This document shows positions 1 through 64,000 of a stretch of DNA of 64,000 bases, in pieces (within the stretch, counting starts at the first letter, position 1; every line of letters starts with the position of its first letter). The notes below the pieces were generated by a model. That model was not told the DNA's origin. It made no database searches and saw only the letters and a program-made list of their open reading frames with translations. The translations under genes were made by a program, and so were the position numbers. Source of the stretch: Kaistia sp. 32K. GTDB taxonomy: Bacteria; Pseudomonadota; Alphaproteobacteria; Rhizobiales; Kaistiaceae. The DNA lies in NCBI RefSeq assembly GCF_016629525.1, contig NZ_AP024269.1, positions 496,001-560,000 on the forward strand, given 5' to 3'.

Positions 1-2
1 GC

Positions 3-290
3 TTCCAGGCGGCGACGCGGGCGGCGATCCAGTCCTTCGAGCAGGACGGCGCGCGCATCAAGGTCAATCCGCTGGCCACCTGGTCGGCCGACGAACTGAA
101 GGCCTATGTGGCCGAGCACGATCTGCCGCCGCATCCCCTCGTGGCGCAAGGCTATCCCTCGATCGGCTGCCAGCCCTGCACCTCGAAGGTGAAGCCCGGC
201 GAGGATGCGCGGGCGGGGCGCTGGCGCGGTCTGGACAAGACCGAATGCGGCATCCATCTAGGTCTCGAGAACGACGGAAGCGGCATCTGA
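3..290 (+). CDS. cysH: Assimilatory phosphoadenylyl/adenylyl-sulfate reductase, 3' part
   Basis: Only the last 95 codons are inside the window. CysH reduces activated sulfate (APS or PAPS) to sulfite with thioredoxin in cytosolic cysteine biosynthesis. The fragment carries the two C-terminal family signatures: GCQPCT, whose CxxC pair belongs to the [4Fe-4S] cluster of APS-reductase-type enzymes, and the terminal KTECGIH containing the catalytic cysteine. The CxxC is absent from enterobacterial PAPS reductases, so this is the iron-sulfur type and APS is the more likely substrate. The stop lies 1 nt before the DUF934 gene, which indicates an operon. The first cluster cysteines and the P-loop lie upstream, outside the window. 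Confidence 0.88.
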   Translation, partial: FQAATRAAIQSFEQDGARIKVNPLATWSADELKAYVAEHDLPPHPLVAQGYPSIGCQPCTSKVKPGEDARAGRWRGLDKTECGIHLGLENDGSGI

Positions 291-291
291 C

Positions 292-813
292 ATGAGCCTC
301 TGGAAGAATGGATCCTTCGTCGAAGACGCGTTTCGTCGGCTGGCCGACGACGAGTTGCCGGCCGATGGCGAGGCGGTGATCGTCAGCCTCGAGCGCTTCC
401 GCGCCGAGCGCGAGGCGCTTCTGGCCCGCTCCGCGCCGCTCGGCGTGGTGATCGAGCCCGGCGCCGACTGGTCCGATATCGTCGCCGACCTGCCGCGCCT
501 TGCCGTCGTCGCGGCGGATCTGCCGAAATTCGCCGATGGCCGCGCCTTCTCGATCGGCCGGCTGCTGCGCGACCGCGACGGATTCCGGGGCGAGCTCCGC
601 GCCGTCGGCGCCTTCTTCCTCGACCAGATCCCGTTCCTGAAGCGCGTCGGTTTCGACGCCTTCTCGACGGAGGACCCGCTGGTGCTGAAGGGGCTTCGCG
701 AGGGGCGCTGGCCCGAGGTGACCGAATATCTGCAGCCGATCGCCGAGCAGGGCGAAGTGCCCGCCGGAACGCGCCCCTGGGCGCGCCGGCCGACGGCAAG
801 GGTCGCCGACTAG
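292..813 (+). CDS. DUF934 family protein linked to sulfite reduction
   Basis: A 173-residue protein recognised as DUF934 from its overall pattern: an N-terminal LWKNG segment, a central block of strand-like repeats, then a conserved FFLDQIPFLKRVGFDAF stretch near residue 110. Its biochemical activity is not established. Members almost always sit beside cysH/cysI or other assimilatory sulfate genes, and here the ATG follows the cysH stop by 1 nt, so translational coupling is likely. A scaffold or electron-transfer accessory role in sulfite reduction is inference. The 96-nt gap after it contains a perfect 7-bp hairpin (830-836 with 840-846) without a T tract. Confidence 0.8.
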   Translation: MSLWKNGSFVEDAFRRLADDELPADGEAVIVSLERFRAEREALLARSAPLGVVIEPGADWSDIVADLPRLAVVAADLPKFADGRAFSIGRLLRDRDGFRGELRAVGAFFLDQIPFLKRVGFDAFSTEDPLVLKGLREGRWPEVTEYLQPIAEQGEVPAGTRPWARRPTARVAD

Positions 814-909
814 TTTTTTGGTTCGCTCGGCGTCCCCCCGGGACGCGAGCCGGCATTCACTTCGCTCGAAAACGCCCTTCGGTTGGGGCGGTCGAATAGG
901 GATAGTGCC

Positions 910-1242
910 ATGAAGATCTTCGTCACCGACCACGCCGGCGAGGAGCACGAGCTCGAAGCGCTCGAGGGTTGGCGGGTGATGGAAGTCATCCGCGACTGGA
1001 ACATCGGCATCAAGGCCGAATGCGGCGGCGCCTGCGCCTGCGCCACCTGCCACGTCTATGTCGACCCGGACTGGGTCGACCGGCTGATTCCGATGTCGGA
1101 CGAGGAAGAGGAACGCCTCGACGACGCCATGGCGGTCAAGTCGAACTCGCGCCTGTCGTGCCAGATCCTGATGTCGGAAGAGCTCGACGGCCTCCGCGTC
1201 CGCCTCGCCCCCGGCAGCGAACCGGAAGAGCTGGCGGCGTAG
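910..1242 (+). CDS. [2Fe-2S] ferredoxin, adrenodoxin/ISC type
   Basis: A 110-residue one-electron carrier. Cysteines 38, 44, 47 and 84 form CX5CX2CX36C, the exact spacing of vertebrate-type (adrenodoxin, Fdx) ferredoxins rather than the CX4CX2C plant type. An acidic helix (DEEEERLDDA, about residues 64-73) is the usual partner-docking surface, and RLSCQI around the fourth cysteine is typical. The ATG at 910 is preferred over a TTG at 883 because it matches the family N terminus and has AGGGA about 8 nt upstream. It lies 96 nt after the DUF934 gene on the same strand, so it may feed electrons to sulfite reductase. An ISC or P450 partner role elsewhere cannot be excluded. Confidence 0.88.
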   Translation: MKIFVTDHAGEEHELEALEGWRVMEVIRDWNIGIKAECGGACACATCHVYVDPDWVDRLIPMSDEEEERLDDAMAVKSNSRLSCQILMSEELDGLRVRLAPGSEPEELAA

Positions 1243-1253
1243 TTCTTGTCCCG

Positions 1254-1270
1254 TACGGCAATTTGCCGTA
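1254..1270 (+). promoter_or_regulatory. Perfect palindromic operator of the toxin-antitoxin pair
   Basis: TACGGCAA-T-TTGCCGTA is a perfect 8-bp inverted repeat around one central base, ending 11 nt before the antitoxin ATG. Autoregulatory ribbon-helix-helix antitoxins of the DUF1778 type bind such sites in their own promoter. The site lies only 11 nt after the ferredoxin stop. Confidence 0.7.
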
Positions 1271-1281
1271 TGCTTCCAGGC

Positions 1282-1566
1282 ATGAGTGACACCGGAAACT
1301 CCTCGCGCCTCGAGGCGCGCGTTCCGACCCGCGTGCTGGATATGATCAAGCGCGCCGCGGAACTGCGTGGAATTTCCGTGACCAGCTTCGTGATCGAAGC
1401 GACGGCCGAGAAGGCTGTGCAGGTCATCGAGCAGATGGACGCGATCCGCCTGACGCGCGAAGAGCAGGCTCGCTTCGCGGAGGCGCTCCTCAACCCGCCG
1501 GAACCGACAGAAGCACTCCGCGATGCCGCCAGGCGTCATCGTGATCTCGTCGCCAGCAAGTCTTGA
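1282..1566 (+). CDS. DUF1778 (TacA-like) ribbon-helix-helix antitoxin
   Basis: A 94-residue antitoxin. The N-terminal third (RLEARVPTRVLDMIKRAA followed by ISVTSFVIEA) is the DUF1778 ribbon-helix-helix DNA-binding fold. The C-terminal half, with the LTREEQARFAEALLNPP motif typical of TacA proteins, wraps and neutralises the cognate acetyltransferase. The start at 1282 is chosen over ATG 1270 and TTG 1246 because those would lie in or before the operator. The stop overlaps the toxin start (TTGA), so the pair is translationally coupled with the antitoxin first, as expected for type II systems. It probably represses its own promoter through the adjacent palindrome. Confidence 0.86.
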   Translation: MSDTGNSSRLEARVPTRVLDMIKRAAELRGISVTSFVIEATAEKAVQVIEQMDAIRLTREEQARFAEALLNPPEPTEALRDAARRHRDLVASKS

Positions 1567-2069
1567 CCACGCTCTACCGGATCGAGCCGCTGGCTTCGAC
1601 GCAGGATCGCAGCGCGTTTCGCTGTGGCAATGATCGTATCGACCGCTTCTTCCTGAATGTCGTTTCGCAGGATATCCGGCGGAACTATGTGCGCTGCTTT
1701 GTCTGCATCGATCTGGAAAGCGAGGCGCTTGCCGGGTTCTACACCTTGTCGGCGCAATCCGTTGATCTCGGCGATATCCCCGCCGAGATGGCGAAGAAGC
1801 TGCCGCGCTATCCACGAATGCCCTGTGTGCTGATCGGCTGGCTCGCCGTCGATCATCGCTTTGCCCGACGCGGCATCGGTTCGCTCTTGCTGGCGGACGC
1901 GCTGGATCGTGTCGCTCGCTCCGAAATCGGCGCCCATGCCGTGCTGGTCGATCCGATCGACGCGGCGGCGACCGAATTCTACCGCCGCCACGCCTTCGTG
2001 AGCCTCGGCCCGGACAGCACCAGGCTCGTCCTGCCGCTCGCCACCTGGCGGGCTCTGGCCTCGCCCTAA
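1563..2069 (+). CDS. GNAT acetyltransferase toxin, TacT-like
   Basis: A 168-residue GNAT-fold protein. The acetyl-CoA pyrophosphate loop RRGIGS is at about residues 102-107, and FYRRHAF near 139-145 supplies the conserved tyrosine of TacT-type toxins. Family members acetylate the amino group of aminoacyl-tRNAs and stop translation. The start is TTG at 1563, overlapping the antitoxin stop; there is no in-frame ATG near the conserved N terminus. Its stop overlaps the stop of the convergent permease gene (2066-2069), so the TA unit is packed tightly between two operons. The target tRNA cannot be read from sequence. Confidence 0.84.
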   Translation: MTTLYRIEPLASTQDRSAFRCGNDRIDRFFLNVVSQDIRRNYVRCFVCIDLESEALAGFYTLSAQSVDLGDIPAEMAKKLPRYPRMPCVLIGWLAVDHRFARRGIGSLLLADALDRVARSEIGAHAVLVDPIDAAATEFYRRHAFVSLGPDSTRLVLPLATWRALASP

Positions 2070-3196
2070 TCCAGCGTCCGCCGATAGCGGAAGAGCGCCA
2101 GCGCGCCGACGGCGAGCCAGAAGGTGGCGAGGGGCCAGATTTCGCCGACGAGGTCGGACGGGCCGCTGCCCTTCAGCATGATGCCGCGCACCGAGCGGAT
2201 GTAATGCGTGATCGGCAGCGCGCTGCCGATGACCTGCGCCCAGTCCGGCATGCCGCGGAACGGGAACATGAAGCCCGACAGCAGGATCGACGGCAGGAAC
2301 CAGAAGAAGGTCATCTGCATCGCCTGCATCTGGTTGCGGGCGATCGTCGAGAACGTGTAGCCGAGCGTCACGTTGCAGCCGATGAACAGGAAGGTGACGC
2401 CGAGCAGCACGGCGAACGACCCCATCATCGGCACATGGAACAGGATCTGCGCGCAGACGAGGATGACGGCGACCTGGACCAGGCCGAAGCCGATATAGGG
2501 CACGATCTTGCCGATCATGATCTCGAACGGCGTCGCCGGCATCGCCATCAGGTTTTCCATCGTGCCGCGCTCGATCTCGCGCGTCAGCGCCAAGGCCGTC
2601 ATCAGGATGGTCGTCATGGTGAGGATGGTGCCGAGCAGGCCCGGCACGATGTTGTAGGCGGTGATGCCCTCCGGGTTGTAGCGGCGCTGGATGACGAGAT
2701 CGACGGCGGCCGGGGCGCTGGTCTGGGTCGCGAGCGGACCGGTCAGCTCGCGGGCGAGCGCGCTGGAGAGGATCTGGGGCAGGGCGCCGAGCGCGTTGGA
2801 GGTGGCGGCCGGGTCGGTCGCGTCGGCCTCGACGAGGAGTTGCGGCCGCGTGCCGCGAACGAAATCGCGCTCGAAGCCGGGCGGCAGCGTGATGACATAG
2901 CTGGCCGAGCCGTCGATCAGCGCCTCGTTCGCCTGCGCCTCGCTGGCGAGGCCGGGCGCGACGCTGAAATAGCCTGATGCCTCCATCGCCGCGACGATGG
3001 CGCGCGAGGCGGGGCCGCTGTCGCCGGCGACGACAAGCGTCGGCAGGCGCTTCGGATCGAGGTTGATGGCGTAGCCGAACAGAACCAGCTGGATGATCGG
3101 AATGCCGATGATCATCGCGAAGGTCAGCCGGTCGCGCCGCATCTGGATGAATTCCTTCACCATCAGCGCGAGGATCCGGGAGAGGCCGGCGCTCAT
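2066..3196 (-). CDS. ABC-2 type transporter permease (YbhS/YbhR-like)
   Basis: A 376-residue integral membrane subunit of a drug or ion exporter. One N-terminal membrane helix (LTFAMIIGIPIIQLVLFGYAI, about residues 24-44) precedes a large periplasmic domain, followed by five C-terminal helices with the ABC-2 signature region (EIERGTMENLMAMP). This is the DrrB/YhhJ/YbhR architecture. Its ATG overlaps the stop of the ATPase gene, so it is the last gene of the tetR-hlyD-ATPase-permease operon. Escherichia coli ybhFSR has two permeases. Here there is one, so the transporter probably works as a homodimer. Confidence 0.85.
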   Translation of the reverse strand: MSAGLSRILALMVKEFIQMRRDRLTFAMIIGIPIIQLVLFGYAINLDPKRLPTLVVAGDSGPASRAIVAAMEASGYFSVAPGLASEAQANEALIDGSASYVITLPPGFERDFVRGTRPQLLVEADATDPAATSNALGALPQILSSALARELTGPLATQTSAPAAVDLVIQRRYNPEGITAYNIVPGLLGTILTMTTILMTALALTREIERGTMENLMAMPATPFEIMIGKIVPYIGFGLVQVAVILVCAQILFHVPMMGSFAVLLGVTFLFIGCNVTLGYTFSTIARNQMQAMQMTFFWFLPSILLSGFMFPFRGMPDWAQVIGSALPITHYIRSVRGIMLKGSGPSDLVGEIWPLATFWLAVGALALFRYRRTLD

Positions 3197-4164
3197 GACG
3201 ATGCCTGCTCGCCGTTTGCAGGCTGGTCGCCCGCCTGCGCCGTCTGCATCAACCGGATGAACACGTCCTCGAGACTGGTCTCGCCGGGCATCGCGACGGC
3301 GTCGGAGCCGGTCTCGGCGAGCGCCGCGTCGACGGCCGCCTTCAGCGCGGCGGGATCGGGGCCGACGACATGCAGATCGTTGCCGAACGGCGCCACCTGC
3401 TCGACCCCCGGTTTCTCCCGCACGATCCTGGCGATCGCTCCGACGTCGCGGCCGCTGACGATGATGGTGGAGAGGCCCGAGCTTTCGATCACCTCCTCGA
3501 CCGTGCCGCGCGCGACGATCCTGCCATAGGCGATGTAGATGATGCGGTGGCAGCGCTCGGCCTCGTCCATGTAGTGGGTCGAGACCAGCACGGTCAGCCC
3601 GTCGTCGGCCAGCGTGTGGATCTCGTCCCAGAACTCGCGCCGCGCCTGCGGGTCGACGCCGGCGGTCGGCTCGTCGAGCAGCAAGAGCTTGGGCTGGTGC
3701 ATGACCGAGGCGGCGAGCGCGAGGCGCTGCTTCCAGCCGCCGGAAAGCGCGCCGGCGAGCTGGTCGCGGCGTTTGTAGAGCCCGAGCCGCTCCAGCGTCC
3801 GCTTCACCACCGCCGCCCGGTCCGGCAGGGCGTAGATCCGCGCCACGAAATCGAGGTTCTCGCGGATCGTCAGGTCCTCGTAATAGGAGAAGCGCTGCGT
3901 CATGTAGCCGACCTGGCGCTTGATCCGCTCGGCATCCCTGAGGATGTCGAGGCCGAGGCAGGTGCCGCTGCCGCCGTCCGGCCTGAGCAGGCCGCAGATC
4001 ATCCGGATCGTCGTCGTCTTGCCGGAGCCGTTCGGGCCGAGGAAGCCGACGATCTCGCCGCGCCGGACGTCGAGCGAGACGTCGTCCACGACCGTCTTGT
4101 CGCCGAAGCGCTTGGTCAGGCCGTGAATGTCGATGACGACGTCTTCCGGCCTGTCGGGCGCCAT
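3193..4164 (-). CDS. ABC exporter ATP-binding protein (YbhF/CcmA-like)
   Basis: A 323-residue cytosolic ATPase that powers the adjoining ABC-2 permease. Walker A GPNGSGKTT is at 43-51, Q-loop Q90, signature LSGGW at 140-144, and Walker B LLLLDEPTAGVD from about 160. The C-terminal 80 residues form the DrrA-type extension of exporters. The signature reads LSGGW instead of LSGGQ, a substitution common in YbhF-like proteins. E. coli YbhF carries two nucleotide-binding domains; this protein has one. It is translated 4 nt after the adaptor gene and overlaps the permease gene. Confidence 0.87.
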   Translation of the reverse strand: MAPDRPEDVVIDIHGLTKRFGDKTVVDDVSLDVRRGEIVGFLGPNGSGKTTTIRMICGLLRPDGGSGTCLGLDILRDAERIKRQVGYMTQRFSYYEDLTIRENLDFVARIYALPDRAAVVKRTLERLGLYKRRDQLAGALSGGWKQRLALAASVMHQPKLLLLDEPTAGVDPQARREFWDEIHTLADDGLTVLVSTHYMDEAERCHRIIYIAYGRIVARGTVEEVIESSGLSTIIVSGRDVGAIARIVREKPGVEQVAPFGNDLHVVGPDPAALKAAVDAALAETGSDAVAMPGETSLEDVFIRLMQTAQAGDQPANGEQASS

Positions 4165-4168
4165 GGTG

Positions 4169-5131
4169 CTATTTCTCCCCCGCCGGAAGCCGGACGTCGA
4201 CCGGCTGGCCTGGATCGAGCTTTTGCGCCTCGCCCTCCGGTCGCGCCTCGACGCGGTAGACCAGCTTGGCCCGGCTCTCCTTGGAATAGATCACCGGCGG
4301 CGTGAATTCGGCGTTGGTCGCGATGCTGGAGACGGTCGCCGCCAGCCCGTCCGCGCAGCTGTCGCAGGAGAGCGCCACGCGCTGGCCCGGCCGGACGGTG
4401 GCGCGCGCCGGCTCCGGCACGAAGAACAGGATTTTGCGCGCGCCGTCGGGGAGGAGGGAGACGACGGCCTGGCCGGCCGGGACGATCTCGCCGATCTGGT
4501 AGAACACGTCCTCGATCTGCCCCGCGCTCGCTGCGCGCTGGCTACGCCGGGCGAGCTTGGTCTCGGCGGCGGTGACGGCGGCGGCGAGCGCCTCGACCTG
4601 CTGTTCCGCCGCTGCGATCTGGTCGGGCCGGGCCGGCAGATTGGCGACGGCGCGGTTTTCGCGCGCCACCTGCACGCGGGCTGCGGCCGAATCGAGGTCC
4701 GCCTTCGCCTGGTCGAGCGTCGCGATGGCGACGACGGCGCGGGTCGAGAGGTCCCGGTTGCGGTCATAGCTCTTCTGCGCCACCGTCAGCGATGCCTCGG
4801 CGTCGGCGAGCTGCGCGTCGAGTACGCGAATTTCTTCCGGCCGCTTGCCGGTCCGGAGATCCTGCAGGCTCGCCTTCGCCTGCGCCAGCTCGGCCCGCGC
4901 CTGGGCGAGTGCTGCCGTCTCGTCGCGATCGTCGAGGGTGAAGAGCGGCGCATCCGCCGCGACGGGGTCGCCCCGCCGCACGGAAAGCGCGGTCAGCCGG
5001 CCGCTGGCCTCCGCGCCGGCCAGCACATAGTCCGCGTCGACATAGCCGTGCAGCAGCGCGTCGTCGCCGCCGTCGCCGCAGCCGGCGAGCAGCAGTAACG
5101 CGACGAGCGCTGACGCCCGGCCGGCCTCCAT
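4169..5131 (-). CDS. HlyD-family periplasmic adaptor, lipoprotein
   Basis: A 320-residue membrane-fusion (adaptor) protein that links an inner-membrane ABC exporter to an outer-membrane channel. A short hydrophobic signal ends in the lipobox LLAGC near residue 17, so the mature protein is probably lipid-anchored. A biotinyl-lipoyl-like half motif (GRLTALSVRRGDPV) follows, then a long alanine-rich coiled coil (about 70-195) and a beta-barrel with VVSLLPDGARKILFFVPEP. This is the YbhG type. It begins immediately after the TetR stop and 4 nt before the ATPase gene. Confidence 0.85.
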   Translation of the reverse strand: MEAGRASALVALLLLAGCGDGGDDALLHGYVDADYVLAGAEASGRLTALSVRRGDPVAADAPLFTLDDRDETAALAQARAELAQAKASLQDLRTGKRPEEIRVLDAQLADAEASLTVAQKSYDRNRDLSTRAVVAIATLDQAKADLDSAAARVQVARENRAVANLPARPDQIAAAEQQVEALAAAVTAAETKLARRSQRAASAGQIEDVFYQIGEIVPAGQAVVSLLPDGARKILFFVPEPARATVRPGQRVALSCDSCADGLAATVSSIATNAEFTPPVIYSKESRAKLVYRVEARPEGEAQKLDPGQPVDVRLPAGEK

Positions 5132-5132
5132 G

Positions 5133-5903
5133 TCATCCCTCGTGCGTGAGCGTCTCTCCGACCAGCTGGTCGATATGGCCGGTAACGATGCTGCGGATTT
5201 CCTCGCGGTCCTGGCTTGCCAGACTATCGCGTCCGAGCCGCTTCAGCACCATCGGGCGGCCGACGCAGAAGATGACGAACTGGCCGGAGATGGTGAAGGA
5301 GCGCAAAATCGCCTCTTCCGAACGCGGATCGAGCTCCAGCAGCAGGGCCACGAGGTTCGTCATCGTGATCTGGCAACGGGTCATGAAGTCATAGATGACG
5401 TCGAAGACCGAGGAGGGTTCCATCTGCTCGCGCATGATGAACCGGCCCCAGAGTTCGGCCTCGGCCTCGCCCAGCATGGAATCGATATGCGCGTCGATGA
5501 TGTTCTGCAGCAGGCGGCGCGCGGTCGGCCGGTCGATCGTGCCGGCCAGCGCGGAGGCTGCTGCGTCCATGCTCTCGCCGATGCGGGCTTCCATCTGCTC
5601 GACGACATATTCCGCCACGGCCTTGTGCAGGGCGTCCTTGCTGCCGAAATGGTAGACGATGGCGGCGAGATTGGCGTCGGCGCGCTTGGCGATGTCGCGC
5701 GTCGCGGCGCCTTCGAAGCCGTAGCGGCCGAAGACGTCGAGGGCGGCGAGCAGGAGCTTCTGGCGCGTCTCGGCGCCGCGATCCTGGCGGGCGCGCCGGT
5801 AGTGCCGGGAGGCCGGGAGCGGCGCGGCGCTCGCATCGTCGTCCGCCTCGCGGACGGCGTTGTCCATCTCGACTCGGTCAAAACTGATCGCGTCCGCGCT
5901 CAT
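5133..5903 (-). CDS. TetR-family regulator, CecR (YbiH) type
   Basis: A 256-residue one-component repressor. The helix-turn-helix lies at about 68-89 (TRDIAKRADANLAAIVYHFGSKDAL). The C-terminal ligand domain resembles the CerR/DUF1956 family. In E. coli, CecR controls the ybhGFSR exporter, and the same order (regulator first, then adaptor, ATPase, permease) occurs here, so it most likely represses its own operon. The ATG at 5903 is used; an upstream TTG at 5945 would add 14 residues without similarity. The roughly 40 residues before the HTH are low-complexity and variable in this group. Confidence 0.82.
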   Translation of the reverse strand: MSADAISFDRVEMDNAVREADDDASAAPLPASRHYRRARQDRGAETRQKLLLAALDVFGRYGFEGAATRDIAKRADANLAAIVYHFGSKDALHKAVAEYVVEQMEARIGESMDAAASALAGTIDRPTARRLLQNIIDAHIDSMLGEAEAELWGRFIMREQMEPSSVFDVIYDFMTRCQITMTNLVALLLELDPRSEEAILRSFTISGQFVIFCVGRPMVLKRLGRDSLASQDREEIRSIVTGHIDQLVGETLTHEG

Positions 5904-6175
5904 CCGGCAAAACTCCGCTTCGTTTCCCACCCCCCCCGAACGCAAAAGTTGTCCAATTCGGCGACGACGTCAATCGATCGACTTAATTTATGCAGGACTA
6001 TAATTTTTCGTCGGGCTCTTGCAGGAAGAGGCTGGAATCACCAAGGAAACCGCCATTCCGTAACGTCGCCCGTGTGCCGGCGCGGGACAACCTCAGCTCG
6101 TCCCGCGCGCGGCTTTGCCCATTCCGGACCGTCTCATGGCCCGATGATATGCCGGCTAATTATCTCTGGTCGAAC
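5904..6175 (-). promoter_or_regulatory. Promoter region of the TetR/efflux operon
   Basis: A 272-bp gap between the TetR start and the end of the next minus-strand gene. On the minus strand TTGACG (5968-5973) is a plausible -35 box; the -10 is weak. A near-perfect 14-bp palindrome, GTCAATCGATCGAC (5969-5982, one mismatched pair), overlaps this -35 and is the best candidate TetR operator. Nothing else recognisable was seen to 6175. Confidence 0.4.
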
Positions 6176-7141
6176 TCAGGCGACCTGGACGATTCCCTGC
6201 TCGATCAGCCAGTCGAGCGAATCCCGAACCCCTTCGAGCGAGCTGAAGCGCGGCTCGTAGCCGAGATGGCGGCGCGCCTTTTCGATCGAGCAGCTCGGGC
6301 TGTGGGCGATGTGGTCATAGGTCTGCTCGACGACGGTCTCGCTGTGCTGCGCCTTCCAGCTCTCCCAGGGCAGATAGGCGAGCTTCGCCTCGTGGCCGAA
6401 CCAGGACGAGACCGCCTCGGCATAGCCGCGCAGGCTGACCGCCTGCGGCGAGACGGTGTGGTAGGCCTCGCCGACCGAGACGCCCCAGTTGGCGATCGCC
6501 TTCATGAACATCTGCGCGACGTCGTCGGCATGGACATGATGCACCGTTTCCAGTCCGAAATTCGGCAGCACCAGTTCGTCGCCGCGCGCGAGCGCGGAGA
6601 ACACGGCCGGATCGAAATGCCCGGCCGGATTGAGCGGCGCCCAGCCGCGCCCGACGATATGGCCGGGATGGACGAGAGTCGCCGGAAAGCCGCTCCGCTG
6701 CGCCTCGGCCAGCAGATAGGCCTCGATCTCGGCCTTCTGGATGCCGTAGGCGCCGAACGGGCGTCGCTTCGCCGTCTCGGTCGTCGGCACGCTGACGCTC
6801 GGCCCGTGCACCCAGATCGTGCCGGTATGCAGGAAATGCTGCACTCGGCCACGCAGCGCGTCGACGAGCAGTTCGGCGCTGCGCTGCGTGAAGCAGATCA
6901 TGTCGATGACGATGTCGGGCTCGAGATCGGCGATCCGCGCGCCGAAGGTGCCGGCGCGGTCCTCCGCCTCGCGGTCGGCCGTGATCGTCTCGACCGCCGA
7001 CCACGCCGCATGCGGCTGATAGGGCGCGCGCTGGCCGCGCGTCACGTTCACCACCTCGTATCCAGCCTCGACCAGCCTCGGCACCAGATAGGTCCCGACA
7101 TGGCCGCTGCCGCCGATCACCACCACGCGCGTCATCGTCAT
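6176..7141 (-). CDS. NAD(P)-dependent epimerase/dehydratase (extended SDR)
   Basis: A 321-residue extended short-chain dehydrogenase/reductase. The nucleotide-binding GGSGHVG is at 10-16 and the catalytic YGIQK (YxxxK) at 132-136, preceded by HTGTIWVHG in the position of the catalytic Ser/Thr. The C-terminal substrate domain is of the NAD-dependent nucleoside-sugar epimerase type. The substrate cannot be assigned, and no sugar-nucleotide genes are nearby. It is monocistronic and divergent from the nitronate monooxygenase gene, with which it shares a 148-bp intergenic region. A role on a small carbonyl or sugar-acid substrate is as likely as one on an NDP-sugar. Confidence 0.75.
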   Translation of the reverse strand: MTMTRVVVIGGSGHVGTYLVPRLVEAGYEVVNVTRGQRAPYQPHAAWSAVETITADREAEDRAGTFGARIADLEPDIVIDMICFTQRSAELLVDALRGRVQHFLHTGTIWVHGPSVSVPTTETAKRRPFGAYGIQKAEIEAYLLAEAQRSGFPATLVHPGHIVGRGWAPLNPAGHFDPAVFSALARGDELVLPNFGLETVHHVHADDVAQMFMKAIANWGVSVGEAYHTVSPQAVSLRGYAEAVSSWFGHEAKLAYLPWESWKAQHSETVVEQTYDHIAHSPSCSIEKARRHLGYEPRFSSLEGVRDSLDWLIEQGIVQVA

Positions 7142-7289
7142 CTCCCCCTCGAATTCGATGGTGTGATGTTAGCGCAAGCCTGTCGGCAGGCCAGAGTGGA
7201 ATGAAATCCGCCGGATTTTGCCGTTGGGTTTCCGGCGAGCGGTTTTCGGATGCTATGCTTGCCTTCCTTGGCTGAGGACAGGAAACGTC

Positions 7290-8360
7290 ATGACGAATTG
7301 GGCCGATCGCCGCATCCTCGATCTGTTCGGGATCGAACACCCCATCCTGCTGGCTCCGATGGCCGGCTTCGGCACGCCGGCGCTGGCGATCGCCGTGGCG
7401 GAAGCGGGCGGCCTCGGGGCGCTCGCCTGCGCGACGATCTCGCCGGACCAGGCCCGGGAAAACATTGCCGCCGTCCGCGCCGCGACGGCGCGGCCGATCA
7501 ATATGAATTTCTTCTGCCACGGGCAGCCGGAGCCCGATCCGGCCCGCGAGGCCGCGTGGCGCGCCCGGCTGGCGCCCTATTATCGCGAACTCGGCCTCGA
7601 TCCCGCCATGCCGGTCCCGGCTTCGAACCGCGAGCCCTTCAGCGACGCGTTCTGCGCCGTGGTCGAGGATCTGCGCCCCGAGATCGTCTCGTTCCATTTC
7701 GGCCTGCCGGAGAAGCCGCTGCTCGACCGGGTCAAGGCGGCCGGCGCCAAGGTGATCGCCTCGGCGACGACGGTGCGCGAGGCGCGCTATCTGGAGGCGG
7801 GCGGCTGCGACGCGATCATCGCGCAGGGCGCGGAGGCAGGCGGCCATCGCGGCATGTTCCTGACCTCGGACGTCTCCGGCCAGGTCGGCACCTTCGCGCT
7901 GGTGCCGCAGGTGGTGGATGCGGTCGGCGTGCCGGTGATCGCGGCGGGCGGCATCGCCGATGCGCGCGGCGTGGTCGCGGCGCTGGCGCTCGGCGCCTCG
8001 GCGGTGCAGATCGGCACCGCTTTCCTGCTCGGCCCGGAGGCGAAGGTCGCGCCGCAGCATCGCCGCGCGCTCGAAACCGCCGAGGCCGACGAGACGGCGA
8101 TCACCAACGTCTTCACCGGAAGGCCGGCGCGCGGCATCGTCAACCGCCTGATGCGGGATCTCGGACGCTTCTCGTCGGACGTTCCGCAATTCCCGCTCGC
8201 CGGCGGCGCACTGGCGCCGCTCCGGGCCGAGACCGAGCCGGTCGGCTCGCGCGATTTCATGTCGCTCTGGTCCGGCCAGGCCGCCCGCCTCGCCCAGCCG
8301 ATGCCGGCGGGAGATTTTGTTCGCACGCTCGTGGCCGAGGCGCAGGCGAAGCTGGCGTGA
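7290..8360 (+). CDS. Nitronate monooxygenase (2-nitropropane dioxygenase family)
   Basis: A 356-residue FMN-dependent TIM-barrel flavoprotein that oxidises toxic alkyl nitronates such as propionate 3-nitronate. Hallmarks are the N-terminal HPILLAPMAGFGTPALA, the central AQGAEAGGHRG loop near residue 183 with the conserved histidine, and the phosphate-binding AAGGIADARGVVAALALGA. ATG 7290 follows AGGACAGGAAACGTC; longer starts from 7218 add residues outside the family. It is divergent from the SDR gene. The physiological substrate is uncertain because the family also includes enoyl-reductase-like members. Confidence 0.82.
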   Translation: MTNWADRRILDLFGIEHPILLAPMAGFGTPALAIAVAEAGGLGALACATISPDQARENIAAVRAATARPINMNFFCHGQPEPDPAREAAWRARLAPYYRELGLDPAMPVPASNREPFSDAFCAVVEDLRPEIVSFHFGLPEKPLLDRVKAAGAKVIASATTVREARYLEAGGCDAIIAQGAEAGGHRGMFLTSDVSGQVGTFALVPQVVDAVGVPVIAAGGIADARGVVAALALGASAVQIGTAFLLGPEAKVAPQHRRALETAEADETAITNVFTGRPARGIVNRLMRDLGRFSSDVPQFPLAGGALAPLRAETEPVGSRDFMSLWSGQAARLAQPMPAGDFVRTLVAEAQAKLA

Positions 8361-8375
8361 GGCGGGGCTCCTGTA

Positions 8376-8528
8376 CCTCTCCCTGGGGGAGGTGAGGGGC
8401 CAATCAGCCGCTCCCAATGCACCGGCGTCATCCCGGGCTTGACCCGGGATCCATTCAGCCGAACCGCTTGGAGTTCACCCTCCCGATGGCGCAGCTGTAT
8501 GGATCCCTGCCTTCGCAGGGATGACGGC
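8376..8528. repeat. Palindromic repeats: short CTCTCCC hairpin plus family A pair
   Basis: A short inverted repeat (cctctccctgggggaggtg, about 8377-8395) is followed by a two-unit family A element (8426-8528). The element reads CGTCATCCCGGGC-TTG-ACCCGGGATCCATTCAGCC, a variable middle, then TATGGATCCCTGC-CTTCG-CAGGGATGACGG. The two units are inverted relative to each other and each folds into its own hairpin. It lies between convergent gene ends. Confidence 0.8.
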
Positions 8529-8577
8529 GAGCGTGGGGCGCCGTCGGAACCACCTGAGCGGCCGACGGAAGACCCCC

Positions 8578-9354
8578 TCAGTGGTTGTTCGCCCCCAGCG
8601 CGCGCTCCAGTTCCTCGTCCGACATGCCGGTGATGACGCGTTCGACGTCCTCGACGCTGGACTGCTTCGGATTGATGTCGTCCGCCACCACGCGGCCGCC
8701 GCGCATCACCACGATCCGGTCCACCACCTGGAACACATGGTGGATGTTGTGGGCGATGAAGATGCAGGAATGGCCGGAATTGCGGGCGTTGCGGACGAAG
8801 CGCAGCACGCCCTGCGTCTCGGCGACGCCGAGATTGTTGGTCGGCTCGTCGAGGATGATCAAATCGCTCTCGAAATGCATGGCGCGGGCGATGGCGACGG
8901 CCTGGCGCTCGCCGCCGGAGAGCGAGCCGATCGGCGTCGAGGGCGGGATGTTCTTGCTGATGCCGACGCGCTTCAGGAGATCGCGCGTCACCGTGTCCAT
9001 GCGGGCGTGGTCGAGCCGGTTCAGGAAGCCCGTCACCGGCTCGCGGCCGAGGAACAGATTGCGGGCGATCGACAGCTGGGTGACCAGCGCCGAGTCCTGG
9101 TAGATCGTCTCGATGCCGTTGGCGATGGCGTCGGTGGTCGAGCGGATGCTGACCTTCTTGCCGCGCACATAGATGTCGCCGCCGGTCGAGGGCACGGCGC
9201 CGGAGAGAACCTTGATCAGCGTCGACTTGCCGGCGCCATTGTCGCCGAGCAGGCCGACGATCTCGTTCTCGCGGACGCTGAAATCGACGTCCTTCAGCGC
9301 CTGGATCCTGCCATAGGATTTCGAGATGCGCTCCATGCGGATCAAATCGGTCAT
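8578..9354 (-). CDS. Sugar ABC importer ATP-binding protein, single-domain (FrcA-like)
   Basis: A 258-residue cytosolic ATPase with one nucleotide-binding domain: Walker A GDNGAGKST at 37-45, signature SLSGGERQ near 152, and Walker B LIILDEPTNNLG. Most CUT2 (ribose/xylose class) importers use a 500-residue ATPase with two such domains. The single-domain form is typical of the FrcBCA fructose-type systems of rhizobia, and the order here (binding protein, permease, ATPase) is the same. Its start lies 2 nt after the permease stop. The frame stays open upstream in the minus direction, but the ATG at 9354 is the one that matches the family. Confidence 0.86.
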   Translation of the reverse strand: MTDLIRMERISKSYGRIQALKDVDFSVRENEIVGLLGDNGAGKSTLIKVLSGAVPSTGGDIYVRGKKVSIRSTTDAIANGIETIYQDSALVTQLSIARNLFLGREPVTGFLNRLDHARMDTVTRDLLKRVGISKNIPPSTPIGSLSGGERQAVAIARAMHFESDLIILDEPTNNLGVAETQGVLRFVRNARNSGHSCIFIAHNIHHVFQVVDRIVVMRGGRVVADDINPKQSSVEDVERVITGMSDEELERALGANNH

Positions 9355-9356
9355 GA

Positions 9357-10343
9357 TCAGGTTCCCGCCTGGTGCCGGCGCTCGAGGATCGAATGCAGCG
9401 TCATCATGCCGAGGATGATCGCGCCGATGAAGATGTTGTAGGCGAGGCCGGGCACGCCGATCAGCACGATGCCGTTGCGCATGACGCGCAGGATGAACAC
9501 GCCGAGCACGGTGCCGATGATGGTGCCACGGCCGCCCATCAGCGCGGTGCCGCCAATCACCACCATGGCGATGACTTCCAGCTCGTAGCCGGCGCCGCTG
9601 TTCGGGTTGGCGGCGGAGGTGCGGATCGAGCTGATCACGCCGGCGAACGAGGCCATCGTCGCCGACAGCATGAAGAGCAGCACCTTGGTGCGGTTGACGT
9701 TGACGCCGCGCGCCCGCGCCGCGCCGGGATTGCCGCCCGTCGCCTGGATCCAGTTGCCGGCCTTGGTCTGCGTCAGCACGTAGCCGAGCACCAGCGCCAC
9801 GCCGATGAACCAGAACAGCGACATGTAGATGCGGAAGGGGCCGATATAGAAATCGCCGACCAGCACATGCGCCAGCCAATGCTGGCCCGCGCTCCAGGTC
9901 CGCTGCGGGAAGCCGTCCGAGATGAACAGCGCGACGCCGCGCACCACCAGCAGCATGCCGAGCGTGACCAGGAAGGACGAGATCTTGATCCGCGTCACGA
10001 ACAGGCCGTTGGCGAGCCCGATCAGCGCCGCGACGGCGAGCGCGATTACGAAGGCGATTTCGAGCGAGGTGATGCCGGAATTGAACAGCGTCCACATCAA
10101 GACCGGCGCGAAGCCGAACACCGAGCCGACCGAGAGGTCGAATTCGCCCGCCGTCATCAGGAGCGTCATGGCGAGCGCGATCAGGCCGAGCTCGACGGTG
10201 AAGGACAGCGTGTTGGAGATGTTGAGCGGCGAGAGGAAGTCCGGATTGATCGACCAGAAGACCGCGATCTCCGCGATCAGAAGGACGAGCGGGCCGAATT
10301 CCGGCTTCGCGATGAAGCGCTGGACGAGGGAGCGGTTTTCCAC
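9357..10343 (-). CDS. Sugar ABC importer permease (RbsC/FrcC family)
   Basis: A 328-residue inner-membrane permease of the CUT2 class with eight to ten predicted helices. The family motif MTLLMTAGEFDLSVGSVFG lies at about residues 59-77, and EVIAMVVIGGTALMGGRGTIIGTVLG near 230-255 is the conserved cytoplasmic loop region that contacts the ATPase. It is the second gene of the importer operon, 112 nt downstream of the binding-protein gene with a strong hairpin between them. Confidence 0.88.
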   Translation of the reverse strand: MENRSLVQRFIAKPEFGPLVLLIAEIAVFWSINPDFLSPLNISNTLSFTVELGLIALAMTLLMTAGEFDLSVGSVFGFAPVLMWTLFNSGITSLEIAFVIALAVAALIGLANGLFVTRIKISSFLVTLGMLLVVRGVALFISDGFPQRTWSAGQHWLAHVLVGDFYIGPFRIYMSLFWFIGVALVLGYVLTQTKAGNWIQATGGNPGAARARGVNVNRTKVLLFMLSATMASFAGVISSIRTSAANPNSGAGYELEVIAMVVIGGTALMGGRGTIIGTVLGVFILRVMRNGIVLIGVPGLAYNIFIGAIILGMMTLHSILERRHQAGT

Positions 10344-10416
10344 GGGGCAGACCGATTGGCATGAGGGCAGGCAGGTCGCGCCGCGCGAACGCGGTCATGC
10401 GGCCGTCGATCGACGG

Positions 10417-10442
10417 GGCATCCGCGATCGCTCGCGGATGCC
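10417..10442 (-). other. Intra-operon stem-loop after the binding-protein gene
   Basis: GGCATCCGCGA-TCGC-TCGCGGATGCC is a perfect 11-bp stem with a tetraloop, 13 nt beyond the stop of the binding-protein gene. No T run follows, so it is not a classical terminator. Such hairpins protect the upstream message and lower expression of the permease and ATPase relative to the binding protein. Confidence 0.7.
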
Positions 10443-10455
10443 GGCTGCTACGGGA

Positions 10456-11388
10456 CTACTTGCCCGAGAGGATGTTGTCGTAGAGCTGCGCCGTGTCCTT
10501 CTCGTACAGGGCGCCGGTGATCACGTTGAAGCCCGGGGGAATGCCGCTGGCGGCCATGTTGGCGAGGGACAGCGCGACGTAGCTGGTCGCCTGCGGGTCC
10601 TGCCACTGGGCGGCGTTGACATAGCCGTTCAGGACTTCCTGGGTGGTGTCGAGCGAATTGCCCCAGCCGACGACCGGGATTTCGCCCGGCTTGACGCCGA
10701 CCTGGTCGAAGACGCGCTTGATCGAGCCGGTGACGAGGTCGCCGAGGCCGATGATCGCCTTGACCTTGGCGCGGTTGGCGGTGAGGTAGTCGACCATGCG
10801 GTTGATGGCGTCGGCCTGGTCGAGCGTCGCCTCGGTCACCTCATAGGTGATGCCGAGCGGCTCGAACACGCTCTTGATGCCTTCCTCTTCCTGCACGCCA
10901 TAGGTGGCGCCCGGGATCTCGACCGGCATCCAGACGAAATCGCCCTTCTTCACCAGGCCCTTGTCGACGAGATACTGCGCCCAGCCGCGGCCGAACACGA
11001 CGTTGTTGCCACCGACATAGGCGTTGAACGAGGCCGTCGGGTCGGGCGTGTTGAAGTTGATGATCGGGATCTTGGCGGCGTTCGCTTCCTTGGCCACCTC
11101 GACCAGGCTGCCCGGATCCGGGCTGGTCGTGACGATGCCGTCGGCCTTGGCGGCGATGGCGGCGCGGACCGCTTCCTGCTGCGAGGCGACGTTGCCCTGG
11201 TGGAACGAGGTGTTGACCGTGTTGCCGGTATCCTTCTGCCATTGCTGCGCGCCGGCGAGGAAATAGGTCCACACCGGGTCGGCCGATGTGCCGTGCGAGA
11301 TCCAGTAGAAGGTCTTGGCCTGCGCCGCGACCGGAATTGCCAGCGCCAGTATGGCGCCGGCCAAGAGTACCGCGAGCTTCTTGAACAT
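10456..11388 (-). CDS. Periplasmic sugar-binding protein of CUT2 ABC importer
   Basis: A 310-residue type I periplasmic binding protein. A signal peptide (KLAVLLAGAILALAIPVAAQA) is followed by a mature domain of the RbsB/XylF class: a repeat of alpha/beta units, AAIAAKADGIVTTSPDP near 85, and a hinge with VVGWGNS. ATG 11388 is preferred over ATG 11394 because GGGAGG abuts the latter with no spacer but sits 6 nt from the former. The substrate is a monosaccharide or polyol that cannot be named from sequence. It is the first gene of the binding protein-permease-ATPase operon. Confidence 0.86.
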   Translation of the reverse strand: MFKKLAVLLAGAILALAIPVAAQAKTFYWISHGTSADPVWTYFLAGAQQWQKDTGNTVNTSFHQGNVASQQEAVRAAIAAKADGIVTTSPDPGSLVEVAKEANAAKIPIINFNTPDPTASFNAYVGGNNVVFGRGWAQYLVDKGLVKKGDFVWMPVEIPGATYGVQEEEGIKSVFEPLGITYEVTEATLDQADAINRMVDYLTANRAKVKAIIGLGDLVTGSIKRVFDQVGVKPGEIPVVGWGNSLDTTQEVLNGYVNAAQWQDPQATSYVALSLANMAASGIPPGFNVITGALYEKDTAQLYDNILSGK

Positions 11389-11555
11389 TGGCATCCTCCC
11401 GTTGAACGTTGCGTTCGCGCGACCACGGCTATGGCTGCCGCTTCGCCGCTTTCGCGGCGCGCTCGCTGTCCGGTCGAGAGGTGCCTCTACGCCGGTGGCA
11501 GCAGCGGTCTCGGGGGGAGACTGACAGAACTGCCGCTCACGTCAACTGCCGCTGC

Positions 11556-11589
11556 GACAGATTGTCCTAAAAATGACATCGCTGTCATT
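11556..11589. promoter_or_regulatory. Operator pair or terminator between polyamine and sugar operons
   Basis: There are two inverted repeats: GACA-N3-TGTC (11556-11566) and AATGACA-N4-TGTCATT (11572-11589). Read on the minus strand, the second is a 7-bp stem followed by TTTTT, so it may terminate the oxidase gene ending at 11632. The shared TGACA half-site also suits a repressor of the sugar importer starting at 11388. The two readings are not exclusive. The rest of 11389-11631 shows no feature. Confidence 0.45.
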
Positions 11590-11631
11590 GGCGGCTCGCC
11601 GCGGCTCCGTCGGGATGGGAGGCGGCCGGCG

Positions 11632-12912
11632 TCAGAGCCGGTCGCGCAGCGCGTACCAGCTCATGCCGGCAACGAGCGCCGGCCAGCGCAACAGCTTGCC
11701 GCCGGGAAAGCGCGGGCAGGGGAGATCAGCGAAGGCGTCGAGCCTCGACGGATTGCCGAGGATCGCCTCGGCCAGGATCTTGCCGCCGAAGGGCGCGAGC
11801 GCGACGCCCTGGCCGGAATAGCCTGACGCCGCATAGACGCCGGAGCGGACCTTGCGCAGGAAGGGCAGGCGGTTGACCGTGACGGCGAGCGTGCCGCCCC
11901 AGGCATGGTCGATGCGCGTCCGCTCGAGCTGCGGATAGATCTTCACCAGATGCCGCTTCACGAAGGCGAAGATGTCAGTCGGGTCGGAGCGCGAATAGGT
12001 CTCGCCGCCACCGAAGAGGATGCGGCCGTCCGGCGTCGGGCGCCAGTAATAGACGACGAAGCGCGAATCCGAGACCGCCTCGCCGCCGGGGATCAGCCCG
12101 CCCGGTCCGCCGGCGCCGATCGGCTCCGTCGTCAGGATGAAGTTCTTGATCGGCATCGCCCGGGTCTCGGTCTCCTGGTCGATGCCGTCGAGCAGGCCGT
12201 TGCCGGCAAGGATGACGACGTCGGCCGTGATCCGCCCGCGATAGGTCTCGATCACAGGCGCCGCGCCGCCTTCATTGAGCTTCCGCGCCGGCGTCTGCTC
12301 ATGGATGCGCGCGCCGGCCTTGGCCGCCGCCGTCGCCAGCCCTTGCGCGAATTTCAGCGGATGCAGGTGGCCGGCGGTGCGGTCGATCCGGCCGCCGAAA
12401 TAGGCGTCCGTGCCGATTTTCGGCGCCAGGCGGTCGCGGTCGATCCATTCGGCGGCGGCGTAGCCATAGTCGCGGTTCAGCTTCTCGACATAGTGCCGTT
12501 CCTCGTCGACGAGGCGCGGCTTGTGCACCGCCTCGATCAGCCCCGGCCGCCATTCGGCGTCGATGCCATGCTTGTCGATCAAGTGATGGACGAGCGCCTT
12601 CGCTTCCTCGGCGAGGGTCCAGAGCTCGCGCGCCGCCGGCAGGCCCAAGCGTTTCTCCAGCCATTCCTGGTCGCGGCGCTGGCCGGTATGCAACTGGCCG
12701 CCATTGCGGCCCGAAGCGCCCCAGCCGACCTTCTCCGCCTCGATCAGCACGACGTCGATGCCGGCTTCGGCGAGGTGCAGCGCCGCCGACAGCCCGGTAT
12801 AGCCGCCGCCGATGATGGCGACGTCGGCGCGCGTGTCGCCGTCGAGCGGGGCGAAGGCGAGGGTCTTGTCGGCCGTCGCGGCATACCAGGAAGGCGCGTG
12901 CGGATGGTTCAT
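11632..12912 (-). CDS. puuB: FAD-dependent gamma-glutamylputrescine oxidase-like protein
   Basis: A 426-residue DAO/GlpO-family flavoprotein. The dinucleotide-binding motif ADVAIIGGGYTGLSAALHLAE is at about 29-49, and the second FAD region GASGRNGGQ near 76-84 is typical of PuuB/OrdL proteins. In the Puu pathway the enzyme oxidises gamma-glutamylputrescine to the aldehyde with release of ammonia and peroxide. It is the third gene of a minus-strand set with a glutamine-synthetase-like ligase and an aminotransferase, opposite potFGHI, which supports polyamine catabolism. The exact amine is uncertain. Confidence 0.8.
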   Translation of the reverse strand: MNHPHAPSWYAATADKTLAFAPLDGDTRADVAIIGGGYTGLSAALHLAEAGIDVVLIEAEKVGWGASGRNGGQLHTGQRRDQEWLEKRLGLPAARELWTLAEEAKALVHHLIDKHGIDAEWRPGLIEAVHKPRLVDEERHYVEKLNRDYGYAAAEWIDRDRLAPKIGTDAYFGGRIDRTAGHLHPLKFAQGLATAAAKAGARIHEQTPARKLNEGGAAPVIETYRGRITADVVILAGNGLLDGIDQETETRAMPIKNFILTTEPIGAGGPGGLIPGGEAVSDSRFVVYYWRPTPDGRILFGGGETYSRSDPTDIFAFVKRHLVKIYPQLERTRIDHAWGGTLAVTVNRLPFLRKVRSGVYAASGYSGQGVALAPFGGKILAEAILGNPSRLDAFADLPCPRFPGGKLLRWPALVAGMSWYALRDRL

Positions 12913-12946
12913 GCGGAATGTCCGTCGAACAGGGTCGCCGCCGCCA

Positions 12947-14326
12947 TCATAGCAGTCCCAACCGCTTCAGTTCCGCCTGCGTTTCGTCCAGCGTCTTCCG
13001 CGCCGAGGCGACGAGGATCTCGGCCTCTTCATGCGAAAGCGTGAGCGGCGGGGCGATGATGAGCGAATCCCGCACGGCGCGCATGACGAGGTTGTTCCCA
13101 AGCGAGATATCGCGCGCGATCGTGCCGACCTTGCCGGTATCGGCGAATTTTTGCGTCCGCGACGCCTTGTTGGGCACCAGTTCCAGCGCGCCCATCAGGC
13201 CGGTCATCCGCGCCTCGCCGACGAGCGGATGATCGGCGAGCCCGCGCCAGCGGCTCTGCAGATAGGGGCCGATGTCGTTGCGCACCCGCTCGACCAGCTT
13301 CTCGTCTTCGAGGATGCGGAGGTTTTCCAGCGCCGCCGCGGCGGTGACGGGATGGGCGGAATAGGTGAAGCCGTGGTGGAATTCGCCGGCCGTGTAGAGG
13401 ACATCAGCCACCTTGTCGGAGACCATGACGCCGCCGATCGGCAGATAGCCGGAGGAGAGGCCCTTGGCGATCGGCATCAGGTCCGGCTCGATGCCGAAGG
13501 TCTCGGAGCCGAACCAGTTGCCGGTGCGGCCGAAGCCGGTGATGACCTCGTCGGCGACCAGCAGGATCTCTCGCTCCGCGAGGATGCGCTTCACTTCCGG
13601 CCAGTAGGTGGCGGGCGGGATGATGACGCCGCCGGCGCCCTGGATCGGCTCGGCGACGAAGGCGGCGATCCTGTCCTCGCCGATTTCATCGATCGCCTTT
13701 TCCAGCTCGCGCGCCGCGAACAGGCCGAATTCGTCGGGGCTCATCTCGCCGCCCTCGCCGAACCAGTAGGGCTGCGCGATATGGTGGATGCCGGGGATCG
13801 GCAGGCCGCCCTGGCTGTGGATCGACGACATGCCGCCGAGGCTGCCGCCGCCGAGCGTCGAGCCGTGATAGGCGTTGTGGCGGGCGATCAGCACGGTCTT
13901 GTCCGGCTTGCCGAGGCTCGTCCAATAGTGCCGCGCCATGCGGATGACCGTGTCGTTCGCCTCCGAGCCGGAGCCGACGAAGAAGACGCGGTTGAACTGC
14001 GGCGGCGTGATCTCAGCCAGCTTCTCGGCGAGCGCGATCGCCGGCGGATGGGTCGACTTGAAGAAGGTGTTGTAGAAGGAGACCTCGCCCATCTGCCGCT
14101 GCACGGCCTCGGCGATCTCCTTGCGGCCATGGCCGATGTTGACACACCAGAGCCCGGCCATGCCGTCGAGGATGCGGTTGCCCTCGGAATCCCAGATCCA
14201 CGAGCCCTCCGCCCGGACCACGACGCGGCAGCCCTCGGCGTTCAGGCTCTTCATGTCGGAGAAGGCGTGGATGTGGTGCGCCGCGTCGCGGGCGCGATAG
14301 TCGGCAGTGACGTTCGAATTCGTCAT
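12947..14326 (-). CDS. Class III (omega) aminotransferase, putrescine-pyruvate type
   Basis: A 459-residue fold-type I PLP enzyme. The cofactor region is complete: GSGSEANDTVIRMAR, the aspartate in LLVADEVITGFGRTG, and the Schiff-base lysine in IAKGLSSGY at about residue 288. Its length and the N-terminal HHIHAFSDMKSLNAEG match the SpuC/putrescine:pyruvate group. It probably transaminates putrescine or a related diamine to the aminoaldehyde. ATG 14326 is used; a longer open frame to 14560 runs into repeat DNA. Its start is 34 nt from the oxidase gene, and the ligase gene is upstream across a 298-nt gap that holds a repeat. Confidence 0.83.
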   Translation of the reverse strand: MTNSNVTADYRARDAAHHIHAFSDMKSLNAEGCRVVVRAEGSWIWDSEGNRILDGMAGLWCVNIGHGRKEIAEAVQRQMGEVSFYNTFFKSTHPPAIALAEKLAEITPPQFNRVFFVGSGSEANDTVIRMARHYWTSLGKPDKTVLIARHNAYHGSTLGGGSLGGMSSIHSQGGLPIPGIHHIAQPYWFGEGGEMSPDEFGLFAARELEKAIDEIGEDRIAAFVAEPIQGAGGVIIPPATYWPEVKRILAEREILLVADEVITGFGRTGNWFGSETFGIEPDLMPIAKGLSSGYLPIGGVMVSDKVADVLYTAGEFHHGFTYSAHPVTAAAALENLRILEDEKLVERVRNDIGPYLQSRWRGLADHPLVGEARMTGLMGALELVPNKASRTQKFADTGKVGTIARDISLGNNLVMRAVRDSLIIAPPLTLSHEEAEILVASARKTLDETQAELKRLGLL

Positions 14327-14442
14327 GAGCAGGTCCGGTTGCGGTCGTCTCGATATCGCTGGCAGCGCTGGCAGCGCCGTGTGTTCTTGCGCTCTCAGAG
14401 GGAGACCCTCGCACAGGGCTGCAAGACAGTCATACAGTCCCC

Positions 14443-14571
14443 GATTTCCATCATCCTGAGGAGGCTTTCGCAGAAAGCCGTCTCGAAGGACGCACGGCCG
14501 GGGGGCCGCTGTTGGACCGTTCTGCGTGCTTCGAGACGGCCCTTCGGGCCTCCTCAGCATGATGAGAACGG
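14443..14571. repeat. Dispersed palindromic repeat, family B
   Basis: GATTTCCATCATCCTGAGGAG opens the element, followed by a hairpin (GGCTTTCGCAGAAAGCC), CGTCTCGAAGGACGCACGG, a variable middle, then TGCGTGCTTCGAGACGGCCC-TTC-GGGCCTCCTCAGCATGATGAG. The outer arms are inverted copies. It fills much of the 298-bp gap between the aminotransferase and ligase genes. The same element recurs at 35835, 49526 and 53082. Confidence 0.85.
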
Positions 14572-14624
14572 TGCTGCGTGAAGGGGGCCAGCCTCTGGGG
14601 AAAGGCTGGCCGATGCTGCCCCGG

Positions 14625-16025
14625 CTAGACGTTCAGCAGCAGGAACTCGCGCTCCCACGGGCTGATCACCTGCATGAAGGTCTCGTATTCGGCCCGCTTG
14701 ATCGCGCCATAGGTGGCGACGAAGCGCTCGCCGAAGATCTCGGCCAGCTCCTCCTGCTCCTCGAACAGCGCCACCGCTTCGAGCAGGCCGCGCGGCAGGT
14801 CGATCTCGTCGGAATTGGCCGAGCCCGAGACGGGGTCGCCGACCTTCAGCCCTTCCATCAGGCCGAGATAGCCGCAGGCGAGCGACGCGGCGATGGCGAG
14901 GTAGGGGTTGGCGTCGGAAGAGGGCAGGCGGTTTTCCAACCGCCGGCCGGCCGGATTGGAATTCGGCACGCGCAGGCCGACGGTGCGGTTGTCATAGCCC
15001 CATTGCGTGTTGACCGGCGCCGAGGACGAGCGCACCAGCCGGCGATAGGAATTCACATACGGCGCCAGCATGCAGAGCACGGCCGGCAGGTATTTCTGCG
15101 AGCCGCCGATGAAGGCGAAGAACTTCGAGGTCGGATCGCCGTCCTCGTCGGAGAAGATGTTCTTGCCGGTCGCCGTGTCGATGACGGACTGGTGGATGTG
15201 CATGGCCGAGCCCGGCTCGCGCGACATCGGCTTCGCCATGAAGGTGGCGTACATGTCGTGCCGGAGCGCCGCCTCGCGGATGGTGCGCTTGAACAGGAAC
15301 ACCTGGTCGGCGAGCGCCAAGGGGTCGCCGTGCAGCAGGTTGATCTCCATCTGCGCCGCGCCTTCCTCGTGGATCAGCGTGTCGATCTCGAGGCCCTGCT
15401 GCTCGGAGAAATCGTAGATGTCGTCGAACAGGTCGTCGAACTCGTTGATCGCCGCGATCGAGTAGGACTGCCGCGCCGCTTCCGGCCGGCCGGAGCGCCC
15501 GGTCGGCGGCTCGAGCTGGTAGTCGGGATCGGTGTTCGGCTTGACGAGGTAGAATTCGAGCTCCGGCGCCACAACCGGCTGCCAGCCCTGGTGCGCATAG
15601 AGCTCGATCACCCGGCGCAGCACCTGGCGCGGCGCGGTTTCGACCGAGCGGGCGTCGCGATGGTAGGCGTCGTGGATCACCTGCGCCGTCGGATCGGTCT
15701 CCCACGGCACGACGCAGAGCGTCGACAGGTCCGGCTCGAACATGACGTCCTGGTCGGCGGCGTCGCTCTGGAAGCGGTCGTCATCGTCGGGATAATCGCC
15801 GGTGATGGTCTGGGTCAGGATCGAGCCCGGCATCGACATGGTCGGCCCGGCGAGGAATTTCTGCACCGGCATCATCTTGCCGCGGGCGACGCCGGCCTGG
15901 TCGGGGACGACGCATTCGATGTCCTCGATGCCGCGGGCTTTCAGCCAGTCGCGGGCCTCGTCCAGCGATTTGACGCCCCGGACGCTGCCGTCGGCCGTCC
16001 TCACGCCCTTCTTCCGTTTTGCCAC
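14625..16025 (-). CDS. puuA: Glutamine synthetase-family gamma-glutamylpolyamine ligase
   Basis: A 466-residue member of the glutamine synthetase superfamily, PuuA branch, which ATP-dependently couples glutamate to putrescine or another amine. Visible signatures are APELEFYLV near 182 (metal ligands), the GSAMHIHQSV histidine motif near 290 and NPYLAIAASLACGYLG near 390. The GTG start at 16025 is chosen because AGGAG lies 7 nt upstream on the coding strand; ATG 16070 lacks such a site and would add 15 residues. It is divergent from potF and is probably first in the catabolic operon. Confidence 0.82.
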   Translation of the reverse strand: MAKRKKGVRTADGSVRGVKSLDEARDWLKARGIEDIECVVPDQAGVARGKMMPVQKFLAGPTMSMPGSILTQTITGDYPDDDDRFQSDAADQDVMFEPDLSTLCVVPWETDPTAQVIHDAYHRDARSVETAPRQVLRRVIELYAHQGWQPVVAPELEFYLVKPNTDPDYQLEPPTGRSGRPEAARQSYSIAAINEFDDLFDDIYDFSEQQGLEIDTLIHEEGAAQMEINLLHGDPLALADQVFLFKRTIREAALRHDMYATFMAKPMSREPGSAMHIHQSVIDTATGKNIFSDEDGDPTSKFFAFIGGSQKYLPAVLCMLAPYVNSYRRLVRSSSAPVNTQWGYDNRTVGLRVPNSNPAGRRLENRLPSSDANPYLAIAASLACGYLGLMEGLKVGDPVSGSANSDEIDLPRGLLEAVALFEEQEELAEIFGERFVATYGAIKRAEYETFMQVISPWEREFLLLNV

Positions 16026-16234
16026 GATTTCTCCTCGGCTCTGACGGGAATTTCTTTGGAGTGTCGTCACCGCTGAAGCGAAGTCAACTTGTACGGTTGC
16101 CGTGCGGCTTCAGGTCCTTGCGAACGGACGCGATAAACGGTTGAGGTAGCTGAAAAAGCCTTCTAACGTCTGAATCTTAGTATGGGTTTGTGGCAGCCGC
16201 GCCTGAGAGGCGCGGGTCCATCTAGGGGTTAGAC
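16026..16234. promoter_or_regulatory. Divergent polyamine promoter region with potF leader hairpin
   Basis: A 209-bp region serves puuA-like (left) and potF (right). A perfect 8-bp hairpin, CCGCGCCT-GAG-AGGCGCGG (16197-16215), lies 20 nt before the potF ATG and just upstream of its AGGGG ribosome site. It could stabilise the leader or modulate translation. No known riboswitch fold was recognised. Confidence 0.5.
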
Positions 16235-17335
16235 ATGATCAAGCATGCCTTCAGCGGCGTCGCGATTTCCGCGATGCTGGCCTTCGGAGCCTCCAGCGGT
16301 GCCCTGGCCGCTGACAAGGAGCTCCATATCTTCAACTGGTCTGACTATATCGACACGTCGATCATCGACGATTTCACCAAGGAGACCGGGATCAAGGTCG
16401 TCTATGACGTCTACGATTCCATGGAAATCCTGGAGACGAAGATGCTGGCCGGCGGCTCGGGCTACGACATCGTCGTGCCGACCGACCGCAACCTGAAGCG
16501 CATGATCGACGTCGGCGTGTTCCAGAAGCTCGACAAGTCGAAGGTCCCGAACCTCTCCCACATGTGGGACGAGATCACGACCCGCCTCGCTACCTATGAT
16601 CCCGGCAATGAGATTGCCGTGAACTACATGTGGGGCACCACCGGCATCGGCTACAATGTCGAGAAGATCAAGGCGGCCATGCCGGACGCGCCGGTCGACT
16701 CGATGGACATGTTCTTCAAGCCGGAAGTCGTGTCGAAGTTCAAGGATTGCGGCGTCTACATGCTGGATTCGCCGGATGACGTCATCCCGGCCGCGCTCAA
16801 CTATCTCGGCCTGCCGCCGGATTCGAAGAACCCGGACGAGATCGCCAAGGCGGGCGAGCTGATCGACAAGGTCCGCCCCTATATCCGCAAGTTCCATTCG
16901 TCGGAATACATCCAGGCGCTCGCCAATGGCGACATCTGCCTGGCCTTCGGCTATTCGGGCGACGTGATCCAGGCGCGCACGCGCGCCACCGAAGCCAAGA
17001 ACAACGTCGAAGTCGGCTACGCGATCCCGAAGGAAGGCGCGCTGCTCTGGATGGATTCGATGGCGATCCCGAAGGACGCCCCGAACCCGGAGGCGGCGCT
17101 CGCCTTCATCAACTACATCCAGCGCCCGGAAGTCATCGCCAAGGCGACCGACTACGTCTCCTACGCCAACGGCAACAAGGATTCGCAGGCCTTCATCGAC
17201 AAGGCGATCCTGAACGATCCGACGATCTATCCCACTCCGGACGTCATGAAGAAGCTCTATACGACGACCCCGAACGATCCGAAGGTTCAGCGGGTCGTGA
17301 CGCGGCTCTGGACGAAGATCAAGAGCGGCACCTGA
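16235..17335 (+). CDS. potF: Putrescine/spermidine ABC importer binding protein
   Basis: A 366-residue periplasmic type II binding protein. The signal peptide ends around ALAA (residues 24-27). The mature N terminus KELHIFNWSDYID is the PotF/PotD signature, with the aromatic and acidic pocket residues that clamp diamines. Other family stretches are YDIVVPTDRNLKRMI and GYAIPKEGALLWMDSMAIP. It is the first gene of potFGHI. A preference for putrescine over spermidine is inferred from the PotF-like length and gene order, not proven. Confidence 0.9.
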   Translation: MIKHAFSGVAISAMLAFGASSGALAADKELHIFNWSDYIDTSIIDDFTKETGIKVVYDVYDSMEILETKMLAGGSGYDIVVPTDRNLKRMIDVGVFQKLDKSKVPNLSHMWDEITTRLATYDPGNEIAVNYMWGTTGIGYNVEKIKAAMPDAPVDSMDMFFKPEVVSKFKDCGVYMLDSPDDVIPAALNYLGLPPDSKNPDEIAKAGELIDKVRPYIRKFHSSEYIQALANGDICLAFGYSGDVIQARTRATEAKNNVEVGYAIPKEGALLWMDSMAIPKDAPNPEAALAFINYIQRPEVIAKATDYVSYANGNKDSQAFIDKAILNDPTIYPTPDVMKKLYTTTPNDPKVQRVVTRLWTKIKSGT

Positions 17336-17349
17336 TCTGATGGACAAAG

Positions 17350-17374
17350 GAGGCCCGGTCTAGTACCGGGCCTC
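17350..17374 (+). other. Stem-loop between potF and potG
   Basis: GAGGCCCGGT-CTAGT-ACCGGGCCTC is a perfect 10-bp stem with a 5-nt loop, 14 nt after the potF stop and followed only by TT. It is the second hairpin after a binding-protein gene in this window. Partial termination or 3' protection of potF mRNA is likely. Confidence 0.7.
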
Positions 17375-17410
17375 TTCACGACGGGCATCGAAGGCGGGGG
17401 TAGAGGCTTC

Positions 17411-18580
17411 ATGGCAGGTAAGTCGCTTACGGCGGGCAAATCGCTTGGACCGATCCGCAGGGCCTTCGCGCCCTGGAACGATCCGACCGCCAAGCCCTTC
17501 ATCCAGTTCCAGAACGTCACCAAGACGTTCGGCGACTTCACCGCCGTCGACGATCTCTCGCTGAACATCTACGAGCGCGAGTTCTTCGCGCTGCTCGGCC
17601 CATCGGGCTGCGGCAAGACCACGCTGATGCGCATGATCGCCGGCTTCGAGGAGCCGACGAGCGGCCACGTCATGCTCGACGGGCAGGACCTCGTCGGCGT
17701 GCCGCCCTATCGGCGCCCGACCAACATGATGTTCCAGTCCTATGCGCTGTTCCCGCATATGAGCGTCTGGGACAACATCGCCTTCGGCCTGAAGCAGGAC
17801 GGCATGCCGAAGCCGGAGATCGCTGCCCGCGTCGAGGAGATGCTGGCGCTGGTCAAGCTCGAGAAGTTCGCCAAGCGCAAGCCGCACCAGCTTTCCGGCG
17901 GCCAGAGGCAGCGTGTCGCGCTCGCCCGCTCGCTCGCCAAGAAACCGAAGGTGCTGCTGCTCGACGAGCCGCTCGGCGCGCTCGACAAGAAGCTGCGCGA
18001 AGAGACGCAGTTCGAGCTGATCGACCTGCAGATGAAGCTCGGCATGACCTTCGTCATCGTCACGCACGACCAGGAAGAGGCGATGACGGTCGCCGACCGC
18101 ATCGCCGTGATGGACCAGGGCCAGATCGTCCAGATCGCCACGCCGGCCGAGATCTACGAACAGCCGAATTCGCGCTATGTCGCCGACTTCATCGGCGACA
18201 TCAACCTGCTCGAGGGCACCATTGGCGCGGCCGAGGACGGCGTCGCGACGCTCGACTGCGTCGGCACCGGCGCAAGGGTCCAGGTCAGCCAGGACATCTC
18301 CGCCAGCCCCGGCACCACGGCCTGGTTCGCGGTCCGGCCCGAGAAGGTCGCGATCTCGCTGACGCCGCCGGCCGATCCGGGCGTCAACGCCGTCACCGGC
18401 GAGGTCTGGGACATCGCCTATCTCGGCGACGTCTCGATCTATCACGTGCGGCTCGCCACCGGCGCCACGGTCAAGGCGACCATCACCAACACCACCCGTC
18501 TCGTCGAGCGGCCGATCACCTGGGACGACAAGGTCTGGCTGACCTGGTCGCGGGACGGCGGCGTCGTGCTGACGAGGTAG
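17411..18580 (+). CDS. potG: Putrescine ABC importer ATP-binding protein
   Basis: A 389-residue MalK-class ATPase of the polyamine importer. A 30-residue N-terminal extension precedes the ATPase core: Walker A GPSGCGKTT at 63-71, signature LSGGQRQRVALARS near 165, Walker B VLLLDEPLGALD and switch histidine VTHDQEE. A C-terminal TOBE domain starts near residue 280. The N-terminal PWNDPTAKPFIQFQNV is characteristic of PotG rather than PotA. The stop TAG is followed directly by the potH ATG. Confidence 0.9.
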   Translation: MAGKSLTAGKSLGPIRRAFAPWNDPTAKPFIQFQNVTKTFGDFTAVDDLSLNIYEREFFALLGPSGCGKTTLMRMIAGFEEPTSGHVMLDGQDLVGVPPYRRPTNMMFQSYALFPHMSVWDNIAFGLKQDGMPKPEIAARVEEMLALVKLEKFAKRKPHQLSGGQRQRVALARSLAKKPKVLLLDEPLGALDKKLREETQFELIDLQMKLGMTFVIVTHDQEEAMTVADRIAVMDQGQIVQIATPAEIYEQPNSRYVADFIGDINLLEGTIGAAEDGVATLDCVGTGARVQVSQDISASPGTTAWFAVRPEKVAISLTPPADPGVNAVTGEVWDIAYLGDVSIYHVRLATGATVKATITNTTRLVERPITWDDKVWLTWSRDGGVVLTR

Positions 18581-19498
18581 ATGATGGCCACGACCAACCG
18601 CAATACCGGACATTCGCCGCTGCGATGGCTGGTTGTCGCGATCCCCTATCTCTGGCTGATCGTGCTCTTCCTGGCGCCGTTCCTGATCGTGGTGAAGATC
18701 TCGCTGTCGACGACGGCGATCTCGATGCCGCCCTATACGCCGGCGCTGGACTTCACCTCCGGCCTTGGCGCGCTCTGGGAGCAGATCCAGGAATTCAGCT
18801 TCGACAATTACGTCTTCCTGACCGAGGACGCGCTCTACTGGAAATCCTATCTGTCGAGTCTGCAGATCGCGCTGGTCTCGACCTTCCTGATCCTCCTGAT
18901 CGGCTATCCGATCGCCTATGGCATGGCGCGCGCCCGCAAGGAGTGGCGGACGACGCTCCTGATGCTGGTGATCCTGCCGTTCTGGACCTCGTTCCTGATC
19001 CGCGTCTATGCCTGGATCGGCATTTTGAAGCCGGAAGGGCTGCTCAACCAGCTGCTGCTCAGCCTCGGCGTCATCAGCGAGCCGCTCAACATCCTGCCGT
19101 CGACGCTCGCCGTCTATATCGGCATCGTCTACTCCTATCTGCCCTTCATGATCCTGCCGCTCTACGCGACGCTGGAGAAGCTCGACGAGACGCTGCTCGA
19201 GGCGGCGGCCGATCTCGGCTGCCCGCCGATCCAGGCGTTCTGGAAGATCACCTTCCCGCTGTCGATCCCCGGAGTCGTCGCCGGCTGCTTCCTCGTCTTC
19301 ATCCCGGCGGTCGGCGAGTTCGTCATCCCGGACCTGCTCGGCGGCTCCGACACGCTGATGATCGGCAAGACGCTGTGGGCCGAGTTCTTCTCGAACCGCG
19401 ACTGGCCGGTTTCCTCGGCGGTCGCCGTCGTGCTGCTGGCCATCCTGGTGATCCCGATCATGCTGTTCCAGAACGCGCAGAAGAAAGCGACGGAGTAG
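18581..19498 (+). CDS. potH: Putrescine ABC importer permease
   Basis: A 305-residue inner-membrane permease with six predicted helices. The EAA loop that docks the ATPase is EAAADLGCPPIQAFWKITFPLSIPG at about 207-231. The long periplasmic insertion after helix 1 fits PotH. Translation starts directly at the base after the potG stop; a second ATG three bases later is equally possible. Confidence 0.89.
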   Translation: MMATTNRNTGHSPLRWLVVAIPYLWLIVLFLAPFLIVVKISLSTTAISMPPYTPALDFTSGLGALWEQIQEFSFDNYVFLTEDALYWKSYLSSLQIALVSTFLILLIGYPIAYGMARARKEWRTTLLMLVILPFWTSFLIRVYAWIGILKPEGLLNQLLLSLGVISEPLNILPSTLAVYIGIVYSYLPFMILPLYATLEKLDETLLEAAADLGCPPIQAFWKITFPLSIPGVVAGCFLVFIPAVGEFVIPDLLGGSDTLMIGKTLWAEFFSNRDWPVSSAVAVVLLAILVIPIMLFQNAQKKATE

Positions 19499-19502
19499 GC
19501 CC

Positions 19503-19580
19503 ATGCTGACATATTCGTTTGCCCGGTTTGCGCTTCTCTCGCGCGGTTTCGTGGCCCTCCCGCTGGGAGCGGCGCGATGA
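19503..19580 (+). CDS. 25-codon ORF between potH and potI, possible coupling peptide
   Basis: ATG 19503 has GGAG about 8 nt upstream, overlapping the end of potH. It opens a 25-codon frame (MLTYSFARFALLSRG and on) whose TGA overlaps the potI ATG as ATGA. The peptide is basic and aromatic and matches no family I know. The arrangement suggests translational coupling from potH to potI through a short frame. It could also be chance, since potI has its own GGGAG site. Confidence 0.4.
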   Translation: MLTYSFARFALLSRGFVALPLGAAR

Positions 19581-20398
19581 GACGCGGCGCTTCCTGGTTC
19601 AACGTCACCTCGATCACGCTCGGCTTCGCCTTCCTCTATCTGCCGATCGTCCTTCTGGTGATCTATTCGTTCAACGCCTCCAAGCTGGTGACGGTCTGGG
19701 GCGGCTTCTCGACCAAATGGTACGTGTCGCTGCTCAGCAATCAGGGCCTGCTCGACGCCGCCTGGGTGACCATTCGCGTCGCGCTGCTGTCGGCGACGAT
19801 TGCCACCGTCCTCGGCACGCTGGCGGCGATCGCGCTGGTGCGTTTCGGCCGCTTTCCGGGCGGCACGCTGTTCTCCGGCATGGTCTATGCGCCGCTCGTC
19901 ATGCCGGAGGTCATCACCGGCCTCGCCATGCTGCTGCTCTTCGTCGCCATCGGTTTTGCCCGCGGGTTCTGGACCCTGACGCTGGCGCACATCACCTTTT
20001 CCATGTGCTTCGTCGCCGTCGTCGTGCAGTCGCGCCTTGTCACCTTCGACCGCAGCCTGGAGGAGGCGGCGCTCGATCTCGGCTGCCCGCCGTTCCGGAC
20101 CTTCTTTACGATCACGCTGCCCTTGATCCTGCCGGCGGTGGTGGCGGGCTGGATGCTGGCCTTCACGCTGTCGCTCGACGACCTGGTGATTTCGAGCTTC
20201 ACGACGGGGCCGGGCGCCACGACGCTGCCGATGAAGATCTACAGCCAGGTCCGGCTCGGCGTGACGCCGGAGATCAACGCCATCTGCTCGATCCTGATCG
20301 CCATCGTCGCGACCGGCGTCATCATCGCGTCGGTCGTCACCAAAAGGCGCGAGGTCGAGCGCCAGCGGGCGGAGCGGCTGGCGCTGCAACTCGGCTAA
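19577..20398 (+). CDS. potI: Putrescine ABC importer permease
   Basis: A 273-residue inner-membrane permease, partner of PotH. It has six predicted helices and the EAA loop EEAALDLGCPPFRTFFTITLPLILPA near 166-191. The SLDDLVISSFTTGPGATTLPMKIYSQVRLGVTPEINA segment is diagnostic for PotI/PotC. It is the last gene of potFGHI; the AT-rich operator region of the next gene begins about 25 nt downstream. Confidence 0.9.
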   Translation: MRRGASWFNVTSITLGFAFLYLPIVLLVIYSFNASKLVTVWGGFSTKWYVSLLSNQGLLDAAWVTIRVALLSATIATVLGTLAAIALVRFGRFPGGTLFSGMVYAPLVMPEVITGLAMLLLFVAIGFARGFWTLTLAHITFSMCFVAVVVQSRLVTFDRSLEEAALDLGCPPFRTFFTITLPLILPAVVAGWMLAFTLSLDDLVISSFTTGPGATTLPMKIYSQVRLGVTPEINAICSILIAIVATGVIIASVVTKRREVERQRAERLALQLG

Positions 20399-20424
20399 AG
20401 CGGCTTCAGCCATCACGGATAATT

Positions 20425-20462
20425 TACCCGGGTATTATTGACGCAAATATTCTATCCGGGTA
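20425..20462 (+). promoter_or_regulatory. Twin palindromic operators upstream of DUF2239 gene
   Basis: TACCCGGGTA (20425-20434) is a perfect palindrome. TATCCGGGTA (20453-20462) is a one-mismatch copy, 28 bp away centre to centre. Together with the flanking AATTTA they form a larger inverted repeat in an AT-rich island just before the ATG at 20494. The binding factor is unknown. Confidence 0.6.
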
Positions 20463-20493
20463 ATTTAAGACCTCTGCGACAGAGGACATCACG

Positions 20494-21093
20494 ATGAGCG
20501 TGGCCAGGACCATCTATTGCACGGCCTTCCAGGGCCTGACGCGGATTGCCTCCGGCGTGCTGCCGGAGGTCGCGCTGAAGAGCAAGGCCGCGATGGAGCA
20601 GGGCGGCGAGCCCGTCCTGCTGTTCGACGACGAGACCAGCCGGCCGATCGAGGTCGACTTTCGCGGCTCGCCCGAGGAAGTCCTGGAGCGGCTGAACCAG
20701 CCGCCGGCCGAACCCGGCGAGGCGGCCGAGGCCGTGGCGCCGGCGCGCGGCCCGGGCCGGCCGAAGCTCGGCGTCGTCGCGCGCGAGGTCACGCTGCTGC
20801 CGCGCCACTGGGCGTGGCTGACGGCCCAGCCGGGCGGCGCTTCGGTGACGCTGCGGCGGCTGGTCGACGAGGCGCGGCGCGCCTCGGAGGGGATCGATCG
20901 CATGCGCCAGGCGCGCGAGGCGACGCTGCTCTTCATGACGGCGATGGCCGGCAACCTGCCGCATTACGAGGACGCGACGCGGGCGCTTTTCGCCGGCGAT
21001 CGGGCCCGCTTCGGGCAACTGATCGAGGCCTGGCCGGTTGACGTCAGGGATCACACCGAAAAGCTCGCCGGCCCCGCCTTCGAAACCGCCTGA
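20494..21093 (+). CDS. DUF2239 family protein
   Basis: A 199-residue soluble protein of unknown function, recognised as DUF2239. It has a short N-terminal beta-rich part with VLLFDDETSRPIEVDFRG, a variable Pro/Ala linker, GRPKLGVVAREVTLLPRHWAWL, then a helical C-terminal part with REATLLFMTAMAGNLPHYEDATRALFAGD. The VAREVTLLPRHWAWL segment followed by SVTLRRLVDEAR is a feature I would look at for a DNA- or protein-binding helix pair. It is translated shortly before a MATE exporter (18-nt gap), which suggests co-expression. The strong palindromes upstream suggest tight regulation. Confidence 0.75.
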   Translation: MSVARTIYCTAFQGLTRIASGVLPEVALKSKAAMEQGGEPVLLFDDETSRPIEVDFRGSPEEVLERLNQPPAEPGEAAEAVAPARGPGRPKLGVVAREVTLLPRHWAWLTAQPGGASVTLRRLVDEARRASEGIDRMRQAREATLLFMTAMAGNLPHYEDATRALFAGDRARFGQLIEAWPVDVRDHTEKLAGPAFETA

Positions 21094-21110
21094 TCCCCTC
21101 GGAGATTGAA

Positions 21111-22457
21111 ATGTCGCTGCCGCCGCTGTGGAGGGCGTTCCTCGTCTTCCTGGGGCCGATGATCCTCAGCAACGTGCTGCAGGCGCTGTCGGGCACGCTC
21201 AACAACATCTATCTCGGCCAGATGATCGGCGTCGGCGCGCTCGCCTCCGTCGCCGCCTTCTTCCCGATCCTGTTCCTGTTCATCTCCTTCACCATCGGCC
21301 TCGGCGCCGGCGCCTCGGTGCTGATCGGCCAGGCCTATGGCGCGCAGAAGCTGGAGACGGTCAAGGCCGTCGCCGGCACCGTGCTGACGGTGTCGATGCT
21401 CTTCGGCGCGCTGGTGGCGGTGTTCGGCGGCGCCTTCACCGCGCCGGTGCTGAAATTCGTCGGCACGCCGGCCGATATCCTGCCGGATGCGACGGCCTAT
21501 GCCCGCATCATGCTGATCGCCATGCCGGGCCTGTTCGTCTTCCTGCTGATGACGTCGATGATGCGGGGCGTCGGCGATACGGTGACGCCGCTTTATGCGC
21601 TGGCGATCTCGACGGGGACGGGACTTCTCGTCACGCCGGCGCTAATCCGTGGCTGGTTCGGCCTGCCGAAGCTCGGCGTCGTCAGCGGCGCCTATGCCTC
21701 GATCTTCTCCTTCCTGGTGGCGCTCGCCTGGCTCGCCGTGCACATGCGGCGGCGCAAGCATCCGCTGGCGCCGGATGCCGTGCTGATCCGGCATCTCCGC
21801 ATCGACTGGAAGCTGCTGCGCAATGTCCTGAAGATCGGCATTCCGTCCGGCGTCCAGCTCGTCCTCGTTTCGCTGGCGGAGATCGCGGTGCTGGCGCTGG
21901 TCAATTCCTTCGGCTCGGACGCGACCGCCGCCTACGGCACCGTCAACATGGTGATCAACTACGTGCAGTTCCCGGCGATCTCGGTCGCGATCACCGTGTC
22001 GATCCTTGGCGCGCAGGCGATCGGCGCCGGCCGGGTCGAGACGCTGGGGATCATCACCAAGACCGGCCTCCAGCTGACCCTGATCATCACCGGTAGCCTG
22101 ATCGCGCTCTGCTATCTGTTCTCGCGCACGCTGATCGGCTTCTTCATCACCTCGGAGCCGGTGATCGAGCTGGCGCAGACGCTGCTGCACATCGTGCTCT
22201 GGGGCTACATCCTCTTCGGCATGTCGAGCGTGCTCGCCGGCGTCATGCGGGCGAGCGGCACGGTGCTGGTGCCGACCCTGATCTCGATCGTGGCGATCGT
22301 CCTCGTCGAGGTGCCGGTGGCCTACGGACTGTCGGGCATCTATGGCATCAACGGCGTCTGGGCGGCCTATCCGATCGCCTACATCGTCATGCTCGCCCTG
22401 CAGGCGAGCTACTACCAGTTTGTCTGGCGCAAGAAGACGATCCGCCGGATGGTGTGA
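21111..22457 (+). CDS. MATE family efflux transporter
   Basis: A 448-residue multidrug and toxin extrusion antiporter of the inner membrane with twelve predicted helices. The two halves each begin with a family-type segment (MILSNVLQALSGTLNNIYLGQM; GIPSGVQLVLVSLAEIAVLALVNSFG). It exports cationic drugs or metabolites using sodium or proton gradients. The gap to the DUF2239 gene is 18 nt, so the two probably share a transcript from the twin-palindrome promoter. It ends 33 nt before the convergent AsmA gene. Confidence 0.87.
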   Translation: MSLPPLWRAFLVFLGPMILSNVLQALSGTLNNIYLGQMIGVGALASVAAFFPILFLFISFTIGLGAGASVLIGQAYGAQKLETVKAVAGTVLTVSMLFGALVAVFGGAFTAPVLKFVGTPADILPDATAYARIMLIAMPGLFVFLLMTSMMRGVGDTVTPLYALAISTGTGLLVTPALIRGWFGLPKLGVVSGAYASIFSFLVALAWLAVHMRRRKHPLAPDAVLIRHLRIDWKLLRNVLKIGIPSGVQLVLVSLAEIAVLALVNSFGSDATAAYGTVNMVINYVQFPAISVAITVSILGAQAIGAGRVETLGIITKTGLQLTLIITGSLIALCYLFSRTLIGFFITSEPVIELAQTLLHIVLWGYILFGMSSVLAGVMRASGTVLVPTLISIVAIVLVEVPVAYGLSGIYGINGVWAAYPIAYIVMLALQASYYQFVWRKKTIRRMV

Positions 22458-22490
22458 CGGCTCCGCCGCCGTCCGCCGCTTGGGAAGCGA

Positions 22491-24278
22491 TCAGTCGGGC
22501 AGGGGCGACGGCACGAGGCTGTCGCTGCTGCCGCTTCGGCGGGCGATGCCGCTGAAGTCGGGCACCAGGGTCGGATGATCCCAGCTGCCGCCGATCACGA
22601 AGGGCACGTTGATCGACGTGCTGGCCGCGCCGGTGCTGCGCTCGATGGCGAGATCGCCGCGCGCGCTGATCGTCGGGACCTGCAGCGGCGCTTCGCCCGA
22701 GAGGTCGATGGTATAGCCGCTGCCCTTCACCACGATCGACGAGGCGGTGACCCGGTCCGCATCGACAGTGAAGGTGCCGTCGGCCTGCGTGAACTTGGTG
22801 GAACCGCCGAGCAGATTGCCGCTGATGATGCCGTCGGCGGTGATCTTCTGCGACAGCGCGCCGATGTTCACGCCGTCGAACGTGCCGTCGCTGATCGTCG
22901 CGCGGCCGCCGCCGGAAAGCGACGCCATCAGGCCGTTCCAGCTGGTGCCGTGCGCCGACAGATTGACCGTGCCGCTGCCGGTGCCGTCGATATGGCTGAT
23001 GCCGAAGAGGTCGGAGAGCGCGGCGCGGACCGGCAGGCCGTCGACGCGGCCCTGCAGCGAGGTCGACGCGGCTTCATCCTTGAGCGAAGCGGAAAGGCTG
23101 GCCGACAGGCGGCCGCCATAAAGCTGCGCCTCGCCGACCGAGAGGGTCAGCCGGTCGTCGCGGATCGTCGCCGAGGCGGCCGTGCGGCCGAGCCGGGCGC
23201 TGCCGAGCAGCACCTGCGAGGCCGAGACGCGCAGATCGACGTCGCCCTCGTTGAGCGCGCTGACCGGGAAGGGCTGGTCGGGCGCCGCGCGTGCCGCCGA
23301 CACGGCGCTGGCCAGCGCCTCGGCATAGGCGGAAAGATCGAGGCTCTCGAAGGCGAGCGTGCCCTGGACGGCAGGACGCGCCTTGGCGAAGCCGATCGAC
23401 AGCACGCCCTCGCCGTCATTGCCGTCGACGCTGATCTTGGCGTCGGCGAAGGTCAGCGTGTTGAGGGCGAGGCTCGCCTGCGATTCGATCGAGGCGCTGC
23501 CGAGCGTCGAGCCCTCTTCCATCGGCATGTCGAACAGGCCGGCGAGGCGGCGGATCGACGGCGTCGTCACTGTCAGCTGTCCCTCGCCCTCGGGCTGGAT
23601 CAGGTTGCGCACCGTGCCGTTGAACGAGGCGCGCAGCGGCGTCGAGGCGACGGCGAAGCGCAATGTCGAGCGGTTGCCGGCGACGAGGTCGAGCGGCGCG
23701 CCGACCGAGCCGTTGAAATCGAAGGTCTCTTCCTGCCAGGTCGCGCTGCCCTTGACGCTGGCCGTCGTGCTCGGATCCGGCCAGTTCAGGTCGGCGTTCA
23801 CCCGGGAAAGCACCACTTCCGGCCGATCGGCGGCGACGTAGTGGATGGTGCCCGCGCGGATGATCAGCCGGCCGAGCTCGGACTCGCCGAGCAGGGAGCG
23901 CGGCAGGGTCCAGTTCGGCGTGCCCTTGGCGTCGACGGCGAAACGGAAGACCGGCTTCTCAAGCTCCAGCGCCGACGGCCGGACATGACCGATGAAGAGC
24001 GGCAGCAGGCCGAGCTCCGCCCTCAGCGAGTCCATCACGACGAGCGGTTGCGCATCCTGTCCCGAGCCGATCCGCACCTTCTGGAACGTGACGACCGGAT
24101 AGGGCCGGAAGGAAACGGTCGGCGTTCCTTCGAAGGTCAGCGTCTTTCCGCTCCAGCCCGCGACCTCGCGCGTGATGGACCGCCGGACCGCCTCGATGGT
24201 GACGAGCTTGGGCGCGATCAGCACGAAGCCGACGCAGATGACCAGAATCGTCAGGATGGCTAGCAGGATTTTTTTCAT
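22491..24278 (-). CDS. AsmA family envelope protein
   Basis: A 595-residue inner-membrane-anchored periplasmic protein. The N-terminal helix (ILLAILTILVICVGFVLIAPKLV) is followed by the AsmA domain beginning IEAVRRSITREVAGWSGKTLTFEG, then a long beta-rich repeat body and the C-terminal AsmA_2-type region (IDGTGSGTVNLSAHG, ISDGTFDGVNIGAL). AsmA-like proteins form bridge-like lipid conduits and affect outer-membrane assembly. It is monocistronic and divergent from the acetoacetyl-CoA synthetase gene across a 208-bp gap. Confidence 0.85.
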   Translation of the reverse strand: MKKILLAILTILVICVGFVLIAPKLVTIEAVRRSITREVAGWSGKTLTFEGTPTVSFRPYPVVTFQKVRIGSGQDAQPLVVMDSLRAELGLLPLFIGHVRPSALELEKPVFRFAVDAKGTPNWTLPRSLLGESELGRLIIRAGTIHYVAADRPEVVLSRVNADLNWPDPSTTASVKGSATWQEETFDFNGSVGAPLDLVAGNRSTLRFAVASTPLRASFNGTVRNLIQPEGEGQLTVTTPSIRRLAGLFDMPMEEGSTLGSASIESQASLALNTLTFADAKISVDGNDGEGVLSIGFAKARPAVQGTLAFESLDLSAYAEALASAVSAARAAPDQPFPVSALNEGDVDLRVSASQVLLGSARLGRTAASATIRDDRLTLSVGEAQLYGGRLSASLSASLKDEAASTSLQGRVDGLPVRAALSDLFGISHIDGTGSGTVNLSAHGTSWNGLMASLSGGGRATISDGTFDGVNIGALSQKITADGIISGNLLGGSTKFTQADGTFTVDADRVTASSIVVKGSGYTIDLSGEAPLQVPTISARGDLAIERSTGAASTSINVPFVIGGSWDHPTLVPDFSGIARRSGSSDSLVPSPLPD

Positions 24279-24486
24279 AGGACCCGGTGACGACTGCCCC
24301 TGACGTTTCGGAAGCTGTTACGGCCAACCGGCTTCCCGATAGGCAGAAATCCGCGATTTCGCAAGGCTTTTCTCTGCCGCGCCGGTGCGGTTTCGAGCGT
24401 GACTCGGGGATTTGCTGCGGATATCCATGGGCTGTCGACGCATTTTTTGCCGCACTGCAACCATTCTGGGGAGGACCGTTGCCGCC

Positions 24487-26466
<1,980 letters not shown>

Positions 26467-26476
26467 AGGAAAGAAA

Positions 26477-26622
26477 GACCCTCACCCTGACCCGCTCCCG
26501 CGGGCGGGAGAGGGGACGCGCTCGATCGCTGTGCTTATCCTGAAAACTTGAACTCGGCCTTGACGATCCGCCGGCCAAAAAGCCCTCGCCCGCTTGCGGG
26601 AGAGGGTTGGGTGAGGGTCTTC
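26477..26622. repeat. Dispersed palindromic repeat, family C pair
   Basis: Two family C hairpins flank a 60-nt spacer: ACCCTCACCCTGACCCGCTCCCGCGGGCGGGAGAGGGG and CCCTCGCCCGCTTGCGGGAGAGGGTTGGGTGAGGGT. Each contains a CTCCCGC/GCGGGAG stem and the outer CCTCACCC/GGGTGAGG arms pair across the element. It lies between the convergent acetoacetate ligase and iron permease genes and may act as a bidirectional transcription end. Confidence 0.82.
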
Positions 26623-26630
26623 CTTCTTCG

Positions 26631-28316
26631 TCAGCCCACCACCGGCCGCCGCCGATCCCGCGTCCCGGCGCGGGCGAGCAGGGCTACCGGCAGCATGCCG
26701 ATGACGACGATGACGAGCGCGGCGATCGCGCCGTCCTCATAGGTGCCGCGCGCCGCCTCGCCATAGACGTAAGTCGCGAGCGTCTCGAAATTGAACGGCC
26801 GCAGCAGCAGCGTTGCCGGCAGTTCCTTCATGCAGTCGACGAACACGAGCAGGCCGGCAGCGGCGAGCGCCGGCGACAGCAGCGGCACGTGGATGCCGCC
26901 CATCAGCCGGGCGGGGCCGGCGCCGAGGCTGTGCGCCGCCATGTCGATCGAAGGCGAGATGCGCGTGAAGCCCGCCTCGATGCCACCGATCGAGATCGCC
27001 ATGAAGCGCAGGCAATAGGCGAGGATCAGCGCCGCGCCGGAGCTCATGAGGATCAGGCCCGGCGAGCGGCCCCAGATGCCCTTCACCAACTCGGCGATCC
27101 AGTTGTCGAGGCCGGCGATCGGCACCAATAGGCCGACGGCAAGTACCGTGCCCGGAATGGCGTAGCCGATGCCGGAGAGGCGGATCAGGCCGTGTAGCGT
27201 CTTGCGGCGCGACATGCGGCCGGCGGTCGCCAGGAACAGGCCGATGGCGACGGTGAGGATCGCGGCGATGGCGGCGAAGAGCAGGCTGTTGCCGGTCCAG
27301 ATCCAGAGCTCCGCCGGCAGGCCGCCGAGCTTGACCCGCCGCCAGGCCGAGACGACGAGATAGCTCGCCGGCACGACGAAGCCGAACAGGATCGGCGCGG
27401 CGCAGAGAAGCGTGGCGACAAGGCCGGCGAGGCCCGCGAGCGGCTGCGGCATGGCCGGCTTGTTGCCGCGCGGGCCCGAATAGTTCATGCCGCGCCGGCC
27501 GAGCCGCTCGATCACCACCAGCGCGAAGACGATGGCCAGCATGACGAGGGCGATCTGCGCCGCGCCCTCGATCGACGAGCGGGTCACCCAGGTGGTGTAG
27601 ATCGCCACCGTCAGCGTGCGCACGCCGAGGAATTCCGACGCGCCGATGTCATTCAGCGCCTCCATCAGCGCGAGGCTGACGCCGACGGCGACCGCCGGGC
27701 GCGCCAGCGGCAGCGCCACGGTGCGGAAGGCGCGGAAGCGGCTGGCGCCCAGCGTCCGCGACGCCTCCAGCATCGAGGCCGACTGCATGACGAACAGCGC
27801 CCGCACCGGCAGGTAGACATAAGGGTAGAGGATGAAGCCGAGCAGCAGGATCGCGCCGCCGAGCGAGCGGATGTCCGGGAAGGGCAGGCCGCGCGGATCG
27901 GTGATGCCGAAGAGGTTGCGCAGGCCCGTCTGCAGCGGCCCGACCGGGTGCACCACGTCGAGATAGGCATAGGCCATGACGTAGCTCGGCACCGACAGCG
28001 GCAGGAGCAGCGCCCATTCGAACAGGCGGCGGCCGGGGAAGCGGTAGGCCGTCACCAGCCAGGCGGTGCTGATGCCGATGACGGTGACGAGGATGCCGAC
28101 GCCAAGCAGCAGTAGCGCCGTGGTGCGCGCCGCGACCGGCAGCACATTGGCGATCAGGTGCGGCCAGAGCGTGCCGGAGCCGCGCGCGGCGAAGAAGACG
28201 AGGCCGAAGATCGGCGCCAGCGCGACGAGCGCCACGAGGCCGCCGCCGACCAGCCAGAGCCGGTCGGAGCGGGCGGGGCGCCGTGTCGCGCGGCGCACGA
28301 TCGCGGAATCGGTCAT
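26631..28316 (-). CDS. Ferric-iron ABC importer permease (FbpB/AfuB family)
   Basis: A 561-residue inner-membrane protein with twelve predicted helices. It is made of two fused permease halves, each with an EAA-like loop (EASRTLGASRFRAFRTVALPLARPA near 200 and the MAAHSLGAGPARLMGGIHVPLLSPA stretch near 465), as in FbpB/SfuB/HitB iron permeases. ATG 28316 is preferred to an upstream start at 28337. It follows the binding-protein gene by 65 nt. The expected ATPase (FbpC) gene is not adjacent. Confidence 0.86.
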   Translation of the reverse strand: MTDSAIVRRATRRPARSDRLWLVGGGLVALVALAPIFGLVFFAARGSGTLWPHLIANVLPVAARTTALLLLGVGILVTVIGISTAWLVTAYRFPGRRLFEWALLLPLSVPSYVMAYAYLDVVHPVGPLQTGLRNLFGITDPRGLPFPDIRSLGGAILLLGFILYPYVYLPVRALFVMQSASMLEASRTLGASRFRAFRTVALPLARPAVAVGVSLALMEALNDIGASEFLGVRTLTVAIYTTWVTRSSIEGAAQIALVMLAIVFALVVIERLGRRGMNYSGPRGNKPAMPQPLAGLAGLVATLLCAAPILFGFVVPASYLVVSAWRRVKLGGLPAELWIWTGNSLLFAAIAAILTVAIGLFLATAGRMSRRKTLHGLIRLSGIGYAIPGTVLAVGLLVPIAGLDNWIAELVKGIWGRSPGLILMSSGAALILAYCLRFMAISIGGIEAGFTRISPSIDMAAHSLGAGPARLMGGIHVPLLSPALAAAGLLVFVDCMKELPATLLLRPFNFETLATYVYGEAARGTYEDGAIAALVIVVIGMLPVALLARAGTRDRRRPVVG

Positions 28317-28380
28317 GCCCCGGAGGATCCGGGGCATGCGAGGACGGGCGGTGAGCCTGCCGGATGCGGCATGCGGCCGA

Positions 28381-29433
28381 TCAGCCGTCGAAACCGACGA
28401 CGTCGACCAGCTCGCTCGCCTGCTTGCGCTCCTTGGCGACCGAGGTCAGCGGCAGCGGATCGACCGTCAGCGTGCCGAGCTCGGCGATGATCGGGTCGGC
28501 GGCGACGCCGGCGCGGACCGGATATTCGAAGTTCGCCTTGGCGTAGATTTCCTGGGCCGGCTCGGATGCGAGGAATTCCAGCAGCTTGACGGCGTTCTCC
28601 TTGTTCGGGGCGTTCTTGGCAACGGCTGCGCCCGAGACGTTCACATGCGTGCCCGCCTTGTCCTTGAAGGTCGGCAGGATGACGCGGATCGCGTTGCCCC
28701 ATTCGACCTGCTCGGGGCCGCCCTTGCCGGAGCGCATCAGGCCGACATAGTAGGAATTGGCGACGCCGACGTCGCAAAGATTGGCGAGGATGTCGCGCGC
28801 CACGTCGCGGTCGCCGCCGCCGGCCTTGCGGGCGAGGTTTTCCTTGACGCCGCCGAGCCATTCCTTGGCCGCGTCCGGGCCGTCCTTGGCGATGACGGCC
28901 GCGATCAGCGAGGTGTTGTAGGGGTGCTGGCCCGAGCGGATGCAGACCTTGCCCTTGAAGCGCGGATCGGCGAGATCCTCATAGGTCAGCGTCTCGTCGG
29001 TGACGCGGTCCTTCGAGGCGTAGATGACGCGGGCGCGCATCGACAGGCCGAACCACTGGCCGTCCGCGTCGCGCAGATTGGCGGGGATCGCCTCTTCCAG
29101 CACGGCCGACTGGATCGGCTGGGTCAGGCCGCGATCGGCAAGCTCGATCAGATTGCCGAAATCGACGACGGAGAGCAGGTCGGCCGGCGAATTGGCGCCT
29201 TCGGTGGCGACGCGCTCGGCGAGACCTTCCTTGACGAAGATCACATTGGCCTTGATGCCGGTCTCTTTGCTGAAGCTGTCGAGCAGCGGCTGGATCAGGC
29301 CCGGTTCGCGGGTCGTGTAGACGTTCACCTCGCCGGGGGCTTGCACTTCGCCGGCCGCTTGGGCGGAAAGCGTGGTCGTCGCAAGCAGCGCAGCGGCGGC
29401 GGCGCCCTGGATCAGGCGGGTCAGGCTCAGCAT
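28381..29433 (-). CDS. Ferric-iron ABC importer binding protein (FutA/FbpA-like)
   Basis: A 350-residue periplasmic iron-binding protein with a signal peptide ending at AQA near residue 27. The mature domain begins VNVYTTREPGLIQPLLDSFSKETG, the Fbp signature. ANSYYVGLM near 220 holds the adjacent tyrosines that bind Fe(III), and VYTTRE includes an N-terminal Tyr. It is the first gene of a two-gene operon with the FbpB-like permease. An Irr-type palindrome lies 120-150 nt upstream, consistent with iron control. Confidence 0.88.
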   Translation of the reverse strand: MLSLTRLIQGAAAAALLATTTLSAQAAGEVQAPGEVNVYTTREPGLIQPLLDSFSKETGIKANVIFVKEGLAERVATEGANSPADLLSVVDFGNLIELADRGLTQPIQSAVLEEAIPANLRDADGQWFGLSMRARVIYASKDRVTDETLTYEDLADPRFKGKVCIRSGQHPYNTSLIAAVIAKDGPDAAKEWLGGVKENLARKAGGGDRDVARDILANLCDVGVANSYYVGLMRSGKGGPEQVEWGNAIRVILPTFKDKAGTHVNVSGAAVAKNAPNKENAVKLLEFLASEPAQEIYAKANFEYPVRAGVAADPIIAELGTLTVDPLPLTSVAKERKQASELVDVVGFDG

Positions 29434-29555
29434 AGTGAACTCCGTTCATTGAGGGGGCGGAACCCTGGCCGCCATCGTGTATCGGCGACCGGCGCTGGCT
29501 CCATCCCATCATCGCGAAGTGAGGTCAACCAGATGAACCGCATTTGGCTCAAAGT

Positions 29556-29584
29556 TAGACTGATTCTAAGGTAGAATTAGTCTA
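29556..29584 (-). promoter_or_regulatory. Irr/ICE-like iron-responsive palindrome
   Basis: TAGACTGATTCTA-AGG-TAGAATTAGTCTA forms 13-bp arms with one mismatch. The left half alone reads TTAGACTGATTCTAA, close to the TTAGAA/TTCTAA form of rhizobial iron control elements bound by Irr. It is AT-rich against the GC-rich background and lies about 120 nt upstream of the iron-binding-protein gene. Apart from this site, 29434-29713 shows no gene. Confidence 0.6.
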
Positions 29585-29713
29585 TCCGGACCAGGCTTTC
29601 CTCTTGCCGGAAAACGTCGTCATTGCTCTGGACTATCGTCGACCGTGCTGGTCACGATTTTGTGAGCGGTCTATCCGAAAATATACAGACAAATCCCGGC
29701 TGGTTCTTCCGGG

Positions 29714-30469
29714 CTAGCTCTCGATCCAGTCGCCGGCGACCGCCTGGACCAGGGCCAGCGCGGCGACGGCCGCGGTGTCGGCGCGCAGGATGCGGGGCCC
29801 GAGCGGGATCGCCGTGACGAAGGGGAGGGCGTGCAGCGTCTCGCGTTCCTCCGGCGAGAAGCCGCCCTCGGGACCAATCAGCACGGCGAGCGGGCCCTTT
29901 GGAAGTGCCCGCAGGATCGATACCGGATCGGCGCCCGTCTCGTCCTCGTCGCAGAAGATGATGCGGCGCTCCGGCTCGTCCTTCGGCCAGCGGGCGAGCA
30001 GGGCGGCGAGTTGTTCGGCCGGCGCGATCTCGGGGATCGACAGCACGCCGCATTGTTCCGCGGCCTCGATCGCGTTGGCGACGACGCGGTCGTCGTTGAG
30101 GCGCGTCACCTGGGTGCGGCGGGTGATCACGGGGCGGATCAGCCCGGCGCCCATCTCGACCGCCTTCTGCACCATGTAGTCGAGCCGCGCCTGCTTGATC
30201 GGCGCGAACAGGTAGTGGAGCGTCGAGGGCGGCGTCTGCTCGCGGCTCCGCTCGTCCGCCGTCAGCACGGCGCCCTTGCGGCCGGCCTCGGCGAGCGTCG
30301 CCCGCCACTCTCCATCACGCCCGTTGAAGATCAGCACCGGGTCGCCTTCGCGCATGCGGAGCACGTTGACGAGATAGTTGGTCTGGCCCTTGTCCATGAC
30401 GATGCGGGCGCCCGCGTCGAGCGGGGCATCGATGAACAGGCGTTGGGTGGTGAAATCATAGCGCGACAT
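29714..30469 (-). CDS. rsmE: 16S rRNA (uracil-1498-N3)-methyltransferase
   Basis: A 251-residue SPOUT-class methyltransferase that methylates U1498 of 16S rRNA in 30S subunits. An N-terminal PUA-like domain (YLVNVLRMREGDPVLIFNGRDGEW, about 31-54) precedes the trefoil-knot SAM site with VLIGPEGGFSPEE and LGPRILRADTAAVAAL. ATG 30469 gives the usual family length; the frame continues open upstream to 30751 but without similarity. It is divergent from xseA. Confidence 0.88.
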   Translation of the reverse strand: MSRYDFTTQRLFIDAPLDAGARIVMDKGQTNYLVNVLRMREGDPVLIFNGRDGEWRATLAEAGRKGAVLTADERSREQTPPSTLHYLFAPIKQARLDYMVQKAVEMGAGLIRPVITRRTQVTRLNDDRVVANAIEAAEQCGVLSIPEIAPAEQLAALLARWPKDEPERRIIFCDEDETGADPVSILRALPKGPLAVLIGPEGGFSPEERETLHALPFVTAIPLGPRILRADTAAVAALALVQAVAGDWIES

Positions 30470-30607
30470 GCGCTTCGATAGCGCGGAGCCCGGCCGCGCC
30501 GCAAGGTGGCGCGGCTGCCGGCTTGACCGGGGCGGGCGGCGGGGGCATTCAGGACCGGCAGATACCGTCGGCACGTCTCGGCGGCATGAAGAAGGGCCGC
30601 GACCGAC

Positions 30608-32158
30608 TTGACCGATCCCGTCCACAACGCCGGCGAATATTCCGTCTCCGAGATCTCGATGGCGCTGAAGCGCACGGTCGAGGACGCGTTCGGCTTCGTC
30701 CGCGTGCGCGGCGAAATCTCGGGCTATCGCGGGCCGCATTCCTCGGGCCACGCCTATTTCGCGCTGAAGGACGACCGCGCCAAGATCGAGGCGGTGATCT
30801 GGAAGGGTAATTTCGGCAAGCTGCGCTTCCGGCCCGAAGAGGGCATGGAGGTCATCGCCACTGGCAAGCTGACCACCTTCCCGGGCTCGTCAAAATACCA
30901 GATTGTCATCGAGTCGCTGGAGCCGGCCGGCGTCGGCGCGCTGATGGCGCTGCTCGAGGAGCGCCGGCGCAAGCTCGCCGCCGAAGGCCTGTTCGATTCG
31001 GGTCGCAAGCGGCCGATCCCTTACTTGCCCCGCGTGATTGGCGTCGTCACCTCGCCGACCGGCGCCGTCATCCGCGATATCCTGCATCGTCTCGACGACC
31101 GCTTTCCCGTCCGCGTTCTGGTCTGGCCGGTGCGCGTGCAGGGCGAGACGTCGGCGGCGGAAGTAGCCGCGGCCATCGCCGGCTTCAACGCGCTCGCCCC
31201 CGGTGGCGCCATCCCGCGTCCCGACGTGCTGATCGTCGCGCGCGGCGGCGGCAGCCTCGAGGATCTCTGGGGCTTCAACGAGGAGGTCGTGGTCCGCGCG
31301 GCGGCCAATTCGCAGATCCCGCTGATCTCCGCCGTTGGCCACGAGACCGACACGACGCTGATCGATTTTGCCGCTGACCTGCGCGCGCCGACGCCGACGG
31401 GCGCTGCCGAAATGGCCGTGCCGGTGCGCTCGGAGCTGTTGGGTACGGTGAGTGATCTCGGCCGCCGGCTCGACGGCGCCATGCTGCGTCTGGTCGAGGG
31501 ACGCCGGCGCGAGCTCCGCGCTGCCGCCCGCGCCCTGCCGCGCCTCGACGATCTGCTCGCCATTCCGCGCCGCTCCTTCGACGAGCTCGCCGCCCGCATC
31601 GGCCGCGCGCTCGGCGCCAACACGCTGGCGCATCGCGGCAAGCTGGAGCGGACCGCCGGTCGCCTGTCGCCCGCCTCGCTCGACCGGCTGACCGTTCGGG
31701 CCCGAGACCGGCTCGCCGCGCTCGGCGAACGGCAGGGAAGGGCGCTGGAAGTGCATGCCGAGCGCAAGCGCGCGCTCTTCGCCCGCATCGCCGGCCGCCT
31801 CCGGATCGAGCCGCTGTCGCAGCGTGTTGCGCGCGGCGCGGTGCAGATCGCCGATATCGACGGCCGTGGCGGCCGCGCGTTCATCCGCATCGTCGAGCGG
31901 AATCGCGACCGGCTCGACCGAGCCTGGCGGCTGGCCGAGACGCTCTCCTATCGCAGCGTGCTGGCGCGCGGCTTCGCGCTGGTGACGGATGCCGAGGGCA
32001 AGACGGTCCGCGCGGCGGCGCAGGTCTCCAGCGGCGAGGCGCTGACGATCGAGTTCCAGGACGGCAAGATCGGCGCGATCGCCACCGGCGGCGCCGCCGA
32101 ACCGCGCCCGAAGCGCGCCGCCAAGCCAAAGCCGCCGACGCAGGAAAGCCTGTTTTAG
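30608..32158 (+). CDS. xseA: Exodeoxyribonuclease VII large subunit
   Basis: A 516-residue catalytic subunit that degrades single-stranded DNA with XseB. The N-terminal OB-fold ([44 protein letters not shown], about 13-56) is followed by the conserved nuclease core: [34 protein letters not shown] and [28 protein letters not shown]. The coiled-coil-rich C-terminal half is Arg/Ala-rich. The only start upstream of the OB-fold is TTG 30608, with GAAGAAGGG ahead of it. xseB is not adjacent. Confidence 0.9.
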
Positions 32159-32184
32159 AGCTCCGTCCCTAGGGCCTGCCCCAG

Positions 32185-32415
32185 CCGTCATCGCGGGCTT
32201 GACCCGGGATCCGGTTGCCGGACAGGGCTGCCGCGGTTTGGCGCCCCATTTCGCGGCTGTATGGATCCCTGCTTTCGCAGGGATGACGGAGCGGGATGGA
32301 TGACGACGGAGTAGCTGCAAGGGTCTGTCGGCGGCGCACCTGCGCCCCTTTTGTTCCCTTCCCGAACGACCACGCTCAGCCGTCATCCCTGCGAAAGCAG
32401 GGATCCATTCAACCG
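32185..32415. repeat. Family A palindromic repeats (a pair and a third unit)
   Basis: A two-unit family A element (32185-32290: CCGTCATCGCGGGC and CCGGGATCC, then TATGGATCCCTGC-TTTCG-CAGGGATGACGG) is followed, after about 90 nt, by a third unit (32379-32415: CCGTCATCCCTGCGAAAGC then AGGGATCCATTC). They occupy most of the 301-bp convergent gap between xseA and the ThDP enzyme. No gene was found in 32159-32459. Confidence 0.82.
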
Positions 32416-32459
32416 CGTTCACGGGAGTTGCGCTCGGAGCGGATCGGCGCAGACCTATC

Positions 32460-34136
32460 CTACTCCTTCAACCTCTTCCCCCGGATCTCCGCGATCGTGG
32501 CCGAGGGCGAGATGGCCTCGGGGTCGACCTTCAGGTGCAGGATGGCCGGCTTGCCGCTCGCCTGCGCGCGCTCGAAGGCGGGGGCGAAATCTTCCGTCCG
32601 CTCCACCGTCTCGCCATGGCCGCCATAGGCGCGGGCGAGCGCCGCGAAGTCCGGATTGGTGAGCTTCGTCGCCTCGATGCGGTCGGGATAATTGCGCTCC
32701 TGATGCGCGCGGATAGTGCCGTACATGCCATTGTCGACGACGACGACGAGGATCGCCGCGCCCTCCTGCACCGCCGTGCCGAATTCCTGTCCGGTCATCT
32801 GGAAGCAGCCGTCGCCGGCGAAGGCGACGACGGTGCGCTCGGGGAAGCGCAGCTTGGCGGCGACCGCCGCCGGCAGGCCGTAACCCATCGAGCCGGAGGT
32901 CGGCGCGAGCTGGGTCTTCGGACCCCGGAAGCGATGATAGCGATGCACCCAGTTGGCGTAGTTGCCGGCGCCGTTGGTGATGACGGCATCCTTGGGCAGT
33001 ACCTCGCGTAGGGTCCGCATCACCGCGCCCATCTCGACGCCGCCGACATTGCGCGGCTTCGGGTCCGACCAGTCGCGATAGGCGGCGTTGGCGGCGCGGG
33101 TCTCGGCGCTCCAGCGGATCGTCGCCGGCGGGTGCACGGCCTCGAGCTGGGCGGCAAAACCGTTCGGCGTCGCGTTGATGGCGAGCGCGGGGCGATAGAC
33201 GCGGCCGAGCTCGTCCGAACCACCATGCACATGCACCAGCGTCTGCCGGGGCTCGGGGATGTCGAGCAGCGTGTAGCCGGAGGACGGCATCTCGCTCATC
33301 CGGCCGCCGACGAGGATCAGGAGATCCGTCTCCTTCACCCGCTTTGCCAGCGCCGGGTTGATGGCGATGCCGACCTCGCCGGCGAAGTTCGGATGCTCGT
33401 GGTCGAACAGCCCCTGCCGGCGCAGCGACACGCCGACCGGCAGGTCGAAGCGCTCTGCGAAGCGCTGCATCGAGGCAATCGCCGGGTCGCTCCAGCGCGA
33501 ACCGCCGAGAACCAGCAGCGGCCGCTCCGCCTTCCAGAGCAGCTTCTGCAATTGCGCCGTCTGGGTCAGACCCGGATAGGTCTCGATCGGTTCCGACGCG
33601 CCGACGGTTGCGACGGCGGCCGTCTCGCGCAGCATGTCCTCCGGCAGCGCCAGCACGACCGGGCCGGGGCGGCCAGAGGTCGCGACATGGAACGCGCGGG
33701 AGAGGAACTCGGGGATCCGCGCCGCCTGGTCGATCTCGGCCACCCATTTGACGACGTCACCGAACATCCGCCGGTAGTCGATCTCCTGGAACGCCTCGCG
33801 CTCGCGCATCGAGCGGCCGACCTGGCCGACGAACAGGATCATCGGCGTCGAGTCCTGCATCGCGACATGCAGGCCGGCGGCGGCGTTGGTGGCGCCGGGG
33901 CCGCGGGTGACGAAGCAGATGCCGGGGCGGCCGGAAAGCTTGCCCCAGGCATCGGCCATCATCGCCGCGCCGCCCTCATGGCGGGCGACCGTGACGGGGA
34001 TGGCCGAATCATGCAGCGCGTCGAGGACGGCCAGGAAGCTTTCGCCGGGCACGCAGAAGACGCGCTCGACGCCATTCGACTCCAGCGCCTCGACGAGGAG
34101 GCGGCCGCCGGTGCGGGGCGGAACGACGTCGGACAT
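32460..34136 (-). CDS. Thiamine-diphosphate enzyme, acetolactate synthase-like
   Basis: A 558-residue cytosolic ThDP-dependent enzyme of the acetohydroxyacid synthase/benzoylformate decarboxylase superfamily. The cofactor-activating glutamate is E54 in TVARHEGGAAMMA, and the ThDP/Mg motif GDGCFQMTGQEFGTAV with VDNGMYG begins near residue 438. It lacks a neighbouring ilvH regulatory subunit, so it is not obviously the biosynthetic ilvB; a catabolic 2-oxo acid decarboxylase or carboligase is plausible. It is monocistronic, with repeats downstream and a divergent secreted-protein gene upstream. Confidence 0.82.
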   Translation of the reverse strand: MSDVVPPRTGGRLLVEALESNGVERVFCVPGESFLAVLDALHDSAIPVTVARHEGGAAMMADAWGKLSGRPGICFVTRGPGATNAAAGLHVAMQDSTPMILFVGQVGRSMREREAFQEIDYRRMFGDVVKWVAEIDQAARIPEFLSRAFHVATSGRPGPVVLALPEDMLRETAAVATVGASEPIETYPGLTQTAQLQKLLWKAERPLLVLGGSRWSDPAIASMQRFAERFDLPVGVSLRRQGLFDHEHPNFAGEVGIAINPALAKRVKETDLLILVGGRMSEMPSSGYTLLDIPEPRQTLVHVHGGSDELGRVYRPALAINATPNGFAAQLEAVHPPATIRWSAETRAANAAYRDWSDPKPRNVGGVEMGAVMRTLREVLPKDAVITNGAGNYANWVHRYHRFRGPKTQLAPTSGSMGYGLPAAVAAKLRFPERTVVAFAGDGCFQMTGQEFGTAVQEGAAILVVVVDNGMYGTIRAHQERNYPDRIEATKLTNPDFAALARAYGGHGETVERTEDFAPAFERAQASGKPAILHLKVDPEAISPSATIAEIRGKRLKE

Positions 34137-34284
34137 GAGGAATTCCTTGCATGGGCGGGTGTTCGGGCGGATCGCGCCGGATCGGGCGCGTCATTGGAAC
34201 GGGGATGGTGGCATCAACTTCTGTTCGGCGGAAGGCGGTGTCGCTAGACTGCGTTGGGTGGGGTCAAGTCCAGGGATAAAGAGC

Positions 34285-35220
34285 GTGCGCAGCGGATCTG
34301 TATTCGGCAAGTCGGGCCTCGTCGGCCTGGTGGCAGCGGCGGCGATGGCGGTGTCGGTCGGCGCCGTGTTCGCGCAGGAGGAGCCCGACGACGACGTCAC
34401 CCAGGTCTCGCCATATCCGACCACGGAATTTGCCGAGGGCGCGAAGGAAGCGACCGTCTCCGATGGCGCCATCTCGGTGCGCGTGTTCCAGGAGCGCCGC
34501 CCCAACATCGATCCGGACGACGACGTGCCCGTGTTCCAGGTCAGCGTCGACGGCAAGATGGTGCTGGAGCATGTCGGCTCCACTTCCGGCATGTCGGTGC
34601 CCGGCATGAGCGCCTCGATCGCCGAGATCGATCCGACCAACGACACCAAGGAAGTCTATCTCAGCAATTATACCGGCGGCGCGCATTGCTGCTCGGAGGT
34701 CGTCGTGGCCACGAAAACAGCCAAGGGCTGGGTGGCGGTGGACGTCGGCGCCTTCGACGGCGACGGCGACTATCTGCAGGACCTCGACAATGACGGGGTG
34801 GCGGAGATCGTCACGGTCGACAACCGCTTCCTCTACGCCTTCGACTGCTATGCCTGCAGCGCCGCGCCGCTGGTGATCCGGACGGTGCGCGACGGCAAGG
34901 TCGTCGACGTGACCAACGAGCCGCGCTTCGCCAAGGCGCATCGCGAATGGCTGAAGCAGCTGGAAGACGGCGCCGATCCCGACCAGCGCTGGAAATCGCC
35001 CGGCTTCCTGGCCGGCTGGGTGGCGCAGAGCGTGCGCGCCGGCGAGGGCGAGCAGGCGTTCCAGGCTCTGAAGAAGCACTGGGACCTGAAGTCGGACGAG
35101 GGCGAGGAGGCCTGCCTGACCGGGCCGGACGTCGACAGCTGCCCCAAGAAGGATCTCAAGGTTCTGAAGTTCCCCGAACGGCTGAAGCTGTTCCTCGACC
35201 AGAACGGCTACAAGTTCTGA
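34285..35220 (+). CDS. Secreted protein with Asp-rich calcium-loop-like segment
   Basis: A 311-residue exported protein of unknown function. A signal peptide (GLVGLVAAAAMAVSVGAVFAQ) ends near residue 30. At about 157-172 the stretch DGDGDYLQDLDNDGVAEIV resembles a calcium-binding FG-GAP/VCBS-type loop. Six cysteines (HCC, DCYAC, CLTG and SC) could form disulfides in the periplasm. The start GTG 34285 is preceded by AGGGATAAAG; the frame is open further upstream but has no signal peptide there. Homologues of this kind are often annotated as hypothetical. Confidence 0.65.
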   Translation: MRSGSVFGKSGLVGLVAAAAMAVSVGAVFAQEEPDDDVTQVSPYPTTEFAEGAKEATVSDGAISVRVFQERRPNIDPDDDVPVFQVSVDGKMVLEHVGSTSGMSVPGMSASIAEIDPTNDTKEVYLSNYTGGAHCCSEVVVATKTAKGWVAVDVGAFDGDGDYLQDLDNDGVAEIVTVDNRFLYAFDCYACSAAPLVIRTVRDGKVVDVTNEPRFAKAHREWLKQLEDGADPDQRWKSPGFLAGWVAQSVRAGEGEQAFQALKKHWDLKSDEGEEACLTGPDVDSCPKKDLKVLKFPERLKLFLDQNGYKF

Positions 35221-35326
35221 TTTTTTTCGCATCCGGAGCGACGGAAGCGCCGCGCTCGCGCGTTAAACCGGTTGCGGGTGGTATCCGGGTGCGTTTCCGC
35301 GTCCAAAAGTGATGGGATGGATGACT

Positions 35327-35659
35327 ATGCTTTCTCGACGTTCTCTGTTGACGGGCCTGCTGGCCGCGGCCGCTGCCGCTCCGCTGGCGACGATCGCCGC
35401 GGGCGAGGCCGAAGCGCAGTCGTGGGGCGGGCCGGGATCCGGTCCGAACGGCCGGCCGCCGCAGCCGCGCATGGAGCGCCGGCCTCCGCCGCGCCGCGGC
35501 TATGTCTGGGTGCCGGGTCACTGGCAGTGGAGCCGTGGCCGCTATGTCTGGGTCAGCGGCGGTTGGGAACGGTCCCGTCCGGGCTGGCGTCACCGGGACC
35601 CGCAGTGGGTCTGGCGCAATGGCCGCTGGGTCTTCATCCAGGGCGGCTGGTACCGCTAG
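35327..35659 (+). CDS. YXWGXW-repeat secreted protein
   Basis: A 110-residue protein with a twin-arginine signal (SRRSLLTGLLAAAAAAPLATIAAG). Its mature part is Pro/Arg-rich and then Trp/Tyr-rich: YVWVPGHWQW, YVWVSGGWERS, WVWRNGRWVFIQGGWYR. That is the YXWGXW/BcpO-type repeat found in small envelope proteins of unknown function. Four start codons are possible (35309-35327); ATG 35327 has GGGATGG six bases upstream and leaves a typical Tat leader. A strong terminator follows, so it forms its own unit. Confidence 0.7.
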   Translation: MLSRRSLLTGLLAAAAAAPLATIAAGEAEAQSWGGPGSGPNGRPPQPRMERRPPPRRGYVWVPGHWQWSRGRYVWVSGGWERSRPGWRHRDPQWVWRNGRWVFIQGGWYR

Positions 35660-35681
35660 AAGCTTCCTGATTTCAGGCTGG

Positions 35682-35713
35682 AACGGCGCGGATTTCCGCG
35701 CCGTTTTCTTTTT
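35682..35713 (+). terminator. Intrinsic terminator after the YXWGXW gene
   Basis: AACGGCGCGGA-TT-TCCGCGCCGTT is a perfect 11-bp inverted repeat (about 9 bp plus loop when folded) followed by TTCTTTTT. It starts 23 nt past the stop codon. Confidence 0.88.
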
Positions 35714-35734
35714 GGGGGGAAGCGCATGCCGCCT

Positions 35735-35972
35735 GAACCCTCCCCTCGAGGGAGGGTCGAAAACGCAATGGCGTTTTCGGGGAGGGGAGCCCTTTCTCAC
35801 TTCGCGCATCCCTGTCCATCCGTCATGCGACGCTCGATTTCCATCATCCTGAGGTGCCCGAGCGCAGATCGGGCCTCGAAGGACGCACGGTCGAGGGGCA
35901 ACTTGCCGATTGCACGGCCTCCCTGCGTGCTTCGAGACGGCCCTGCGGGCCTCCTCAGCATGATGAGGGTGG
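35735..35972. repeat. Composite repeat: CTCCCC hairpins plus family B element
   Basis: A CCCTCCCCTCGAGGGAGGG hairpin and GAAAACGC-AATG-GCGTTTTC stem (about 35735-35791) precede a full family B element (35835-35972) with the CCATCATCCTGAGGTGCCCGAGCG opening and the CTTCGAGACGGCCCTGCGGGCCTCCTCAGCATGATGAGG close. They fill the 338-bp convergent gap from 35660 to 35997; no gene was found. Confidence 0.83.
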
Positions 35973-35997
35973 TGTTTTGCAGAGGTCGATCCGGGCC

Positions 35998-38433
35998 CTA
36001 CCGATACGTCCCGCGCAGGTGCTGAATGGTGAGGTCCGCCGCCGTCGGCGGGCGGTGGCCTGCCTCCGGCTTGAAGGCGACGCTGCGCGGTTCGCCCGGC
36101 AGCAGCAGGAAGCTCGCATCGTCGAAATGGCCGGGAATCCCCTCCGCCTCGGCCCGGACATGGAACGCCGGCGCGTCGCTCGAAAGCGTGAAGCGGCCGG
36201 GGCCATCCTCACGCACCGAGACGTTCGCTTCGGGCAGCTCGAACCGCTTCGGCACGTCCGGGAAGACGACGATCTGGCGCTCCGGCGCCGCGACGCCGTC
36301 GACCTCCGCGTCTACAACGTAGAAGCGGTCCTGCGCGGCGGGTGCCGTGATCGTTGTGATCTCGATGGCGCGGTCGGGCGGTACATGGCCCTTGACGGTC
36401 CGTTCGTCGATCAGCGTGCCGTCGAGCCGGAAGCTCCGCAGCCGCGTCGCCAGCGCCACCTCGCGGTGCCGGTCGTTTATCGCGCGGACGATCAGTTCGC
36501 CGTCGTCGAGGCGGGCGGCGAGTGCGACGGGCGCGAAGAAGCGCTTGGCGTGATAATGCAGCGTCTTCCAGGCGAGCGAATGGTCGATCGACGACCAGGA
36601 GATTGACGGCCAGACGTCGTTCAATTGCCAGTAGAGCGCGCCCATCGAATGGGGCTTCAGGCTGCGCCAGTAGCGGACCGCCGTCTCGATCGCCAGCGCC
36701 TGCTGCAATTGCGAGAGGTAGACGAAGCTCTCGAAGCCGGACGGCACGCGGAAATAACGCGCCATGGTGTCGAGGATGCGCGAATTGCCGGCGCCGTCGC
36801 GCTGGTGGAATTCCATGACGGGAGAGGTGGCGTTCCAGCTCTCCGGCTCGGCGAAGGCGCGGATGCCGGTCATCGACGGAAACGACTGGAAGCCGAACTC
36901 GGAGCAGAAGCGCGGCTTCACCGTGTAGTAGTGCTCGAAATTCTTGTTCGAGTGCCAGACGTCCCAGAAATGCAGATCGCCCGAGCGATCGTCATGCCAG
37001 GCGTCGCCATAGTCCATGTCGCCGTTGCAGGGGCTGGATGGCCAGAAGCGCCGGTCGGGGTCGGTATCCTGCACCGCCTTGTCGATGGCGCGGTTGAAGC
37101 GGTCGTAATTGACCAGGTAGCGGTCGCGATTATTGCGCGAGATCTCGAACCAGTTGAGCGAGCCGATCACCTCGTTGTCGCCGCACCAGAGCGCGATCGA
37201 CGGCCGGCTGGAGAGGCGCTGGATCTGGTAGCGCAGCTCCGCGTCGATCTCGGCCAAAAAGTCCGGCGTCGAGGGATATTGCGAGCAGGAGAACATCATG
37301 TCCTGCCAAACCAGCAGGCCGAGCCGGTCGCAGGCGTCGTAGAAGGCGTCGAACTCGTAGAAGCCGCCGCCCCAGACGCGGATCATGTTCATGTTCGCTT
37401 CGACGGCGGCGGAGAGCAGCGCCTCGATGCGGCCGGCCGTGATCGCGGCGGGTAGCGCGTCGGCCGGAATCCAGTTCGCGCCCTTGGCGAAGATGTCGAC
37501 GCCGTTGACGCGGAAGAACATCGAGGCGCCGACCTCGTCATTCTCGGTCACCACCTCCAGCGTGCGAAAACCGACGCGGCGGCGGACGCTGTCGCCGGGG
37601 ATGGTGACGACGGCGTCGTAGAGCGGCTGCTTGCCATGGCCGGCCGGCCACCAGAGATCCGGCGTGCCGATGTCGAGCGGGATCTCCGCCTTGCCGCCAT
37701 GCTCCGCCGAGACCTTCACGGTCGCCGTCGCCGTCTTGCCGGCGAGCTCGAACGTCACGGGGAACGTCCCGTCCGCCTTGGCGGCAAGTTCAATCGCCGC
37801 GATCGCGGTCACCGTGCCGTCGGCGTGGTGACGCTGGCGGATCTGCACCGCTTCGAGCCGCGCCGCCTCGTAGAAGCGCAGCACCGGCTCGGCGTAGATG
37901 CCCGCCACCATCAGGCAGGGCCCCCAGTCCCAGCCGCCATGGCATTGCGGCTTGCGAATCATGTTGAGGTCGGGAACGCGGTTGTTCGAGACGCTCCAGG
38001 GGATCGGGAAGGGCTGCCTCTCTGCCCGCGCGATCGCCTCGGCCCCGGCCGGCGCGAAGCGGATGCGAATCTCGTTCGTGCCCGGCTTCAGGGCCTCGGT
38101 GACGTCGATGCGATGGCGCAGGAAGCAGGAGCCGAGCGTCGCGATCGGCGCGTCGTTCAGGAACACCTCGGCGAAGGTATCGACGAATTCGAGCTCCAGC
38201 ACGGCCCAGCGGCCGGCGAGCGCCGAGGCGCCGATCTCGAAATGGCGGCGGATCTCCCAGGCGCTCTCGCCGACCCACTGGATCTCGGCCTCGTGCATGG
38301 CGGCATAGGGGCTCGGAATCCGGCCGAGGGCGACGAGGGCGGAATGCACGTCGCCGGGAACCTGAATGGCCCCCAATGCATCCAAATCATCGTTCGAGAG
38401 TGTCCAGGAACCGGCGAGGGAATGTTTCGACAT
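35998..38433 (-). CDS. Beta-mannosidase, glycoside hydrolase family 2
   Basis: An 811-residue GH2 enzyme that releases mannose from the non-reducing ends of beta-mannosides. Domain order is an N-terminal jelly roll (residues 1-180, with GDVHSALVALGRIPSPY), an Ig-like domain, a TIM barrel, then C-terminal beta-sandwiches. The acid/base glutamate is in WCGDNEVIG near 419 and the nucleophile in FCSEFGFQSFPSM near 512. No signal peptide is present, so it acts on imported oligosaccharides. ATG 38433 gives the family N terminus. It stands alone, without a transporter or mannose genes. Confidence 0.87.
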   Translation of the reverse strand: MSKHSLAGSWTLSNDDLDALGAIQVPGDVHSALVALGRIPSPYAAMHEAEIQWVGESAWEIRRHFEIGASALAGRWAVLELEFVDTFAEVFLNDAPIATLGSCFLRHRIDVTEALKPGTNEIRIRFAPAGAEAIARAERQPFPIPWSVSNNRVPDLNMIRKPQCHGGWDWGPCLMVAGIYAEPVLRFYEAARLEAVQIRQRHHADGTVTAIAAIELAAKADGTFPVTFELAGKTATATVKVSAEHGGKAEIPLDIGTPDLWWPAGHGKQPLYDAVVTIPGDSVRRRVGFRTLEVVTENDEVGASMFFRVNGVDIFAKGANWIPADALPAAITAGRIEALLSAAVEANMNMIRVWGGGFYEFDAFYDACDRLGLLVWQDMMFSCSQYPSTPDFLAEIDAELRYQIQRLSSRPSIALWCGDNEVIGSLNWFEISRNNRDRYLVNYDRFNRAIDKAVQDTDPDRRFWPSSPCNGDMDYGDAWHDDRSGDLHFWDVWHSNKNFEHYYTVKPRFCSEFGFQSFPSMTGIRAFAEPESWNATSPVMEFHQRDGAGNSRILDTMARYFRVPSGFESFVYLSQLQQALAIETAVRYWRSLKPHSMGALYWQLNDVWPSISWSSIDHSLAWKTLHYHAKRFFAPVALAARLDDGELIVRAINDRHREVALATRLRSFRLDGTLIDERTVKGHVPPDRAIEITTITAPAAQDRFYVVDAEVDGVAAPERQIVVFPDVPKRFELPEANVSVREDGPGRFTLSSDAPAFHVRAEAEGIPGHFDDASFLLLPGEPRSVAFKPEAGHRPPTAADLTIQHLRGTYR

Positions 38434-38665
38434 TGATGGGAACCTTGGGGCAATGCGGCCATTGGGCGGCCATCGAACGGTCAGCGTCGCCACTCCCGTT
38501 GCGGAATGCAATGCCGGAGGGCGCTACCGGGCGAATTGCACCCCAGCATTCGGTTCGCGAAGATAATTTCGCGCTTCCATTTGTCGTCCGGGATGCTCAT
38601 ATGCCAGGTAGAAGCGTGCCCAGTACAAGCGCGAACGCGTAGCCGTCAGATTGGAGGAGTGTCCT

Positions 38666-39637
38666 ATGACCTCGAAACTTGATCAGCTTAAAGCCATGAC
38701 CGTTGTCGTTGCCGACACCGGCGATCTCGAGGCCATCAAGACCTATCGCCCGGTCGATTGCACGACCAACCCGTCGCTCGTCCTGAAGGCGGCCGAGCTG
38801 CCGGCCTACCAGGACGTCATCGAGAGCGCGATCGCCTGGGGCCGCAAGCAGGGCGGCACGCAGGACGCCGTCGCGGCGCATGTTGCCGACCGTCTCGCCG
38901 TCGCCTTCGGCGCCGAGATGTCGAAGCTCGTTCCCGGCCGCATCTCGACCGAGGTCGACGCCGACCTCTCCTTCGACGTGGAAGGCTCGGTAAAGCGCGC
39001 TCGCGACATCATCGCCGCCTATGACGCCCTCGGCGTCCCACGCGAGAAGATCCTCGTCAAGCTCGCCTCGACCTGGGAGGGTATCCGCGCCGCCGCGATC
39101 CTCCAGAAGGAAGGCATCGACTGCAACCTGACGCTGCTGTTCTCGCTCGCCCAGGCGGTCGCCTGCGCCGAGGCCGGCGTGTTCCTGATCTCGCCCTTCG
39201 TCGGCCGCATCCTCGACTGGCACGTCAAGGCTTCCGGCAAGACGTTCGAGCCGGAAGAGGATCCGGGCGTCCTCTCGGTCCGCCAGATCTACAGCTACTA
39301 CAAGCAGCACGGCATCGAGACCGTCGTCATGGGCGCTTCCTTCCGCTCGACCGGCGAGATCGAGGCTCTGGCCGGCTGTGACCGCCTGACCATCGCCCCG
39401 GCCCTGCTCGAGAAGCTCGCCGCCGACAACGGCACGCTGGTGCGCAAGCTCGACCCGGCCAATACGGGCGAGAAGATCGCCGCCATCTCGGCCGACGAGA
39501 AGAGCTTCCGCTGGGCGATGAACGAGGACCAGATGGCGACCGAGAAGCTCTCGGAAGGCATCCGCCTGTTCGCCAAGGACCTGCGCGCCCTCCGCACGCT
39601 GATCGCCAAGCGCCTCGAGGCCGGCGTCCCGGCCTGA
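38666..39637 (+). CDS. tal: Transaldolase (TalB-like)
   Basis: A 323-residue class I aldolase of the pentose phosphate pathway that moves a dihydroxyacetone unit between sedoheptulose 7-phosphate and glyceraldehyde 3-phosphate. The Schiff-base lysine is K132 in [12 protein letters not shown]. The N-terminal [13 protein letters not shown] and the [10 protein letters not shown] motif define the TalB group. ATG 38666 has GGAGGAG upstream. A strong terminator follows 22 nt after the stop, so the gene is monocistronic. Confidence 0.93.
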
Positions 39638-39658
39638 TCGATCCTTCGCTGAGACAAG

Positions 39659-39697
39659 AGGCCGGCCGCCCGATGGGTGGCCGGCCTTTTTTATTTT
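39659..39697 (+). terminator. Intrinsic terminator of transaldolase
   Basis: AGGCCGGCC pairs with GGCCGGCCT (39659-39667 and 39679-39687). An inner CCC/GGG extension adds to the stem, and TTTTTTATTTT follows. Confidence 0.92.
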
Positions 39698-39711
39698 GGG
39701 GTTGCCCGACC

Positions 39712-39847
39712 TTCCTTCACCTCTCCCATGGGGAGAGGTCGGCCCGCAGGGTCGGGTGAGGGGTTGTGACCTCACCGGAGAAGGCTGAACCCCTCACCCG
39801 CCGCACGTTGTGCGTCGACCTCTCCCCATGGGAGAGGTGAAGGGGGA
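39712..39847. repeat. Palindromic repeat, family C variant (CTCTCCCATGGGGAGAG)
   Basis: CACCTCTCCCATGGGGAGAGG opens the element and CCTCTCCCCATGGGAGAGGTG closes it, with GGTCGGGTGAGGGG and CCCCTCACCC pairing inside. The whole forms a long imperfect cruciform or RNA hairpin between the transaldolase and GntR gene ends. Confidence 0.85.
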
Positions 39848-39879
39848 CTGAGCAAATACCCGCGACGGGGAAACGCCCC

Positions 39880-40593
39880 CTACAGCCCGATCTCGACGCC
39901 CGTCGTCGGGGCCAGAAAACTCTGGATCTGGCGGACGATCTGCGCCGCGTGGTCGCGGCCGAGCGTCTCGGCGCGGTCGCGGTCGCCGGCGGCGATGGCG
40001 GCGATCAGCGCCTCGTGCTCGTCGACGAATTCCTGCGGCAGGTGGTCCTCGTAGGTGAGGTAATAGAGCCGGAGCAGCCGCGTGCCCTCGTTGAGCAGGC
40101 GGGCGAAGAGATCCGTGTAGTAGCGGTTGCCGCCGGCGATCGCGATGGCGAGGTGGAAGGCGCGGTTGGTCTCGATCATGCCGATGGCGTCGGAGGCGGA
40201 AACCGCCGCGACGAACTCGTTCTGGCAGGCCCTGAGCGCCGCGAGATCGGCATCGCTCCGCCGTTCCGCCGCCAGCCGCGCCGTCACCCGGTACATCAGC
40301 ATCAGCGCGTCGAGATAGTCCGGCAATCCGGCATAGTCGATGATCGAGACGATGGTGTTGCGGTTCGGCAGCGTCGTCGCCAGCCCCTCCGCCACCAGCT
40401 TCACCAGCGCCTCGCGCACCGGCGTCCGCGACAGGCCGAAGCGGGCCGAGAGGCCGACCTCGTCGAGCGGGTCGCCGGGGGCGAGCGCCATGTCGAGGAT
40501 ATCGCGCTTCAGCGCGTCATAGACGGCCGAGACGCCGAAGCCGCGCCGATGCGCCGTCTCGCCCGCCTCTTTCCGCTGCCCGTCCTTCGCCAC
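39880..40593 (-). CDS. GntR-family regulator with FCD domain
   Basis: A 237-residue transcription factor. The winged helix-turn-helix lies at about 20-85 (DEVGLSARFGLSRTPVREALVKLVAEGLA), and an all-helical FCD ligand domain with metal-binding histidines (FHLAIAIAGGNRYY, HEALIAAI) follows. It is divergent from a DapA-family gene and a proline-racemase-family gene. That is the arrangement of hydroxyproline regulators (HypR) in rhizobia, so it probably controls those genes through the TGTATACA/TGTACA sites between them. Confidence 0.83.
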   Translation of the reverse strand: MAKDGQRKEAGETAHRRGFGVSAVYDALKRDILDMALAPGDPLDEVGLSARFGLSRTPVREALVKLVAEGLATTLPNRNTIVSIIDYAGLPDYLDALMLMYRVTARLAAERRSDADLAALRACQNEFVAAVSASDAIGMIETNRAFHLAIAIAGGNRYYTDLFARLLNEGTRLLRLYYLTYEDHLPQEFVDEHEALIAAIAAGDRDRAETLGRDHAAQIVRQIQSFLAPTTGVEIGL

Positions 40594-40688
40594 CCGCCGT
40601 CCCCCTCGCTGTTCCCGACCTTATAGGGCCCACGTCACCAGCCTGTCGACGTCGACGGCACCCTTGCTTGCCGCTTCGTCGTGTCACG

Positions 40689-40705
40689 TGTATACAGATT
40701 GTACA
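40689..40705 (+). promoter_or_regulatory. Probable GntR/FCD operator
   Basis: TGTATACA (40689-40696) and TGTACA (40700-40705) are each perfect palindromes of the TGT-N-ACA type bound by FCD regulators. Together they make GTGTATACAGATTGTACAC, a near-symmetric site. They lie 31 nt before the ATG of the DapA-family gene, in the divergent promoter. Confidence 0.6.
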
Positions 40706-40736
40706 CATTTCGATCAGATCCGGACAGGAGGATGGA

Positions 40737-41669
40737 ATGGCGAGGCCGAAGGTGAACTGGGGCGGGGTCTTTCCCGCCGTGACGACGCAGCTCCGCGCCG
40801 ATTTCTCCGTCGATCTCGACGCCACCGCCCGGGTGATCGAGGCGCTGATCCGCGACGGCATTTCCGGCCTGGTGATGTGCGGCACGGTCGGCGAAAATCC
40901 GGCGCTCACCCGCTCGGAAAAGATCGCGCTGCTGGAAATGGCGAAGGCAACGGCGAGGGGGCGTGTCCCGGTCCTCTCCGGCGTTGCCGAATATACGAGC
41001 GCCTTCGGCTCGGACTATGCGCGCGAGGCGGCGCGGGCCGGCATCGACGGGCTGATGGTGATGCCGGCCATGGTCTATCCGGCCAAGCCCCGCGAGACGC
41101 GCGATCATTTTGCCACCATCGCGCGCGCGACCGACCTGCCGATCATGATCTACAACAACCCGCCCTCCTACCGGACTGACGTCACCCCGGCCATGCTGGC
41201 GGAGCTCGCCGATTACGAGACGATCGTCGCCTTCAAGGATTCCTCCGGCGATACGCGCCGCATCGTCGACGTCCGCAACATGACGGGCGATCGCTTCATC
41301 CCCTTCTGCGGCCTCGACGACGTCGTGCTCGAATGCGTCATGCTCGGCGCCGTCGGCTGGGTCTCCGGCATGTCCAACATCTTTCCGCGCGAGGGGGAGA
41401 CCCTGTTCCGGCTGGCGCGGGCCGGCCGATACCAGGAGGCGCTGGCGATTTACGACTGGTACATGCCGCTCCTGCATCTCGACGCCCGCGCCGATCTCGT
41501 CCAGGCGATCAAGCTCTGCGAGAAGATTGCCGGCCGGGGCACGGATCTCTGCCGCCCGCCGCGGCTGCCGCTCGACGCCGCCGAGACGGCCGAGATCGAG
41601 GCGATCATGCGACAGGCGCTGGCGACCCGCCCGAACCTTCCGGATGTGGGCTTGCCGCTGGCGGCCTGA
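40737..41669 (+). CDS. DapA-family aldolase/deaminase, likely hydroxyproline HypD-type
   Basis: A 310-residue TIM-barrel enzyme of the dihydrodipicolinate synthase family. The Schiff-base lysine is K167 (VAFKDSSGD) and the tyrosine is Y139 in IMIYNNPPSY. The family covers dapA, sialate lyases and, in rhizobia, the deaminase acting on pyrroline-4-hydroxy-2-carboxylate (HypD). Being next to a proline-racemase-family epimerase and a GntR/FCD regulator favours the HypD role over lysine synthesis; that is inference. ATG 40737 follows AGGAGGATGGA. Confidence 0.8.
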   Translation: MARPKVNWGGVFPAVTTQLRADFSVDLDATARVIEALIRDGISGLVMCGTVGENPALTRSEKIALLEMAKATARGRVPVLSGVAEYTSAFGSDYAREAARAGIDGLMVMPAMVYPAKPRETRDHFATIARATDLPIMIYNNPPSYRTDVTPAMLAELADYETIVAFKDSSGDTRRIVDVRNMTGDRFIPFCGLDDVVLECVMLGAVGWVSGMSNIFPREGETLFRLARAGRYQEALAIYDWYMPLLHLDARADLVQAIKLCEKIAGRGTDLCRPPRLPLDAAETAEIEAIMRQALATRPNLPDVGLPLAA

Positions 41670-41716
41670 CCATCCGATCATCGCGCAGCCAACGAGGCAG
41701 CAGGAGCATGGGAAGT

Positions 41717-42733
41717 ATGGCGCGGCACACCTTCGTCTGCATCGACGGCCACACCTGCGGCAATCCCGTCCGCGTCGTCACCGGCGGTTCGATCCCGGTG
41801 CTGAAGGGCGCGACCATGTTCGACAAGCGCCAGCATTTCCTGGTCGAGTTCGACTGGATTCGGAAGTCGCTCTGCTTCGAGCCGCGCGGCCACGACATGA
41901 TGTCCGGCTCGATCCTCTACCCGCCGTCGAGCGACGCCTACGACGTGGCGATCCTGTTCATCGAGACCTCGGGCTGCCTGCCGATGTGCGGCCATGGCAC
42001 GATCGGCACGGTGACGACGATCATCGAGCACGGCCTCGTCACGCCGAAGACGCCCGGCCTTCTGCGGCTGGAGACGCCGGCGGGCCTGGTCGAGGCGCGC
42101 TATGTCCAGAATGGGCCCTATGTCGACAGCGTCACGCTGACCAACGTGCCGTCCTTCCTGCTCGGGCGGGACTACGAGGTCGAGGTCGACGGCCTCGGCG
42201 CGCTCAAGGTCGACATCGCCTATGGCGGCAACTTCTATGCGATCGTCGAACCGCAGCCGAACTATTCGGATCTTTCGGACTTTGAGCCCTCCGACATCGT
42301 CCGCCTGTCGCCAAAACTGCGCGCCGCCTTCAACGCGCGGCACAGCATCGTGCATCCGGAAAACCCGGCGCTGGACCGGCTCACCCATGTGCTCTGGACC
42401 GGCCGGCCGAAGAATCCCGGCTCCTCTGCGCGCAACGCCGTCTTCTATGGCGACAAGGCGATCGACCGCTCGCCCTGCGGCACCGGCACCTCTGCCCGCC
42501 TCGCGCAACTCTTCGCCACCGGCCGGCTGAGCCAGGGTGACGCCTTCGTGCATGAGAGTATCATCGGCTCGACCTTCACCGGCCGCGTCGCCGGCACCAC
42601 CACGGTCGGCGGGCTGCCGGCGATCATCCCGACGATCGAGGGCTGGGCGCGGGTGACCGGCTACAACACCATCTTCGTCGACGATCGCGATCCGTTCTGG
42701 GCCGGTTTCCAGGTCGTCGACGGGGCCGGGTAG
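41717..42733 (+). CDS. Proline racemase family, probable 4-hydroxyproline 2-epimerase
   Basis: A 338-residue cofactor-free epimerase that would convert trans-4-hydroxy-L-proline to cis-4-hydroxy-D-proline. Both catalytic cysteines are present: C91 in LPMCGHGTIG and C254 in SPCGTGTSA. This argues against the dehydratase subgroup, where the second is threonine. The N terminus MARHTFVCIDGHTCGNPVR matches 4-hydroxyproline epimerases, hence ATG 41717 over ATG 41708. It is 47 nt downstream of the DapA-family gene. The D-hydroxyproline oxidase and the semialdehyde dehydrogenase are not in this window. Confidence 0.82.
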   Translation: MARHTFVCIDGHTCGNPVRVVTGGSIPVLKGATMFDKRQHFLVEFDWIRKSLCFEPRGHDMMSGSILYPPSSDAYDVAILFIETSGCLPMCGHGTIGTVTTIIEHGLVTPKTPGLLRLETPAGLVEARYVQNGPYVDSVTLTNVPSFLLGRDYEVEVDGLGALKVDIAYGGNFYAIVEPQPNYSDLSDFEPSDIVRLSPKLRAAFNARHSIVHPENPALDRLTHVLWTGRPKNPGSSARNAVFYGDKAIDRSPCGTGTSARLAQLFATGRLSQGDAFVHESIIGSTFTGRVAGTTTVGGLPAIIPTIEGWARVTGYNTIFVDDRDPFWAGFQVVDGAG

Positions 42734-42838
42734 GGGGCGACCCTGCCAAGAAGTGTGATGTCGGCTGCATCGGGATCGTAGCGGCGGTCGGTCGGCTCGG
42801 CTAAAACGGCTTAACCGCCGCCAATCTGGATTGCTGCC

Positions 42839-43870
42839 ATGCGTGCTCTCGTTCTCGAAGAAAAGCTCAAGCTCTCGCTGCGCGACATCGACCTGCCGCT
42901 CGAAGTCGGCCCGCGCGACGTCCGCATCGCCATCCACACGGTCGGCGTCTGCGGCTCGGACGTGCACTATTATACGCATGGCGCGATCGGCCCGTTCATC
43001 GTTAGGGAGCCGATGGTGCTCGGCCACGAGGCCGCCGGCACGGTCGTCGAGATCGGCTCCGAGGTGAAGAACCTCAAGGTAGGCGATCGCGTCTGCATGG
43101 AGCCGGGCGTCCCGGATCTGACCTCCAAGGCGTCGAAGCTCGGCATCTACAATGTCGATCCGAGCGTCACCTTCTGGGCGACGCCGCCGGTGCATGGCTG
43201 CCTGACGCCGGAAGTCGTCTTCCCGGCCGCCTTCACCTACAAGCTGCCCGACAATGTCTCCTTCGCGGAAGGCGCGCTGGTCGAGCCCTTCGCCATCGGC
43301 ATGCAGGCGGCGGCCAAGGCCAAGATCGTCCCCGGCGACACGGCGCTGGTGATCGGCGCCGGCCCGATCGGCATCATGGTGGCGCTGGCAGCGCTCGCCG
43401 GCGGCTGCAGCCGCGTCTACATCTCCGACCTCGTCAACGAGAAGCTCGCCATCGCCGGCCGCTATGACGGCGTCATCCCGGTCAACATCCGCGAGCAGGA
43501 CCTGAAGGCGAAGATCGCGGCCGAGACGGACAATTGGGGCGTCGACATCGTGTTCGAGGCCTCCGGTTCCCCGCGCGCCTATGACGGCATCTTCAATTAT
43601 GTCCGTCCCGGCGGCGCGATCGTCTTCGTCGGGCTGCCGGTCGAGCCGATCGCCCTCGACATCGTCTCGGCCTCGGCCAAGGAAGTGCGGATGGAGACGG
43701 TGTTCCGCTATGCCAATGTCTTCGATCGCGCGCTGGCGCTGATCGCGTCGGGCAAGGTCGACCTGAAGCCGCTGATCACCGGCACCTACGACTTCGAGGA
43801 GTCGATCGCCGCCTTCGAGCGCGCCGCCTCCGCCAACCCGAACGACGTCAAGCTGCAGATCACGCTCTGA
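42839..43870 (+). CDS. Zinc-dependent polyol (xylitol/sorbitol-type) dehydrogenase
   Basis: A 343-residue medium-chain dehydrogenase. The catalytic zinc ligands are the cysteine in [11 protein letters not shown] near 38, the histidine in LGHEAAG near 63 and a downstream Glu; the NAD site is [15 protein letters not shown] near 172-186. It resembles xylitol/sorbitol dehydrogenases, which oxidise the polyol to the ketose. The lobe that normally holds four structural-zinc cysteines (after EPGVP) has none here, so it binds one zinc per subunit. It is monocistronic, with a 105-bp gap upstream. Confidence 0.82.
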
Positions 43871-43956
43871 GGCTCTTCCTCTTCACCTCTCCCTCAGGGC
43901 GACCTTTGCGCAACACCGAAAGGTCGCCATGCAGCCCTCTGCCCATGGGCAGAGCA

Positions 43957-44069
43957 CCGTCGCCCCGGCGAAGGCCGGGGCCCATGAACACCGGCCAAGA
44001 AAGCTTGGTTGAGCCGATCGGCTACAGGCCTGTGTGTATGGATCCCGGCCTTCGCCGGGATGACGACGG
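43957..44069. repeat. Dispersed palindromic repeat, family A pair
   Basis: CCGTCGCCCCGGCGAAGGCCGGGGCCCATG opens the element and TATGGATCCCGGCCTTCGCCGGGATGACGACGG closes it; each unit is a hairpin and the two are inverted. A fragment of the CACCTCTCCCTCAGGG element lies just before it (about 43881-43900). They occupy most of the 299-bp gap between the dehydrogenase and the PRC-barrel gene; no gene was seen. Confidence 0.82.
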
Positions 44070-44121
44070 AGGGTGGCAAGGTCCGACCGGCATGATGAGA
44101 ACGCTGCCACGCGGATACCAA

Positions 44122-44149
44122 AAAAGCCCCGGATCGCTCCGGGGCTTTT
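44122..44149. terminator. Bidirectional intrinsic terminator
   Basis: AAAAGCCCCGGA-TCGC-TCCGGGGCTTTT is a perfect 12-bp inverted repeat with a tetraloop and A/T tracts on both sides. It serves the convergent dehydrogenase (plus) and PRC-barrel (minus) genes. Confidence 0.93.
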
Positions 44150-44169
44150 CCATTTGCGAGCCTACCGGA

Positions 44170-44538
44170 TCACATCATCCAGTAGGGCGGCATGCCGTAA
44201 TAGTCGTGCACGCGCTTTTCATAGTCGCGGTCGCCCCAGGCCGGCTCGTCGCCTTCGTCATAGGCGGGGCCGCCTTCCAGCTGTTCCTTGGTCAGGCCGA
44301 CCACATAGCCACCCTGGTTGGTGTCGTATTTCAGCGTATTCCACGGCAGGGGATGGTATTTCTCGCCGAGGCCCAGGAAGCCGCCGAAGGACAGAATCGC
44401 ATAGGCGACGCGTCCGGTCTGCTTGTCGATCATGATGTCATGAATATCGCCAAGACGATCGCCGGCTGTATTGTAGACGGCGGTACCGTCAACCTTCGCG
44501 GCGCCAATCAGCGAATTGGAAACGTGCGCATGTTCCAT
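44170..44538 (-). CDS. PRC-barrel domain protein
   Basis: A 122-residue soluble protein. The PRC-barrel fold covers about residues 8-85 (LIGAAKVDGTAVYNTAGDRLGDIHDIMIDKQTGRVAYAILSFGGFLG). It ends in an acidic and aromatic tail, DYYGMPPYWMM. PRC-barrel proteins of this type are abundant in alphaproteobacteria and often stress-induced, and the domain is shared with RimM and the photosynthetic reaction centre H subunit. The molecular role is unknown. It is monocistronic and ends at the bidirectional terminator. Confidence 0.8.
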   Translation of the reverse strand: MEHAHVSNSLIGAAKVDGTAVYNTAGDRLGDIHDIMIDKQTGRVAYAILSFGGFLGLGEKYHPLPWNTLKYDTNQGGYVVGLTKEQLEGGPAYDEGDEPAWGDRDYEKRVHDYYGMPPYWMM

Positions 44539-44618
44539 CGTCTTCCTCCATGTTGCGTATTCATGGCAGGTTAACGTCGAGCGCCGGTCTTGGTTCCGAA
44601 TAAGGCGCGCCGTTTTGG

Positions 44619-45071
44619 TCAGGCGCTCGCGGGCCTCCGCGCGACGAGATAGATGTGCTCGCAGGCGAGCACCGTCTCGCCGGTCTGCTTGGTGACGGTG
44701 ACGAGCTCGGCGACGATGCCGTGCGTGGCGCGCTTCGGGTGGTCGCGCTTGTCGACGATCTCAGCCTCGACCGTGATGGTGTCGTTGATGAAGACGGGCC
44801 TCACGAACCGCACCTTGTCATAGCCATAGGACATGGCGTGCGGATTGATCGTCGTCGCCGTCATGCCGACCGCCACCGACAGGATCAGCGTGCCATGGGC
44901 GACGCGTTGCTTGAAGTCCTGCGTCGCGCACCATTCGGCGTCCATGTGGTGCGGGAAGAAGTCGCCCGTCTGCCCGGCATGGATGACGATGTCGGCCTCG
45001 GTGATCGTGCGGCCCATCGTGCGGCGGGTGAAGCCGATCTCGTAGTCCTCGAAGAACTGCTCGACGATCAT
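44619..45071 (-). CDS. MaoC-like dehydratase/hydratase, copy 1
   Basis: A 150-residue hot-dog-fold protein of the MaoC (R-specific enoyl-CoA hydratase) family. The catalytic Asp/His region is [12 protein letters not shown] near 37-48, and [19 protein letters not shown] near 81-99 is a conserved strand. The same YGYDK(V/L)RF block occurs in the second MaoC gene at 51280, so the two are related. It is the promoter-distal gene of a minus-strand set with an SDR and an enolase-superfamily gene, separated from the SDR gene by a family A repeat. The CoA-ester substrate is unknown. Confidence 0.82.
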
Positions 45072-45120
45072 GGGGTCTGGTCCTTGGCAGCCGGCCGCAA
45101 TGTCGGCGCCGGAAAAGCTG

Positions 45121-45213
45121 CGTCATCCCGGCGAAGACCCGGGATCCATTCAGCCAAAGCGCTGAACGGCGAGGCTCGGGCTGCATGGATCCCCGCTTTC
45201 GCGGGGAAGACGG
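45121..45213. repeat. Dispersed palindromic repeat, family A pair
   Basis: CGTCATCCCGGCGAAGACCC then GGGATCCATTCAGCC, a variable middle, then CATGGATCCCCGC-TTTC-GCGGGGAAGACGG. It lies between two genes on the same strand (MaoC and SDR), so it may separate transcripts or process the message. Confidence 0.8.
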
Positions 45214-45305
45214 CGGGGGCAGGGATACCGCCTCCGCCGGTCGAAAGGTTGCCTCCTGCCGCCATCCGAGCTTGCCGGATGCGGGAGAGGGCAGGGCGAG
45301 GGGCC

Positions 45306-46040
45306 TTAGTTGACCCAGCCGCCGTCGATGATGTGCATCTGGCCGGTGGTGTAGGTCGCGGTCGCCAGGTAGATGGCGAGGTCGGCGATCTCTTCCGGCT
45401 GGCCGATGCGGCCGATCGGCTGGCGGGCGATGAAGGCGGCGCGGGCCGCTTCATAGTCGCCCTGGTCGCGCAGGCGCTGCTGCAGCGACGGGCTCTCGAC
45501 CGTGCCGGGGCAGATGCCGTTGCAGCGAATGCCCTTGGTGACGTAGTCGGCGGCGATCGACTTGGTGAGGCCGACGGTCGCTGCCTTGGTCACGGCATAG
45601 GCGAAGCGGTTCGGCACGCCCTTGATCGAGCCGGCGACGGAGCAGATGTTGACGATCGAGCCGTCCTTCTGCGCCAGCATGCCCGGAAGGGCGGCCGAGA
45701 TCGTCCGCCACATCGACTTGACGTTCAAGTCGTAGGCGAGGTCGAGATCGGCTTCGGTCGCCTCTTCCAACGTGCCGGCATGCACGATGCCGGCACAGTT
45801 GAACAGCACGTCGATGGTGCCGATCTCGGCGACGAGCGCCTTGACGTCGTCGTTCGACAGGACGTTGAGCTTGCGGGTGGTGATGTTCTTGACGCCGTCG
45901 AGCTCGGCGAGCTTCGCCTCGTTGACGTCGGTCGCCCAGACGATCGCGCCCTCGGCCGCCGCCTGCTCGGCGATCGCCCGTCCGATACCCTGCGCCGCCG
46001 CCGTGACCAGCGCGACCTTGCCTGCGAGCTTACCGCCCAT
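45306..46040 (-). CDS. SDR oxidoreductase, DHRS6/2-keto-3-deoxy-L-fuconate DH-like
   Basis: A 244-residue classical short-chain dehydrogenase. The NAD site is TAAAQGIGRAIAEQAA near 13-28, where the normally glycine-rich TGxxxGIG begins TAAAQGIG, as in the DHRS6 group. The active site holds NICSVAGS and YAVTK (YxxxK) near 148-152. This group includes 3-hydroxybutyrate dehydrogenases and 2-keto-3-deoxy-L-fuconate dehydrogenases. Neighbouring mutarotase, lactonase and sugar-acid dehydratase genes favour the latter. It follows the dehydratase gene by 54 nt. Confidence 0.8.
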   Translation of the reverse strand: MGGKLAGKVALVTAAAQGIGRAIAEQAAAEGAIVWATDVNEAKLAELDGVKNITTRKLNVLSNDDVKALVAEIGTIDVLFNCAGIVHAGTLEEATEADLDLAYDLNVKSMWRTISAALPGMLAQKDGSIVNICSVAGSIKGVPNRFAYAVTKAATVGLTKSIAADYVTKGIRCNGICPGTVESPSLQQRLRDQGDYEAARAAFIARQPIGRIGQPEEIADLAIYLATATYTTGQMHIIDGGWVN

Positions 46041-46094
46041 GTCGTCAGTCCCTTCCGTTCGCTGCCGGATCCGTCCGCGGATCCGGCCGATCGA

Positions 46095-47204
46095 TCAATT
46101 CCTGGTCAGGAACGCCGAGCCCTCGACCGTCTGACGGCCGATGGCGTCGAAATCCCACGAAATGCCAAGACCCGCCTCGGGGCTCGGAACGGCGTAGCCG
46201 TCGGCGATCGTCATACCCTTTGTCGTCAAGCTATCCAACTGGGGGATGTACTCGACCCAGCGTGCATTCGGCACGGCGGCGCAGAGGGCGACATGCAGTT
46301 CCATCAGGAAGTGCGGGCAGACGACGACGTTGAAGGTTTCGGCCAGGTGCGCGACCTTGAGCCAGGGCGTGATGCCGCCGATGCGGGCGACGTCGACCTG
46401 GACGACCGAGCAGGCGCGGCGCTGCAGGTAGTCGCGGAAATGCAGGCTCGAATAGAGGCTCTCGCCGACGGCGATCGGGATCGAGGTCGATTCGGATAGG
46501 CGGATATGGCCGTCGACGTCGTCGGCGGTCAGCGGCTCCTCGAGCCAGCCGATATCGGCCGCCTCGTAGTGGCGCGCGCGCCGGATCGCCTCGTCGACCG
46601 AGAAGGCCTGGTTGGCGTCGGTGAACAGCTCGAAGCCCGGGCCGACGGCCTCGCGCACGGCCTTGAGGCGGGCGGCGTCCTCGTGGATCGGCCGGCCGAC
46701 CTTCATCTTGGCGCCGCCGAAGCCGTTCTCCTTGGCGCGCAGCGTGTCCTCGACGATCGCCTCGGTCGGCAAATGCAGCCAGCCGCCCTCGGTGGTGTAG
46801 AGGCGGATCTTCTCCTGCGCGCCGCCGGCCAGGATATGCACCGGCAGGTTCGCCTTGCGCGCCTTCAGGTCCCAGAGCGCGGTGTCGATGGCCGCGAGCG
46901 CCAGCGAGGTGATGGCGCCGACCGAGGTCGCATGCGTCATGAACAGGAGGTCGCGCCAGATCTGCTCGATCATGCCGGCCTCGCGGCCGATCAGGGCCGG
47001 CGCCAGCGTCTTCTCGATCAGCGACATGATCGCCGGGCCGCCGGTGCCGATCGTGTAGCTGTAGCCAGTGCCGACGACGCCGTCGGAATCCGTGATGCGG
47101 ATGATCGGCGTCTCCTGGCTGACGAAGGACTGGATCGCATCGACCCGCTTCACCTTCGGCTTCAGGTCGACCATCAGGCCTTCGACACGTACGATTTTCG
47201 CCAT
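46095..47204 (-). CDS. Enolase-superfamily sugar-acid dehydratase (MR/MLE family)
   Basis: A 369-residue mandelate racemase/muconate-lactonizing-type enzyme that removes water from an aldonate to give a 2-keto-3-deoxy acid. The KxK motif is K166/K168 (GAKMKVGR), and the metal ligands fall in FTDANQAF, WLEEPL and AVGESL. The C-terminal half forms the barrel and the N-terminal 130 residues the capping domain. ATG 47204 has GAGGGAGAAA before it. Neighbouring genes suggest L-fuconate or L-rhamnonate as substrate, but an altered specificity is possible. Confidence 0.82.
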   Translation of the reverse strand: MAKIVRVEGLMVDLKPKVKRVDAIQSFVSQETPIIRITDSDGVVGTGYSYTIGTGGPAIMSLIEKTLAPALIGREAGMIEQIWRDLLFMTHATSVGAITSLALAAIDTALWDLKARKANLPVHILAGGAQEKIRLYTTEGGWLHLPTEAIVEDTLRAKENGFGGAKMKVGRPIHEDAARLKAVREAVGPGFELFTDANQAFSVDEAIRRARHYEAADIGWLEEPLTADDVDGHIRLSESTSIPIAVGESLYSSLHFRDYLQRRACSVVQVDVARIGGITPWLKVAHLAETFNVVVCPHFLMELHVALCAAVPNARWVEYIPQLDSLTTKGMTIADGYAVPSPEAGLGISWDFDAIGRQTVEGSAFLTRN

Positions 47205-47226
47205 TTTCTCCCTCGGGGCTCTCTGT

Positions 47227-47613
47227 TTAGACCAGCACGCTCTTCCCCGATGCCTTGTCGAAGACATGCAGGCGGGTGAGGTCGAGATTGAAGGTCATGC
47301 GCCCGCCGGGCTGGGCGGGGCGCGGGTTCAGTATCTTGCCCTGTACTTCCTTGCCGCCGAGCTGGGTGTAAAGCAAGGTCTCGGTGCCGGGCGGCTCCGG
47401 CAGGGTTACCGTGCGCTCGATCGCGGCGATCTCGTTGTCGCCGGTGAGGCCGTAGCCGGCCGGCGAGAACGCCTCGGCGCGGAAGCCGACGGGGATCGCC
47501 TGGCCGGGGAACTGGGTCCGATCGACAGCCTCTTCAGCGGAGGCGGCAGCTGTGGGTGCGCCAAGCGCCGCGCATGAATAAAGAGCGGCCTGAATGCCGC
47601 GCATGGAATTCAT
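47227..47613 (-). pseudogene. Remnant of a sugar ABC ATPase (TOBE domain) fused to a foreign start
   Basis: From about codon 40 to the stop the frame reads as the C-terminal TOBE region of a MalK/UgpC-type ATPase: GFRAEAFSP, TVTLPEPPGTETLLYTQLGG, then RMTFNLDLTRLHVFDKASGKSV. The ATPase core (Walker A, signature, Walker B) is absent. The first 38 codons from ATG 47613 match nothing, yet GGAGGAA lies at ribosome-site distance. This looks like an internal deletion that joined the promoter and start of one gene to the tail of an ATPase gene. It may still be transcribed ahead of the dehydratase gene. Confidence 0.72.
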
Positions 47614-47674
47614 GTGCCTGATTCCTCCCCGTGGACACCCGAACCGCGTCGGCTCAAGGGCGTCACATTCTCCA

Positions 47675-47706
47675 CCATTGAATGGAGCATTCGTATATAA
47701 GCGAAT
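47675..47706. promoter_or_regulatory. Probable IclR operator region
   Basis: CCATT-G-AATGG (47675-47685) is a perfect palindrome. ATTCG-N8-CGAAT (47689-47706), containing CGTATAT, follows it. The CGTATAT core recurs at 48624 before the lactonase gene, next to GAATG half-sites. Both lie in the two gaps flanking the iclR gene, so they are the best candidates for its binding sites. Confidence 0.5.
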
Positions 47707-47771
47707 TTGACTGGCGCGAGTCAATGTCTAACTTGTCATCGCCCGGAGACAGGGCCGGGGGGAGTCGCTCA

Positions 47772-48554
47772 ATGACGGAAGACGCAAATGACCGCTATCG
47801 GGCGCCCGCGCTCGACAAGGGGCTGGACATATTGGAGCTGCTCGCGGCGACCGACGAGAGCATGACGCAGGCGGAAATCGCCAAGGCGCTCAACCGCTCG
47901 CCGAACGAAATCTACCGCATGCTCGATCGCCTGGTGCGGCGCAGCTACGTCGCCCGCGTGCATGGCGACCGCTATGAACTGACGCTGCGGCTGTTCGCGC
48001 TGGCGCATCAGCACGCGCCCGTGCGCCGGCTCGTCAGCCAGGCGCTGCCGGTGATGCGGCAGTTCTCGCGCGATTCCGAACAGGCCTGCCATCTCGCCGT
48101 CTACGACCGCGGCCGGATCGTCGTCGTCGCCCAGATGGATGCGCCAAGCTATTGGAGTTATTCAATTCGCGTCGGCGCGCGGGTCAGTCTCTACAACACG
48201 GGCTCGGGCCATGTGCTGCTCGCCTTCGCCTCGCCGGAAGAGCGCGTGATGATGGAGGCCGAGCGCGAGGAGCAGGACGAGGATAAGCTGCGTCCGGATA
48301 ATCTCGATGAGCGGCTGACCCAGATCCGCCGCCGCGGCTATGAATCGACGCCGAGCGCCCAGTCGCAGTCGGTCTACAATCTGTCGGTCCCGGTGCTGGG
48401 CGCCAACGACACCGCGCTCGCCGCGCTGACCTGCCCCTTCCTGCCGCGCATCGACCGCCCCAACGTCCCCGACCTGCAGGAGGCGCTGGCGATCCTGATC
48501 GCCGCCAGCCAGGAGCTCTCGCATGTCGTCGGGCGCGGCGGCGCGGAGGACTGA
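47772..48554 (+). CDS. IclR-family transcriptional regulator
   Basis: A 260-residue regulator. The N-terminal winged helix (KGLDILELLAATDESMTQAEIAKALNRSPNEIYRMLDRLVRRSYV, about 17-61) precedes a GAF-like effector domain with the family C-terminal features. It sits between the minus-strand sugar-acid genes and the plus-strand lactonase gene, so it probably senses a sugar or sugar acid and controls both arms. ATG 47772 has GGGAG upstream; starts at 47682 and 47724 are longer and lie in the operator area. Confidence 0.85.
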   Translation: MTEDANDRYRAPALDKGLDILELLAATDESMTQAEIAKALNRSPNEIYRMLDRLVRRSYVARVHGDRYELTLRLFALAHQHAPVRRLVSQALPVMRQFSRDSEQACHLAVYDRGRIVVVAQMDAPSYWSYSIRVGARVSLYNTGSGHVLLAFASPEERVMMEAEREEQDEDKLRPDNLDERLTQIRRRGYESTPSAQSQSVYNLSVPVLGANDTALAALTCPFLPRIDRPNVPDLQEALAILIAASQELSHVVGRGGAED

Positions 48555-48675
48555 GCGTCGCGCCGGCGGCGACCGGAGGCGTGCCCGCCCTTGCCAGCTG
48601 TCGGCTACTGTGAATGATACCCCCGTATATGAATGAGTTTCGGCCGTGCAACCCGGCCTGAGGGAGAGAGACGTC

Positions 48676-49506
48676 ATGCGGATGATCGATACCCACCTGC
48701 ACCTGGTCTACCAGGAGCGGTTTTCCTACCCCTGGCTCGCGGATGCGCCGGCGCTCAACCGCAACTTCACCCTCGACGACTACCTGCCGCAGGCGAAGGC
48801 CGCCGGCATCACCGACATGATCCACATGGAGGTCGACGTCGCCGAGAAGGACATCGAGGCGGAGACGGCCTTTGTCACCGGCCTCGGTCACGGCATCCTC
48901 GGCGCCATCGCCGCCTGCCGGCCGGAGAGCGCTGATTTCGCGGCCCAGCTTGAGCGCCTCGCCGCCAACCCGAAGGTCAAGGGACTGCGCCGCATCCTGC
49001 ATCAGTCGCCGGACGAGCTCGGCCAGCGGCCGATCTTCGCCGAGAACATCAAGCGGCTCGCGGCGCACAAACTGACCTATGATTTCTGCGTGCTGCCGCA
49101 CCAGATCCCGATCGCCATCGCGATCGCCAAGGCGGCGCCGGACGTCCAGTTCGTCATCGACCATTGCGGCGTGCCCAACATCAAGGACAAGGCGTTCGAG
49201 CCCTGGCGCGCCAACATGACGGCGATCGCCGAGGTGCCGAACGTCGTCGCCAAGATCTCCGGCGTCATCGCCTATGGCGATCCCGTCAACTGGACGGTCG
49301 ACGACCTCCGCCCCTTCGTCGAGCACACGATCGGCGCCTTCGGCTGGGACCGCGTCGTCTGGGGTTCGGACTGGCCGGTCTGCACGCTGACGGCCGACCT
49401 CGGCCGCTGGGTCGCGGCGACGCACGAGATCATCCGGGGCGCCAGCGACGACGAGAAGGCGAAGCTGCTGCACCGCAACGCCGAGCGTGTCTATCGGCTG
49501 GACTAG
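48676..49506 (+). CDS. Amidohydrolase-family sugar lactonase (COG3618 type)
   Basis: A 276-residue TIM-barrel hydrolase of the family that includes L-fucono-1,5-lactonase and L-rhamnono-lactonase. The N-terminal metal motif is DTHLHL near residue 5, DHCGVPN near 163 and the aspartate in WGSDWPV near 234. It would open the aldonolactone formed by the sugar dehydrogenase. ATG 48676 follows GGGAGAGAG. It is the first gene after iclR in the plus arm; a long inverted repeat separates it from the mutarotase gene. Confidence 0.83.
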   Translation: MRMIDTHLHLVYQERFSYPWLADAPALNRNFTLDDYLPQAKAAGITDMIHMEVDVAEKDIEAETAFVTGLGHGILGAIAACRPESADFAAQLERLAANPKVKGLRRILHQSPDELGQRPIFAENIKRLAAHKLTYDFCVLPHQIPIAIAIAKAAPDVQFVIDHCGVPNIKDKAFEPWRANMTAIAEVPNVVAKISGVIAYGDPVNWTVDDLRPFVEHTIGAFGWDRVVWGSDWPVCTLTADLGRWVAATHEIIRGASDDEKAKLLHRNAERVYRLD

Positions 49507-49525
49507 TCGCTTTCAGGCCTTGTGT

Positions 49526-49648
49526 GTGCTTCGAGACGGCCCTGCGGGCCTCCTCAGCATGTTGAGTTTGGGGGAGACCTTCTCCGGTAGGTTAGGCCTT
49601 GTTCCCCAACATGCTGAGGAGCCCGCGTGAGCGGGCGTCTCGAAGCAC
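49526..49648. repeat. Two inverted family B half-elements forming a long hairpin
   Basis: GTGCTTCGAGACG (49526-49538) and TCCTCAGCATGTTG (49551-49564) pair with CAACATGCTGAGGA (49607-49620) and CGTCTCGAAGCAC (49636-49648). That is 27 perfect base pairs around a bulge with small internal stems. Unlike the other copies, it lies inside a probable operon. Confidence 0.88.
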
Positions 49649-49686
49649 GCACGACCAAACGATCCAAACTGAACGGGAGGAACGCC

Positions 49687-50016
49687 ATGCAGCGCATGGG
49701 ATCTGTCATCGGGCTGAAGCCGGCCGACATCGCCGAATACAAGCGCCTGCACGCGGCCGTCTGGCCGGGCGTGCTGGCCAAGATCGCCGACTGCAACATC
49801 AGGAACTACTCGATCTTCCTGAAGGAGCCGGAAAACCTGCTCTTCGCCTATTTCGAGTATCACGGCACCGATTTCGCCGCTGACAGCGCCAAGATGGCCG
49901 AGGACAAGACCACGCAGGAATGGTGGGCCATCTGCGGCCCGATGCAGCAGCCGCTGGAAAGCCGCAAGGAAGGCGAATGGTGGGCGGAGATGGAAGAGGT
50001 TTTCCATACCGACTGA
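49687..50016 (+). CDS. L-rhamnose/L-fucose mutarotase (RhaM/DUF718 family)
   Basis: A 109-residue ferredoxin-like-fold enzyme that interconverts sugar anomers before oxidation. The conserved features are the N-terminal RMGSVIGLKPADIAEYKRLHAAVWPGVL, with the catalytic histidine near 24, and the C-terminal EWWAICGPMQQPL and WWAEMEEVFH. ATG 49687 follows GGGAGGAACGCC. It lies between the lactonase and Gfo/Idh genes, the expected first step of the pathway. Whether it acts on fucose, rhamnose or another deoxy sugar is not decided. Confidence 0.84.
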   Translation: MQRMGSVIGLKPADIAEYKRLHAAVWPGVLAKIADCNIRNYSIFLKEPENLLFAYFEYHGTDFAADSAKMAEDKTTQEWWAICGPMQQPLESRKEGEWWAEMEEVFHTD

Positions 50017-50033
50017 GGGCTCGCCTCGATTTG

Positions 50034-50061
50034 TCCTCTCTCCCGCGAACGGGAGAGGGGG
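50034..50061. repeat. Single CTCTCCCGC hairpin (family C half unit)
   Basis: CCTCTCTCCCGCGAACGGGAGAGGGG folds into a hairpin between the mutarotase and Gfo/Idh genes. It matches one half of the longer family C elements at 26477 and 61260. Confidence 0.75.
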
Positions 50062-50094
50062 CAACCCTTCCCGCCGCCCGGAAATGAGATTGCC

Positions 50095-51174
50095 ATGATG
50101 TCCTTCGACCCCGCGACGCTCGCCCAGAGCTGGCCGCAGCCGACCGCGCCGCGCCCGATCGTCATCATCGGCGCCGGCGGCATCGTCAATGACGCCCATC
50201 TGCCGGCCTATGCGCTGTCGGGCTTTCCGGTCGCCGGCATCTTCGATCGCGACGTCGGCCGCGCCAAGGCGCTGGCCGAACAATGGAGCGTGCCGTTCTT
50301 CCGCACGATGGACCAGGCGGTCGCCGTGCGCGACGGCGTGTTCGACCTCGCGACGCCGCCCGCAGCCCATCTCGAAATCCTGCGCCGCCTGCCCAAGGGC
50401 GCCACCGTGCTGATCCAGAAGCCGATGGGGCGCGACCTCGACGAGGCGACGGCGATCCTGAAGCTCTGTCGCGAGCGCCAGTTCACGGCGGCCGTCAATT
50501 TCCAGCTGCGCTTCTCGCCGATGATGCTGGCGGTCCGCGACGCCTTGCAGAAGGGCCTGCTCGGCAGGCTGATCGACGTCGAGATGCATCTGAACCTCGT
50601 CACGCCCTGGCACCTGTTCCCGTTCCTGAAGGGGATGTCGCGGGTCGAGATCGCGGTGCATTCGATCCACTATCTCGACCTGATCCGTGGCCTTCTCGGC
50701 AATCCGACCGGCATTCACGCGCGCACCCTCGGCCATCCCGGCAACGAGCTGGCGCAGACGCGCACCTCGGCGCTGCTCGATTTCGGGCGGGATGTCCGCT
50801 GCACGCTGTCGATCAACCACGACCATGATTTCGGCCGGAAATTCCAGGACGCGACCTTCCGCTTCGAGGGTGACCAGGGCGCGGCCTCGGTCAAGCTCGG
50901 CCTGCTCCTGAACTATCCGGCCGGCGAACCGGACGAGCTCTGGATCACGGCTTCGCGGGGCGCGGATGCCGCGTGGCAGCAGGTTCCGCTCATTGGCGGC
51001 TGGTTCCCGCATGCCTTTATCGGGGTGATGTCGAACCTGCAGCGCACCGCCGCCGGCGAGGACGACGCGCTCGTCACCTCGGTCGAGGATGCCTGGCACA
51101 CCATGGCGCTGGTCGAGGCGGCCTTCCGGTCGGCCGCAGCGCCGGCGACCCCGGTGCCGCAACAGCCGGACTAG
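50095..51174 (+). CDS. Gfo/Idh/MocA-family sugar dehydrogenase
   Basis: A 359-residue NAD(P)-dependent oxidoreductase. The Rossmann motif VIIGAGGIVNDAHLPAY is near 22-38, the conserved EKP position reads IQKPMG near 106, and the substrate domain carries AVHSIHYLDLIRGLLG with the catalytic-type histidine. In this setting the likely reaction is oxidation of the free sugar to the aldonolactone. It is 78 nt downstream of the mutarotase gene. ATG 50095 and ATG 50098 are equally good. Confidence 0.8.
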   Translation: MMSFDPATLAQSWPQPTAPRPIVIIGAGGIVNDAHLPAYALSGFPVAGIFDRDVGRAKALAEQWSVPFFRTMDQAVAVRDGVFDLATPPAAHLEILRRLPKGATVLIQKPMGRDLDEATAILKLCRERQFTAAVNFQLRFSPMMLAVRDALQKGLLGRLIDVEMHLNLVTPWHLFPFLKGMSRVEIAVHSIHYLDLIRGLLGNPTGIHARTLGHPGNELAQTRTSALLDFGRDVRCTLSINHDHDFGRKFQDATFRFEGDQGAASVKLGLLLNYPAGEPDELWITASRGADAAWQQVPLIGGWFPHAFIGVMSNLQRTAAGEDDALVTSVEDAWHTMALVEAAFRSAAAPATPVPQQPD

Positions 51175-51219
51175 AGGCTTCTCGATTCAATCAAAATACA
51201 TCAATCCATCGCATTTCGC

Positions 51220-51279
51220 TGCAAACAATTTGCACATGAGCGAATGATTGATCTATGAATGGCTCAGGGAGGAAGAGCC
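51220..51279 (+). promoter_or_regulatory. Promoter and palindrome of the MaoC-CaiB operon
   Basis: TGCAAA-CAA-TTTGCA (51220-51234) is a perfect 6-bp inverted repeat. It sits inside a larger CATTTCGCT/AGCGAATG inverted pair. TTGCAC (51230) and TATGAA (51254) are plausible -35 and -10 boxes, so a repressor at the palindrome would block the promoter. The AGCGAATG half resembles the IclR-region sites. Confidence 0.5.
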
Positions 51280-51837
51280 ATGACCGAGCCATTCGCGCCG
51301 ACCGTGGGCGTCGCGTCGACCCATCCAAAGGACATGCCGAAAGAGCATTCCGACCTGCCGGTCTGGAACGCCGAAAACTGGCTGTATGAGGATTGGCCCG
51401 TCGGCCAGAAGATCCGCTCGCTCCGCCGCACCCTCGGCGAGGGTGAATCCCATCTCTTCAACACGCTCGTCACCGACATCCATCCCTATGTGCAGGACAA
51501 GATGTTCGCGGAGACGGAAGGCGTGTTCGGCCGCCGCCTCGTCGCCGGCGCCTTCGTCTTCTCGGCCGGCCTCGGCCTCGTCGCGACCAACTGCGTCAAC
51601 GCCTTTTCCTACGGCTATGACAAGCTGCGCTTCATCAAGCCGGTCTTCATCGGCGACACGATCTACACGATCCGGACCAATCTCGATAAGCGACCGAAAT
51701 ACAAGGAAATGGGCCTGATCCGCGCTTCCTACGAAGTGTACAAGGGCGAGGGCGAGCTGGTGCTCTATTGCGAGCATCTGCAGACGGTCCGATACCGCGA
51801 CGCCGGCGCTTTCGCCGATCAGGTCGAGAAGAAATAG
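51280..51837 (+). CDS. MaoC-like dehydratase/hydratase, copy 2
   Basis: A 185-residue MaoC-family protein. The hot-dog core spans about 30-180, with [16 protein letters not shown] at the start, a [19 protein letters not shown] helix and [21 protein letters not shown] as the conserved strand shared with the first MaoC copy. A 30-residue N-terminal lead is not found in copy 1. The central acid/base residues differ from copy 1: no DFFPHH motif is visible here, so it may be a thioesterase-like or non-hydratase variant. ATG 51280 follows GGGAGGAAGAG. The CaiB gene begins 18 nt later. Confidence 0.78.
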
Positions 51838-51855
51838 GCGAAGAATAGGCCAACA

Positions 51856-53010
51856 ATGTCCCAGTCCGATCTGCCGCTCGACGGCCTGCTCGTCGTCGAT
51901 CTGAGCCAGTTCCTGTCCGGCCCCTATTGCGCGCTGCGGCTGCGCGATCTCGGCGCCCGCGTCATCAAGATCGAGCGGCCGGACGGCGGCGATCTCTGCC
52001 GTCGCCTCTATCTGACCGATACCGAGATCGGCGGGGATTCGACGCTCTTCCATGCGATCAACCGCAACAAGGAGAGCTTCGCCGTCGACATGAAGAACCC
52101 GGTCGAGCTCGAGAGCCTGAAGATGCTGCTCGCCAAGGCCGACGTCGTGATGCAGAACTTCCGCCCCGGCGTGATCGACCGTCTCGGCCTCGGCTACGAG
52201 GCGGTGAAGGCGATCAATCCGGACGTCGTCTATGGCTCGATCACCGGCTATGGCGACGAGGGGCCGTGGGTGACGCGACCGGGCCAGGACCTGCTGGCGC
52301 AGGCGCGCTCCGGCGTCACCTGGCTGAACGGCGACGAAGGGCAGGGGCCGGTGCCGTTCGGCCTCGCCATCGCCGACATGCTGGCGGGCGCGGCGCTCTG
52401 CCAGGGCCTCCTCGCGGCGCTGGTGAAGCGTGGCATCTCGGGGCGAGGCTCGCATGTCGAGACCAGCCTGATCGAGGCGCTGATCGACTTTCAGTTCGAG
52501 GTGCTGACGACGCATCTGAACGATGGCGGCCGCAAGCCGACGCGCTCAAACTTCCGCAGCGCCCACGCCTATCTCTCCGCGCCCTACGGCATCTATCCGA
52601 CGAAGGACGGCTTCCTCGCCGTCGCCATGATGCCGGTGCCGAAGCTCGGCGAGCTGCTCGGCATGCCGGAGCTCGAGCCCTATCGCGAGGCGCCGAGCTG
52701 GTTTTCCGAGCGCGACGCCATCAAGCGCCTGATCGCCGCGAAGCTCGCCACGCAGACGACGGACCACTGGCTGTCGATCCTGGAGCCGGCCGACGTCTGG
52801 TGCGCCAAGGTGCTGGAATGGCCGGAGCTCCTGAAGAGCGAGGGCTTTACCGCGCTCGACATGCTGCAGACGGTCGAGCGGGCCGACAACGTCCGCGTTG
52901 TCACCACGCGCTCGCCGATCCGCGTCGACGGCAAGCGCCCGGTCAGCGCGGTCGCAGCCCCTCGCATCGGTGAACACACCGACGCGATCCGGGCCGAATT
53001 CGGGCTTTGA
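51856..53010 (+). CDS. Family III CoA transferase (CaiB/BaiF)
   Basis: A 384-residue CoA transferase that moves CoA between carboxylic acids. It has the LLVVDLSQFLSGPYCALRLRDLGARVIKIERPDGGD start, a conserved aspartate in the family position (SYGD-like region near 170, here GLAIADMLAGA), and VYGSITGYGDEGPW. The acyl acceptor is unknown. It lies in an operon with the MaoC gene, which points to activation and hydration of an organic acid. Confidence 0.85.
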   Translation: MSQSDLPLDGLLVVDLSQFLSGPYCALRLRDLGARVIKIERPDGGDLCRRLYLTDTEIGGDSTLFHAINRNKESFAVDMKNPVELESLKMLLAKADVVMQNFRPGVIDRLGLGYEAVKAINPDVVYGSITGYGDEGPWVTRPGQDLLAQARSGVTWLNGDEGQGPVPFGLAIADMLAGAALCQGLLAALVKRGISGRGSHVETSLIEALIDFQFEVLTTHLNDGGRKPTRSNFRSAHAYLSAPYGIYPTKDGFLAVAMMPVPKLGELLGMPELEPYREAPSWFSERDAIKRLIAAKLATQTTDHWLSILEPADVWCAKVLEWPELLKSEGFTALDMLQTVERADNVRVVTTRSPIRVDGKRPVSAVAAPRIGEHTDAIRAEFGL

Positions 53011-53081
53011 GAGAAGCTTGAGGAGGCTGGCCTCTTCACCCCTCCCGCAGGAAGATCTTTGCGCATCCGTCCTGCGGGGTT

Positions 53082-53218
53082 CGATTTCCATCATCCTGAG
53101 GTGCCCGAGCGCAGCTCGGGCCTCGAAGGACGCACGGTCTCGGGGCCACCGATCGATGGCACAGCCGCCCTGCGTGCTTCGAGACGGCCCTTCGGGCCCC
53201 TCAGCATGATGAGGGCGG
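53082..53218. repeat. Dispersed palindromic repeat, family B
   Basis: The same architecture as the 35835 copy: CGATTTCCATCATCCTGAGG, CCCGAGCGCAGCTCGGG hairpin, CGAAGGACGCACGGTC, variable middle, CTGCGTGCTTCGAGACGGCCC, TCAGCATGATGAGG. It separates the CaiB gene from the binding-protein gene, so the latter may have its own promoter in 53219-53316. Confidence 0.83.
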
Positions 53219-53316
53219 TGTTCTGCAGAGGCCTCCTCAGGAAGAGGGGAGGCGACCCGTATTCATTGTCATTCAGGATGCCGCCCGACGCGGATCCTGT
53301 CCGAGGGGGAGAGATC

Positions 53317-54456
53317 TTGAGCAAGTCCATCACGCTGAAGGGCATGACGTGGAGCCATCCGCGCGGCTACGACCCGGTCGTCGCCTGCGCGGAGCTCTAT
53401 CGACACGAGACCGGCGTCACCGTCGAATGGGACAAGCGCTCGCTGCAGGATTTCGAGAGCTTCCCGGTGGAGGAGCTGGCGCGCGCCTATGATTTGATCG
53501 TCATCGATCACCCGCATGTCGGCCAGATCACGAAAGAAGGCTGCCTGGCGCCGCTCGACGTCGCCGGCCGCGAGGCCGAGCGCGAGGCGCTTTCCGCCGG
53601 CTCCGTCGGCGCCTCCTACGAGAGCTACACCTGGCAGGGCCACCAGTGGGCTTTTCCCATCGACGCGGCGACGCCGGTGCTCGCCTATCGGCCGGACTTG
53701 ATCGCGACGCCGCCGACGAGCTGGGACGAGGTGCTCGCGCTTGGGCAGGGCCGGGCGCTGGTGCCGTTCCGCGCGCCGCATTCGCTGATGAGCCTCTATT
53801 CGCTCGCCGCCAATCTCGGCAGCCCCTGCGACGTCAGCGGCGACGGCGATCTGATCGATCCGGCCGTCGGCGTTCGCGTCTATGATCTTCTGGCGAAACT
53901 CGCCGCGAACGGCATGGCCGATTTCGACAGCGATCCGATCCAGGTTTTCGAGACGCTGGCGGCGGAGGGCTCTGATATCGCCGTCGCGCCGCTGCTCTAC
54001 GGCTATGTCAGCTACGCGACCGACGGCTTCCGGCCGCACCGTCTCGCCTTCGCCGACATGCCCGTGCTGGGCACCGCCGGCCCGGTCGGCTCGGCGCTCG
54101 GCGGCACCGGCATCGCCGTCTCGGCGTATTCGCAAAACCGCGACGCGGCGATCGACTTCGCCTACTGGCTCGCCAGCGCCGACGTGCAGCGCGGCCCCTA
54201 TGCCGCGAATGGCGGCCAGCCCGGCCACGCGACGGCGTGGGAAGATCCTGAAGTCAACGCGCCGACGCACGGCTTCTACGAGAACACGCGGGCGACGCTG
54301 GAAGGCGCCTGGGTCCGCCCCCGCCACAATGGCTACATGGCGTTCCAGGACGCCGCGTCGAAGCGCATCAACGCGGCGCTTCAGGCCGGCGAGCCGGGCG
54401 AGGCGCTGGTCGCCGAGCTGAACCGCCTGTTCCGCGACAGTTTCGCCGAGGCGTGA
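53317..54456 (+). CDS. Solute-binding-protein homologue without signal peptide
   Basis: A 379-residue protein of the extracellular solute-binding (COG1653-type) fold: ITLKGMTWSHPRGYDPVVACAELY at the start, YDLIVIDHPHVG near 65 and GFYENTRATLEGAWVRPRHNGYMAFQDAAS near the end. The best start is TTG 53317 with GGGGGAGAG upstream. No hydrophobic export signal precedes the mature-like N terminus, and the open frame upstream is repeat DNA. It would therefore stay in the cytosol. No permease or ATPase genes adjoin it. Its neighbours are CoA-transferase and MaoC genes. Confidence 0.72.
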   Translation: MSKSITLKGMTWSHPRGYDPVVACAELYRHETGVTVEWDKRSLQDFESFPVEELARAYDLIVIDHPHVGQITKEGCLAPLDVAGREAEREALSAGSVGASYESYTWQGHQWAFPIDAATPVLAYRPDLIATPPTSWDEVLALGQGRALVPFRAPHSLMSLYSLAANLGSPCDVSGDGDLIDPAVGVRVYDLLAKLAANGMADFDSDPIQVFETLAAEGSDIAVAPLLYGYVSYATDGFRPHRLAFADMPVLGTAGPVGSALGGTGIAVSAYSQNRDAAIDFAYWLASADVQRGPYAANGGQPGHATAWEDPEVNAPTHGFYENTRATLEGAWVRPRHNGYMAFQDAASKRINAALQAGEPGEALVAELNRLFRDSFAEA

Positions 54457-54473
54457 GGGGGGACGGCCCCTCG

Positions 54474-54915
54474 CCGTCATCCCTGCGAAGGCGGGGATCC
54501 ATGCAGCCGCGCCGCTGGCCGTTCGAACCTCCCGAGGCTTCGGCTGAATGGATCCCGGCTCGGGGGCCGGGATGACGGGAGGGTGGGGCGAGGCTGTGCG
54601 TTTCTGTCGACGCGAAGGTAGAGACGCCGTGGGGCTGTTGCGCATGCCGCATCGGCTGCGCCCGGCCTTCCTCCTATCTCCGGTATCCTTGCCTCTGTCG
54701 TCCTTCTGCCTCAGCTATCCTTCTTCCTCCGCCGTCCTGCCTCCGCCGTCATCCCACCCTCGCCGTCATCCCTGCGAAAGCAGGGATCCATACAGCCGAA
54801 GCCTCGGGCGCTTCGCGCGTCTGGCAACCCGGCTGAATGGATCCCGGCTCGGAGGCCGGGATGACGGCGAGGTTGGGGCGAAGCTGTGCGTGCCAGTCGA
54901 CGCCAGGGTAGAGAC
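54474..54915. repeat. Tandem pair of about 150-bp direct repeats built on family A
   Basis: Copy 1 begins at 54474 and copy 2 at 54763. Each holds a family A pair (CCGTCATCCCTGCGAA, GGGATCCAT, then GGCTGAATGGATCCCGGCTCGG, GCCGGGATGACGG) plus an identical-order tail ending in GTCGACGC, AGGGTAGAGACGC or AAGGTAGAGACGC. They are separated by a CT-rich spacer (54626-54762). The tail extends beyond the palindromes, so the duplicated unit is longer than the hairpins. With the following 54916-55177 leader, this 721-bp gap holds no gene I can support. Confidence 0.78.
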
Positions 54916-55177
54916 GCGTCCGGTTTTGCCCTGCCGCCGGGGCCTTCCCGGGAGTCGTCAGCCCAGACTGTCCGCCTAAAAAATAGGCCGTCGTCGAAAC
55001 GAAACGCGCTATGGCATAAGGTGCTTCCGTGATGAGGCGCCGCGTTGGGGCATTCCGGCCGTTCCGGAAGGTCCGTCCGATCCGGCATCTTTGTTGCATG
55101 GATCAGGAGCCGGCCCGAACGATCGCCGTGGGGCCGGGGACGGAAGAACGCGCGGCGAGCCAGACGAGGCCATTTCG

Positions 55178-57691
<2,514 letters not shown>

Positions 57692-57713
57692 GCAGAGCGC
57701 ACAGGGAGATGCA

Positions 57714-59906
<2,193 letters not shown>

Positions 59907-59979
59907 CGCTGTCGCCGGTCCGGGGATTGAGTTGAGAAAAACACTGCTGGGCAAAGAGCGTTTCGGGAGGGACTGAGGG

Positions 59980-61245
59980 ATGGAACGGCCGCAGACCAAT
60001 GCGCCGCTGGCGCGTAATGCCATGGCCTTCGTGCTGGCGGGTGGACGCGGCAGCCGGCTGATGGAATTGACGGACCGCCGCGCCAAGCCGGCCGTCTATT
60101 TCGGCGGCAAGTCGCGCATCATCGATTTCGCGCTGTCGAATGCCGTGAATTCCGGCATCCGCAAGATCGGCGTCGCCACGCAGTACAAGGCGCACAGCCT
60201 GATCCGGCACCTGAACCGGGGCTGGAACTTCTTCCGGCCCGAGCGCAACGAGATCTTCGACGTCTTCCCGGCGAGCCAGCGCGTATCCGAGGATCAATGG
60301 TATCGCGGCACCGCCGACGCGGTCTATCAGAACCTCGACATCCTGAAGGACTACGACGCCAAGTATTTCGTCATCCTGGCCGGCGATCACATCTACAAGA
60401 TGGACTATGAATTGATGCTGCAGCAGCACGTCGATTCCGGCGCCGACGTCACCATCGGATGCCTCGAAGTGCCGCGCCTGGAGGCGACCGGCTTCGGCGT
60501 CATGCATGTCGACGAGACGGACCGCATCCTCTCTTTCATCGAGAAGCCGAAGGATCCGCCGGCGATGCCCGGCAAGCCCAGCCAGGCGCTCGCCTCGATG
60601 GGCATCTATGTCTTCGACACCAAGTTCCTGATCGAGGAGCTGGAGCGCGATGCCAACGATCCGAATTCCAGCCACGATTTCGGCAAGGACATCATTCCGA
60701 ACATCGTCAAGAACGGCAAAGCGGTCGCGCATCACTTCGAGGATTCCTGCGTGCGCTCGTCGCAGGAATCGATCAGCTATTGGCGCGACGTCGGCACCGT
60801 CGACGCCTATTGGGAAGCGAATATCGATCTCACCAGCATCGTGCCGGATCTCGACCTGTTCGACCGCAACTGGCCGATCTGGACCTATAGCGAGGTGACG
60901 CCGCCGGCGAAGTTCGTTCACAACGAGGACCATCGCCGCGGTTATGCGCTGTCCTCGCTCGTCTCGGGCGGCTGCATCGTTTCCGGCGCGTCGCTGGAGC
61001 GGGCGCTGCTCTTCACCGGCGTTCGCTGCAATTCCTATTCGCACATCGAGAACGGGGTGATCCTGCCCTATGTCGATGTCGGTCGCTCGGCCCGGCTTTC
61101 CAACGTGGTGGTCGATGCGCGCGTGCAGATCCCCGAGGGCCTCGTCGTCGGCGAGGATCCGGAGCTCGACGCCAAGCGCTTCTCCCGTTCGGCGAACGGC
61201 ATCTGCCTGATCACCCAGCCGATGATCGATGCGCTGAACACGTGA
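59980..61245 (+). CDS. glgC: Glucose-1-phosphate adenylyltransferase
   Basis: A 421-residue ADP-glucose pyrophosphorylase, the committed step of glycogen synthesis. The nucleotide site [24 protein letters not shown] starts at residue 21, followed by the [14 protein letters not shown] region and the substrate motif [12 protein letters not shown]. The C-terminal left-handed beta-helix ([36 protein letters not shown]) is the allosteric part. A 73-nt gap separates it from glgB, and a family C repeat lies between it and glgA. Confidence 0.94.
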
Positions 61246-61259
61246 TGATGCGTTTCTCA

Positions 61260-61384
61260 GAACCCTCACCCCAGCCCTCTCCCGCAAGCGGGAGAGGGGG
61301 CGGCCGGCGCCGCTGTCGCTCGATCTTCGCGAAGCACGCCGGCGCAAAGCCCTCGCCCGCTTGCGGGAGAGGGTTGGGTGAGGG
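61260..61384. repeat. Dispersed palindromic repeat, family C pair
   Basis: ACCCTCACCCCAGCCCTCTCCCGC-AA-GCGGGAGAGGG and CCCTCGCCCGC-TT-GCGGGAGAGGGTTGGGTGAGGG are inverted. The element has the same structure as the 26477 copy but sits inside the glycogen operon, between glgC and glgA, 24 nt before the glgA ATG. Confidence 0.85.
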
Positions 61385-61408
61385 CCTTGCTTTCCCGAAG
61401 GCCGATCC

Positions 61409-62860
61409 ATGCCCCTGAAAATTCTCGCCGTCGTCTCCGAGATCTATCCGCTGGTGAAAACCGGCGGACTGGCCGATGTCGCCGGCGCGCTGCCCGGCGC
61501 GCTCGCGGCCGAGGACGTCCAGGTCACGACTCTGGTGCCGGGCTATCCGGCGGTGAAGACGGCGCTGAAGAAGCCGGAGACGGTCCACAGCTTCCCGAAC
61601 TTGTTCGGCCACGAGGCGCGGCTCCTGAAGGCGCAGGCGAAGGGGCTCGATCTCCTTGTCCTCGACGCGCCGCATCTCTACGACCGGCCGGGCAACCCCT
61701 ATGTCGACGCCGACGGCAAGGACTGGATCGACAATCCGCTCCGCTTCGCGGCGCTCTCGCGCGTCGCCGCCGAGATCGGGCAGGGGCTGGTGCCGAAGCT
61801 GACGCCTGACGTCATCCATGCGCATGACTGGCAGGCCGGGCTCGCCGCCGCCTATCTGCACTATTCCGACAAGCCCGCCGTGCCGTCGGTGATGACCGTG
61901 CACAACCTCGCCTTCCAGGGCCAGTATGGCCGCGACCTGCTGCCGGCGCTCGGCCTGCCGGCCCGCGCTTACGCCATCGACGGCGTCGAATATTACGGCA
62001 CGATCGGCTTCCTGAAGGCCGGCCTCCAGCTTTCCGACCGGGTGACGACCGTCTCGCCGACCTACGCGGCCGAGATCCGCACGCCCGAGGGCGGCATGGG
62101 GCTCGACGGCCTGCTCCGGAGCCGCGGCAGCGCCGTCTCCGGCATCCTGAACGGCATCGATACCGGCGTCTGGGACCCGGCCACCGATCCGAGGATCGCC
62201 GCGCCCTATGACCTCGCGCATCTCTCGGCACGCGCCGCCAACAAGAAGGCGCTGCAGAAGAAGCTCGGCCTCGATGTCGATCCGAACGCGCTCGTCTTCG
62301 GCGTCGTCAGCCGGCTCTCCTGGCAGAAGGGGCTTGACCTCCTGCTCGATCGCCTGCCGGCGCTCGTCGCGGCCGGCGGGCAGCTGGCGCTGCTCGGTTC
62401 CGGCGAACCGGCGCTGGCCGGCGGCTTCGCGCATGCCTCCGTCGCGCATGGCGGCCGGGTCGGCATGGTCAACGGCTATGACGAGGCGCTCGCCCATCTG
62501 ATCCAGGCCGGCTCCGACGTCATCCTGGTGCCGTCGCGCTTCGAGCCCTGCGGGCTGACCCAGCTCTGCGCGCTGCGCTATGGCGCGCTGCCGCTGGTCG
62601 CCCGCGTCGGCGGCCTCGCCGATACAGTGATCGACGCCAACGAGGTGGCGCTCGCCGCCGGCGTCGGCACCGGCATCCAGTTCAACCCGGTCACCGGCGA
62701 CGCCTTCGAGAGCGCGCTCACCCGCACCTTCGATCTCTGGCGCGATCGACCGGCGTGGAAGAAGCTGCAGAAGAACGCGATGAAGCTTGACGTGTCGTGG
62801 ACGCGGCCGGCGGCCGCTTATGCGAGGCTCTATCGCGAACTTGCGGCCGGGCGCGCCTGA
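61409..62860 (+). CDS. glgA: Glycogen synthase (ADP-glucose type)
   Basis: A 483-residue GT5 glycosyltransferase. ADP-glucose binding is by K17 in [27 protein letters not shown] near 131-144, [14 protein letters not shown] near 303-316 and the [16 protein letters not shown] [16 protein letters not shown] near 377-392 are the conserved C-terminal blocks. It elongates alpha-1,4-glucan from ADP-glucose made by GlgC. Its TGA overlaps the glgX ATG. Confidence 0.93.
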
Positions 62861-64000
62861 TGCCGCCGGACGCGGTCCGCGACGGCTCGCCGGAGCCGCT
62901 CGGCGTCACGCCGACCGCGACCGGCGTCAATGTCGCCGTCCATTCCTCGCATGCCGAGGCGGTCCATTTCTGCCTGTTCAACGCGGCCGGCGCCGTCGAA
63001 ATCCGGCGTATCCGCCTGCCGGCGCGCACCGGCGACGTGCATCACGGCGAGATCGACGGGATCATGCCGGGCGACCACTACGGCCTGCGCGCCGAGGGGC
63101 CGTGGAGCCCGGAGACCGGGCAACGCTTCAACCTGGCAAAACTGCTGGTCGACCCCTATGCGCTGGCGCTCGACCGGCCGTTCGCGCTGCATGATTCCCT
63201 GTTCGATGCGCGCCGTCTCGGCGAGGCGAGCGACGCGCGCGACAGCGCCGCCTTCGTGCCCAAGGCGATCGTGACCGGGCCGCTGGATCGGCCGGCGCCA
63301 CGGCTCGATCCGCCGGTCGCCTGGGACCGGCAGGTGATCTACGAGCTGCATGTGCGCGGCTTCTCCAAGCTCAATCCGGCCGTGCCGGAGGCGATGCGCG
63401 GCAGCTTCGCCGGGCTCGGCCATCCCGCCTCGATCGCGCATCTGAAGCGGCTCGGCGTGACGACGGTCGAGCTGCTGCCGGTCGCCGCCTGGCTCGACGA
63501 GCGCCATCTGCCGCCGCTCGGGCTTTCGAACTACTGGGGCTACAACCCGATCGCCTGGATGGCACCCGATCCACGCCTGGCTCCCGGCGGTTTTGCGGAA
63601 GTGGCGGCCGCTGTCGCGGCGCTGCATCAGGCTGGCATCGCCGTCATCCTCGACGTCGTCTTCAACCATTCCGGCGAGAGCGATCACCTCGGCCCGACCG
63701 TGTCGATGCGTGGCCTCGACAATGCGACCTACTACCGGCTCGAGCAGGGCGACCCCTCCGGCTATGTCAACGACGCCGGCACCGGCAACATCCTCGCCTG
63801 CGATCGGCCGCCGGTGCTGCGGCTGGTGATGGACGCGCTGCGAACCTGGGTCGAGCGCGCCGGCGTCGACGGCTTCCGCTTCGACCTCGCCACCACGCTC
63901 GCCCGCCGCGAGGACGGTTTTGATCCGGCAGCTCCCTTACTCGCCGCGATCGAGCAGGACCCGCTGCTGCGCGACGTCATCCTGATCGCCGAGCCCTGGG
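62860..64000 (+). CDS. glgX: Glycogen debranching enzyme GlgX, 5' part
   Basis: The first 380 codons of a GH13 isoamylase-type debranching enzyme that cleaves alpha-1,6 branches of phosphorylase-limited glycogen. A CBM48 domain occupies about residues 1-140. VIYELHVRGFSKLNP near 160 and VILDVVFNHSGE near 265 are barrel signatures. The nucleophile is D342 in DGFRFDLATTL and the acid/base is E378 in LIAEPW, just before the window ends. ATG 62860 overlaps the glgA stop (TGATG), so the two are translationally coupled. Its reading frame runs off the window edge. Confidence 0.92.
   Translation, partial: MPPDAVRDGSPEPLGVTPTATGVNVAVHSSHAEAVHFCLFNAAGAVEIRRIRLPARTGDVHHGEIDGIMPGDHYGLRAEGPWSPETGQRFNLAKLLVDPYALALDRPFALHDSLFDARRLGEASDARDSAAFVPKAIVTGPLDRPAPRLDPPVAWDRQVIYELHVRGFSKLNPAVPEAMRGSFAGLGHPASIAHLKRLGVTTVELLPVAAWLDERHLPPLGLSNYWGYNPIAWMAPDPRLAPGGFAEVAAAVAALHQAGIAVILDVVFNHSGESDHLGPTVSMRGLDNATYYRLEQGDPSGYVNDAGTGNILACDRPPVLRLVMDALRTWVERAGVDGFRFDLATTLARREDGFDPAAPLLAAIEQDPLLRDVILIAEPW

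Follow-up and report, generated by a model that had tools for sequence, protein, structure and literature searches.

A cluster of deoxy-sugar genes in Kaistia sp. 32K appears to carry a second, co-regulated unit, made up of a Gfo/Idh dehydrogenase, the MaoC-family protein MaoC1 (joined in some loci by MaoC2), a CoA-transferase of the CaiB type and a signal-less binding protein (cSBP), that would constitute a CoA-ester branch of sugar or sugar-acid oxidation. We put the probability of this reading at about 0.5, jointly with the assignment of the cluster to the non-phosphorylative (oxidative) L-fucose type, whose substrate we infer. The window, i.e. the whole stretch of 64,000 nucleotides of NZ_AP024269.1 that was analysed, contains every gene named in an earlier note on this DNA, each at the position given there (Table 1); a promoter and terminator scan yields a signal no better than shuffles.

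Table 1. Genes and operator-like sites of the cluster in Kaistia sp. 32K (NZ_AP024269.1; positions are those of the window)
Feature	Position	Strand	Family, motif or score
MaoC1	44619..45071	-	hot-dog (R)-hydratase family; PF01575; motif DFFPHH
SDR, likely L-2-keto-3-deoxyfuconate 4-dehydrogenase	45306..46040	-	top solved matches 8Y11/8XWK/8Y4J
MR/MLE enolase-superfamily protein, acid-sugar dehydratase or cycloisomerase type	46095..47204	-	PF13378, PF02746
IclR-family regulator	47682..48554	+	PF01614, PF09339
Operator-like site, 5' of lactonase	48620..48635	.	CCCCCGTATATGAATG; shuffle fraction 0.002 of 500
COG3618-type amidohydrolase, likely fucono-lactonase	48676..49506	+	PF04909
RhaM-type mutarotase	49687..50016	+	PF05336, E 6e-34
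Gfo/Idh/MocA dehydrogenase, inferred sugar 1-dehydrogenase	50095..51174	+	PF01408
Operator-like site, 5' of MaoC2	51246..51261	.	GATTGATCTATGAATG; shuffle fraction 0.002 of 500
MaoC2, MaoC-family protein apparently without the usual catalytic His	51280..51837	+ (ORF from 51259)	PF01575
CaiB-type family III CoA-transferase	51856..53010	+	PF02515, E 9e-96
cSBP, signal-less sugar-binding-protein fold	53317..54456	+	SBP-family domain match

Among the sugar-pathway enzymes, the SDR finds its closest solved structures in the L-KDF 4-dehydrogenase of Herbaspirillum huttiense, followed by DHRS6, and is likely an L-2-keto-3-deoxyfuconate 4-dehydrogenase. The COG3618-type amidohydrolase is likely a fucono-lactonase; its best NCBIfam model is L-fucono-1,5-lactonase, with 121.5 bits, far below the cut-off of 400, and a search against solved structures at E 1e-20 returns zero matches. 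The MR/MLE protein is closest, among solved structures, to 3,6-anhydro-L-galactonate cycloisomerase and L-talarate/galactarate dehydratase, and belongs to a different subgroup from L-fuconate dehydratase; a homologue of the latter, 80% identical to the enzyme of relatives, is encoded outside the window, at C1:3626570. In the Gfo/Idh protein, residues Q108-K109-P110 and H192 are invariant in 6/6 relatives, including Bacteroidota, and the enzyme would be a sugar 1-dehydrogenase. A fucose-type ABC binding protein was sought in this genome and none was found, the best match reaching 27%, which weighs against the preferred reading. Transposon-fitness data from S. meliloti reportedly link the orthologous cluster to L-fucose.

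MaoC1 and MaoC2 are 35-37% identical to each other and, as previously noticed, have a YGYDK(V/L)RF block in common. MaoC1 keeps the D-x-x-P-x-H motif, which we take to be the active-site motif of MaoC-type (R)-hydratases, in 54/54 distinct relatives, and its orthologue in S. meliloti 1021 is identical over 147 residues to 4ffu, a solved S. meliloti structure deposited merely as 'oxidase'. MaoC2, the start of which (51280) was picked by comparison with relatives, reads D-x-H-P-Y-V in all 29 distinct relatives covering the site (8/37 sequences are incomplete there) and, as judged from this alignment, has lost the usual catalytic His. An obligate pairing of the two proteins finds no support, MaoC2 being absent from 9/29 Gfo/Idh-type genomes, a count that also speaks against the preferred reading.

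The CoA-transferase displays an invariant D174 (12/12), presumably the catalytic Asp. The curated models that come closest are those of glutarate, mesaconate and oxalate CoA-transferases, each with a score under cut-off. We know of no CaiB that acts on sugar acids, a point against the preferred reading. On the other side of the pair, cSBP shows the fold type of sugar-binding proteins, within a family annotated 'extracellular solute-binding protein' of which 3445 homologues were scored. Of 120 homologues, 112 have the motif of the mature domain starting at residue 5-10, three have it at 15, 16 and 36, and in five it was not found; cSBP is for this reason taken as signal-less, and seems to stay inside the cell. 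The CaiB and cSBP frames overlap by 4 bases in 6/8 loci; in the window a gap of ~0.3 kb separates them, with no overlap, which counts against the preferred reading.

A survey of gene neighbourhoods places CaiB and cSBP together with the sugar genes in 24/29 Gfo/Idh-type relatives, cSBP lying elsewhere in the genome in the other five, and MaoC1 or a MaoC1-like match is present in 29/29 of these loci. In S. meliloti, MaoC1, Gfo/Idh, CaiB and cSBP surround the same sugar genes on pSymB, and in S. medicae CaiB and cSBP lie ~10 kb before the lactonase. A chance neighbourhood of CoA and sugar genes is ruled out by the locus counts, the linkage being well beyond chance. The Gfo/Idh block and an AKR sugar dehydrogenase occur in one locus in 0/80 cases, an exclusion that holds within loci only; the notion that Gfo/Idh-type genomes wholly lack AKR is refuted by a homologue elsewhere in 12/15 of them (best 45-55%). 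Within clusters, the CoA block tracks the dehydrogenase type (Gfo/Idh, never AKR), which points to the upper pathway or to a parallel branch, and not to the last step.

An operator-like palindrome of the sugar operon is likewise found 5' of the CoA operon in 15/27 loci, compared to 5/93 control regions, significance being judged against shuffles and upstream control regions. Of the 12 loci in which no such site was detected there, 11 have their CoA genes transcribed behind IclR, and the remaining one (L106) is borderline (0.065). Five additional plasmid loci were inspected, with the site present in four; MaoC2 of S. medicae has no site. In the window, the site 5' of MaoC2 is matched by 0 of 500 shuffles when the start is set at 51280; no site was found upstream of MR/MLE, RhaM, MaoC1 or IclR, a point against the preferred reading. 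IclR would bind these operator-like sites, the partner regulator varying among loci between IclR and LacI. The conserved linkage and the common operator-like site uphold the view of the earlier note that the MaoC, CaiB and binding-protein genes belong with the sugar genes.

The proposed mechanism comprises the following steps: (i) Gfo/Idh would oxidise the sugar at C1, as a sugar 1-dehydrogenase; (ii) CaiB would load CoA onto a sugar acid of this route; (iii) MaoC1 would remove or add water on the CoA ester, with MaoC2 as an altered, perhaps non-catalytic partner; and (iv) CaiB would then pass the CoA on to the next molecule. In addition, cSBP would be the cytosolic binder of the sugar or sugar acid, with CaiB as its probable partner, and an FAH hydrolase of the ordinary kind, whose gene lies at another place in the genome, would split the diketo acid produced by the SDR. 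The CaiB/CaiD pair performs the (de)hydration of carnitine as a CoA ester. The most economical placement of the CoA step, which we regard as doubtful, is the dehydration of the aldonate (thioester-assisted loss of C2-H and 3-OH), beside the enolase-type dehydratases. In favour of the CoA-ester branch are the locus counts, the operator-like sites, the mutual exclusion of Gfo/Idh block and AKR, the active-site residues conserved in CaiB and MaoC1, the 4-base overlap of the CaiB and cSBP frames and the L-KDFDH-like SDR. Since enolase-type dehydratases and FAH are kept in the clusters, a CoA step is unnecessary on paper, which speaks against the mechanism.

The alternative that survives best, unlikely on balance and still of some weight, is that the CoA unit handles a different, co-delivered acid (either an acyl substituent or a deoxy-sugar in modified form, from fucose- or rhamnose-rich glycans), running alongside fucose breakdown, controlled by the same regulator and with no shared intermediates. 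The core of the block is found again on two plasmids of Bacteroidota that have none of the other sugar enzymes; its presence in this phylum, together with a RhaT-type transporter, favours the CoA-ester branch. In Rufibacter and Persicobacter the block shows no lactonase, SDR or FAH matches, and in Rufibacter it sits among glycan-degrading genes and esterases, which would suit a co-delivered acid. The lack of sugar-acid enzymes in the Bacteroidota operon also fits a separate substrate, contrary to the preferred reading. The same alternative gains from the alpha-L-fucosidase that adjoins the block in Croceibacterium, and from the co-occurrence of FAH and L-fuconate dehydratase with the CoA block in relatives. 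However, an independent branch would not explain the tracking of the sugar dehydrogenase type, and Gfo/Idh belongs to the block in both phyla.

A further alternative, which we consider improbable, casts cSBP as a sugar sensor of the cytosol, acting to adjust either the regulator or the CoA enzymes, MaoC2 as a pseudo-enzyme subunit, and CoA chemistry as minor. The fold of cSBP and the altered active site of MaoC2 agree with it, as do four cSBP places with no CaiB in view, which also count against the CoA-ester branch, whereas the overlap of the CaiB and cSBP frames and the swaps of regulator, unexpected for a dedicated co-sensor, argue against it.

As regards the end of the pathway, the FAH of a relative, used as a query against the whole genome, matches four places, none of them in the window, and two of these reach 68% and 64% identity. 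The closest solved structure to one genomic homologue is L-2,4-diketo-3-deoxyrhamnonate hydrolase, and one out-of-window homologue has as its neighbour an SDR that shares 62% identity with the SDR in a relative's cluster. The statement that neither hydrolase nor aldolase is present in the window stands for FAH, as far as this query goes, and is too strong for aldolases, given the DHDPS-family (40737-41669) and transaldolase-family (38651-39637) genes just upstream of the cluster. An FAH lies inside 15/29 Gfo/Idh-type loci, and is absent from 14/29, where flanks of 10 kb can miss a copy; annotated clusters combine the CoA genes with FAH in S. medicae, Labrenzia, Pararhizobium, Qingshengfaniella and Ponticoccus, and the Thalassospira stretch has no FAH among its annotated genes. 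The earlier note had seen the CoA genes as a possible substitute for the diketo-acid hydrolase, the last cleavage proceeding via a CoA ester; the argument from a missing hydrolase, drawn from the window and the 14 FAH-less loci, fails because many relatives' clusters hold FAH and the genome has two candidates outside the window, so that this proposal is very improbable.

Extending the CoA-ester reading beyond this cluster, cSBP, a cytosolic protein with the SBP fold, may not be a transporter and may instead serve CoA-transferases specifically, either as an enzyme subunit or by carrying their substrate. Together with CaiB and MaoC or crotonase it would define a widespread undescribed sugar catabolism, present in Pseudomonadota, Bacteroidota and Actinomycetota, in which CoA thioesters of sugar acids undergo dehydration or epimerisation; we hold this generalisation to be possible, at rather less than even odds. 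In a sample across phyla, CaiB plus MaoC or crotonase lies within the stretch read at 23/23 cSBP places, a further point for the CoA-ester branch, and cSBP-CaiB with a crotonase occurs on a Streptomyces plasmid. An FAH-like protein of Streptomyces is assigned to no family by Pfam (1e-5) or NCBIfam; for its relative at locus L179, PF01557 is found in 120/120 of the homologues listed.

To our knowledge, CoA thioesters are absent from textbook sugar breakdown. If true, the CoA-ester branch would bring a new kind of chemistry into carbohydrate catabolism, by way of deoxy-sugar operons, and would explain what a large family annotated as extracellular does, besides assigning a function to 4ffu. In the metabolism of carnitine, mesaconate or itaconate, CaiB works together with CaiD or with a MaoC hydratase; the present system resembles these in having a family III CoA-transferase, with its invariant Asp, encoded with an enoyl-CoA hydratase, but differs in its location in sugar operons, its signal-less SBP-fold partner and scores under the cut-off of the curated models. 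Compared to the sugar ABC binding proteins TMBP, LpqY and SmoF, cSBP shares the fold type, but has no signal peptide, is encoded with a CoA-transferase and is just 12-20% identical to the listed chains. Searches of the open-licence literature, PMC11378808 included, yielded no description of the CoA block or of a step via a CoA ester in a pathway of this kind, in agreement with the earlier remark that the variant was not known to be described; the passages of PMC10444878 consulted mention no CaiB or MaoC, and those of PMC5395668 concern CaiB paralogues. According to PMC11199699, route 3 of the non-phosphorylating L-fucose pathway comprises FucM, FucA, FucB, FucC, FucF and FucG. As described there, the route relies on an SDR or AKR dehydrogenase where the Kaistia cluster has Gfo/Idh, and leaves MaoC1, MaoC2, CaiB and cSBP without a place; on the other hand, the RhaM-type mutarotase, the likely COG3618 lactonase and the L-KDFDH-like SDR are common to both, and homologues of L-fuconate dehydratase and FAH are present elsewhere in the Kaistia genome.

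The gene list of the earlier note was confirmed in full by ORF listing and family scans. The SDR finds its closest solved structures in L-2-keto-3-deoxyfuconate 4-dehydrogenase (8Y11, 8XWK and 8Y4J), so the substrate of the cluster is likely, though not proven, to be an L-fucose-type sugar. Dispersed intergenic repeats lie on both flanks (43951-44065, 45136-45219 and 54468-54877), some of them forming inverted pairs of 25-70 nt with 80-92% complementarity.

Genes and operator-like sites of the window cluster
Feature	Position	Strand	Basis
MaoC1	44619-45071	minus	ORF listing + family scan
SDR	45306-46040	minus	ORF listing + family scan
MR/MLE	46095-47204	minus	ORF listing + family scan
IclR	47682-48554	plus	ORF listing + family scan
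Operator-like site before lactonase	48620-48635		reached by 0.002 of 500 shuffles
Lactonase	48676-49506	plus	ORF listing + family scan
RhaM	49687-50016	plus	ORF listing + family scan
Gfo/Idh	50095-51174	plus	ORF listing + family scan
Operator-like site before MaoC2	51246-51261		reached by 0.002 of 500 shuffles
MaoC2	start probably 51280	plus	ORF listing + family scan
CaiB	51856-53010	plus	ORF listing + family scan
Binding protein cSBP	start TTG at 53317	plus	start by homology

The linkage survey relied on an MR/MLE-anchored scan with one genome per species. Its best 80 loci were filtered by length (20.9 kb or more, 51 loci) and then by gene content (two or more of RhaM, lactonase and ABC binding protein, 34 loci), which left out 46 loci; the species are partly related, so the counts are non-independent observations. 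Gfo/Idh is present in 29 of the 34 sampled loci, and 24 of these 29 carry both CaiB and the signal-less binding protein (cSBP), the other five carrying neither; a search of these five genomes for cSBP located it elsewhere in all of them. MaoC1 lies in 27/29 Gfo/Idh-type loci, the remaining two (L054 and L068) having a MaoC1-like match close to the end of the locus. MaoC2 is less constant, occurring in 20/29 genomes (15 in the locus, five elsewhere). In the Devosia genomes of L057 (G679:C2:59412-62678, away from L057) and L068 (G678:C46:213801-217081), MaoC2, cSBP and a MaoC1-like gene are lined up together, and the gap between the first two could accommodate CaiB.

The five sampled loci without Gfo/Idh each contain an aldo-keto reductase (AKR; 49% or more identity to any one of three cluster AKR queries) and no CoA gene. 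Across the best 80 loci, AKR occurs in 12, Gfo/Idh in 33 and both in none; this exclusion holds for loci, not genomes, because an AKR homologue is found elsewhere in 12/15 Gfo/Idh-type genomes. A search of ten whole genomes whose locus lacks Gfo/Idh but retains the core sugar genes (nine with AKR, plus L079) found, at the limits used, no cSBP in eight and neither MaoC1 nor MaoC2 in nine, the exceptions being the genomes of L071, with a CoA block elsewhere, and L130, with a 38% cSBP paralogue. In place of L-fuconate dehydratase, the fucose-type clusters L114 (11444-14734), L080, L091 and L071 have a second MR/MLE together with UxaA-like and RraA-like genes (assigned by eye), apparently as a substitute for the missing enzyme.

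Searching 32 ABC-operon upstream regions for motifs yielded a palindrome of the type CATTCATATATGAATG / TGTTTGTATATGAATG, which two of them (L080 and L114) lack. Scored against dinucleotide shuffles, the site lies ahead of the first CoA-operon gene in 15/27 loci, versus 5/93 control upstream regions. In eight of the 12 loci without it, transcription of MaoC2 and CaiB follows that of IclR and lactonase; in three more, the CoA genes come after IclR as part of a run that includes RhaM and Gfo/Idh; the last, L106, scores as borderline. Four of five additional plasmid loci show the site, S. medicae MaoC2 being without it. In the window, the shuffle-controlled scan detected no site before MR/MLE, RhaM, MaoC1 or IclR. 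The IclR protein would be the binder.

The earlier note had proposed that the CoA genes stand in for an absent diketo-acid hydrolase or aldolase. A query of the fumarylacetoacetate-hydrolase family (FAH) from a relative indeed finds nothing in the window, but matches four places elsewhere in the Kaistia genome, including homologues at 68% and 64% identity. The former is closest to L-2,4-diketo-3-deoxyrhamnonate hydrolase and adjoins an SDR 62% identical to that of the Pararhizobium cluster; an L-fuconate dehydratase homologue (80%) is also encoded outside the window. In relatives, FAH lies within 15/29 Gfo/Idh-type loci drawn from the best 80, and in S. medicae, Pararhizobium and Labrenzia the cluster annotation places an FAH-family protein and L-fuconate dehydratase next to the same genes, whereas no FAH was seen in the annotation of the Thalassospira stretch. 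Judging from these homologies, the last pathway step therefore need not come from the CoA genes, and the absence of FAH from the window loses its force as an argument. As to the aldolase, a candidate had been overlooked: just upstream of the cluster, 38651-43870 encodes DHDPS-family, transaldolase-family, proline-racemase-family and zinc alcohol dehydrogenase genes, the first being the candidate.

When 398 genomes of the phylum were searched with a profile, cSBP was located at 23 places in 18 of them. In the stretches read, five of them only ~4 kb long, CaiB is adjacent or within 0.9 kb at 20 places and ~6.5 kb off at three, and MaoC or crotonase occurs at all 23. Four further places outside this sample show no CaiB in view, two on short contigs, and adjoin MR/MLE or mannonate-dehydratase genes. 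The Kaistia genome contains four PF02515 genes, two of them beside a cSBP; the second pair (4816-11713 of locus L046, on C1) is accompanied by crotonase, SDR and an ABC ATPase. The first gene of the L046 set encodes an unusual regulator in which a DeoR helix-turn-helix is fused to a periplasmic-binding domain and a DeoR sensor domain.

The CoA block extends to Bacteroidota, where Rufibacter and Persicobacter plasmids carry one run of cSBP, two CaiB, a second signal-less SBP-family protein, Gfo/Idh and MaoC, capped at one end by a RhaT-type transporter, with IclR adjoining in Persicobacter and ~8 kb away in Rufibacter. The stretches read contain no lactonase or FAH, by match or annotation, and no match to the cluster SDR or MR/MLE. 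Rufibacter identities to the window proteins are 61% for MaoC (versus MaoC1), 53-54% for CaiB, 45% for Gfo/Idh and 41% for cSBP. The second SBP-family protein encoded with the block is 46% identical between Bacteroidota and Sphingomonadales (L139 11667-12794, L142 5423-6610). Croceibacterium has a comparable set adjoining an alpha-L-fucosidase; S. meliloti LMB1 combines Gfo/Idh, a TIM-barrel isomerase-like protein, DUF4432, SDR, CaiB, cSBP, crotonase and a sugar ABC transporter, and a Streptomyces plasmid CaiB-cSBP-crotonase with FAH-like and SDR-like proteins. On sequence grounds, parts mix between module types, as at L189 (8266-16102), where a window-type cSBP (65%) stands with crotonase and near a MaoC1 (66%), and CaiB, at 82-83% to S. 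meliloti LMB1, belongs to the other type.

The observations on these genes comprise presence, linkage, a common operator-like site, a replacement pattern, conserved active-site residues and fold. In the mechanism that we propose, Gfo/Idh would act as sugar 1-dehydrogenase, CoA would be transferred onto a sugar acid, MaoC1 would work on the resulting CoA ester and cSBP would be a partner in the cytosol. A thioester at aldonate C1 would render the C2-H acidic and permit elimination of the 3-OH, with the net outcome that an enolase-type aldonate dehydratase also achieves. cSBP occurs in company with CaiB and a hydratase, or else next to acid-sugar dehydratases, a distribution that agrees with the proposal but is weak evidence for it. 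The component families are already known; no description of sugar genes combined with the CoA block was found in open-licence PMC texts, a limited scope that is not proof of absence. CaiB-hydratase pairs that operate with CoA recycling are known from carnitine metabolism.
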